From Desulfobacterales bacterium (GTDB taxonomy: Bacteria; Desulfobacterota; Desulfobacteria; Desulfobacterales; JARGFK01), in assembly GCA_029211065.1 (NCBI GenBank), contig JARGFK010000044.1, forward strand, positions 1 to 35,821: DNA of 35,821 nt, in the 5' to 3' direction. The first letter of the stretch is position 1. Each line of letters opens with the position of its first letter. The translations under genes and the position numbers were made by a program. The notes under the pieces were generated by a model. It did not search any database and was not told the DNA's origin. It saw only the letters and a program-made list of their open reading frames with translations. Below, in pieces: positions 1 to 35,821 of this stretch.

Positions 1-1
1 T

Positions 2-268
2 TCGGATGGTAAAAAAATATCTGGGAAAAAGGGATTTGAAAACTTACTTCCTTTACTCTTTCTCGTGGCATATGCTCTATCGATCGAAAAAATTGGTTTT
101 CCCGTTGGAACTTTTTTGTTTCTATCAACAACTTTTAGATATTTAGGATATCCAAGATGGATTGGATCATGCGTTATTAGTGCGATCATAACTTCAGCGA
201 TCTTTATACTGTTTACTGTAATTTTAGACGTTCGCCTTCCGGCAGGAGATTTTCTATCAGTATTTTAA
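2..268 (+). CDS. TctB-family small membrane subunit of a TTT importer (5' truncated)
   Basis: The reading frame is open to the left edge, so only the last ~88 residues are present; the first possible internal start (GTG at 65) is not believable because coding continues upstream of it. The fragment has two hydrophobic segments (starting LLPLLFLVAYAL and SCVISAIITSAIFILF) and ends with the LPAGDF-type tail common in TctB proteins. TctB is the small four-helix subunit of tripartite tricarboxylate transporters, which import carboxylates using a periplasmic binding protein and an ion gradient. The TctA gene follows after 29 bases, the usual order, so the binding protein (TctC) probably lies just outside the window. 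Base composition is AT-rich, like the following tctA. Family call is mostly from context plus topology. Confidence 0.8.
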   Translation, partial: SDGKKISGKKGFENLLPLLFLVAYALSIEKIGFPVGTFLFLSTTFRYLGYPRWIGSCVISAIITSAIFILFTVILDVRLPAGDFLSVF

Positions 269-297
269 CCTGATACCCAATAAGGACAAAGCAAGGA

Positions 298-1806
298 ATG
301 CATGCAGAGATATTGGTTCATTTAATTGATGGTTTTGCGATTGCTTTTCGTCCGGAAAATCTATTGTTTGCTTTCTTGGGGGTATTTCTTGGAACGATCG
401 TTGGCGTACTCCCCGGAATCGGCCCTGCAGGAGCACTTGCTTTAATTCTACCCATTGTTTTTTCGCTCAACCCTGTCAGTGCAATTATCATGCTGGCAGC
501 GGTATACTCTGGTGCAATGTATGGCGGATCGACCACTTCGATCCTGCTCAATGTCCCAGGAGAGTCATCTTCAGTTGTTACGTGCTTGGACGGCCACCAG
601 ATGGCCTTGCAGGGTCGCGCTGGACCTGCGCTCTGTATCGCCGCCATTGGTTCATATATTGCGGGAACATTGGGTGTTGTCGGCTTGATGCTTTTCGGAC
701 CTGTGCTGGCCAATTTTGCTTTAAGATTCGGGCCACCTGAATATTTTGCTTTAATGGTCTTTGGCCTTTCTGCTGTTTCCAGCCTTGCCGGGGAGTCTCT
801 AATTAAAGGGTTGATGACCATGACTTTCGGCTTACTGTTAACCACCATCGGCACAGATGTAACCGGAGTTGAAAGATATACTTTAAATATTGATGACCTT
901 GTTGAAGGGATTGAATTTTTGGCTTTGACAATTGGTCTGTTCGCGATTTCAGAAGTTTTGTTAACTTCCGGCAAATTACGAAATGGCAAGGCCAAATCGA
1001 TCATAGAACATAAACTTTGGATAACCTTAAAGGACTTTTTACGTAGTTTCGGCGCCATCATACGAGGTTCCATCATCGGTTTTTTTGTGGGGGTTTTGCC
1101 GGGCGCCGGCGCCGGCATTGCGTCATTCATCTCATATTCGGTTGAGACGCAAATAAGCCGTCATCCGGAACGATTTGGTCGAGGTGAGATAAGAGGAGTT
1201 GCAGCACCGGAATCTGCAAACAATGCTGCGAGTTCAGGCGCTATGGTTACAATGCTTACGCTTGGTATCCCCGGTTCTGGAACAACCGCTATAATGCTCG
1301 CAGCTTTGATGGCCCTGGATGTGAACCCAGGCCCTTTGATTTTCACAGCTCACCCTGATGTGGTGTGGGGATTGATTGCAGCATTATATGTGGGCAATAT
1401 CATGCTGCTTATTTTAAACCTACCCTTGATTGGCATATTTGTAAGACTGTTGTTTATTCCCATGCAGATGCTTCTGCCGGTTATCATCGTCATATCAGTA
1501 GTGGGAGTTTATAATGCCAACCAAAGCGTTTTTGACCTCGTTCTTTTGTGCGGCTTCGGTCTATTAGGTTATTTTATGAGAAAAAATGGTTATCCGGTTG
1601 CGCCCGTTGTCCTCGGTTTTGTGTTGGGAGGTCGCATGGAAGAATCATTGCGCCAATCTATGATCATGTTTCAAGGCGATCCTTTTTTTCTGATTGAGCG
1701 CCCCATAGGCATCTTTTTCATCGTTCTTGCTTTTATATTTCTTATTTTACCTCATGTTATCAGGTGGCTTTCGGGCGGAGCTGCGATTGAACGTGAAGAT
1801 TCATGA
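298..1806 (+). CDS. tctA: TctA-family large permease subunit of a TTT importer
   Basis: This 502-residue protein matches the usual TctA length (~500) and is the large 10-12-helix membrane subunit that moves the carboxylate bound by TctC. It shows the two inverted-topology signature loops: GVLPGIGPAGALA near residue 40 and GVLPGAGAGIASF near 263, followed by APESANNAASSGA and TLGIPGSGTTAIM, which are hallmark TctA motifs. An AGGA ribosome site lies just before the ATG at 298. It is the second gene of a unit with tctB (29-base gap) and is followed by a D-2-hydroxyacid dehydrogenase. Codons are richer in A/T at third positions than in the second tctA (8402-9928), hinting at separate origin. The transported acid is unknown; TctA sequence alone does not fix it. 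Confidence 0.95.
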   Translation: MHAEILVHLIDGFAIAFRPENLLFAFLGVFLGTIVGVLPGIGPAGALALILPIVFSLNPVSAIIMLAAVYSGAMYGGSTTSILLNVPGESSSVVTCLDGHQMALQGRAGPALCIAAIGSYIAGTLGVVGLMLFGPVLANFALRFGPPEYFALMVFGLSAVSSLAGESLIKGLMTMTFGLLLTTIGTDVTGVERYTLNIDDLVEGIEFLALTIGLFAISEVLLTSGKLRNGKAKSIIEHKLWITLKDFLRSFGAIIRGSIIGFFVGVLPGAGAGIASFISYSVETQISRHPERFGRGEIRGVAAPESANNAASSGAMVTMLTLGIPGSGTTAIMLAALMALDVNPGPLIFTAHPDVVWGLIAALYVGNIMLLILNLPLIGIFVRLLFIPMQMLLPVIIVISVVGVYNANQSVFDLVLLCGFGLLGYFMRKNGYPVAPVVLGFVLGGRMEESLRQSMIMFQGDPFFLIERPIGIFFIVLAFIFLILPHVIRWLSGGAAIEREDS

Positions 1807-1904
1807 TTATTTTTTAATCACTTAAAAGACAACCCGACAGCTTGTCAGGGATTCATTTGTGGAGTTGATTTAACAACGTCATCACAACAGAAAGGGGTTT
1901 TGAA

Positions 1905-2882
1905 TTGAATTCAAAATACAAAGTCGTCATTACGGATCACCGGTTTCCGAATGTGGACATCCAACGCGAGGTACTGTCTAAAATCGGAGCGGAGCTGGTT
2001 GTCGGGCAGGCCCAAACCGAAGAAGAGATCATTGCGATTGCCAAAGACGCCCACGGGATTCTGAATGCGCGCTCAAAAATTACGGAAAAAGTTATTAATG
2101 CGTTGACATGCTGCAAAATCATGGTGCGCTACGGCGTCGGTGTCGACACCATCGACATCGCCGCCGCCACCCGCAAAGGGATCATGGTCAGCAATGTGCT
2201 GGATTATTGTGTGGACGAGGTGTCGGATCATGCCCTGGCATTGGTCCTGGCCCTGACCCGCAAAGTGGTATTCTCCGCCAGACGGGTTCGTGCAGGCGAA
2301 TGGTCCGTCGCCAATCTGAAACCGTTAAAACGGCTTTCCGGACAAACCCTCGGGGTTGTGGGATACGGCCGGATCGGCAGGGAGCTTGCCCGCAAGGCCA
2401 GCCCCATCGGCTTTAACGTTCTGGTCTATGACCCTTATGTTGATGAAAAGGCCGTCGCCAAGACCGGTTTTAAACTGGCATCTTTTGAGGAGCTGATCAA
2501 GGGGTCCGACGTCATTTCGCTGCATTCGCCGCTGACGCCGGAAACAAAAGGGATGATCGGCAAACAGCAGCTCGACATGATGAAGCCGAATGCCTATATC
2601 GTGAATGTCAGCCGCGGTTCTCTGATTGATGAAGGTGCCCTGATTGATGCACTGAATGCGGGCCGGATCGCCGGGGCCGGCCTGGATGTGATGATCGATG
2701 AGCCTGCGAAGCCGGATAATCCCCTGTTAAAGATGGAGCAGGTCATCGTGACATCGCACACCGCGTTTTATTCGGATGAAGCCATACAGGAGCTGCAGAA
2801 AAAGGCGGCCGAAAAGGTTGCTGCTGCGCTGACGGGACAAATACCCGATCCGCTGGTGAATCCGGAGGTGTTAAAATCCTGA
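1905..2882 (+). CDS. D-isomer-specific 2-hydroxyacid dehydrogenase (phosphoglycerate dehydrogenase/CtBP-like)
   Basis: NAD(P)-dependent oxidoreductase of 325 residues that interconverts a 2-ketoacid and its D-2-hydroxyacid. The nucleotide-binding loop GVVGYGRIGREL spans residues 150-161; the catalytic trio Arg237 (NVSRGSLID), Glu266 (MIDEPA) and His285 (TSHTAFY) is intact. The start is TTG at 1905, chosen because the AAAGGGG ribosome site sits 7-13 bases upstream and the first residues (MNSKYKVVITD) begin the family fold. It lacks the regulatory ACT domain of true SerA, so a catabolic role is more likely than serine synthesis. It lies 98 bases downstream of tctA, so the imported acid may be its substrate. 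It is clearly more distant from the two dehydrogenases at 10023-12101 than those are from each other. Confidence 0.9.
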   Translation: MNSKYKVVITDHRFPNVDIQREVLSKIGAELVVGQAQTEEEIIAIAKDAHGILNARSKITEKVINALTCCKIMVRYGVGVDTIDIAAATRKGIMVSNVLDYCVDEVSDHALALVLALTRKVVFSARRVRAGEWSVANLKPLKRLSGQTLGVVGYGRIGRELARKASPIGFNVLVYDPYVDEKAVAKTGFKLASFEELIKGSDVISLHSPLTPETKGMIGKQQLDMMKPNAYIVNVSRGSLIDEGALIDALNAGRIAGAGLDVMIDEPAKPDNPLLKMEQVIVTSHTAFYSDEAIQELQKKAAEKVAAALTGQIPDPLVNPEVLKS

Positions 2883-2889
2883 AAAACCA

Positions 2890-3066
2890 GCCGGAAATCC
2901 GAATCACGAAATTAGAAATTCGAAACAAATTCAAATGGTCAAAATCCGAAGGTTCCAAACCCTGGGTCGATCGCAACCATCACATTTGCGACTCGCCTTT
3001 TTGAATATGGGTCATTCGGATTTCGAAGTTGTTTCGAATTTCGATATTCGGATTTCGAATTTAGAA
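2890..3066. repeat. Long imperfect inverted repeat of GAAATCCGAAT / ATTCGGATTTC words
   Basis: The gap between the convergent genes ending at 2882 and 3090 holds AT-rich words in inverted orientation: GAAATCCGAAT...GAAATTCGAAACAA at about 2894-2930 and the complement TTGTTTCGAATTTCG...ATTCGGATTTCGAA at about 3019-3060. The arms could fold into a long imperfect stem. The same words recur at 22002-22030 and 22110-22120. It probably acts as a bidirectional transcript end, but no classical T-tract terminator is evident. Confidence 0.6.
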
Positions 3067-3089
3067 CTTAGAAAATCCATGTTAAAAAT

Positions 3090-3485
3090 CTAAAGCGCCT
3101 CCAGGGCCGCCAGGGCAATCGTTTCATCGTCCTTGCTGCTGGCGCCGCTGACACCGATGGCCCCGAGCAGTTCGTCGCCCTTTTTGATGGGAACGGCGCC
3201 CTGCTGGGGGACAAATAGACCTCTCTCGGCGATCATCATGGCCCGCATGACCGGGTTGTTGGCCCGCTCGGACAGCTTGGCACTGGGGACGCCGTATTCC
3301 ACCGACGCAAAGGCCTTCCCTTTGGAAACCGCGATGCTGCGATACGGCGCACCGTCCATCCGCGACATGGTGACCAGGTCCCCGCGCAGATCCACCACCG
3401 ATATGACTACCTTAAGGCACATTTCCACGGCTTTTTTCTGAGCGGCCTGAACAAGCCGTTCGGCATCCGAAAGTTTAATAGACAT
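3090..3485 (-). CDS. GlcG/HbpS-family small protein
   Basis: A 131-residue protein of the GlcG/HbpS family (heme-binding HbpS-like fold), found in many carboxylate and glycol catabolic operons; its biochemical role is generally unknown, with extracellular heme binding shown for the Streptomyces founder. Family features seen are ISVVDLRGDLVTMSRMDGA near residue 30, the SIAVSKGKAFASV helix, NNPVMRAM, and the PIKKGDELLGAIGVSGASSKDDE loop near the C-terminus. The frame is open further upstream, but the start at 3485 is preferred: AAGGA lies 7 bases before it and the family begins there; ATGs at 3491 and 3494 overlap the ribosome site. It is the last gene of a minus-strand unit with the amidohydrolase. 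A second family member is at 13194-13634. No signal peptide is seen. Confidence 0.85.
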   Translation of the reverse strand: MSIKLSDAERLVQAAQKKAVEMCLKVVISVVDLRGDLVTMSRMDGAPYRSIAVSKGKAFASVEYGVPSAKLSERANNPVMRAMMIAERGLFVPQQGAVPIKKGDELLGAIGVSGASSKDDETIALAALEAL

Positions 3486-3692
3486 ATCCATCATCCTTTC
3501 TTTCTGCGTAATAGTTCCCGCTTCGTTTTTTGACTTGTATGAAACTTCACTGAAATATGGAGTCAAAGTCCGTCGCTCGTAGTAAGTGGTCCGTGGCCGC
3601 AACTTCAAAAGACAACGGACAACACGCAACGGACATCCTCCGAGTTCGTTCATTCCGACTTTTACGCCGGCGGCGTTGCTGGCTATATTGCT
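3486..3692. repeat. Intergenic gap with GTTGTCCGTTGTC-type words
   Basis: This 207-base gap separates the amidohydrolase stop from the GlcG/HbpS start. It contains low-complexity words built on CGTTGTCCGTTGTC, CGGACCAC and ACGGACTTTG (read on the minus strand, ~3560-3640). The frame reading through this stretch has no family similarity. I see no convincing promoter; the GlcG/HbpS ribosome site (AAGGA) is at its left end. Confidence 0.4.
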
Positions 3693-5015
3693 TCATATCC
3701 GCTTCCAGCCCCAATCCTGATCATGAACCACATATTTGTTTTTGCCCGGACGCCGGTCCACAAAAATTTTCCCCTCTTTCATGACGATTTTGATTTTGTC
3801 TTTATCCTGAAGAACGCGAATGTCCTTTAAAGGATCTCCGTCAACCGCAATGATATCGGCGAACTTGCCCGGTTCCAGGGTGCCGGTAACGCTGCCCAGC
3901 CGGATGGCCTCGGCCGTATTCTTGGTTGCGGTCTGGATGGCCTGCATGGGGGTCATGCCGTAGTCTACATAAATTTCAAGCTCCTGGGCGTTGGAGCCGA
4001 TGTCCGGATCCAACTGGGTATCGGTTCCCATGGCGATCTTGACCCCGGCCTTGATAAAGCGCTGGAATGTCTCTTTGGTATGGGGTTGCAGCATCTTCAT
4101 TTTATCTAAAGTAAATTCCGACGTGCCGATGCGCCTTCTGACTTCAATGGCGCGGTCGGAACGGTGCATCAGCGTCGGCACAATCGGTTTTTTTTCAGAT
4201 ACCAGCATTTCAATGGCTTCATCATCGGTGAAGACACAGTGGTCGATGGTATCGGCGCCGGCTTTTAGGGCCATCTTCTGGGCTGTGGGGGTAAAACAGT
4301 GGCAGGAGCAGTGTTTGTCAAGGGCATGGGCCTCATCAACGATGGCATCGAGTTCTTCCTGGGTCATGTTGCGGACATCCGGGGCCTCCTTGTCGGTGCC
4401 GCCCCCGCCGGATGCGCAGGTTTTGATAAAATCGACACCGATCCGCAACTGCTTGCGGGCCAGTTTGCGCAGCTCCCAGGGGCCGTCTGCGGTGGCATCC
4501 GGTTCTCTCCTGCAGCCACGCGGAACGATCAGGTCCAGGTGCGACCCCGTCATGGTGGCATACCCTCCCACCATCAGCCTCGGGCCGGCAAAAATTCCCG
4601 TTTCAATGGCATCCCGCAGGGCGACCAGTTCAGTCGAGTTGTGACCGCCATAGGCGTTGGGCCAGGGATGGTCCCTTAGGGTGGTAAACCCCATTTCAAA
4701 CATGATCTGCTGGTGCAGCAGGGTATACAGCATCTGCAAGGGCGGCGTGACTTCCAACTGGGCTACCCGGTAATTCTTAAAAGTGACCACATTATACGCG
4801 GAGCAGTGCAGATGGATATCCATCAAGCCAGGCATCAGGGTGTGCCCCGGGAATTCTTCAATAACAGCCCCCGCCGGAGGCGTGATTTCACCTTCCGTTC
4901 CAATTTGCTTTATCCGTTTTCCCTCGATGACAACCAGCGGGTTTTTGACAACATCCCTGCCGTTGCCGTCAATGAGCCTCGCTGCCTTTAAAACCGTGAT
5001 ATTCCCTTTTTCCAT
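3693..5015 (-). CDS. Amidohydrolase-superfamily metal-dependent hydrolase
   Basis: A 440-residue cytoplasmic enzyme of the imidazolonepropionase/Xaa-Pro-dipeptidase-like amidohydrolase branch, which hydrolyses amide or related bonds at a binuclear metal centre. Visible ligands: His68 and His70 (MPGLMDIHLH), Lys198 in the branch signature GVDFIKTCASGGG (bridging carboxylated lysine), His239 (CSCHCF), His259 (TIDHCVF) and Asp332 (AMGTDTQ). The C-terminal NTAEAIRLG..GTLEPGKFADIIAVDGDPL block closing the beta-sandwich is complete. The ATG at 5015 has an AAAGGGG ribosome site 7 bases upstream. It sits between two cupins and a GlcG/HbpS protein on one strand with a 45-base gap to the cupin, suggesting co-transcription. 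No signal peptide. Substrate unknown; family assignments to prolidase in databases are often unreliable. Confidence 0.9.
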   Translation of the reverse strand: MEKGNITVLKAARLIDGNGRDVVKNPLVVIEGKRIKQIGTEGEITPPAGAVIEEFPGHTLMPGLMDIHLHCSAYNVVTFKNYRVAQLEVTPPLQMLYTLLHQQIMFEMGFTTLRDHPWPNAYGGHNSTELVALRDAIETGIFAGPRLMVGGYATMTGSHLDLIVPRGCRREPDATADGPWELRKLARKQLRIGVDFIKTCASGGGGTDKEAPDVRNMTQEELDAIVDEAHALDKHCSCHCFTPTAQKMALKAGADTIDHCVFTDDEAIEMLVSEKKPIVPTLMHRSDRAIEVRRRIGTSEFTLDKMKMLQPHTKETFQRFIKAGVKIAMGTDTQLDPDIGSNAQELEIYVDYGMTPMQAIQTATKNTAEAIRLGSVTGTLEPGKFADIIAVDGDPLKDIRVLQDKDKIKIVMKEGKIFVDRRPGKNKYVVHDQDWGWKRI

Positions 5016-5060
5016 ATTTATTCCCCTTTCAGGTAATCGTTAAATTTTCTAAAAGATCCA

Positions 5061-5459
5061 TTATTTTTGAGGGTCGAAGCCGGGTTCGTAATGGGCGCCG
5101 GTCTTTTGGCCGTCTTCGGGAATGCCGTGGATGCCGAAGGAGGTGTCTTTGGCAACCAGATAAACCAGATCATCGTCCGTGGCGGCAACCATGCTGTGAA
5201 GGGCATCGGGCGGGATATGGATAACTGCGCCGGGTTGAGCGATCTTTTCCTGGTCCTCAACCTTGGCTTTTACACGGCCCTTTAAAATATAGATAAATTG
5301 CTCGTTGGGATGCCGATGGGGCCGCGACCCGGTTCCTTTTTCCTTGTGATACAGCAAAACCTGAATGCGTTCCCCCTTTACCCAGCCGCCGTGGGCTGAA
5401 GAATAGTCGGGACCGATGGCGATATCTTCTTCGTTTTCCAAGTGAAAAAAGTATTTCAT
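5061..5459 (-). CDS. Small single-domain cupin (paralog 1)
   Basis: A 132-residue single-domain cupin. Cupin motif 1 is GSRPHRHPNEQFIYILKG with His48, His50, Glu53 and Gln54; motif 2 is PGAVIHIPPDALH with His88, giving a likely metal site. A shared tail (KDTSFGIHGIPEDGQKTGAH) is also present in the cupins at 5474-5869 and 6316-6720, so the three form one subfamily. The ATG at 5459 is chosen over an upstream TTG because all three paralogs begin MxYFx and GGGAG lies 7 bases before. It starts 14 bases after the stop of the preceding cupin, so the pair is co-translated. Such small cupins can be isomerases, decarboxylases, dioxygenases or sensors; which applies here cannot be told. Confidence 0.85.
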   Translation of the reverse strand: MKYFFHLENEEDIAIGPDYSSAHGGWVKGERIQVLLYHKEKGTGSRPHRHPNEQFIYILKGRVKAKVEDQEKIAQPGAVIHIPPDALHSMVAATDDDLVYLVAKDTSFGIHGIPEDGQKTGAHYEPGFDPQK

Positions 5460-5473
5460 TATGGTTTCTCCCG

Positions 5474-5869
5474 TCAATCCGATTCAAAGCCGAGGTCGTA
5501 ATGCGCTCCGGTTTTTTTCCCGTCAACCGCGTTGCCGGCAATGCCCCAGCTCATGTCCTTGGCAACAAAATAGTCGCCGCCACCGTCCGAAACGGCAATC
5601 AGATAGTGATGGGCATTTGCAGGGATATGCATCAATTCACCCGGGACGAGGGTTTTTTCTTCGCCTTCGACTTTGGCTTTAAATGTGCCTTTTAAAATAT
5701 AATTAAACTGTTCATTCGGGTGGGAATGCAATCTTGACCCGGTCCCTTTTTCTTTGTGCACCAGGGCGATCTGCATCCGTTCGCCTTCTACCACTGCGCC
5801 AAAGGCAGATGAGTAATCCCCGGCCAGATAGGATTTGTCATGGGCGTTCAGGTTAAAAAAATACTTCAT
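5474..5869 (-). CDS. Small single-domain cupin (paralog 2)
   Basis: A 131-residue cupin closely related to its neighbours at 5061-5459 and 6316-6720: shared YSSA near residue 19, GERMQIALVHKEKGTGSR at 29-46, His48, His50, Glu53, Gln54 in HSHPNEQ, and His87/His88 in the second motif (HIPANAHHYL). The tail MSWGIAGNAVDGKKTGAHYDLG matches the subfamily. A strong AAGGAGG ribosome site lies 7 bases before the ATG at 5869. It is the first gene of the minus-strand unit that continues through the second cupin, amidohydrolase and GlcG/HbpS genes, and it faces the plus-strand operon across the 446-base control region. No reaction can be assigned. Confidence 0.85.
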   Translation of the reverse strand: MKYFFNLNAHDKSYLAGDYSSAFGAVVEGERMQIALVHKEKGTGSRLHSHPNEQFNYILKGTFKAKVEGEEKTLVPGELMHIPANAHHYLIAVSDGGGDYFVAKDMSWGIAGNAVDGKKTGAHYDLGFESD

Positions 5870-6315
5870 GGGGGTTCCTCCTTGCTCTGAAAGTTGCGGG
5901 AAATTACAATCTTTTTTTTGAATACCAATTTAAATATGTATTTGCAAGGACTTTTAAAAAAATATATATCTATCTGAAACTAAAAAGAAAATTAATATTA
6001 TTATGGGTTTGATAAAAAATAATATGGAATACCAAAAAAATATTGACAACTGGTATGATGACTAGTAAGCCTATAACAAAAGACGATTTCTGACGATCCA
6101 ATTGGCATGTTAATGGATACCTTATTACATGGACAACAATTTCTGACGCGGGTATCCAGGCATTTTTTGAATACAGAAAACAATTCTGTCTGTTCGATTC
6201 TATTAGACCCGACTTCAGCATCTCTGCTATTCTGATTTTGCTTTTATCAAAAACAATAATAACTTGAAATCTACATCCCGCCAAAGTGTGCGGATTTCAT
6301 GAAAGGAGCTGGTAG
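5870..6315. promoter_or_regulatory. AT-rich divergent intergenic control region
   Basis: A 446-base gap between divergent cupin genes, far more AT-rich than the flanking genes, so both operons are probably driven from here. On the plus strand a perfect TTGACA (6043-6048) abuts an imperfect palindrome ACTGGT-atgatg-ACTAGT (6049-6066), which could be an operator, but no good -10 hexamer lies 16-18 bases downstream. On the minus strand TTGCAA with TATTCA 17 bases on (about 5928-5956) is a weak candidate promoter. The frame at 5970-6284 (minus) has no family features and I do not call it a gene. Confidence 0.5.
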
Positions 6316-6720
6316 ATGGAATATTTTTACCGATGGGAAGATTTAGAGAGTATTCAAGTCGGCCGAAGCTATAGTTCAGGGGAGGGGCCGCTCATTAAAG
6401 GAGAGCGGATGCAAATTGCCCTGGTTCGCAAGGCCAAGGGAACGGGTGCGAGACCCCACCACCATCCCAACGAGCAGTTCCATTATGTCGTCAAGGGCAC
6501 CTTGAAAGCGATGGTTGGCGGCCAGGAGCAGATCGTCAAGCCGGGAGGCGTTATTCATATTCCCCCAAATGTCAGCCACGCAACTGTCGCAACGCCGGAA
6601 GAAGACGTCATTTTTTTTACGGTCAAAGATACGTCCTGGGGAATCGAGGGTATTCCGAATGACGGCAAGGATACCGGCGGCGTTTACGAAGGCGGTCGTA
6701 AACCGGATCCCAAAAAATAA
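6316..6720 (+). CDS. Small single-domain cupin (paralog 3)
   Basis: A 134-residue cupin of the same subfamily as those at 5061-5869, here transcribed the opposite way as first gene of the TctCBA operon. Metal-site residues His48, His50, Glu53, Gln54 (ARPHHHPNEQF) and His88 (HIPPNVSHA) are intact, with the family tail VKDTSWGIEGIPNDGKDTGG. The ATG at 6316 follows GAAAGGAG at the usual distance. The binding-protein gene starts 49 bases after its stop. Being the lead gene of an uptake operon suggests either an early enzyme step or a ligand sensor; there is no DNA-binding domain, so direct regulation is unlikely. Confidence 0.85.
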   Translation: MEYFYRWEDLESIQVGRSYSSGEGPLIKGERMQIALVRKAKGTGARPHHHPNEQFHYVVKGTLKAMVGGQEQIVKPGGVIHIPPNVSHATVATPEEDVIFFTVKDTSWGIEGIPNDGKDTGGVYEGGRKPDPKK

Positions 6721-6769
6721 TTTCAATGGCGGCTTACTATTAACACCATAACCCAAAAGGAGTGAAGCG

Positions 6770-7738
6770 ATGCGGAAATTAAACATGTTAATCGTTTTAT
6801 CGGTCATTGCAGCATTGGCCGTTTTATCTTTCAATGTCGATGTCCATGCAGCTAAAAAGTGGCCGGACAAACCAATGGAACTGCTGATCCCCACGAGTCC
6901 GGGGTCCGGCGCCTCCGTGTATACGCAAACCGTTGCCAAACTGGCCAAAAAATATCTGGACCAACCCATGGACGTCCTGCACAAACCCAGCGGCAACGGC
7001 AATGACCTCTGTCGCTTCCTGATGCGGCAGCCGGCCGATGCGAACTCGGTTGCGATTTATGTCGGCAGCATGACCGGCTACATGAACCTGCCTGGGTTTG
7101 AATCCAAACCGACGGATTTCGTTTATCTGATGCAGATGTTCAAATCCTTATACAGCCTGTATGTTCACCAGGACAGCCCGTTTAAAACCATCGAGGACAT
7201 GATTAAATATGCCAAGGAAAATCCGGGCAAACTCGATATCGGCAGCAATAAAATCGGCAGCGTGCATTTTACCAATGTTGAGTTGTTTGCCAAGGCGGCC
7301 GGCATCAAGATTAACCACGTTCCCTACAAAGGGGCTGGCGGTGCCCGTAAAGACGTCATGGGAAAGCATCTGACGGCTGCGGTGGCGCAGCCCTATGAAG
7401 TGCTGTCGCGCTCGAAATATTTGAGGATGTTGCTGCTTTTCGACGACAAGCGGATGCCGGAATTGCCGGATCTGCCGGTGCCGTCCGATCTGGGTTACAA
7501 CTATGACACGTTCTATCAGGTTTATGGCATCATGTTGAAAAAAGGCGCCCCGGCCGACAGGCTGGAGATTTTGAAGGCGGCGTTCAAAAAAGTCATGGAA
7601 GAGCCCGAGTTTGTTAAATTGGGCGACAAGACCGGCAACTCGATCGTCTTCGAAGACACAGATGTATTTACCCAGAAGGTGTTGAAAAAGACCGAAACGG
7701 TCAGGGAAATTCTCGTAGAGCTCAAAGTCATCAAGTAG
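6770..7738 (+). CDS. tctC: TctC-family periplasmic solute-binding protein
   Basis: A 322-residue exported binding protein of the Bug/TctC family. Residues 1-27 form a Sec signal peptide (positive MRKLN, hydrophobic core, cleavage after VHA). The mature start KWPDKPMELLIPTSPGSGAS matches the family phosphate-like binding loop, although the usual Asp after the glycines is replaced by Ser-Val. INHVPYKGAGGARKDVMGKHLTAAV is the second family signature. GGAG lies 7 bases before the ATG. It delivers a carboxylate to TctA/TctB encoded just downstream. A strong hairpin separates it from tctB, which could let the binding protein be made in excess. The ligand is not predictable; the altered first loop suggests something other than plain citrate. 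Confidence 0.93.
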   Translation: MRKLNMLIVLSVIAALAVLSFNVDVHAAKKWPDKPMELLIPTSPGSGASVYTQTVAKLAKKYLDQPMDVLHKPSGNGNDLCRFLMRQPADANSVAIYVGSMTGYMNLPGFESKPTDFVYLMQMFKSLYSLYVHQDSPFKTIEDMIKYAKENPGKLDIGSNKIGSVHFTNVELFAKAAGIKINHVPYKGAGGARKDVMGKHLTAAVAQPYEVLSRSKYLRMLLLFDDKRMPELPDLPVPSDLGYNYDTFYQVYGIMLKKGAPADRLEILKAAFKKVMEEPEFVKLGDKTGNSIVFEDTDVFTQKVLKKTETVREILVELKVIK

Positions 7739-7765
7739 TCGGCGCTTTGGCACCGACGATTGTTT

Positions 7766-7810
7766 CCGATGAATGTAATGCCCCTTTTTTGTGGGCATTA
7801 CATTCATCGG
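7766..7810 (+). promoter_or_regulatory. Perfect 18-bp stem-loop between tctC and tctB
   Basis: Arms at 7766-7783 (CCGATGAATGTAATGCCC) and 7793-7810 are exact reverse complements around a 9-base loop. There is no T-tract after the right arm, so it is not a standard terminator. Position directly after the binding-protein gene fits a 3'-end RNA-stabilising or partial-termination structure that sets high TctC relative to the membrane subunits; that role is inferred. Confidence 0.8.
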
Positions 7811-7903
7811 TTATCATTTATGTCGAGCGTTGGCATGAGGGTCCTGCCGGGTCGACGAACGCAGAAGGGTCTTATGTGATACCCCTTGACGAAGGTTTGC
7901 AAA

Positions 7904-8362
7904 ATGAACAGCTCTAAATTGGATTTATCCATCGGGATTATTCTCTGTGTGCTGGGAGCGTTTCTCTTTTTGAATACCTATACCTTTCCCCCACCGCTCC
8001 AGCCCAACGCGCCCGGGTCCGCAACCTTTCCGCGCATCATTATCATCATGATGATGTTTTTCGGTATTATCATGATTTATCAAAGCCGGCTCCCCAACCT
8101 CAAAACAGCAGCAGCGAAACAAGCGCCGGTATTTAGTAAAAATTTTGTAACGGCTGTAGGTCTCATCTTGATGTATCTTGCGCTCCTGCAATACTTGGGA
8201 TTTGTGCTGGACAGCTTTTTGTATCTTTGCCTGACGCTGGTTGCCCGTATCAACGGCCGGATTAAAGCGGTGCTGGTGTCCGCCGTCGGCGTCGCCTGCT
8301 TTTATCTGATATTTGCCGTTCTGTTGAACATCCGTCTGCCGAAACTTTACTGGCTGGGGTAG
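7904..8362 (+). CDS. tctB: TctB-family small membrane subunit of TTT importer
   Basis: A 152-residue integral membrane protein with four predicted helices (LSIGIILCVLGAFLFL; IIIIMMMFFGIIMIY; FVTAVGLILMYLALLQYLG; VLVSAVGVACFYLIFAV) and the terminal LNIRLPK segment usual for TctB. The TTG at 7886 would extend it by six residues, but the ATG at 7904 is preferred because GAAGG sits 8 bases upstream and MNSSKLDLSIG resembles family starts. It lies between tctC and tctA and completes a full TTT system. TctB sequences diverge quickly; identification rests on topology and position. Confidence 0.88.
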   Translation: MNSSKLDLSIGIILCVLGAFLFLNTYTFPPPLQPNAPGSATFPRIIIIMMMFFGIIMIYQSRLPNLKTAAAKQAPVFSKNFVTAVGLILMYLALLQYLGFVLDSFLYLCLTLVARINGRIKAVLVSAVGVACFYLIFAVLLNIRLPKLYWLG

Positions 8363-8401
8363 ATTGATTTCAACCTAAAATGAACCGTCAGGAAACGATT
8401 A

Positions 8402-9928
8402 ATGGAATCCATGTTTATTGAAAATCTATTCGGCGCCCTGGGCCTGCTTTTCAATGTCAATACGCTTCTGGTCATTCTGCTGGGTGTCATTCTGGGCCTT
8501 TTTCTGGGGATCTTGCCGGGAATCGGCGGTACGGCCGCGCTGGCGATCACATTCCCCATCACCTATGAAATGACCGCCGGCAACGGCATCCTTTTTCTGA
8601 TTGCGGTTTATTCCGCAGCGGAATACGGCGGTTCCATCCCCGCTATTTTGATCAATACCCCCGGTACCGGTGCGGCTGCGGCGACCATTCTGGACGGGTA
8701 TCCCCTGTCGCAGAAAGGGTTTCCCAAGAAGGCCATGCAGATTTCTCTGGCCTCCGGGGTTTTCGGGGGGATATTCAGCACCCTTGTCTTTATCCTGATG
8801 GGCCCCCTGCTGGCCTGGGTCGGGCTGCAATTCGGCCCCATCGAAATGTTTGCCGTCGGCGTTTTCGGCCTGTCGATTGTCTGCAGCCTGGTGGGGAAAA
8901 GTGTGGTCAAAGGATTTCTGGCCGTTGCCATCGGGGCACTGCTCGCTTCGATCGGGCCCTCTAATTTTTCAGGCCTGCGATTTACCTTTGATCAGCACTA
9001 CCTGCTGGATGGGATTCCCATGGCGGTGGCGTTTATCGGTTTTTTTGCCGTGCCCCAGGCCATCAAAATGATCACGGCGGAAACGGAGGCGTCGGCGCAT
9101 GTTGATCTAAAAAAGAGCGGGAAAAACGATTTCCTCGCTTTCAGGCAGTTAAAGAAACTCTTCATGACCATGGTCAGGGGGTCTTTGGTCGGTTCGATTA
9201 TCGGCATCATCCCCGGCGCCGGAACCGGCATCGCCTGTTTTATCGCTTATAATGAAGAAAAACGCTTTTCCAAGAGACCCGAAGAATTCGGCAAAGGAGT
9301 CGAAGAAGGGATTTCGGCGCCGGAATCGGCCAACAACTCGGTGGTCGGCGCCTGCCTGGTGCCGACCCTGACGCTTGGCATCCCCGGCTCTTCCGCTGCC
9401 GCGTTGATCATGGGGCTGCTGATCATGAAGGGCATCAATCCCGGTCCCATGCTGTTCCAGGAACAGGGGCGGCTGGTACTGCTTATCTTTACCGGGCTGA
9501 TCATCGTCAATATTTTTCTGCTGCTGGTGGGGCTCTTGGGAATCAATGTGTTCGCACTGGTGACCCGAATACCCCAGCGTATCCTGGGACCGTTCATCAT
9601 CGTTCTGGTTCTCACCGGCACCTACTCCTATCAGCAGAATGCAAACCATGCCGTCATGGCGATGATTCTGGGGATTTTCGGCTATATTCTCAGCCGGGCT
9701 CAGATACCCAATATTCCTCTGGTTCTGGCATTTATCATGGCGCCGATCATGGAATACAACCTGATCCACGCGCTGATGATTCACCGGGGCGATTACATGG
9801 TCATTTTTAAATCACCGATTTGTGTCGGGATATTGGTGCTGTCGGCCTATTCGGCGGTCTACGGTTATATTCGCGAGAAACGATCACAGGCGAGAGAAAA
9901 CCAGAATCAGGATAAATCCGCTGAGTAA
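8402..9928 (+). CDS. tctA: TctA-family large permease subunit of TTT importer
   Basis: A 508-residue, 10-12-helix permease. Signatures: GILPGIGGTAALAITFP near residue 38, YGGSIPAILINTPGTGAAAAT, GIIPGAGTGIACF near 267, APESANNSVVGA and TLGIPGSSAAALIMG. These are the same motif positions as in the tctA at 298-1806, but the two proteins are clearly divergent and the codon usage here is GC-rich. AGGA lies about 8 bases before the ATG. It follows tctB by 39 bases and precedes two D-2-hydroxyacid dehydrogenases after 94 bases. Confidence 0.95.
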   Translation: MESMFIENLFGALGLLFNVNTLLVILLGVILGLFLGILPGIGGTAALAITFPITYEMTAGNGILFLIAVYSAAEYGGSIPAILINTPGTGAAAATILDGYPLSQKGFPKKAMQISLASGVFGGIFSTLVFILMGPLLAWVGLQFGPIEMFAVGVFGLSIVCSLVGKSVVKGFLAVAIGALLASIGPSNFSGLRFTFDQHYLLDGIPMAVAFIGFFAVPQAIKMITAETEASAHVDLKKSGKNDFLAFRQLKKLFMTMVRGSLVGSIIGIIPGAGTGIACFIAYNEEKRFSKRPEEFGKGVEEGISAPESANNSVVGACLVPTLTLGIPGSSAAALIMGLLIMKGINPGPMLFQEQGRLVLLIFTGLIIVNIFLLLVGLLGINVFALVTRIPQRILGPFIIVLVLTGTYSYQQNANHAVMAMILGIFGYILSRAQIPNIPLVLAFIMAPIMEYNLIHALMIHRGDYMVIFKSPICVGILVLSAYSAVYGYIREKRSQARENQNQDKSAE

Positions 9929-9946
9929 AGCGCGCATCATTGAATG

Positions 9947-9984
9947 GACATGAGGTCGCCGGCTTTCAGATCAGACCGCATGTC
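9947..9984 (+). terminator. Stem-loop after tctA (GACATGAGGTC / GACCGCATGTC)
   Basis: Eleven-base arms with one mismatch (9947-9957 and 9974-9984) around a 16-base loop, followed by GAAATCATAAAAAA and no T-tract. It could be an attenuator or RNA-processing site. The outer words AATGGACATG and CATGTC are the same as the ends of the palindromic element at 17189-17415. Confidence 0.4.
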
Positions 9985-10022
9985 GAAATCATAAAAAACC
10001 ATTGGTCATTGCGAGGAAAGCT

Positions 10023-11030
10023 ATGGATAGACCCAGAATCTTCGTCACCCAGCCGATAGAGAACTCCGCCCTGAAAAGACTTGAGGAACACCTGGACGTA
10101 ACGGTCCATCCCGACGCGGCTAAATCAATTCTCAAAGCGGACCTGATCGCGGGGGTTGTCAACGCCGATTATCTGTTCTGCCGATTGGGAGATATCGTCG
10201 ATGCCGACGTGATTGCGGCCAATCCGAAGCTGAAGCTGATTGTTACCATGGCTACCGCAGCCGCTCAGATCGACGTAAAAGAAGCGACCCGCCGCAAGAT
10301 ACCGGTCGCCGGCCGCCCGGTGCCCGCCACCGGGTTTGAACCGGACAGCATTATCGAAGAAACCGCCGATCTGGCCTGGACCCTGATGATGGTGGTGGCG
10401 CGCAAGATCATCGAGGGAAACGAGCTGGTGCGTACCGGGGTTTTTCCAGGCCCCCAGTCTCCCTACATTCTCGGGTCCAAAGTCAACGAAAAGACCCTGG
10501 GAATCGTCGGCCTGGGAAAAGTGGGAAGGGCCATGGCCCGTCGGGCCAGAGGGTTTAATATGAAGGTTCTTTACTATGATATGCACCGTTACCCGGAGGC
10601 TGAAACGGAACTCGGCGCGACATTCGCATCCCTGGAAGAATTGCTGAAAGCGTCTGATTTTGTAACCCTGCATCCCTTATACACGCTCCAGACCCATCAC
10701 CTCATCGGGAAGAAAGAGTTGGCCCTGATGAAGCCTTCGGCATTCCTGATCAATACCTCCCGCGGACCGGTGGTGGACCAGGAAGCGCTCATCGAAGCCG
10801 TGCGTGAAAAAGAGATTGCCGGCGTCGCCCTGGATGTTTATGAAGGCGAACCCCATCCCGAACTTCCGGCGGATTTCGTCAATATGAAAAACGTGGTGTT
10901 GACGCCCCACCTGGGAAGTGCGGTGACAGAGAAGCGCGAAGTCATGTCCCATACGGTGGTGGACATCTTCCTTGATTTTCTGGCGGGGAAAAAACCGAAA
11001 ACCCTCTTTAATCCTGAAATCTACGGTTGA
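10023..11030 (+). CDS. D-2-hydroxyacid dehydrogenase (tandem copy A)
   Basis: A 335-residue NAD(P)-dependent dehydrogenase. The dinucleotide loop GIVGLGKVGRAM is at residues 160-171; catalytic Arg247 (NTSRGPVVD), Glu276 (YEGEPHP) and His296 (TPHLGSA) are present. It starts at ATG 10023, with GCGAGGAAAG directly upstream; a TTG at 10002 would add seven residues with no ribosome site. The next gene (11100-12101) is a paralog: both open xxRPxxFxTQPxExSALxRL and share LFCRLGDIVDADVI around residue 51. Immediately downstream of the TTT importer, it probably oxidises an imported hydroxyacid or reduces a ketoacid. Related database names (glyoxylate/hydroxypyruvate reductase, phosphoglycerate dehydrogenase) are not decisive. 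No ACT domain. Confidence 0.9.
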   Translation: MDRPRIFVTQPIENSALKRLEEHLDVTVHPDAAKSILKADLIAGVVNADYLFCRLGDIVDADVIAANPKLKLIVTMATAAAQIDVKEATRRKIPVAGRPVPATGFEPDSIIEETADLAWTLMMVVARKIIEGNELVRTGVFPGPQSPYILGSKVNEKTLGIVGLGKVGRAMARRARGFNMKVLYYDMHRYPEAETELGATFASLEELLKASDFVTLHPLYTLQTHHLIGKKELALMKPSAFLINTSRGPVVDQEALIEAVREKEIAGVALDVYEGEPHPELPADFVNMKNVVLTPHLGSAVTEKREVMSHTVVDIFLDFLAGKKPKTLFNPEIYG

Positions 11031-11099
11031 CTTTACTCCCCAACGCCAGATAGAAAAAGATGGCAGCAGCGATCCCATCATCAATAAGGAAAAAAATAT

Positions 11100-12101
11100 A
11101 TGGCCAGACCCTCCGTGTTTATTACCCAGCCGCTGGAAAAGTCCGCCCTGGAGCGGCTCCGGCAGGTGATGGATGTCATGATAAACCCCAATTCTTCCCG
11201 TACGATCGTTAAGGAAGAATTGATTAGCGGGGTTGATAAAAAAGACTATCTGTTTTGCCGCCTGGGGGATATCGTCGATGCCGATGTCATTCAGGCCGGG
11301 CAAAAACTGAAGCTGATTGCAACCATGGCCCTTACCCCGGGGCAGATAGATGTTCAGGCGGCAACCCGCAGAAAGATTGCCATTGCAGTCCCCGTCCAGG
11401 GCGCCCTCGTTGACGGGATCGCCGAAGCGACGGCGGATATCAACTGGGCGCTTATGATGGCCGTGGCTCGCAGGGTCGTTGAAGGGGACAAATTGGTCCG
11501 CGCCGGAATATTTCCAGGGCCGCAATCGATGCACCTGTTGGGCGCCCCGGTCAACGGCAAGACGCTGGGAATTATCGGCATGGGAAAAATCGGAAAAGCG
11601 GTTGCCAGAAGGGGTGCGGGCTTCGGCATGAAGATTCTGTATTATTCCAGAAAACGCCATCAGGACGCCGAAGATCAGTTTGGCGCGCTTTACGTTACCC
11701 TTGAGAACTTATTGGAAAACGCTGATTTCGTCTCGGTCCACACGGAATATTCGCCGGAAACCCACCATCTGATGGGTGCAAATGAATTTTCATTGATGAA
11801 ATCCTCGGCGTTTTTAATCAATACCTCCCGGGGACCCATTGTTGATCAGGCGGCGCTCATGGATGCGCTGAAATCAAACAAAATTGCCGGCGCGGCCATT
11901 GACGTCTTTGAGGATGAACCTCACCCGCATCTATCAAAAGCGTTCGTTGAGATGAAGAATGTAGTCTTTACGCCGCACCTGGGAAGCGCCGTACCCGAAC
12001 TGCGGGAAGCGATGGCAAACGCTGTTGTCGACAGCATCCTGGAATTTCGCGCAGGCAAAAGACCGGCGACGATATGTAACCCCGAAGTATTTGATACCTG
12101 A
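11100..12101 (+). CDS. D-2-hydroxyacid dehydrogenase (tandem copy B)
   Basis: A 333-residue paralog of the preceding gene, about half its residues identical by eye. The NAD loop GIIGMGKIGKAV is at 157-168; catalytic Arg244 (NTSRGPIVD), Glu273 (FEDEPHP) and His293 (TPHLGSA) are retained. AAGGA lies nine bases before the ATG. Differences concentrate at residues 95-112, where copy A has AGRPVPATGFEPDSI and this copy a shorter AVPVQGALVDGIAE; this loop faces the substrate in the family, suggesting different substrates or stereochemistry. The stop codon lies within a small hairpin (12096-12119) and the dihydroxyphthalate-decarboxylase-like gene follows. Confidence 0.9.
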   Translation: MARPSVFITQPLEKSALERLRQVMDVMINPNSSRTIVKEELISGVDKKDYLFCRLGDIVDADVIQAGQKLKLIATMALTPGQIDVQAATRRKIAIAVPVQGALVDGIAEATADINWALMMAVARRVVEGDKLVRAGIFPGPQSMHLLGAPVNGKTLGIIGMGKIGKAVARRGAGFGMKILYYSRKRHQDAEDQFGALYVTLENLLENADFVSVHTEYSPETHHLMGANEFSLMKSSAFLINTSRGPIVDQAALMDALKSNKIAGAAIDVFEDEPHPHLSKAFVEMKNVVFTPHLGSAVPELREAMANAVVDSILEFRAGKRPATICNPEVFDT

Positions 12102-12119
12102 ATCCTGCAAAATTCAGGT
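12096..12119 (+). other. Small hairpin overlapping a stop codon
   Basis: ACCTGAAT (12096-12103) and ATTCAGGT (12112-12119) are exact complements around an 8-base loop, covering the end of the second dehydrogenase gene. The ribosome site of the next gene begins about 15 bases later. Weak alone; might affect coupling between the two genes. Confidence 0.4.
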
Positions 12120-12150
12120 CATAAATGACTGATCAAGGAGTATGAAAGCC

Positions 12151-13116
12151 ATGAATCATTTGACGCTGACCGCTGCATTCGGGGAATACGACCGGACGGG
12201 CATGCTGCAAAAGGGTACGGTCCGGCCGGAAGGGATCGATCTGCAAATCATTACCCTGCCGCCCATTGAAATTTTCCATCGAATGTCCCGGTTTCCGGAA
12301 TTCGATGTGTCTGAAATGTCCATGGGAACGCACTGCCATCTGCTGGGCGCGGGGGACAGTCCCTTTGTGGGGATGCCGGCATTTCCGAGCCGAGTCTTTC
12401 GACATTCCATGGTCTATGTGAATGTGGATGCCGGCATTGAGAAACCGGAAGATTTGAACGGCAAACGCATCGCTATCCATGAGTGGGGCATGACGGCGGT
12501 AGTCTGGATTATGGGGATCATGGGAGAAGAATACGGACTGGACGCTACCTCCGTTGATTGGACGGCGGCGATTCAGCCGCGGGTGCCGATTCAGTTTCCG
12601 GAAAATACAAACATACGTTATTTAAAAACCGGCCAGAAAATTTCCGATCTGCTGGAAACGGGCGAAGTGGATGCCGCTTTTCTGCACCAGGTGCCGCCCT
12701 GTTTCGCCAAGGGATCGCCGCGGGTAAAGCACATGTTCCCCGACTACAAATCCGCCGAGGTCGCATACTACCGGCGCACAGGCATCCATCCCATCATGCA
12801 CTGCATCATCCTGCGTAATGATATTTACCGGCAACACCCCTGGGCGCTTCAGAGCCTGTACAAGGCTTTTTGCGACGCCCGGCAAAAGGTGGCGGATGCA
12901 TTAAGTGACAATGGCGCCCTTTTCGCGATGATTCCGTTTCTTCCTTCGGTTATGGAGGAAACCTACACCCTATTCGGACGGGATTTCTGGCCCTATGGCA
13001 TCGAGGCCAATCGCAAGACCCTTGAAAAACTGGTTCAATATGCCCACCAGCAGGGGCTTACCCCCCGGATCCTGGATGTGGATGAATTATTCGCTCCGGT
13101 GTTCAAAGGGGTTTGA
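12151..13116 (+). CDS. 4,5-dihydroxyphthalate decarboxylase-like protein (periplasmic-binding-protein fold, no signal peptide)
   Basis: A 321-residue protein resembling the phthalate-pathway enzyme 4,5-dihydroxyphthalate decarboxylase (Pht5/PhtD), a family with a type-2 binding-protein fold. Recognised blocks: GEYDRTGMLQKGTVRPEGIDL (11-31, seen in two parts around VRPEGIDL), the EIFHRMSRFPEFDVSEMSMG stretch near 40-59, GDSPFVGMPAFPSRVFRH near 68-85 and the GIEKPEDLNGKRIAIHEW block. There is no signal peptide, so it acts in the cytoplasm unless exported otherwise. ATG 12142 lies one base after AAGGAG, too close; ATG 12151 is 10 bases away and is preferred. It sits in a TTT/hydroxyacid dehydrogenase operon. 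No ring-cleavage or phthalate-activating genes are nearby, so true phthalate activity is uncertain; it may decarboxylate or bind another aromatic or dicarboxylic acid. Confidence 0.8.
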   Translation: MNHLTLTAAFGEYDRTGMLQKGTVRPEGIDLQIITLPPIEIFHRMSRFPEFDVSEMSMGTHCHLLGAGDSPFVGMPAFPSRVFRHSMVYVNVDAGIEKPEDLNGKRIAIHEWGMTAVVWIMGIMGEEYGLDATSVDWTAAIQPRVPIQFPENTNIRYLKTGQKISDLLETGEVDAAFLHQVPPCFAKGSPRVKHMFPDYKSAEVAYYRRTGIHPIMHCIILRNDIYRQHPWALQSLYKAFCDARQKVADALSDNGALFAMIPFLPSVMEETYTLFGRDFWPYGIEANRKTLEKLVQYAHQQGLTPRILDVDELFAPVFKGV

Positions 13117-13193
13117 AATATATCACCAGACAACGATTGGTAAAATCTCGACCAGAATGATCAATTGCTTAATTAATATAGGAGGAAGACAAA

Positions 13194-13634
13194 ATGCAGG
13201 AATTAACGCTCGATATCGCTTCACAGATTGTTGACAAAGCCTTGGCGAAAAGAAAAGAAATGGGATTCTTTCCGCTGACGGTAGTCGTGCTTGATGCCGG
13301 CGGACAGATGAAAGTACTCAAACGCGAGGATAAATCCAGTCTCCTGCGGCCCGAGATCGCCATTGGAAAAGCCTGGGGGGTCCTGGGAATGGGATTCGGC
13401 GGCCGTGAACTCCACCGGCGGGCAACCAAGGTTCCGATATTTTTCAACGCGCTCTCGGACATGTCCGGCGGCCGCATGGTTCCGGTCCCCGGCGGCGTGT
13501 TGATCCGTTCGGACAAAGGCGACATTCTCGGATCGGTGGGAATCAGCGGCGATGTCTCTGAAAATGACGAAATCTGTGCAGTTTACGGCATCCAGTCTGT
13601 CGGCCTTACACCGGATACGGGGGATCCGTTATAA
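13194..13634 (+). CDS. GlcG/HbpS-family small protein
   Basis: A 146-residue second member of the family also found at 3090-3485. Family blocks: TVVVLDAGGQMKVLKREDKSS near residue 28, PEIAIGKAWGVLGMGFGGRELHRRA, and PVPGGVLIRSDKGDILGSVGISGDVSENDE near 100-129. A strong TAGGAGG site is 7 bases before the ATG. It differs from the first copy in loop lengths and is not a recent duplicate. It closes the plus-strand TctCBA operon, with two hairpins after its stop. Function unknown; possible cofactor or small-molecule binding. Confidence 0.85.
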   Translation: MQELTLDIASQIVDKALAKRKEMGFFPLTVVVLDAGGQMKVLKREDKSSLLRPEIAIGKAWGVLGMGFGGRELHRRATKVPIFFNALSDMSGGRMVPVPGGVLIRSDKGDILGSVGISGDVSENDEICAVYGIQSVGLTPDTGDPL

Positions 13635-13642
13635 CGGTTGTG

Positions 13643-13676
13643 ATGCGCTGCGCTTTCCCATCGGGGCGCAGCGCAT
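13643..13676 (+). terminator. Terminator-like hairpin after GlcG/HbpS gene
   Basis: ATGCGCTGCGC (13643-13653) and its exact complement (13666-13676) flank a 12-base loop. The GC-rich 11-bp stem is followed by TTATACC, a weak T-tract. It lies 9 bases after the last plus-strand stop codon and probably ends the operon. Confidence 0.65.
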
Positions 13677-13724
13677 TTATACCACTTTCCATAATAAAGT
13701 TCCGAAACAATGAATGGCGGTATA

Positions 13725-13786
13725 AGCGGTTGTAGAAAAAAACGCTGGGATAATGGAACGTTTTTTTGACACCCGCTACAACGGCT
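13725..13786. terminator. Nested bidirectional terminator between convergent genes
   Basis: Inner arms AAAAAAACG (13736-13744) and CGTTTTTTT (13759-13767) are exact complements around a 14-base loop; outer arms AGCGGTTGTAG (13725-13735) and CTACAACGGCT (13776-13786) match with one mismatch, offset by an 8-base bulge. The stem is followed by ATTTTT on the plus strand. Its right arm overlaps the stop codon of the minus-strand reductase. It fits termination from both sides. Confidence 0.6.
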
Positions 13787-14678
13787 ATTTTTCCCTTTTA
13801 AAATTCGCCCATCCTTCCATGACGGCGCAGACAGAGCCTGTATCCTGCTTGTCCCGCCCCTCTGCCATGGCGGCAATATAGACCTGGGCGCTGCTAGCCA
13901 GCAGCGGCGTCGGGCAGTTGATCTTCTTGGCATAACTGCCGATAATGTTCAGGTCCTTTTGCCAGACATCCATTTTCATGGTGGCCTCGTCATACCCGCC
14001 CTGAACCATCATGGGCCCGCGCACCTCAAACATGCGGGAGGTGCCGGCGCCGTCGCTGATGACCTTATAAATCAGTTCGGGATCAAGGCCGGATTTCATT
14101 CCCAGGACAAACGCTTCGGCTGCGACGACATTGTGGACGGCGACCAGCAGATTGGCGACATATTTCATCTTGCTGCCGTTGCCGAATTCACCCAGATAAT
14201 AATGTGAGCGCGAGTAGCCCTCAAACACCGGCACGCATTTGTCGTAAGCGGCGCTGTCTCCGCTGCCGTAGACGGCAAGATCTTTTTGCGCGGCCTGGGC
14301 GCCGGTGCCGCTTAATGTGCAATCGAGCATCACCATGCCGGCGTTTTGCAGGGCGGCGTGGGCCCTGAGCTTGTCCTCCAGGGGAAGGGTGCCGGACTCC
14401 ACCACGATCAGTCCCTTATGATCGGCGGCCAGTAAACCGTCGTCTCCCCAGACAACCTCGTCCAGTGCAGCTACACTGGGAAGGAGGGTGATGACGATGT
14501 CTGTTTTTTCGGCGACAGCCTTCGGGGAAGCGGCGCCTTTTCCGCCATTGCCGACAAGCAGATCAACCTGTTCTTTGACGACATCATATCCCACAACTGA
14601 AATCCCTGCCTTCAACAGGTTCGCCGAGATGGCCGATCCCATAATTCCCAGTCCGATCATTCCCACTTCTAAACTCAT
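13785..14678 (-). CDS. 3-hydroxyisobutyrate dehydrogenase-family NAD(P) oxidoreductase (copy 1)
   Basis: A 297-residue beta-hydroxyacid dehydrogenase of the family that includes 3-hydroxyisobutyrate dehydrogenase and tartronate-semialdehyde reductase; these oxidise a 3-hydroxyacid to the semialdehyde or the reverse. The Rossmann loop GLGIMG is at residues 9-14; the substrate loop LDCTLSGTGAQA (118-129) deviates from the usual DAPVSGG; catalytic Lys172 with Asn176 lies in GNGSKMKYVANLL. AAGGAGG is upstream of the ATG at 14678. It is 80 bases downstream of the MFS gene on the same strand. The unusual substrate loop argues for a substrate other than 3-hydroxyisobutyrate; a second family member at 29350-30258 keeps the standard loop. 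Confidence 0.9.
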   Translation of the reverse strand: MSLEVGMIGLGIMGSAISANLLKAGISVVGYDVVKEQVDLLVGNGGKGAASPKAVAEKTDIVITLLPSVAALDEVVWGDDGLLAADHKGLIVVESGTLPLEDKLRAHAALQNAGMVMLDCTLSGTGAQAAQKDLAVYGSGDSAAYDKCVPVFEGYSRSHYYLGEFGNGSKMKYVANLLVAVHNVVAAEAFVLGMKSGLDPELIYKVISDGAGTSRMFEVRGPMMVQGGYDEATMKMDVWQKDLNIIGSYAKKINCPTPLLASSAQVYIAAMAEGRDKQDTGSVCAVMEGWANFKREK

Positions 14679-14758
14679 ATTTTCCTCCTTGAATTTTTAT
14701 AGGAAAATTTATCCTACAGCTTTATAAAAATCAATGTTCGGATCGTCAGGCGCTTTTT

Positions 14759-16063
14759 TCAAGGAGCGCCCGCAGTGGTTTTCAACCGCACCATCAAAAC
14801 GGCCATGACCGCTGCAAGAAGCGCCAGGAGAATTGCGCCCGCCATAAACGATCCGGTCAGGTCCACCAGGTAGCCGACGATAAAAGGCCCGAAGAAGCCT
14901 CCGATCTCGGAAATGCAGAAAAACAGGCCGCCGGCCGCACCCATATATTCAGAATCGACTCCCGGCGTTTCCATCAGGGTCAAAATCACCAGGGGAACGA
15001 GGGATCCGCCGGCAATGCCGTAAAGGAGCAGATTAAGCAGCAGGGGCAAGGTCATGGTGGAGGTCAGTATGATCGTCAGGGCGGCCAGCAATGCCAGCAG
15101 CGCAATCATGGGTCCCCTGAAACCGGCAGGTGTCAGCCGGGGGATGATTAATACCGCCGGTATCCCGGAAATAAACGGTATTGAAGAATACACCCCGGCG
15201 GCAGAGGGGGAAAGTCCGGCGCTTTCCAGCAGTTTGGGGAGCCAGCTGTTGAAGCCGTGGGAAACGGCAAAGAGCAGGATGCCCACCAGCAGGATAATGC
15301 GAACACTGTGAACCCCAAACAGCTGTTTTAAGATATGTCTGAAATCTGATTTTTCCGGTTTTCCTACCGGGCCTGCTTTCTTCCCTAAAATCCACCAAAG
15401 CAAGGCGGCGCCGAAGGTAAACAAGCCGTAAAGCACGAAGGTCAAACGCCAGCTGTTCCCTACCATCGGCATAACCACGGCGTTGGTTGCGGCCAGAGCA
15501 GTCATCTGGCCCACCCATGGGCCGGTGGCATAGATTCCAATGGCGGTGCCCCGGTCTTTTCCCCTGAAAAACATGGCAATGGCTTTGGGGGCGCCGATTG
15601 AGATCATGGGGCCGCCGAGGCCGAAAAGCGCAACCATGGGAAGCAAGGTCCCAAAACCCTGGGCAAAAAAGCGGAGTGCCGCAGACAGGGCCATGATGAC
15701 AGCGCCAAGAAAAAGGGATTTGCGCAGCCCCCATTTATCGAGCATAATTCCGGCTGCGATGGCCACCGCCAGATAGGTCAACTGCCATGATCCCAGGATA
15801 AACCCCATCTGACTGTATGACATAGCGAGATCTTTGAGCATGGGTGTTATCAGCGGGGAGGGCGAACGCAGGATAATTCCATGGCAGACGTACAGCAGCC
15901 AGACCATTGCCAGCAACAGCCAGCGATAGGATGACTGCTGGGTCTCGATGGAATCAATGCTGGGAGAAGATGACATGTTAATATCGTTTTTTTCAGACAT
16001 ACCGACCGGGATTGTTTTTTTAACTTTAACGCCACGCGAATTGATTTGATACTTGTAATACAT
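14759..16063 (-). CDS. Major facilitator superfamily permease
   Basis: Up to 434 residues with about 12 hydrophobic helices, first helix near residue 47 of the longest frame (WLLLAMVWLLYVC). The loop-2/3 signature is present as GIMLDKWGLRKSLFLGA, and a polar central loop (GKKAGPVGKPEKSDF) separates the halves. Overall look is of the CynX/NarK/oxalate-formate-antiporter branch that moves small anions. Start is uncertain: ATGs at 16063, 16000 and 15976 all lack a good ribosome site; 15976 would leave the usual short N-terminal tail. It precedes the hydroxyacid-dehydrogenase-type gene, so it may import or export the substrate or product of that enzyme. Confidence 0.88.
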   Translation of the reverse strand: MYYKYQINSRGVKVKKTIPVGMSEKNDINMSSSPSIDSIETQQSSYRWLLLAMVWLLYVCHGIILRSPSPLITPMLKDLAMSYSQMGFILGSWQLTYLAVAIAAGIMLDKWGLRKSLFLGAVIMALSAALRFFAQGFGTLLPMVALFGLGGPMISIGAPKAIAMFFRGKDRGTAIGIYATGPWVGQMTALAATNAVVMPMVGNSWRLTFVLYGLFTFGAALLWWILGKKAGPVGKPEKSDFRHILKQLFGVHSVRIILLVGILLFAVSHGFNSWLPKLLESAGLSPSAAGVYSSIPFISGIPAVLIIPRLTPAGFRGPMIALLALLAALTIILTSTMTLPLLLNLLLYGIAGGSLVPLVILTLMETPGVDSEYMGAAGGLFFCISEIGGFFGPFIVGYLVDLTGSFMAGAILLALLAAVMAVLMVRLKTTAGAP

Positions 16064-16335
16064 CTTTCATCGAAGTCAATATATTTGAGCGTTTCTCCGG
16101 CAAGCGTCCGATAGATCGGTAGGGGGGATATGGCTTGGAGAATTTTCCGGGTTGACAATAGCATAGGCAGCCATGGAAGGAGAATAGAACAGTGGAATTC
16201 GACCTTGACAATTTGCGGTAATTATATTTTAGAGAGAGTTGAAATTAACAGTGACGCTGCATTAAAATTGGCAGGTTCTTTTGGGTCGCTGGTGATTACG
16301 GCAGTGTAATTTTCAAATGAGAAAGGAATTGAAAG
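16064..16335. promoter_or_regulatory. Divergent intergenic region with candidate promoter
   Basis: This 272-base gap separates the MFS gene (minus) from the cupin pair (plus). A perfect TTGACA at 16205-16210 is followed by an AT-rich TATATTTTA at about 16224-16232; the spacing (13-14 bases) is short, so this is only a candidate sigma-70 promoter for the cupins. Another TTGACA (16154-16159) has no -10 partner. No operator palindrome stands out. Confidence 0.35.
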
Positions 16336-16728
16336 ATGACGAAAAAATTCGTTGTACCGCTTAAGGAAGCGGTTACCGGGACCCTCCATGGCGGTAATGG
16401 GACGTATCGAATCCTGATCGACAAGGACATCAGCGGCGCAAAAAACTTTTCACTGCTGGTGAATACCAGCAAGGCCGGCACAACCGGGGCCGCCCATAAA
16501 CACGACGTGGAGCACTGCTGGTACATTCTGTCCGGGACCGGAAACATGGTGATGGGAGATATAACCTATCAGATCAAACCGGAAATGGCGGTTTTTACGC
16601 CGGCCGGCGTCATGCACAGCATCAATGTCGACCCCGGTGCAGATCTGACTTACGTGGTGATTTATGCGCCCCCCGGACCGGAACAGAAACTCAAGGAACT
16701 GGGCGCCAAAGCATTTGACCAAAAATAA
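16336..16728 (+). CDS. Small single-domain cupin
   Basis: A 130-residue cupin distinct from the 5-6 kb trio. Motif 1 is GAAHKHDVEHCWYILSG with His54, His56 and Glu59; motif 2 is VFTPAGVMHSI with His94, so the metal site looks complete. AAAGGA lies upstream of the ATG at 16336. It is followed 16 bases later by another cupin with which it forms a two-gene unit. The C-terminal PPGPEQKLKELGAKAF tail resembles cupins associated with ring-opening or keto-acid operons, but no function can be assigned. Confidence 0.82.
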   Translation: MTKKFVVPLKEAVTGTLHGGNGTYRILIDKDISGAKNFSLLVNTSKAGTTGAAHKHDVEHCWYILSGTGNMVMGDITYQIKPEMAVFTPAGVMHSINVDPGADLTYVVIYAPPGPEQKLKELGAKAFDQK

Positions 16729-16744
16729 TATTCAGGGAGTAACC

Positions 16745-17101
16745 ATGCGAAAAATCGTACTGAGTGATAAAGTTGAATTTCAGAAAGTAGAATGGGGGCT
16801 TACCAAAAATTTGATCGGGCCTGCATCGACCGGATCCGAAAAAATCAAGGTTAACATCACCGAATATCTTCCGGGATATACCCACAAGCTTCATGTTCAT
16901 CCGACCCAGGAAGAGGTCATTTATGTTCTGTCCGGAAAAGGCGTTTCGGAAACAAACGGAGACTCCCAGGCAATCAGCCCGGGGTCGGTGGTTTTTGTTC
17001 CTGCCAACGTTCCCCATGCCACCAGCAACGCAAGCGACACCGAGTCCCTTCGGGCGATTATTATAAAATCGCCTCCCGGGGATGAAGAAGTAAAATTATA
17101 A
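16745..17101 (+). CDS. Small single-domain cupin
   Basis: A 118-residue cupin. Metal-site residues His50, His52, Glu57 (HKLHVHPTQEEVIYVLSG) and His91 (FVPANVPHATSN) are present. The frame is open upstream into the previous gene, but the ATG at 16745 has GGGAG 5 bases before it and begins the fold. It is only loosely similar to the preceding cupin, so this is not a recent tandem copy; the two may form a heteromer or successive steps. A strong terminator follows 26 bases after the stop. Confidence 0.83.
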   Translation: MRKIVLSDKVEFQKVEWGLTKNLIGPASTGSEKIKVNITEYLPGYTHKLHVHPTQEEVIYVLSGKGVSETNGDSQAISPGSVVFVPANVPHATSNASDTESLRAIIIKSPPGDEEVKL

Positions 17102-17127
17102 ATCCATCTGAAAAGGTTTTATCGTCA

Positions 17128-17165
17128 AAATAGACCGGCCTGCGGTTATGCGGGCCGGTCTATTT
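17128..17165 (+). terminator. Strong terminator after the cupin pair
   Basis: Arms AAATAGACCGGCC (17128-17140) and GGCCGGTCTATTT (17153-17165) are perfect complements (13 bp, GC-rich core) around a 12-base loop, with A-rich sequence before and TATTTA in the right arm. This is a good intrinsic terminator and, being flanked by A and T tracts, could work in both directions. Confidence 0.8.
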
Positions 17166-17188
17166 ACTAAGGGGTACACAATTCAATG

Positions 17189-17415
17189 GACATGCGGCGA
17201 CCGGGCGGCCGCATTTCGAATCGTGAAAAACTCACGCATAAGCGCGCGTAGGGCCGAACAGGACCCGGACCGACAGAGGGTATTAGGAGGTTCATTGACG
17301 CCCGTCTTTTATGTGGGAATCCGTCGCGCTGTTCGGCCCAACGCGCCCTAATGCGTTCAAACAGTTTCCCGCTCCGAAATGCGGCCGCCCCGGTCGCCGC
17401 TTACGCGGCCATGTC
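17189..17415. repeat. ~227-base imperfect palindromic element (MITE-like or structured RNA)
   Basis: This explains most of the 313-base gap 17102-17414. Outer arms: GACATG + CGGCGACCGGG-CGGCCGCATTTCG at 17189-17218 pairs with 17375-17415, with a 9-base insert and one extra C in the right arm. Inner arms 17234-17261 and 17329-17356 match at 25 of 28 positions (core GGGCCGAACAG / CTGTTCGGCCC). A 67-base centre (17262-17328) is unpaired at this level and contains TTAGGAGGTTCATTG. The right end is at the stop codon of the MmgE/PrpD gene. There is no transposase and no clear target duplication. The small plus-strand frame through it (17148-17351) has no coding character. Confidence 0.75.
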
Positions 17416-18782
17416 TAAATAATTTCACACCCATTCGTAAATGTGCAGATCCTGAAAAGTTCCTGAAAATCCGGCTCGTTTTCCATGTTCAGAATGATCG
17501 CTTCGGTGCGCGCGATTTTTTCATCCGAAATGATTCCCTTGCAATATTTGCGATAGATGGCGACCACCTGATCCATGCTCAAGGGATACTTGGGCCCCCC
17601 GTAGGGTTGCTCCATATAACCGGTAATGGTTTGGTCGTTTTTGAGCTTCAGGTCCAGCCGACCTTCACCGGCATAGTATCTTTTGGGATACTCGGGATGA
17701 TAGACGACTTTGACCTTCTTTCGCGCTTCGGCGATCTGCGGGTCGTGGACGGCGTCTTCGGTATTGGTTTCAAGACCGCATTCCCCGTGTATCATCTGGT
17801 ATGCCAGCATATGGTAGATGCTGAAGCGGCTGTCTTCGGCGTCCTTCGGTTCCGGGCGGTCCAGGATAAACCTCAGTTCGTCAAAGTGCACCGTCACTTC
17901 CTGGATGTCTTCATAGGCCAGCTTGTTGTTGCGCATCAGGTCGGCGATGTTGTCGACGAAGTTATGGTTCTGGAAACAGAAGCCCCATTTTTTTATCCAG
18001 GTGTTGTTGGTGTAAAAGGGCGGCTTCCCCAAGCCTTCGGTCATTTTATCAAACTCGATTTTTTCACTGAAACCACGGCCCAGCATCTCCAGGCTTTTCC
18101 GAATAACCGGTTTGGTGGTGGCCCCCAACTGCGCCATCAGGGCGTTCTGTACGCCGTTGCGGCAGACCGTGGCCGATTCCCAGTAATGCGCGTCCGTTCC
18201 CCAGGTGTGAATATATCCCAGCCCCTGGACCATGGCCAGTCCGAAGGAATTCAGGACTTGCTCTTCAGTCAGGCCAAAGGCCCGGGCGCAGCTGGCAGTG
18301 GCGCCGTATATTCCGATGAAGGGCAAGTTGGCGATGCCCAGGGGCTCCGTCACAACTCCGGCCCACATGGCGATTCGGTTCTGCATTTCCTGGCCGACGT
18401 AAAGGGCCACGATTATTTCCCGGGTGGAAAGTTTAAGTTTGTCCGCCACTGCCAGCAGGGCCGGCCAGGTTGTGACGTCGCTGATGCCGCCCCCGGGAAA
18501 CATATCGTCTTCCATTTCGGAGGCATGTCCGAAGAACCCGTTCAGCAAAGCCGCCTGGGCGACATCGGTCTTGAAGCCGCAGCCGTAAACACCACATTCC
18601 GGCTTTCCGAGGTTGTCCTTAAAATAGGGTATGAATTTCTGGGAGGGGGGGACTGAGGAACCCAGGAGCATCCCCATCACCTGCTTTAAAGTCAGCTTTT
18701 TGATATGTTCGACAACACTCTCGTCAATATCTTCAAAATGGGTGTTCTTAACGAACTTTGCAAATGTTTCGGCGATTTCCAT
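17415..18782 (-). CDS. MmgE/PrpD-family protein (2-methylcitrate dehydratase-like), copy 1
   Basis: A 455-residue protein of the MmgE/PrpD fold, which includes 2-methylcitrate dehydratase, cis-aconitate decarboxylase and iminodisuccinate epimerase. Family features: an all-helical N-terminal half, the GFFGHASEMEDD motif near residue 82 (family HAxxxDD acid-base region), YGATASCARAFGLTEEQ near 170, and the C-terminal lid with YPKRYYAGEGRLDLKLKNDQT. An AGGAG site precedes the ATG at 18782. It is the last gene of the minus-strand block, 68 bases after the M29/NicX-like gene, and its stop abuts the palindromic element. It is a close paralog of the partial gene at 34682-35821. A dehydratase, decarboxylase or epimerase acting on a branched hydroxy-polycarboxylate is the likely role. 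Confidence 0.88.
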   Translation of the reverse strand: MEIAETFAKFVKNTHFEDIDESVVEHIKKLTLKQVMGMLLGSSVPPSQKFIPYFKDNLGKPECGVYGCGFKTDVAQAALLNGFFGHASEMEDDMFPGGGISDVTTWPALLAVADKLKLSTREIIVALYVGQEMQNRIAMWAGVVTEPLGIANLPFIGIYGATASCARAFGLTEEQVLNSFGLAMVQGLGYIHTWGTDAHYWESATVCRNGVQNALMAQLGATTKPVIRKSLEMLGRGFSEKIEFDKMTEGLGKPPFYTNNTWIKKWGFCFQNHNFVDNIADLMRNNKLAYEDIQEVTVHFDELRFILDRPEPKDAEDSRFSIYHMLAYQMIHGECGLETNTEDAVHDPQIAEARKKVKVVYHPEYPKRYYAGEGRLDLKLKNDQTITGYMEQPYGGPKYPLSMDQVVAIYRKYCKGIISDEKIARTEAIILNMENEPDFQELFRICTFTNGCEII

Positions 18783-18850
18783 CCGGTACTCCTTTTTAAC
18801 AGGGTTAATTTAGAAGTCGGCTTCTGTTTTATATGTGATTGCTGCGACGG

Positions 18851-19867
18851 TTATAATCTGCAAATACCGTTTTCGAGTACGACTTTTCCGTCAAAATACA
18901 CCGTTGCGTCCTTGTACATCGCATCGATGTGATTGGGGGCCAATACCTTGCCGCCGATGGCAAAGCTGCTGCCGATGCCGGCGTGGCAGTTGCCCAGGCG
19001 GCCGAGATCTTCCAGGTTGGTTGCCGCAAGCCTGGCTTCTGGGTTCAGTCCGATGCCGAATTCGGCATAGTTGTAAGCCTTTTCGTCGTTGAGCACTTCC
19101 AGGATTTGACGGAGTTTGGCGGCGGCCATGCCGCCCTGGATATCCGTGATGCGGCCGTCCTTGACGATGAGGGTCACCGGACCGTACAGGGTGATGCCGA
19201 CGCTCATGATGCTCACGTCGCTGACGATTTTGCCATGGGCGGTTCCTTCCAGCGGCGAGATATTGATCTCGCTGTCCGGAAATGCCGCGAACTGCCCGGG
19301 GAGTTTAAACAAACCGGTTTCATACTGCACCGGACGGTCCTTTACTATTCCCCGGATATCGGTGCCGGCGGGGCTGGTGATTCGTACTTTTTCGGTTTTT
19401 TCCAGTACGGCCCCGAGTTTACGTCCCAGACGGTCGCAGGCCTCGTAGTCGGCGTTGATGGCGCCGACACAGAGGGCATCTTCGGTAATCTCACACATGG
19501 TGCAGCCGCGCTTGCCGGCTTTGATGGCTTCAACCCGCGCGCGGGTATGGGTCTGGGACCAGGTGGAGGGCTGCAGAAATACATCCGCTTCTTTAAAGGC
19601 TGCTACAACCGGCTCGGGCAGTTGCGCGCCGTGGACGCCCACAGGCGGAATCATGATGATGATGGGGGTGGCGCCCACCGCGTAGGCGGCTCCGGCCAGT
19701 GATTCGGCGATCCGCATTTTGTTGGTATCGGTGGATATCAGAACCGTCTCACCCGGTTTTACGCCGCCGCAGTCCATGACCTTCAAGGCGCCGCGCATCA
19801 TCTGGATCGGGCTGGATGGGCCCGGCATATAGTGCCAATATGAAATCGGCCATTCTTTTGTGCTCAT
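18851..19867 (-). CDS. M29 aminopeptidase-T / NicX-like metalloprotein
   Basis: A 338-residue protein of the fold shared by M29 leucyl aminopeptidases and 2,5-dihydroxypyridine 5,6-dioxygenase (NicX). Possible metal ligands: Glu200 (AFPDSEINISP), Glu269 (YAEFGIGLNP), His295 (GNCHAGIG) and the His313-x-Asp315 pair (NHIDAMYKD), the HxD pattern typical of the family. A cysteine pair in GCTMCEI near residue 122 is unusual. AAAGGAG precedes the ATG at 19867. It lies between the Old-Yellow-Enzyme gene and an MmgE/PrpD gene. Aminopeptidase activity fits the neighbourhood poorly; a ring-acting or hydrolytic role on a small acid is plausible but unproven, and oxygen-dependent chemistry would be odd in an anaerobe. 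Confidence 0.8.
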   Translation of the reverse strand: MSTKEWPISYWHYMPGPSSPIQMMRGALKVMDCGGVKPGETVLISTDTNKMRIAESLAGAAYAVGATPIIIMIPPVGVHGAQLPEPVVAAFKEADVFLQPSTWSQTHTRARVEAIKAGKRGCTMCEITEDALCVGAINADYEACDRLGRKLGAVLEKTEKVRITSPAGTDIRGIVKDRPVQYETGLFKLPGQFAAFPDSEINISPLEGTAHGKIVSDVSIMSVGITLYGPVTLIVKDGRITDIQGGMAAAKLRQILEVLNDEKAYNYAEFGIGLNPEARLAATNLEDLGRLGNCHAGIGSSFAIGGKVLAPNHIDAMYKDATVYFDGKVVLENGICRL

Positions 19868-19936
19868 TGTTGTTCTCCTTTCACAGGAAGTTATAATTTA
19901 AAGCATCGAAAATTCTACAAGACAGTCACGTAATAA

Positions 19937-19993
19937 TGGAATATTGGAACGATGGAGTGTTGATACAGATGAACCCATTATTCCAACATTCCA
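19937..19993. repeat. Inverted repeat of TGGAATRTTGGAA words
   Basis: TGGAATATTGGAACGATGG (19937-19955) and the complement (19975-19993) match at 16 of 19 positions around a 19-base loop, in the 145-base gap between the OYE gene and the M29/NicX-like gene. A third word, ATGCCATCATTCCA, follows at about 19997-20010. It may end or attenuate the transcript. Confidence 0.5.
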
Positions 19994-20012
19994 GTATGCC
20001 ATCATTCCAAAA

Positions 20013-21971
20013 TTACAGGGCGCAGCCGGCCTGAAAGCCTTCATGCACGGCGTCCAGGATTCGCCGCGGCGTCACGCAGTCTCCGATTTTGACGCAAGAA
20101 ATTCCGGCTGCCGCGAGTTCTTCCGATAAACTGTCGATGGGTTCGGCGCCCACCGCCAGAACGATCGATTCAATCGGGACCGTGATCGTTTCACCGTCCC
20201 TTTCCAGGACGGCCGCATGCCGGTCGATCCTTTCGATTCGGGTCGCGGTGTAGGCCGCCACTTTATTTTTAGCAAATTTCATATCGTAAAAAGCCTGGGT
20301 GTCGGCGTCTCCGTCCGAGGCGATCCCCGGCAAGATCTCAACCAGAACGATCCGGTGCCCGTGTTCGCTCAGATAATCGGCTGCCTCACAACCCACCAAC
20401 CCGCCGCCCACCACCAGACAGGGAGAAACCGGCGTAGCGGTCCCGGCGATGGCCTCCCAGGCGGTCATACTTGCATGGGTTTGGAGGCCGGGAATATCCA
20501 CTGTGCGCGGGCGTGCGCCCGTGGCGCAGATAACGATATCCGGTCGATACGGCCGGATCAGCTCAACAGATGCTTTTTGGCCGGTTATTATAGCCACATC
20601 GGTTGCCGCCAGCCGTTTGACAAGAAACTGCCTGATATTTTCGATCTCGCTGCGTCCCGGCGCTGAAGCGGCCAGATTCAACTGCCCTCCCAGTTTCCGG
20701 TTCTCTTCCATCAGGGTGACCTTGTGGCCTCTTTGCCAGGCGCTGTAGGCTGCTTCCAGACCCGCCGGACCGCCGCCGACGATCACAACCGCTTTGGGGG
20801 CGGGAGTTTGGGAAGGGGCGGCGTCATCTTCCCGGCCGGTCATGGGGTTGATGGCGCAGCGGATGTCGAGCTGTTGAAAAATCCGTTTGTAGCACCCTTC
20901 GTTGCAGGCGATGCACAGGCGAATGTCCGCTTCTTTTCCATCCATGGCCTTTTGGGGCAGGTAGGGGTCGGCCAGCAGCGGACGCCCCATGGCCACCAGG
21001 TCTGCCCGGCCCTGGGCCAGAATGTCTTCGGCCAGGGAGGGATGATTGATACGCCCTACGGTGATGACCGGGATGTTGAGATTTTCCTTGAATTTTTCCG
21101 CCAGCGGCACCAGGCAGCCAGGCGCCGTCATCATGGGCATGGTCCGCAGGATCTGGTGGGCCTGTTCAAGGGAGCCCCGTTTTTTGCCGCCGACCGAACC
21201 GGCGGAAACGGTAATCCCGTCAATCCCCGCCTGTTGGGCGATCTGAGCAACCCGGATCATCTCATCTATCCTCAGCCCGCCTTCCATGAATTCATCGCCG
21301 CTGATCTTGATGGTCAACGGATACGCTGCGCCCAAGCGTTCCTTGATCCCGGCGATAATTTCCAGCAGGAAGCGGGTTCTGCCCGCCAGGTCTCCGCCAT
21401 AGGCGTCGCTCCGCCGGTTGGAAAGCGGCGAGAGAAAGGCCGGGATCAGGTATCCGTGGGCGCAATGCAGATCAATCCCGTCAAAGCCCGCCTCCTTTGC
21501 CCAAACAGCCGTCTGGACATGGGCCCGGACCAGTTCTTTAATTTCAGGGACGGTCAGGGCGTGGGGAATTTCTCCACCCGGATAGGCGGAGACCCCGGAG
21601 GGGGCCACCGGCTGCAGTCCGGTGATCTTGGCGGAGGTGCGCGCACCGGCATGATGGAGCTGGATGAATATTTTAGCGCCGTTGCCCAGGGCATGTACCG
21701 CTTGGGTCATTTTCTCCAGCGCACGGGCGTGTTCGGTAGAACAGAGACCGAGCTGCCGAAGATAGCCTTTTCCCTCGGGAGTAAAGTATGTTCCTTCCAC
21801 CATGATCAGGCCCACGCCGCCCTTGGCACGCTCCAGGTAATGCCTGATGAGCTTGTCGGTAGCTCGCCCGTCTTCGGTGGCGTAATTCATGGTCATGGGG
21901 GACATGACCAGGCGGTTTTTCAGCGTGATGCTGCCGAGGTTAAACGGTTGAAATACGTGTGGGTAGTTCAC
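20013..21971 (-). CDS. Old-Yellow-Enzyme / 2,4-dienoyl-CoA reductase (FadH)-type Fe-S flavoenzyme
   Basis: A 652-residue three-cofactor oxidoreductase: an FMN TIM barrel (1-~345), a 4Fe-4S site with Cys353, Cys356, Cys360 and Cys372 (CIACNEGC...RCAINP), then an FAD domain (VVIVGGGPAGLEAA at 395-408) and an NAD(P) domain (LVVGGGLVGCEAADYL near 527). The active-site block HGYLIPAFLSPLSNRRSDAYGG (172-193) is standard. Family members reduce activated C=C bonds in dienoyl-CoAs, enoates or other enones. The start is GTG at 21971, preferred because AGGAGG lies 6 bases upstream and MNYPHVFQPF is the family start. It follows the AOR module by 156 bases on the same strand. Substrate unknown; no beta-oxidation genes lie nearby, so a free enoate is as likely as a CoA ester. 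Confidence 0.93.
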   Translation of the reverse strand: MNYPHVFQPFNLGSITLKNRLVMSPMTMNYATEDGRATDKLIRHYLERAKGGVGLIMVEGTYFTPEGKGYLRQLGLCSTEHARALEKMTQAVHALGNGAKIFIQLHHAGARTSAKITGLQPVAPSGVSAYPGGEIPHALTVPEIKELVRAHVQTAVWAKEAGFDGIDLHCAHGYLIPAFLSPLSNRRSDAYGGDLAGRTRFLLEIIAGIKERLGAAYPLTIKISGDEFMEGGLRIDEMIRVAQIAQQAGIDGITVSAGSVGGKKRGSLEQAHQILRTMPMMTAPGCLVPLAEKFKENLNIPVITVGRINHPSLAEDILAQGRADLVAMGRPLLADPYLPQKAMDGKEADIRLCIACNEGCYKRIFQQLDIRCAINPMTGREDDAAPSQTPAPKAVVIVGGGPAGLEAAYSAWQRGHKVTLMEENRKLGGQLNLAASAPGRSEIENIRQFLVKRLAATDVAIITGQKASVELIRPYRPDIVICATGARPRTVDIPGLQTHASMTAWEAIAGTATPVSPCLVVGGGLVGCEAADYLSEHGHRIVLVEILPGIASDGDADTQAFYDMKFAKNKVAAYTATRIERIDRHAAVLERDGETITVPIESIVLAVGAEPIDSLSEELAAAGISCVKIGDCVTPRRILDAVHEGFQAGCAL

Positions 21972-22001
21972 TGACTGCCTCCTGATGTTTAGTAAAAATA
22001 A

Positions 22002-22120
22002 AATTCGAAATCCGAATATCGATATTCGAGTTTTGTGTTTAAAGTGAACGATGCTTCGCTTTTTTTAAGGGGGCTTCCTCGTACTGCGTCCTTTGAGCGT
22101 GATCACTGATTCGGATTTTA
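22002..22120. repeat. ATTCGGATTTC-type inverted words with a 16-base perfect palindrome
   Basis: In the 156-base gap between the FAD oxidoreductase and OYE genes, CGAATATCGATATTCG (22013-22028) is a perfect palindrome and AAAATTCGAAATCCGAAT (from ~22001) is complemented by ATTCGGATTTTATT at about 22110-22123. The same words form the long repeat at 2890-3066, so this is a dispersed intergenic repeat family. Confidence 0.5.
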
Positions 22121-22127
22121 TTAGTCG

Positions 22128-23378
22128 TTAAAAGATATATCCTCGGCGATAGCCTAAATTCGGCGGTACGCTGTCTTGCAGGGAAAAAGTGTCATCCCCC
22201 AGCGGCCCGGCAATTTTTTTCTTTGACTTGAGGGCATTTAAAAGCACCCCGGCCCCGGTTACGTCCCCCGCCAGAATGAAACCGATCAGGGCTCCGGCGC
22301 GGGTCACGAGTTTTCGATAAAGATGCGGTCTTTCCTGAACTGTAATCTCAACATCGGGTCCCGGGTCCGTCAACGGATGGCCGGCCGCCATCACCCGCAG
22401 ACTGAAAAGATCAAGGGCGTTGACGGGGAAATTTTGCAGGTATCTGCGATTTGCACCGGCCATATTGGCGCCGGCCACCGCACCCTGTCGGGTGGCTGCC
22501 GGCCAGGTGGCATTGTTAAAGGGTTCGCCGGTGATGGAATCCGTGGTGATGGTTACATCTCCGGCAGCGTAGATACCGGCCATATTGGTCTGCATGCGGT
22601 CGTTGACGACGATGCCGCGCTGCAACCGGATGCCGCTCTCCCGGAGGAATTCTACATTGGGCGCTACCCCCACTGCCTGAATGACCCGCTCACAGGTGAA
22701 TGACCGGTCGTCCTTCAGGCGAATGCCTTTGACCCGGCCCTTGTGGTGCAGGATTTCGCTGGCCTCAACGCAGGTTTCCACATTGATTCCGTGATGGCGC
22801 AGCGTCTCCTCAACCCGTCGGGAAGTCGCTTCGTCAAAAATCCGGGCCGCCAGGCGGGGTTCCTTTTCCAGAAGGGTGACCCCAACGCCTTTTTCAGACA
22901 GATGACAGGCGAGCTTAAGCCCGATAAAACCCGCTCCGATAATCACCACCTGTTCGACGCCGGTTTCATCTTTTAGAAAGGCCTGGGCGTCGTAGAGATG
23001 ACGGAAAAAGCCGACGCCCCGGGAATCGCCGCCGGGGATGGGCAGGGCCGTTGCCGAAGTCCCGCTGGCAATCAGGAGCCGGTCATATTGGAGCGATTCC
23101 TTGCTGTCCAGGAAAATCCGGTTGGCGGTGGGGTCCAGGGAAACAGCTTCGACGCCGGTCTTAAGGGTGATGCAATTTTTTTCAGCCCAGTCGTCATCTC
23201 TGAAGTAGAGTCGCCGGGGGTCGTATTTTCCGGTGAGCCAGTATGTCAGCATGACCGGTGAACCGGCCGGCGCTGAATCCTTTGATACCATGATCACTGG
23301 TTCGTCCGGCAAACGGCTGCGAATCGCTTCAGCACTGCAGACTCCCGCTGGGCCACTGCCGATAATGACACATGTCAT
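22128..23378 (-). CDS. FAD-dependent NAD(P) oxidoreductase (AorC-like electron-transfer subunit)
   Basis: A 416-residue pyridine-nucleotide-disulfide-type flavoprotein without the redox disulfide. The FAD loop VIIGSGPAGVCSAEA starts at residue 4; the NAD(P) loop VVIIGAGFIGLKLACHL is near 144-160; the second FAD motif GIYAAGDV is near 275. The ATG at 23378 overlaps the stop of the CODH-like gene (ATGA), so the genes are coupled. In the aldehyde oxidoreductase AorABC of Aromatoleum, AorC is an FAD/NAD subunit that lets tungsten AOR use NAD; this gene holds that place as last gene of the AOR module. The AorC link is by role and position, not by alignment. Confidence 0.85.
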   Translation of the reverse strand: MTCVIIGSGPAGVCSAEAIRSRLPDEPVIMVSKDSAPAGSPVMLTYWLTGKYDPRRLYFRDDDWAEKNCITLKTGVEAVSLDPTANRIFLDSKESLQYDRLLIASGTSATALPIPGGDSRGVGFFRHLYDAQAFLKDETGVEQVVIIGAGFIGLKLACHLSEKGVGVTLLEKEPRLAARIFDEATSRRVEETLRHHGINVETCVEASEILHHKGRVKGIRLKDDRSFTCERVIQAVGVAPNVEFLRESGIRLQRGIVVNDRMQTNMAGIYAAGDVTITTDSITGEPFNNATWPAATRQGAVAGANMAGANRRYLQNFPVNALDLFSLRVMAAGHPLTDPGPDVEITVQERPHLYRKLVTRAGALIGFILAGDVTGAGVLLNALKSKKKIAGPLGDDTFSLQDSVPPNLGYRRGYIF

Positions 23379-24481
23379 GGCATTTTCCTGAAATAGTTAT
23401 GGGCGACGGAAATTAAATCACCGGCCTCCGGGGCTAAATAAACGGCGCTGCGGTCCCCCTCTGGCTCTCTGCTGAAAAAGCGGCTGACCGGCTCGCTGCC
23501 GTAAAGGGGCAGTCCCGGCCGGGAAAAGACCGAACAGCCGCAGGCCAGGATACCCACCACCAGCGCTGACGAAGGGGTCAGGGCGAAGACCAGCGGTGCG
23601 GTATGGGTCAGGGGGCGGGAGTAGCGGCGGTAAAATTGCCGGCTGATGTCAAAGAATCCCGGGGGCCGCGACATTTCCACCAGGGCGCCCTGCCATTGTT
23701 TGCGAAACGTTCTAATTTCCTGCTCAAGATGATCATCGCCCCCTTGCCCCGGTGTTTTCAGTAATATTACGACAGGGGACGGCTGCGTCGCATCAAGGGT
23801 TTCAGCAACTTCCGGGTCGGATTTTCCGGCTCCCCGGGAAGATCCCTTCTCCCGGAGGATTTCAAGGTCAAGAATCAGCTCCTCGCATATCAGAAAAACC
23901 AGGGAAACTTTCAGACATGTCCGCAACATGTCTTCCATGGCCGCGTCCTCTTTTTGAACCGGTTGAAAGGCGCTGAGTGCGGTCAGTGTCAGGGAGGTTC
24001 TCGGGAGAATTTCGCCGGTGTAAAACCGGGGAAACATTTGGGCCGGATATAAACGCGACCAGAAGGGTGTTAAATGACCCGCCGAAAGATCCAGGGACAA
24101 CAAGGCCTTGACTTCATGTTTCAGCAGATCGGCGCAACCGGTTTTCCTGATAGCGTCCGGGTTCAGGCCGTATTTGCCGGAGATATATTTTGTGACCCCC
24201 GGGTTTTCCATCCCCACGACGGGTTGTCCGATTGAGGAGGCCCCGCCTTGATGGACGATTTGCGCCAGGTCTGCCAGTCGCGCGGCAGTCTCGGCCGCAA
24301 TTATCCGCAGCAGATTAGCAGCTACCAGCCTGTCGGCGGAAGCCCCGCATTTGCCTTTTTCAATGGTTCGGTCGAAGGGACTGATGCGGCAGGGGCCCTC
24401 CAGGCAGGCCGAACAGCATAAGCCGCTTTGGCCGTAGCCGCAGGGTGGAAATTCCCGGTTTGACGAAAAGTTGTTTTTCAC
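23375..24481 (-). CDS. CODH (CooS) N-terminal-like Fe-S protein lacking the catalytic domain
   Basis: A 368-residue protein whose first ~70 residues copy the Fe-S head of Ni carbon monoxide dehydrogenase: Cys14, Cys22, Cys23, Cys26, Cys31 and Cys45, spacing 8-1-3-5-14, identical to the CooS D-cluster (first two) and B-cluster (last four) ligands, in CGYGQSGLCCSACLEGPCR. It continues CGASADRLVAANLLRIIAAETAA, as in CooS. The remaining ~300 residues do not show the C-cluster His/Cys ligands, and it is about 270 residues short of CooS, so CO oxidation is not expected. A GTG start at 24481 overlaps the previous stop. It follows a CooF-like ferredoxin and an AOR gene. It probably wires electrons, possibly as a dimer, since D-clusters bridge CooS subunits. 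Some databases may name it a CODH beta-subunit family protein. Confidence 0.8.
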   Translation of the reverse strand: MKNNFSSNREFPPCGYGQSGLCCSACLEGPCRISPFDRTIEKGKCGASADRLVAANLLRIIAAETAARLADLAQIVHQGGASSIGQPVVGMENPGVTKYISGKYGLNPDAIRKTGCADLLKHEVKALLSLDLSAGHLTPFWSRLYPAQMFPRFYTGEILPRTSLTLTALSAFQPVQKEDAAMEDMLRTCLKVSLVFLICEELILDLEILREKGSSRGAGKSDPEVAETLDATQPSPVVILLKTPGQGGDDHLEQEIRTFRKQWQGALVEMSRPPGFFDISRQFYRRYSRPLTHTAPLVFALTPSSALVVGILACGCSVFSRPGLPLYGSEPVSRFFSREPEGDRSAVYLAPEAGDLISVAHNYFRKMP

Positions 24482-24975
24482 TTCGCCCCCATTAATTTTT
24501 TGACAAAATGCCTACGCTTTTGGGCGGCAAATCGCTCCCCTTCGTCATAGTCAAGGGCGCGGCTCTGACAGGCCCGTACGCAGGCCGGCACGTCTTCATC
24601 CCGGCAGAGATCGCATTTTTCCGGCCGGTGTTCCCCCTGATCGAGTCCGATCCCGTCGATGGGACATGCCAGCACGCAGGAACCGCAGCCCACACAGGCC
24701 TCCCGATCCTGGACGACAGCCCTGCTCTTTTGATCCAGATGCAAGCCGCCGGTAAAACAGGACTCGGCACAGGGCGCAACCTGACACTGCTGGCACTTCC
24801 AGATCCAAGGGGTCCCGCCTGAAAAACTCACTTTCAGGCTCCGGCCCGGTTTTTGGCCTTTTTCGATCCGGCTGACGTCCGTGACGCCCGCATGCTTCAT
24901 CTGGCAGGCCAGGACGCAGGACAGGCACAGTAGACACCTTTCAGGATGAAAGAAAATTTGCTTATTGGATTTCAT
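24478..24975 (-). CDS. Four-cluster ferredoxin, CooF/HycB-like
   Basis: A 165-residue polyferredoxin with 16 cysteines in four CxxCxxC-type sets: Cys14/17/20/24, 61/64/69/73, 94/97/100/104 and 121/124/132/136, binding four 4Fe-4S clusters as in CooF, HycB and DMSO-reductase-type electron subunits. The ATG at 24975 lies 14 bases inside the AOR gene's end and has no strong ribosome site, implying coupling; its stop overlaps the next gene by 4 bases. CooF is the partner of CooS in CO dehydrogenase, so finding this next to a CooS-head protein suggests the two came together as a module. It differs from the other ferredoxin at 26857-27366 in loop lengths. Confidence 0.9.
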   Translation of the reverse strand: MKSNKQIFFHPERCLLCLSCVLACQMKHAGVTDVSRIEKGQKPGRSLKVSFSGGTPWIWKCQQCQVAPCAESCFTGGLHLDQKSRAVVQDREACVGCGSCVLACPIDGIGLDQGEHRPEKCDLCRDEDVPACVRACQSRALDYDEGERFAAQKRRHFVKKLMGAK

Positions 24976-26860
24976 CTGACGCCAGGCCGAGCTCTTTTAA
25001 TTTTTCCGGGGTTGGAACACCGCTTTCAGGGGACCATCCACGCGCCTCGTAATAATCGTTCAAGAGCCGGTCGTAGTGCTCACGGTTCAGGACGGCGCCT
25101 TTGGCAGGACCTGTCGGCAGGGGTTCCCTGAAAAAACGTTCCGGCGGATAATCCGCCGCCCTGCCGAAGCCCTGCCGCAGGTTGAAGATTTTCTCAACGT
25201 TGTAAACCCTTTCACCGCAGCGGTACATCTCCCGGCTGGTCATGGGGATCCCGGTGGCGGCCTGATAGGCCTCGGCAACCATGTCCAGCCCTCTTTTGAC
25301 AAGCATTGAAAAGTCGCGGGAGCGGTACCAGGCGAATTTGCAGATGCCCATAAGGTCTGACAGGGTGACCCAATCCTCGCTCCAGGCGACCATTTTGCCC
25401 TTGCCCTCCAGGGAGTTGATATCGCTGACGGCGGCGGTTCCAAAATAGGCCTCGGCCTCTTCGGGCTTGATGAACTCGTCGATGTAGGGATTCCCCCGGA
25501 GATGGCAGGCGCCCCGGGTGGCCACGCAATAGGTCAAGGCCCGGGTTTCCTGCTTGCGGGGATCGGCCGCATCCACTTCCAGCCCCTTTACGTGGATGGC
25601 GTAGTATTCGGCATTCAACTTTTCGCCCATCACTTTGGTCCCTTCGGCCAGGAGGTCGCCAAAGCCCTGTCGGGACGCAATTTTGTCGATGAAATACAGC
25701 AGCGCTTCCCCGTTTCCGAACGTCAGCTCCTGGCCGTCCGTCTGATCTCGCTTGAGCAGACCTCTTTCGAACAGTTCCATGGCCATGGCAATGGCCGAAC
25801 CGGCGGATTGTTCGTCCATGCCGTATTCGTCGCAGAGATAATGCGCCCGCAGAATCGTTTCGGGGTCGGTGACATTCGGTTTTGCACCCAGGGCATGGAT
25901 CGATTCGTACTCCGGGCCCTTGGTATAAAAAGGGGAATCCCCGGCGGTGATGGCGGAATAGCGCCGGCACCGGATGAAGCAGGCCATACAACCGAGGGGC
26001 TTGACCAGAAACTTTTTACGAAAGACTTCCCCGCTGATTTTTTCGCCTCCCTCCACGATACCGGACTGGAAGTTTTTGGCGCCCCAGATGCCCAGGGTCT
26101 GGCGATGTTCGGTCAAAAAGGGCGTACCCAGTCGCCGCAGACTTTCGGTCCAGGCTTCGCCGGCAATCGACACGAGGTAGTCGTCGATCACCTTTTTAAA
26201 ACGCGGCGGATCGGCAATCTTCACATCGCGGGTCCCGCGCACGGCAATCGCCTTGAGACGCTTGGATCCCAGCACGGCGCCGATGCCGCAGCGGCCGCCG
26301 ACGCTTTCCTTGTCCGTGACCACGCAGGCGTAGCGCACCATGTTTTCACCGGCGGGCCCGATCACCAGGACGTGCGTGTCTTCGTCATTGGTTTCAGCCA
26401 CGATCTTCTGGTGGCTTTCATGAACCTTGCAGCCCCAGAGGTGCTGCGCCGGCCGCAGCTCGGCCTGTCCGTCCTTAATAAAAAGGTAAACGGGTTCTTT
26501 GGAAGCGCCCCTGACGACGATGGCGTCAAAACCGGCGTACTTCAGCTCCGGCGCGAAGTAGCCGCCGGAGTTGCTGTCCCCCAGAGCGCCCGTCATGGGA
26601 GACTTGGTGGCCGTGACCAGCCGGCTGGCCGACGGCATGGGGAGACCGTTAAGCGCCCCGGAAGCGATGACCACGACGTTGCGGGGGGAGTAGGGGTCGA
26701 CATCCGCCGGGACTTCATCCAGCAGGATGCGGGAGCTGAATCCCCGGCCGCCGATATATTTTTCGGCAAACTCCCGAGGCAGGGGTCTGTTGTCTATGGT
26801 TCCGTCCGTCAGGTCTACGTATAAAATCCGGCCGGCATAACCGCCTTGAAATCTGTTCAT
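24962..26860 (-). CDS. aor: Tungsten aldehyde:ferredoxin oxidoreductase
   Basis: A 632-residue AOR-family enzyme that interconverts aldehydes and carboxylic acids at a tungsten (or molybdenum) bis-pyranopterin site. The 4Fe-4S ligands are Cys291, Cys294, Cys298 (LGCMACFIRC) and Cys507 (LMGICKF), very close to the Pyrococcus AOR positions. Glu319 (GPEYES) and His453 (RGACHLRG), the expected acid-base residues, are present. N-terminal GRILYVDLTDG and KYIGGRGF motifs open domain 1. The ATG at 26860 overlaps the ferredoxin stop (ATGA). Together with the ferredoxin, the MoaD-like protein and the FAD protein it matches the AorABC-type NAD-linked complex. Substrate unknown; AOR enzymes of this group detoxify or use aldehydes from acid metabolism. 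Confidence 0.95.
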   Translation of the reverse strand: MNRFQGGYAGRILYVDLTDGTIDNRPLPREFAEKYIGGRGFSSRILLDEVPADVDPYSPRNVVVIASGALNGLPMPSASRLVTATKSPMTGALGDSNSGGYFAPELKYAGFDAIVVRGASKEPVYLFIKDGQAELRPAQHLWGCKVHESHQKIVAETNDEDTHVLVIGPAGENMVRYACVVTDKESVGGRCGIGAVLGSKRLKAIAVRGTRDVKIADPPRFKKVIDDYLVSIAGEAWTESLRRLGTPFLTEHRQTLGIWGAKNFQSGIVEGGEKISGEVFRKKFLVKPLGCMACFIRCRRYSAITAGDSPFYTKGPEYESIHALGAKPNVTDPETILRAHYLCDEYGMDEQSAGSAIAMAMELFERGLLKRDQTDGQELTFGNGEALLYFIDKIASRQGFGDLLAEGTKVMGEKLNAEYYAIHVKGLEVDAADPRKQETRALTYCVATRGACHLRGNPYIDEFIKPEEAEAYFGTAAVSDINSLEGKGKMVAWSEDWVTLSDLMGICKFAWYRSRDFSMLVKRGLDMVAEAYQAATGIPMTSREMYRCGERVYNVEKIFNLRQGFGRAADYPPERFFREPLPTGPAKGAVLNREHYDRLLNDYYEARGWSPESGVPTPEKLKELGLASDEIQ

Positions 26861-27366
26861 TTTAAGCCTGTCTCCGTGTTAATCGTTTGCGCTTGCAGCA
26901 GCCGGGCAAAACCCTTCATCCGGTGTTTGGAAAATTGCGACGAACCGCTCAGCTTTAAAACCTCGGCGGGACAATATTTGACGCACTGGGGCTCCCCGTT
27001 GCAAAGGTCGCACTTAAGGGCGGTCCCTTCCCCGGGGTCCAGAATCACGGCCCCGACGGGGCAGGCATTCACGCACATGCCGCATCCGATGCAGACGTCC
27101 GGGTTGACGATGACCATGCTGTCCGGCTGCGGGCGGTGCATCGCGCCGGTGGGGCAGATATTCACGCAGGGGGCGTCTTCACAGTTCAGGCAGGTGACCG
27201 GTATGTCCACGCCTTTGCCCAGCGCCACCACCCGGATCCGGCTGCGGTAGGGATTGCCGACCCCATGATGATGAAATGTACAAATCAATTCGCACATCCG
27301 GCAGCGGCTGCAGATTTGATCCATATTTTCGGAATCCTCAACATACCAGATTCTTTCTTTGGCCAT
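26857..27366 (-). CDS. Four-cluster ferredoxin, AOR electron-transfer subunit (AorA-like)
   Basis: A 169-residue ferredoxin with 16 cysteines in four 4Fe-4S sets: Cys19/22/25/29, 59/62/67/71, 92/95/98/102 and 119/122/128/132. It carries electrons from AOR to an acceptor; in Aromatoleum AOR such subunits (AorA) polymerise into a filament-like wire. The start at 27366 (MAKERIWYVED) is chosen: GGAGG lies 5 bases upstream, inside the stop region of the MoaD gene; a longer frame to 27405 would overlap that gene more. Its stop overlaps the AOR start by 4 bases. Neighbours on both sides are AOR-complex genes. Confidence 0.92.
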   Translation of the reverse strand: MAKERIWYVEDSENMDQICSRCRMCELICTFHHHGVGNPYRSRIRVVALGKGVDIPVTCLNCEDAPCVNICPTGAMHRPQPDSMVIVNPDVCIGCGMCVNACPVGAVILDPGEGTALKCDLCNGEPQCVKYCPAEVLKLSGSSQFSKHRMKGFARLLQAQTINTETGLK

Positions 27367-27367
27367 T

Positions 27368-27676
27368 TTATCCTCCAGAAACATAGTACAGCAGGCTGAC
27401 GACATCCTGATCTTCCAGCGGGACCGGCTTTTGATTCAGCATGATTCCGGTATAGACTCGGTCATTTACCTTGACCATCAGCCCCGCCGAAATAAAACCA
27501 AGGTCCTTTTCGAATATCAGGGAGTCAATTTTTCCACCGGACAACTCCGACAGGCGGCGCAGCAGATCTTTCAGGGTCTCTTCGCCCTTTCCCAGCAGCA
27601 AGGTCTTTTGGGGGCGATGAAAGATGGCCCGGAAGACCGGGCTGAAAACGATTTCAACGGTTTTTAGCGTGTTCAT
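27368..27676 (-). CDS. MoaD/ThiS-like ubiquitin-fold protein
   Basis: A 102-residue beta-grasp protein ending in Gly101-Gly102 (YYVSGG), the C-terminal tail that MoaD-type proteins carry as a thiocarboxylate to sulfurate molybdopterin. Blocks near ETLKDLLRRLSEL and DQDVVSLLYYVSGG match the family. It overlaps the ferredoxin ribosome site (only one base separates stop and next start), so it belongs to the AOR operon, as AorD does in Aromatoleum. It is longer than ordinary MoaD (~80 residues), typical of AOR-linked versions. A TAAGG site lies 4 bases before the ATG. Confidence 0.88.
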   Translation of the reverse strand: MNTLKTVEIVFSPVFRAIFHRPQKTLLLGKGEETLKDLLRRLSELSGGKIDSLIFEKDLGFISAGLMVKVNDRVYTGIMLNQKPVPLEDQDVVSLLYYVSGG

Positions 27677-27700
27677 AAAACCTTACCGTCGCCCGCCGTT

Positions 27701-29353
27701 TTAGATCCAGACCGCGCCGGAATCGGCGCCCGACACCATTTTCCTATATGCGCCCAGAAATCCGGGGGCAGGGTGATCGGGTCGTTTTGGGCCGGCTTTT
27801 TGACGTTGCAGCAATTCTTTGTCTGATATGTGCAAGTGAATCCGATTTTCCGGAATATTTATTTCGATGAGATCGCCGTCCTGAACAAACGCCAGGGGCC
27901 CTCCGTCCCAGGCTTCCGGACAAACGTGCCCCACGCAGGGGCCCCGGGTGGCGCCTGAAAAACGGCCGTCCGTGACCATGGCCACCGAGGTATGAAGCCC
28001 CATGCCCACCAGCATGGCGGCAGGGATCGACAATTCCCGCATCCCGGGCCCGCCCTTGGGGCCTTCGTAGCGGACAACCAGCACCGAACCGGGCTTGACT
28101 TCCTTTTCCATTAAAAATTTTCGGACATCTTCTTCCGAGTCAAACACGGATGCCGGCCCCTTATGCGTCAGCATGCGGGGTTCCACCCCGCTTTTTTTAA
28201 CAACGGCCCCCCCGGGGGCGAGGTTGCCGTACAAAATCGAAAAGCAGCCGTCGGGGGACAGCGGATCCGTCCCCGGCCGTATCACCCGTCCGTCCGGTTC
28301 CATCGCGTGTTTCAGAGCGTCTCCCAACCGGCCCCCCATGGCCAGGGGGGCGTCAAGGTCAAGATGGTCCTTGATGCTTTTCATTAGGCTGGGAACCCCG
28401 CCGGCATCGTGATAATCGCTGATGTTGAAATCGGCCGAGGGTTTAAACTTTGCGATGAGGGGCACGGAAGCCTGCAGCCGGTCAAAGGCTTTCAGGTCCA
28501 GATCAAGCTTCATCAGATGGGTAAGGGCCATCAGGTGCAGGGCAGCGTTGGTGGAGCCGCCGGAAGCCGATATGCATTTAATGCCGTTTTCGAGGCTGGC
28601 CCGATTAAAGAATTCTGAAAAGGGCCTTTTTTCATGCACAAGGGCAACGATGCGTTCGCCCACATCGCGGGCCTGACGGGCCTTGGCGCCGTCAAAGGCC
28701 AGCATGGTGGTGGCGCCGAAAGGCGCCAGACCGGTGCTTTCCAGAAAACAGCCCATGGTATTGGCCGTTCCCATCATCGAACAGGTCCCGGCCGAGGCGC
28801 AGAAGCGCTCCTGCCAGTTTAGAAACGTTTCCTGATCGATCTGGTCGTTGCGGCGCTTGCCGATGGCTTCTTTTAAATCCGGCGTGGTCACGGTACGGTC
28901 CTTCAAGCGGCAGGGGAGCATGGCGCCGGCCGTTATAAACAGCGTCGGGATATTGAGGCGGACGGCTGCCATCAGCATGCCGGGCAGTATTTTGTCGCAG
29001 GAGCCGAGCATGACCATTCCTTCAAAACCATGGGCGCTGACCATCGCCTCAATGGATGCTGCGATCAAATCCCGCTGGGGCAGAATGAAATGCATGCCCG
29101 GCCCCTGGGCCATACCGTCACAGGGGGCGGGGACATTGAACTCCCCGGGCGAACCGCCGGCCGCCCAGATGCCCTCCTTGACCCGACCGGCCAATTCCTT
29201 CAAGGGCTGGTGGCCGGGGTTGACGTCCGTCCATGAATTGACCACCGCGATTTGCGGTTTGTCGAGGTCCGTCCGGCGGTACCCGGATGAATGCATCAGA
29301 CCGCGATAATAGGCCTCGGTGATATCTTCCGGATTTCCCCGGTGTGCGTTCAT
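27701..29353 (-). CDS. IlvD/Edd-family dehydratase
   Basis: A 550-residue Fe-S dehydratase of the IlvD/Edd family, which removes water from 2,3-dihydroxyacids or aldonic acids to give 2-keto-3-deoxy products. Cluster ligands Cys78 (PAPCDG), Cys119 (GSCDKILPG) and Cys191 ([13 protein letters not shown]) are present, with Lys121 at the place of the metal-bound carbamylated lysine. The C-terminal [21 protein letters not shown] motif is complete. AAAGGAG lies upstream of the ATG, which overlaps the stop of the preceding reductase (ATGA). No other branched-chain amino-acid genes are here, so a catabolic sugar-acid or hydroxyacid role is more likely than isoleucine/valine synthesis. It runs 24 bases before the MoaD gene, probably co-transcribed with the AOR module. 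Confidence 0.92.
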
Positions 29354-30258
29354 GATGACGCTCCTTTCTTTTTTCGAAACTCAATATCCAGCATGCGTTC
29401 AAAAACCTTTATCAGCGCCCCTTTGTTTTCTGCGCCCAGGCCTTGTCGCAAGGCCATCTGAAAGGTTGCGGTGGTGGCCTGCACCAGCGGCAGGGGAATC
29501 TTCTGGTGTGCCGAGATCTCGGCGGCGCTGATCATGTCTTTGTATGCGTGTTTCAACGGATAGCCCTGGTCAAATCGGTTTTCAAGGGCCAACGGCAAGA
29601 AAAATTCCGCAGCAAAACTGCGGCCGGTTCCCGTCGTTACCACTTCGGTGACCTTTTCCGGATCCAGCCCGAGCTTGGCTGCCATGGGCAGGACCTCGGC
29701 GACACCCGCGCAGCAAATATTAAAGAGCAGCTGGTTGATCAGCTTGGTCAACTGGCCGCTGCCGACGTTTCCCATGTAGACAATTTTGTTTCCAATGGCG
29801 TCCAGCAGCGGTCGAAGCGTTTCCAGAAGGGCGGGGTCTCCCCCGAACATGATCGTCAGCTTTCCTTCTTTGGCTCTGGCCTCCATCCCGGAAATCGGAG
29901 CGTCGGCAAAAACAATTCCTTTTTCTTTCAGCTTGCGGCCTATTTCCAGTGTCGGCATATAGCTGATGGTGCTCAGATCGACAATCGTCAGGCCCGTTTT
30001 GGCGCTGTGAACGATGCCGTTTTCTCCGAATATGACCGATTCAACCACCTGGGTGTCCGGCAGGCTTAGAAAAATCAGGTCGACCTTAGCGGCTAATTCA
30101 GCCGGATGCTGAGCAGCTTTGGCGCCCTGGCCGGTGAGGAATTTAACCGCTTCAGGGTTGATATCGCAAACCGTGACATCATAACCGGCCTTTACAATGT
30201 TGAGGGACATCCATTTTCCCATTTCTCCCAGTCCGATAAATCCGATTTTCTTGTCCAT
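29350..30258 (-). CDS. 3-hydroxyisobutyrate dehydrogenase-family oxidoreductase (copy 2)
   Basis: A 302-residue beta-hydroxyacid dehydrogenase. GLGEMG (9-14) binds NAD(P); the substrate loop [22 protein letters not shown] (119-140, split in family between DAPISG and the GG) is standard; Lys172 and Asn175 are the catalytic pair. The start at 30258 ([11 protein letters not shown]) is preferred to 30285 because CTGGAG lies 6 bases upstream. It overlaps the IlvD-type gene by 4 bases, so dehydratase and reductase act in one pathway, as in glucarate/galactarate-like routes ending at tartronate semialdehyde, but no aldolase is present. It is only distantly similar to the reductase at 13785-14678. 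Confidence 0.92.
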
Positions 30259-30393
30259 TTTTTTCTCCAGTTTGTATTTCTGCATAGAAAATCTGGCTTT
30301 CAGAGTCAGGTCAGAGTTAACCGACTTTACTATGGATTTTTGTTTGATATTTGGAATTTGACATTTGTAATTTCAACAAAGCAAATCCTCTCT

Positions 30394-30416
30394 GGGGATA
30401 ACCAAAGCCTATCCCC
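30394..30416 (-). terminator. Hairpin after the DUF6282-type gene
   Basis: GGGGATA (30394-30400) and TATCCCC (30410-30416) flank a 9-base loop, 15 bases past the stop of the DUF6282-type gene. No T-tract follows on the minus strand. AT-rich words (TTTGATATTTGGAATTTG, ~30335-30375) fill the rest of this 173-base gap. It might attenuate transcription into the dehydratase/AOR unit. Confidence 0.4.
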
Positions 30417-30431
30417 CTATGTCAGGATTCT

Positions 30432-31319
30432 TTACTCCAGTCCCAATAACTTTGCGGGATTGACCGCAGTCATGGTTCGAACATCTTTTTCAGAAATGCC
30501 CCGTTTGAGCATTTCATTCATGTAAATTCCCATCTGCTGTGCTGCCGGCGGATTCAGCCACTGGCCCGCATCCGTGGACATGATGTTGTATTTTGCTCCC
30601 ATGGTTTTGACGACGTTGAAAAGGTCCTGGATTTGTAAGGGATGCGATACCTGACGGGTCACGTCGTTCCAGGTATGTTCCAGGTAGGTGGCTCCCAGGT
30701 CGAGGATCTCTTTCATATCTTCGATGCTGTAATGAACGAAAGTTGCGGCCGGATGGGTGACCACGATCCGTTTGACGCCGCGGCCGGCAGCCTCTTTTAC
30801 GGCAACCTTGGCTTCCTCCATGGTAACATGCCCGGTTCCCAGAATGGCATCATACTCGGCGATCAAATCAAAGATGGGGAAAAGGTCTTCACGCAGACTG
30901 CCGTCTTTGTTGAGCAGGTAGATTCCCTGTACATCGCTGCCGATTTCGGTGGCCAGGTTGGCCACATGGCTCTTGTTCTGGACAAAGTACTGGGCGTGCA
31001 CTGTCGGCAGCCAGACCTGCTTGGCGCCCAGTTTCAGCGCCATTTTGACCGCGTGTTTGTTGATGCCCCCATTGGTGAGGTTCAGGGCAATGCCGCCGAA
31101 CACCTTAAAGTCGGCGACCTCCGAAGCAATTTGGGCCCGGCTGGCGGTTTCAAAATAATGGTTTTTCACCAGTATGGCGCGCATTCCGTTTTCCTTGGCT
31201 GAAAGCGCCAGTTCAACGTCGTTTAACAGGCGCGGATACACATCCGGCGCCGAGTGGATGTGAAAGTCGATGGCCCCTTCCAGCAAAGTTGTCACATTGT
31301 TTTCAAATCTGAATTTCAT
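30432..31319 (-). CDS. DUF6282-type amidohydrolase-like protein
   Basis: A 295-residue TIM-barrel metal-hydrolase-like protein I place in the DUF6282 group. Likely ligands: His20 and His22 (AIDFHIHSAPD), Lys52 with His54 (VKNHYF), His164 (GTGHVTMEE), His189 (VTHPAATFVHY) and Asp250 (STDAGQW), the order seen in amidohydrolases; the terminal NPAKLLGLE is the usual closing motif. AAGGAGG precedes the ATG at 31319. It follows the TRAP permease by 57 bases. A hydrolase or lactonase acting on the imported compound is a reasonable guess. It is not similar to the longer amidohydrolase at 3693-5015 beyond metal motifs. Confidence 0.8.
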   Translation of the reverse strand: MKFRFENNVTTLLEGAIDFHIHSAPDVYPRLLNDVELALSAKENGMRAILVKNHYFETASRAQIASEVADFKVFGGIALNLTNGGINKHAVKMALKLGAKQVWLPTVHAQYFVQNKSHVANLATEIGSDVQGIYLLNKDGSLREDLFPIFDLIAEYDAILGTGHVTMEEAKVAVKEAAGRGVKRIVVTHPAATFVHYSIEDMKEILDLGATYLEHTWNDVTRQVSHPLQIQDLFNVVKTMGAKYNIMSTDAGQWLNPPAAQQMGIYMNEMLKRGISEKDVRTMTAVNPAKLLGLE

Positions 31320-31376
31320 TAAAGCTGTTCCTCCTTAGGTTAAATTCCGAATGGATTCGGATAAAATAAATATGGT

Positions 31377-33227
31377 TTAAAGGGTCTTCGGCCGCTTCCG
31401 GTTCATAACGGTAGCCACCGCCAACAGCCCGAGTCCGATGAGGTCCGAATATATGTTCGGAACAAACAGGCAAAAGGCGCCGATTCCCAGAAGAATACGA
31501 TCCATCACATTGGCCAGCCGCAGCCAGTACCCCTGCATCATGCCGGCATAGGCAATGATCCCGATGGTTGCGCTCAGAATCGTCTCGAGCACGTTCGGCC
31601 AACTGCCGTCGAGGAGCAAAGGCGTATAGGCAAACAGAAACGGCATGATAAAAAGCGGTGAAGCCAGCCGCACGGCTGTAAATCCGGCACGGTTGGGGTC
31701 GCACTTGGCGATGCCGGATGCCGCAAAAGCCACCAGGGCCACGGGCGGCGTGACCCCCCCGGTTTCACAGAACCAGAAAACGATTAAGTGGGCCGACAGC
31801 AAGGGGATGCCGTAGTCCATCAGAGAGGGAACGGCCAGAACCGAAAGCAGAATATAGGTGGCGGTGATGGTCACCCCCATGCCGATGATATAACCGCCGA
31901 TGGCAACCAGTATCAGCGTCAATGGCAGAATCCCCTGGGAAAGCGCCAGCACCACCGAGGAGAATTTGATGCCGACCCCGGTCATGGTGACCGTACCGAT
32001 GATGATGCCGATCACGCCGGCGGTGGATCCCACCATCAGAAAAGTTTTGGAGCCGTCGATGAGGGCATCGAGAACTTTGGGGGGCGTCATGCGCGTTTCT
32101 TTGCGGATAAAGCTTAAGAGATAGGTGGACAGAATGGCGTAAAACGCGGCAATATTGGCGGAATAACCCATCATGAGAGCGCCCAGTATGACAAAAATGG
32201 GCAGCAGCAGATATCCCTTGTACAAAAGGGCGCGTTTTAAATTGGGAATATTTTCCGGTGAAAGCCCTTCCAGGCCCCGCCGGGCGGCGATAAAATGCAC
32301 CATCATCCCGACGCCCAGGAAATAAAGAAAAGAAGGAATGATGGACACCTTGACGATATCAAAATAAGGGGTATCCGTAAAAGCCGCGATGAGAAAAGCT
32401 GACGCTCCCATGACCGGGGGCATGAACTGACCGCCGGTGGATGCCGCCGCTTCAACGGCAGCAGCCACATGGGGACGATACCCGGCCTTCTTCATCATGG
32501 GGATGGTATAGGACCCGGTGGCCACCGCATTGGCAGCGGAAGAACCGGTGACCGAACCGATGAATCCGCTGGCGATTACCGCCACTTTTGCCGGTCCGCC
32601 GCGGGTTCCGCCGGCCAATGCCAGTGAGATTTCATTGATGGCCGGCCCGGCCCCGGCGGCCTGCAGGAAGGTGGCGAAAATAACAAAGGGGAAGATAAAG
32701 GTGGCGTAGGTGTTGGTGACAATGCCGTAAATACCCCCCATGCTGCAGGATAAAAATTCAATGATGCGCGGAAGCGTATAACCATAATGGCCCAGAATTC
32801 CCGGTACATAAGGGCCGAAATAGGCATACAGCAGGAATAGCGCCGCCAGGGTGGTGAGGACATATCCCACCACCCGCCGGGCGACTTCAAAGGAGAGGAT
32901 AAGCAGGATCGCGCCCATGATGATGTCCGTCCGGTTCGGATTTCCGATGCGTTTGACGCCGAATTCCGGGTAGGTGATGATCCAGTAGCTGATTACTGTA
33001 ATGGTCGCGGCGCACAAAATCCAATCATAAAAAGGAATTTTATATTCCTTTGATCCGCGTCTGAAAGGAAACAGGAGAAAGATGAGCACATAGGTCAGCA
33101 GAAGGTATCCGCCGCGATGCAGCTCAATACTGACCAAACCAAAACCGCTGGTATAGATAAAATATAGGGTAAACAGAGCGGCGAGCGTGTTCACAAATAT
33201 CTTGGAAATACCGTCTAACTGTCTCAT
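31377..33227 (-). CDS. TRAP transporter fused permease (DctQM-type, TAXI system)
   Basis: A 616-residue polytopic protein with small (4-helix) and large (12-helix) TRAP domains fused. The large domain shows GSVTGSSAANAVATGSYTIPMMKKAGY near residue 220, GGQFMPPVMGASAF near 250 and the CETGGVTPPVALVAFAASGIA block near 500, which are typical. It takes up the ligand of the TAXI binding protein using a sodium or proton gradient. The gene lies 237 bases after the binding-protein gene with a strong hairpin between them, and 57 bases before the DUF6282-type gene. The AGGAAGG ribosome site is a little far from the ATG. Confidence 0.95.
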   Translation of the reverse strand: MRQLDGISKIFVNTLAALFTLYFIYTSGFGLVSIELHRGGYLLLTYVLIFLLFPFRRGSKEYKIPFYDWILCAATITVISYWIITYPEFGVKRIGNPNRTDIIMGAILLILSFEVARRVVGYVLTTLAALFLLYAYFGPYVPGILGHYGYTLPRIIEFLSCSMGGIYGIVTNTYATFIFPFVIFATFLQAAGAGPAINEISLALAGGTRGGPAKVAVIASGFIGSVTGSSAANAVATGSYTIPMMKKAGYRPHVAAAVEAAASTGGQFMPPVMGASAFLIAAFTDTPYFDIVKVSIIPSFLYFLGVGMMVHFIAARRGLEGLSPENIPNLKRALLYKGYLLLPIFVILGALMMGYSANIAAFYAILSTYLLSFIRKETRMTPPKVLDALIDGSKTFLMVGSTAGVIGIIIGTVTMTGVGIKFSSVVLALSQGILPLTLILVAIGGYIIGMGVTITATYILLSVLAVPSLMDYGIPLLSAHLIVFWFCETGGVTPPVALVAFAASGIAKCDPNRAGFTAVRLASPLFIMPFLFAYTPLLLDGSWPNVLETILSATIGIIAYAGMMQGYWLRLANVMDRILLGIGAFCLFVPNIYSDLIGLGLLAVATVMNRKRPKTL

Positions 33228-33249
33228 CTATGGCGTACCTTCCTTGGTT

Positions 33250-33385
33250 GAGGAGTGCGAGTTACGGGTTACGCGTTATGGGTCATTGTGTGTTTCACTT
33301 GGCGCGGGACGGTACCGGGGGTGATCATAACCCGTTTCAGGTCATCTTCAGTCCCACACCCGCAATCCGCAACTCGTAACCCGAT
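33250..33385. repeat. Inverted GAGTTACGGGTTACG / CGTAACTCG words between TRAP genes
   Basis: GCGAGTTACGGGTTACGCG (from ~33256) and AACTCGTAACCCG (~33371-33383) are inverted copies of one word, in the gap between the TAXI binding protein and the permease. Like the other intergenic words here it may be a short dispersed element or remnant. Confidence 0.4.
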
Positions 33386-33389
33386 ATCT

Positions 33390-33433
33390 CCTTCCCCGGG
33401 TTTTCCGCCGGCAAGGCGGAAAACCCGGGAAGG
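33390..33433 (-). promoter_or_regulatory. Strong stem-loop between TAXI binding-protein and permease genes
   Basis: CGGGTTTTCCGCC in the left arm (33390-33409) pairs exactly with GGCGGAAAACCCG in the right arm (33415-33433) around a 5-base loop; the stem is 19 bp with one bulged C. There is no T-tract after it on the minus strand. It lies 31 bases past the binding-protein stop, the same place as the hairpin after tctC, and probably tunes expression of the permease relative to the binding protein. Confidence 0.75.
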
Positions 33434-33464
33434 ATGGATTTCAGCAAATCCGGAAACGGGCAGA

Positions 33465-34478
33465 CTAATTTGGGATCAGTCCCGCAGGAACACTCATGCC
33501 CTGTTCCTTGAAATACCTGACGGCCCCGGGATGCAGGGGAATGCCCATGTTTTGCATTCCGTCAAAGGCCGGTGACAGGGTTTTGAGCTGGCGATGGACT
33601 TTGGCCAGAAAGTCTTTGTTTTTGGGATCAAAGGCAACCTTTAACATGTCATAGGCCACTTTGGGGTCGAGATCCTTGTGGGCCATCCAATACACCTGGA
33701 AACCGATGCAGGGATAATCCTTCTGCCACGATTTGTAGGTGCCGGCCGGCATGATCGACTTCTTGTAGGCCGGATATTGCTTTATCGCCTTATCCAGTTC
33801 CTGGTCGGTCAGGGCGATGAGGTGAATCTTGTGCTGGGCCTCAACCGTTACAATGGCCGGCATGGGTGCGCTGCTCATGCCGATGACGTCGGCCTGGCCG
33901 TCGGTCAGGGCACGACCACTGGCATCAAATGTCAGATACAGGGGATCTACCTTGTCAAAGAGTCCCAGGACCTTCAGAATATTTTCGGAGTTTGATGCGG
34001 CGCCGCTGCCGGCGGAGCCCACCGCGATTTTTTTGCCGGCTATATCCGACATGGTTTTGATTCCGCTTTTTTCAAGGGCGACAAAATGGTGCCAGCTTTC
34101 GTATACACCGGCCATCATTCTAAAATCCTGAAACTTGCCTTCATCTTTAAAGATGCCCGTTCCGTTCCAGTTGTCATAGGCATGCAGCGAATGGCTCAGC
34201 CAGGTGTCCAGATTGTGTTTGCGGGCCTGGCGGTTGCAATCCACGGATCCGCCCGTGGCAACCGACGACGCGTTCATGTCTTTTATCTCTTTATTGAAAA
34301 GGGAGGTGATGCCCCCTGCGATGGTATACCAGGAGCCTCCCGGGTTGCTGCCGCCGAATCGGACAAAGGTCCGTTTGGCCGACGCGCTGTCAACAAAAAC
34401 CGTTGATACGAGAATAAAAGAAATGAAACAGACACTCACCAACCAGGCTGCTTTTCTAAAATTACCGAGTCTTAACAT
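33465..34478 (-). CDS. TAXI-family TRAP periplasmic binding protein
   Basis: A 337-residue exported binding protein of the TAXI type (TRAP-associated extracytoplasmic immunogenic). Residues 1-34 form a Sec signal peptide (LVSVCFISFILVSTVF core, cleavage near SASA). The mature start FVRFGGSNPGGSWYTIAGGI is the TAXI hallmark; SDIAGKKIAVGSAGSGAASNSE near 150 is the second signature. The ATG at 34478 is preferred: GAGGAGG lies 6 bases before it; the GTG at 34493 lies upstream of that site. TAXI proteins usually bind glutamate-like or other carboxylates, but the ligand here cannot be read. Confidence 0.93.
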   Translation of the reverse strand: MLRLGNFRKAAWLVSVCFISFILVSTVFVDSASAKRTFVRFGGSNPGGSWYTIAGGITSLFNKEIKDMNASSVATGGSVDCNRQARKHNLDTWLSHSLHAYDNWNGTGIFKDEGKFQDFRMMAGVYESWHHFVALEKSGIKTMSDIAGKKIAVGSAGSGAASNSENILKVLGLFDKVDPLYLTFDASGRALTDGQADVIGMSSAPMPAIVTVEAQHKIHLIALTDQELDKAIKQYPAYKKSIMPAGTYKSWQKDYPCIGFQVYWMAHKDLDPKVAYDMLKVAFDPKNKDFLAKVHRQLKTLSPAFDGMQNMGIPLHPGAVRYFKEQGMSVPAGLIPN

Positions 34479-34681
34479 AATATTCCTCCTCACAGGTTAA
34501 GGTTTACATGGCAAAAAATGGAACGTTTCATTCCGTTTTTTTGGGGCCCCACCTCCTTTCCATAGAGATACCGATTTCAGAATAACCAGCTGTTTTCCGT
34601 TGTGCGCCATACCTGCAGTTTTTTCAAAAAAAAAGAATTCGGTCCGTTTATTGCTGCGGCCTCGGGCACGGTGAAAACAGG
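34479..34681. other. Intergenic gap with AT hairpin between MmgE/PrpD and TAXI gene
   Basis: This 203-base gap holds, on the minus strand, a small stem-loop with A/T-rich arms (AAAAAA..GGAA / TTCC.TTTTTT at about 34514-34540), a plausible terminator for the upstream MmgE/PrpD gene, followed by the GAGGAGG ribosome site of the TAXI gene. A clear promoter was not seen. Confidence 0.4.
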
Positions 34682-35821
34682 CTACACCCTATGCCTGAAG
34701 GTGCAGATATCATAGAGTTCCTGAAGATCCGGCTCATTTTCCATATTCAGAATCAAATCCGTTGTTCGTTTGATCTGGCTGTCCGACAGGATTCCCTGGC
34801 AGTATTTGCGGTAGATATCCACCACCTGGTCCATGCTCAGGGGATACTTGGGCGACCCTAATGGCTGGTCCATGGCATCGGAAAAGGTTTTTCCGTTTTT
34901 CAGTTTCACATCCATTTTGCCTTCTCCGCCGAAATAGCGTTTTTCATATTCGGGATGGTATTGAACCTTTATTTTCTTTCGGTATTCCGCAACCTTTTTA
35001 TCCGCCAGGGCGGATTCCGTGCAGGTCAGCAGGTTGCATTCCCCGTGAACCAGATAGTAGGCCAGAACATGTTGAGTGCTGAAGCGGCTGTCTTCGGCGT
35101 CATGGGGTTCCGGCCGGTCCACGACCTCCCGCAGGGGATCGAAATGCAGGGTGATTTGGGCGACGTCTTTCGGTTTGATTTTGTTTTCCTTTACGATTTT
35201 ATCGAGCACATCGACAAAGTTGTGGGTGAAAAAACAGAAGCCCCACTTTTTAAGCCAGGTATTGTTGGAATAAAAAGGCGCCTGGCCGAGGCCTTCCAGC
35301 ATTTTGTCGAATTCCAGGTTCTTGTCTCCACCGGTGAGCATGTCCAGACATTTTTCGATGACCGGGTTGCTGGTGGCGCCGTCTTTTGCCAGCATCGCGT
35401 TGATAATCGCATTTTTACAGACGGTGGCGGATTCATGAAAATGCGCATCGGTTCCCCAAGTGTGCATATAGCCCAGGCCGGTGACCATGGCCAGACCGAA
35501 GGAGGATTTGACCTGTTCCTCCGTCAGTTCGAATGCTCTGGCACAGCAGGCGGTGGCGCCGTAAATGCCGATAAACGGCAGATTGCAGATGCCGATCCCG
35601 TCGGTGCCCACCGAAGCATACATGGCGATCCGGTTCTGCATTTCCTGACCGACATACAGCGCGATCACCGTTTCTTCGCCGGTGAGATTCAAAAATTCTG
35701 CGGCGGTGAGCAGGGCCGGCCAGGTTGTCACGTCGCTGATGCCGCCGCCGGGGAACTGATCGTCCTCCATCTCGGAAGCGTGGCCGAAAAACCCGTTGAT
35801 ATAAGCCGCCTGGGCCACATC
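34682..35821 (-). CDS. MmgE/PrpD-family protein, copy 2 (5' end beyond window)
   Basis: The frame is open to the right edge, so the first ~75 residues are missing; the visible 379 residues align throughout with the copy at 17415-18782. Shared blocks include DVAQAA.xNGFFGHASEMEDD, GGGISDVTTWPALL, VIALYVGQEMQNRIAM, LGYMHTWGTDAH and NMENEPDLQELYDICTF near the C-terminus. The sequence differs enough to be an older duplication. The predicted role is the same fold family: dehydratase, decarboxylase or epimerase of a hydroxy-polycarboxylate. It precedes the TAXI-TRAP genes on the same strand. The internal GTG at 35818 is not the start. Confidence 0.88.
   Translation of the reverse strand, partial: DVAQAAYINGFFGHASEMEDDQFPGGGISDVTTWPALLTAAEFLNLTGEETVIALYVGQEMQNRIAMYASVGTDGIGICNLPFIGIYGATACCARAFELTEEQVKSSFGLAMVTGLGYMHTWGTDAHFHESATVCKNAIINAMLAKDGATSNPVIEKCLDMLTGGDKNLEFDKMLEGLGQAPFYSNNTWLKKWGFCFFTHNFVDVLDKIVKENKIKPKDVAQITLHFDPLREVVDRPEPHDAEDSRFSTQHVLAYYLVHGECNLLTCTESALADKKVAEYRKKIKVQYHPEYEKRYFGGEGKMDVKLKNGKTFSDAMDQPLGSPKYPLSMDQVVDIYRKYCQGILSDSQIKRTTDLILNMENEPDLQELYDICTFRHRV

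Follow-up and report, generated by a model that had tools for sequence, protein, structure and literature searches.

Can the electron-carrying part of a carbon monoxide dehydrogenase (CODH) outlast its nickel catalyst and serve another metalloenzyme? The question is raised by a 35,821-nt contig of a Desulfobacterales bacterium (JARGFK010000044.1; the whole of this stretch is hereafter called the window), in which a gene whose product begins like a CooS-type Ni-CODH lies within an operon for a tungsten aldehyde oxidoreductase (AOR). An earlier note, made from the sequence, took the product for the Fe-S head of a CODH without its catalytic body, repurposed to link the AOR to NAD(P) or another acceptor, perhaps as a dimer bridged by a D-cluster. 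In the analysis reported here the observation itself was confirmed and its interpretation was partly supported.

A CooS-Type Cysteine Head Without a Nickel Site

The gene (23375-24481, minus strand) has a GTG start and encodes, as the earlier note had it, 368 residues; we refer to the product (P0001) as the CooS remnant. Its cysteines are at positions 14, 22, 23, 26, 31, 45, 116, 189, 199, 314, and 316. The first six, with codons within 24347-24442 (minus strand), are spaced 8-1-3-5-14, exactly the CooS D/B spacing that had been claimed, and this pattern occurred once among window open reading frames of at least 30 residues and in none of 200,000 shuffles of the remnant protein. That the pattern reflects homology and not chance is indicated by matches to NCBIfam TIGR01702 (E 1.3e-15, residues 10-75; 56.6 bits, below the cut-off of 478), Pfam Prismane (E 4.9e-9), and Rhodospirillum rubrum CooS (1jqk, E 2.9e-15), the best match in the PDB, where CODHs made up 36 of the 38 sequences matched at E up to 10. 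By homology to CODH, Cys14 and Cys22 would form the type II D-cluster pair, and Cys23, Cys26, Cys31, and Cys45 the four-cysteine B-cluster set of CooS-type Ni-CODHs.

The nickel site is another matter. The ligands of the Ni,Fe C-cluster (one His and five Cys) were complete in 14/14 CooS comparison rows, chosen with motifs of which one of these ligands is part, whereas the 10-member family of the remnant, described below, has no invariant Cys or His column outside the head. Ligands were looked for in the C-terminal part, where their presence would have told against the earlier note, and are absent. Of the five cysteines beyond the head, none is invariant across the family; Cys189 is retained in seven of the nine members that reach its position. 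In alignments with PDB sequences, the acid-base His of the AAH motif is replaced by Arg and the region of the acid-base Lys is unaligned, unlike in a CooS-type Ni-CODH.

An Internally Deleted Body

Of the claim that the catalytic body is missing, the loss of the nickel site stood, but a condensed alpha/beta region and a CooS-like tail remain according to profiles and a predicted model. Both comparisons with CooS that the earlier note had proposed, by profile and by structure prediction, were run. The profile match was strong in the N-terminal region and weaker in the tail (each hhalign E-value refers to one pairwise comparison). Residues 5-170 matched the CooS profile at E 7.5e-23 (probability 99.5%), and together with the Prismane match at residues 21-110 this delimits a CooS N-terminal region at residues 10-110 (24152-24454, minus strand). 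The tail, residues 300-368 (23378-23584, minus strand), matched the C-terminus of a profile of CooS plus d564 and d497, two other reduced CooS proteins described below, at E 2.2e-6 (probability 89%), and a CooS-alone profile at E 8.1e-5 (61%); it is also marked by conservation, as L312, G315, P322, P325, G328, and S329 are identical in the nine members that reach it. Residues 225-318 alone gave no significant profile match (best E 0.18), and for residues 225-300, which would derive from one of the two CooS Rossmann domains, the fold search gave ranges only.

An AlphaFold2 model with the ten family rows as alignment (pLDDT 74.2, pTM 0.80) spanned CODH-II, with 359 of 368 residues aligned to residues 25-631 at 3.9 Å (Z 27.8), and all 50 entries among the structural matches listed were of the CODH family, including CooS-V chains at Z 26.5 and 18.8. 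With 21 CooS rows added, the pLDDT was 80.0 and the best match was CODH-IV (Z 27.1 over 342 residues). Foldseek on the remnant model gave a best E of 1.4e-8, with poor superpositions (TM to query 0.39-0.65 among the matches listed). The models are metal-free monomers with a low-confidence cysteine head (pLDDT 33-60 over residues 1-40) and may partly reflect CODH folds that were memorised; the remnant has the CODH fold as a predicted model. Since this model lies end to end on CODH-II and both the N-terminal region and the tail match by profile, the remnant, as judged from profiles and model, is an internally deleted CooS with about 265 internal residues gone and not a bare head: behind the head there would be a helical N-terminal region, a single alpha/beta region, and the C-terminal tail of CooS.

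The Operon and the Remnant Family

All genes of the operon are on the minus strand. The remnant gene overlaps by 4 bases (24478-24481) with the upstream gene for a CooF-like ferredoxin (24478-24975; 165 residues, four [4Fe-4S]-type cysteine motifs counted from the sequence) and by 4 bases (23375-23378) with the downstream gene for an FAD/NAD(P) oxidoreductase (FNOR, AorC-like; 22128-23378; Pfam Pyr_redox_2, with PadH as best NCBIfam model, below its cut-off), which bears out the tight junctions noticed earlier. Further upstream lie genes for the large tungsten subunit of the AOR (WorL/AorB, 24962-26860; 632 residues, Pfam AFOR_N and AFOR_C), its small ferredoxin subunit (WorS/AorA-like, 26857-27405), and a MoaD/ThiS-like protein with a C-terminal GG (27368-27676; Pfam ThiS E 1.5e-4; 22.7 bits, cut-off 22.5). 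On the other side are an OYE/BaiCD-type flavin reductase (20013-21971; Pfam Oxidored_FMN, NCBIfam OYE/BaiCD models below their cut-offs) and an M29-peptidase-like protein (18851-19867) that is often downstream in relatives as well. Domain and family profiles revealed no bifurcating flavin module of WorABC, NuoEFG, or HdrA type among the window operon genes.

Scanning genome contigs with the P0001 sequence alone yielded 37 pattern matches and no relatives, which were found later by an alignment-based scan: of its 69 loci, 60 fell outside the family and nine within it (L097-L103, L114, and L157), making ten members with the window protein. Nine members have 291-368 residues, with start codons of the relatives chosen by us, and the tenth, L103, is truncated by a contig end. 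The relatives are 26-39% identical to the window protein; the six head cysteines are invariant in 10/10 members and no other cysteine is. dN/dS in three member pairs was 0.48, 0.30, and 0.29.

Among 345 genomes sampled from the phylum, four besides the window's own contained full-length relatives, and four of the nine relatives' loci are from these same genomes. Beyond the window, none was found in 389 genomes of the order or in 340 of the class (the order, class, and phylum samples overlap), and the negative result for the class is not secure because the cut-off of 1e-16 used for class and phylum would miss divergent members such as L114 and L157 (E 1e-15 and 5e-13 in the alignment scan). The other genomes with matches had N-terminal-only ones (12 of 13 in the class sample and 15 of 20 in the phylum sample, the window being one in each). 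Residues 79-368 searched against the 389 order genomes recovered the window plus a 27% match over 89 residues that contains two stop codons and was taken as chance. Several short frames were also set aside: those of G053 (344 residues), G063 (368), and G037 (372) are CooS genes interrupted by runs of N, by odd sequence, or by the end of a contig. Among the 60 non-family loci five short frames were examined, the other short ones stopping at contig ends; L139 and L145 proved to be non-family CooS cut off in frame.

The order WorS-like, AOR, CooF-like, CooS remnant, FNOR was conserved among these several anaerobes. The AOR gene is upstream in 9/9 testable loci (L098 starts at the CooF-like gene; the AOR of L103 is in two overlapping frames), and FNOR is downstream of the remnant in 9/9 (L103 ends within the remnant gene). 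The AOR-to-FNOR order was kept in all eight loci with both ends visible, the CooF-like and remnant genes lay between WorL and WorN in 8/8 loci with both visible, and the CooF-like ferredoxin adjoins the remnant in 10/10. After FNOR, the OYE-type reductase followed in all eight loci that are long enough, split over three ORFs in L102, while the L097 contig ends in FNOR. The MoaD gene occurred in 7/9 loci and was not found in L114 and L157. Homologs mainly beside full CODH/ACS genes would also have spoken against the earlier note; in the 10 loci, of which 4.9 to 35.8 kb each were analysed, neither an ACS gene nor a second CooS was found.

Partner Proteins

The window AOR matches PDB entries 1aor, 9mqx_D, and 8c0z_A. 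Operon AORs are 65-72% identical to it (seven compared), against which the remnant, at the identities given above, diverges fast; among the 389 order genomes, the search for close AOR relatives (E up to 1e-150) gave, besides the window, a single 42% match. We compared the tungsten-site residues named by a recent tungsten-oxidoreductase classification (PMC13328260; Thr243, Glu313, Tyr427, and His448 in PfAOR numbering) in nine operon AORs. Thr243 and His448 were present in 9/9 and Glu313 in 6/9 (Asp in L099, L100, and L101), whereas an equivalent of Tyr427 was present in 0/9, the position being Ala, Ser, or Thr. Two further AORs in neighbouring operons of L101 and L114 also lack it, so its loss is not peculiar to the operon-AOR clade. 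The substrate of the operon AORs may be other than ordinary aldehydes.

Among solved structures, the WorS-like protein best matched 6x6u_B, 6x1o_B, 9mqx_E, and 8c0z_C, small subunits of WOR5, 9mqx, and 8c0z. For the FNOR, which the earlier note had proposed as the FAD-containing partner, the best solved match was AorC, the NAD-binding subunit of AorABC (8c0z_E, E 3.4e-44; next best 4.4e-34). This kinship is not exclusive: with one partial 44-bit match set aside, the FNORs of d564, d497, and CooS operons scored 143-237 bits, some of them higher than the 154.8 bits of AorC. The CooF-like protein had AOR small subunits as best matches and stood apart on a long branch in the ferredoxin tree; it and the FNOR each formed a clade of their own in their respective trees, from which five matches (another gene or partial) were omitted. 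"CooF-like" is accordingly a name for a likeness, as the position in the ferredoxin tree does not support descent from CooF.

Other Reduced CooS Proteins

The expectation that homologs always sit beside AOR genes held for the family in 9/9 testable loci, but not for other reduced CooS proteins. In the window's genome, contigs C53 and C57 encode CooS-like proteins of 564 and 497 residues without a C-cluster (named d564 and d497 in this analysis), each beside its own ferredoxin and FNOR, and neither contig has an AOR. The same genome also has two CooS with all ligands (C32 and C78). Relatives of d564 with 56-62% identity occur at full length in G211, G062, and G115 and as pieces in G074, and d497 has a full-length relative in G062. 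The 564-residue group has lost the C-cluster His and most Cys ligands (one Cys of the pair 294/295 is retained, with an uncertain alignment at C526) and still has all four B-cysteines together with a D motif of type III; the 497-residue group keeps the B-cysteines only. One 564-type pair had a dN/dS of 0.10. In a tree of 107 columns, from which CooS row L018 was left out (its frame begins far upstream, and only the first 260 residues were considered), d564 and d497 grouped together inside CooS with a type III D-cluster and the remnant family was separate, with a single clade for all C-cluster-less groups not rejected (p-AU 0.277).

A series of reduced CooS was also seen in operons of a ferredoxin, an MTHSLHR protein, FNOR, and CooF. 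Cys295 and the Lys are missing in L161 (Bacillota) and, together with the His, in L159 (Firmicutes); both keep most C-cluster ligands but not all. In L163 (Chloroflexi) the CooS is nearly as short as the remnant: a head and a 224-residue C-terminal frame (E 1.7e-6 against the CooS profile) are parted by an in-frame stop, in an operon without AOR. With this series and with d564 and d497, CooS reduction is not confined to AOR operons.

Discussion

We consider it likely that the remnant is a CooS derivative serving as a non-catalytic electron-transfer subunit of a predicted tungsten AOR complex that resembles AorABC and is linked to NAD(P). Repurposing of a CooS is supported by CooS homology together with the lost nickel site. 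The Ni,Fe C-cluster would have been lost by internal deletion and substitution, with the N-terminal region of the B/D cysteines and an alpha/beta region in condensed form kept, and the protein is probably no enzyme but a connector for electrons. In the path that we envisage, aldehyde oxidation at the tungsten site of the AOR (or, in reverse, acid reduction) would pass electrons to the WorS-like ferredoxin and from there to the B- and D-clusters, presumably assembled, of a remnant homodimer that probably shares a D-cluster as in CODH. These clusters would deliver to the CooF-like ferredoxin, and this in turn to the FAD of FNOR and to NAD(P)+, the whole path being reversible. We place the remnant before the CooF-like protein because the CODH D-cluster is described as passing electrons to CooF (PMC6344411), and this order is inferred.

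The neighbours resemble AorABC, in which NAD is reported to be reduced via AorA and AorC, with AorA in direct contact with AorC in the structure (PMC10413684); NAD coupling as such would thus need no extra subunit. The remnant could then be a scaffold that docks or dimerises AOR, CooF-like protein, and FNOR, its clusters structural or partly filled, with electrons going directly from WorS to FNOR as in AorABC. The likeness of the window FNOR and WorS to that system and the rapid divergence of the remnant outside its cysteines are in keeping with this, but all six B/D cysteines are kept in every member while identity elsewhere falls to 26%, and a second ferredoxin always adjoins the remnant, so that we regard a scaffold as unlikely. 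Rather less probable still is a branch point, at which the remnant would send part of the electrons through FNOR to NAD(P) and the rest elsewhere, for instance to ferredoxin or the adjoining OYE-type flavin reductase. The regular presence of that reductase after FNOR, the two ferredoxins per operon, and the reported bifurcation by Class IV tungsten enzymes (PMC13328260) would suit it; the lack of a bifurcating flavin module among the window operon genes and the resemblance of FNOR to a plain pyridine-nucleotide-disulphide-type oxidoreductase argue against it.

We give very little weight to another active site, like that of CooS-V or hybrid cluster protein (HCP), reducing oxygen, NO, or hydroxylamine. 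Ni-CODH-V is reported as a case in which the site can be re-purposed (PMC13240472), CooS-V chains are among the matches of the remnant model, and Cys189 is widely kept, but no Cys or His beyond the head is invariant. The deletion and fast drift also resemble decay, the related short CooS of L163 is split by a stop, and the assembly consists of 269 contigs with an estimated contamination of 4.29%. Decay and artefact were nevertheless rejected, as other genomes carry relatives of similar length, gene order, and cysteines, and dN/dS is below 0.5.

Returning to the electron-transfer subunit, a broader version of this reading, which we put forward tentatively and hold to be less probable than its opposite, is that a nickel-free CooS hub has been recruited repeatedly, in the remnant (as a new WorL-WorS-CooF-CooS remnant-FNOR class) and separately in d564/d497, with a D-cluster-bridged dimer giving two catalytic arms a single common outlet to NAD(P). 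If a connector role is correct, the wiring for electrons in one of the oldest metalloenzymes would survive without its nickel catalyst, plugged into another metal enzyme, and tungsten oxidoreductases would gain a new composition. The remnant would also offer a natural nickel-free protein, with predicted B- and D-clusters, for studying the role of the D-cluster.

Such proteins escape CODH surveys with a length or ligand filter: those of 2019 (proteins below 550 residues and sequences with D-, B-, or C-cluster deletions excluded; Inoue, PMC6344411), 2022 (below 400 residues or altered ligands; Inoue, PMC8776680), and 2026 (C-cluster mutants, marine; PMC13240472) describe such exclusions. The 2026 tungsten-oxidoreductase classification (PMC13328260) distinguishes five classes, and the terms carbon monoxide, CODH, CooS, CooF, and prismane are all absent from its main text. 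Neighbourhoods of MoaD, AOR, ferredoxin, and pyridine-disulfide oxidoreductase have been known since 2006 (PMC1779556), and in the open-licence PubMed Central literature, supplements aside, we found no report of a CooS remnant in an AOR operon.

Comparison With Known Systems

The remnant resembles CooS-type Ni-CODHs (CODH-II, R. rubrum CooS) in its B/D spacing with a type II D-cluster, its N-terminal sequence, its C-terminal tail, and, by model, its overall fold; it differs in having neither the C-cluster ligand set nor the acid-base residues and in its shorter length. CooS-V and HCP are likewise CODH/prismane superfamily members without Ni catalysis, but they keep a cluster in the catalytic body, for which the remnant family has no conserved ligands, hybrid-cluster ligands included. 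d564 and d497 share with the remnant the loss of the C-cluster and the adjoining ferredoxin and FNOR, and differ in greater length, in a type III or absent D-cluster motif, and in contigs without AOR. A CooS-like gene beside a CooF-like ferredoxin and FNOR is also reminiscent of the CooS-CooF-FNOR operons described for CODH groups (PMC6344411); unlike that CO-oxidising unit, the window trio has a CooS that appears catalytically empty and is joined to an AOR.

The closest likeness is to AorABC of Aromatoleum aromaticum (8c0z), a Class III tungsten oxidoreductase with a large tungsten, a small ferredoxin, and an FAD/NAD subunit. The window operon has WorL, WorS, and WorN genes together as Class III does, but also two extra genes, for the second ferredoxin and the CooS remnant, so that its predicted complex departs from a three-subunit enzyme; its AORs further depart from the Class III tungsten site at Tyr427 and, in part, at Glu313. 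Because the neighbours resemble AorABC, which itself reduces NAD, the best reading of the operon is an AorABC-like complex to which two predicted electron-transfer subunits, the CooF-like ferredoxin and the CooS remnant, have been added.

Genomic Context of the Operon

Genes for carboxylate transport and several other functions flank the AOR operon in the window (298-1806, 6770-7738, 8402-9928, 17415-18782, and 27701-34493). Because these comprise carboxylate transporter genes (TctA twice, TctC, and a TRAP system with a TAXI binding protein) as well as genes for PrpD, DHAD, HIBADH, and DUF6282, the surroundings of the operon suggest catabolism of an organic acid.

CooS-Like Proteins with Absent or Reduced C-Cluster Ligands

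The genome from which the window derives encodes two further CooS-like proteins without the C-cluster ligand set, one of 564 aa (d564; contig C53, locus L022, 6045-7739) and one of 497 aa (d497; contig C57, locus L023, 6148-7641), each adjoined by genes for a ferredoxin and an FAD/NAD(P) oxidoreductase (FNOR). No AOR is present on either of these contigs, and the 564-aa type is kept in further genomes. Several copies of a gene pair encoding an MTHSLHR protein and a ferredoxin-domain protein were observed, adjoining the d564 operon (L022, 9748-10395 and 10408-11169) and the d497 operon (L023, 3298-3945 and 4120-4845). The one copy of the MTHSLHR protein that was scanned had no match in Pfam or NCBIfam.

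In other phyla, CooS proteins encoded in the same type of operon, composed of ferredoxin, MTHSLHR protein, FNOR, and CooF genes, lack C-cluster ligands to differing degrees. These are found in Firmicutes (locus L159, 9647-11353), Bacillota (L161, 1741-3339), and Chloroflexi (L163, 3655-4824). In the L163 protein, which is short, an in-frame stop interrupts the coding sequence.

AORs Inside and Outside the Operon

Across the whole genome of the window's organism, the AOR C-terminal family matched at 15 places, corresponding to about 14 genes, of which only the window AOR (24962-26860) had a CooS-like match at the E 1e-5 level on the same contig. A second AOR adjoins the operon at the loci of two other members of the CooS-remnant family (L101, 2010-4871; L114, 5143-7029). 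When the AORs of the operon, from the window and its relatives, were compared with PfAOR, the W-site residue Tyr427 was found to be replaced by Ala, Ser, or Thr in all nine, and Glu313 by Asp in three of them.
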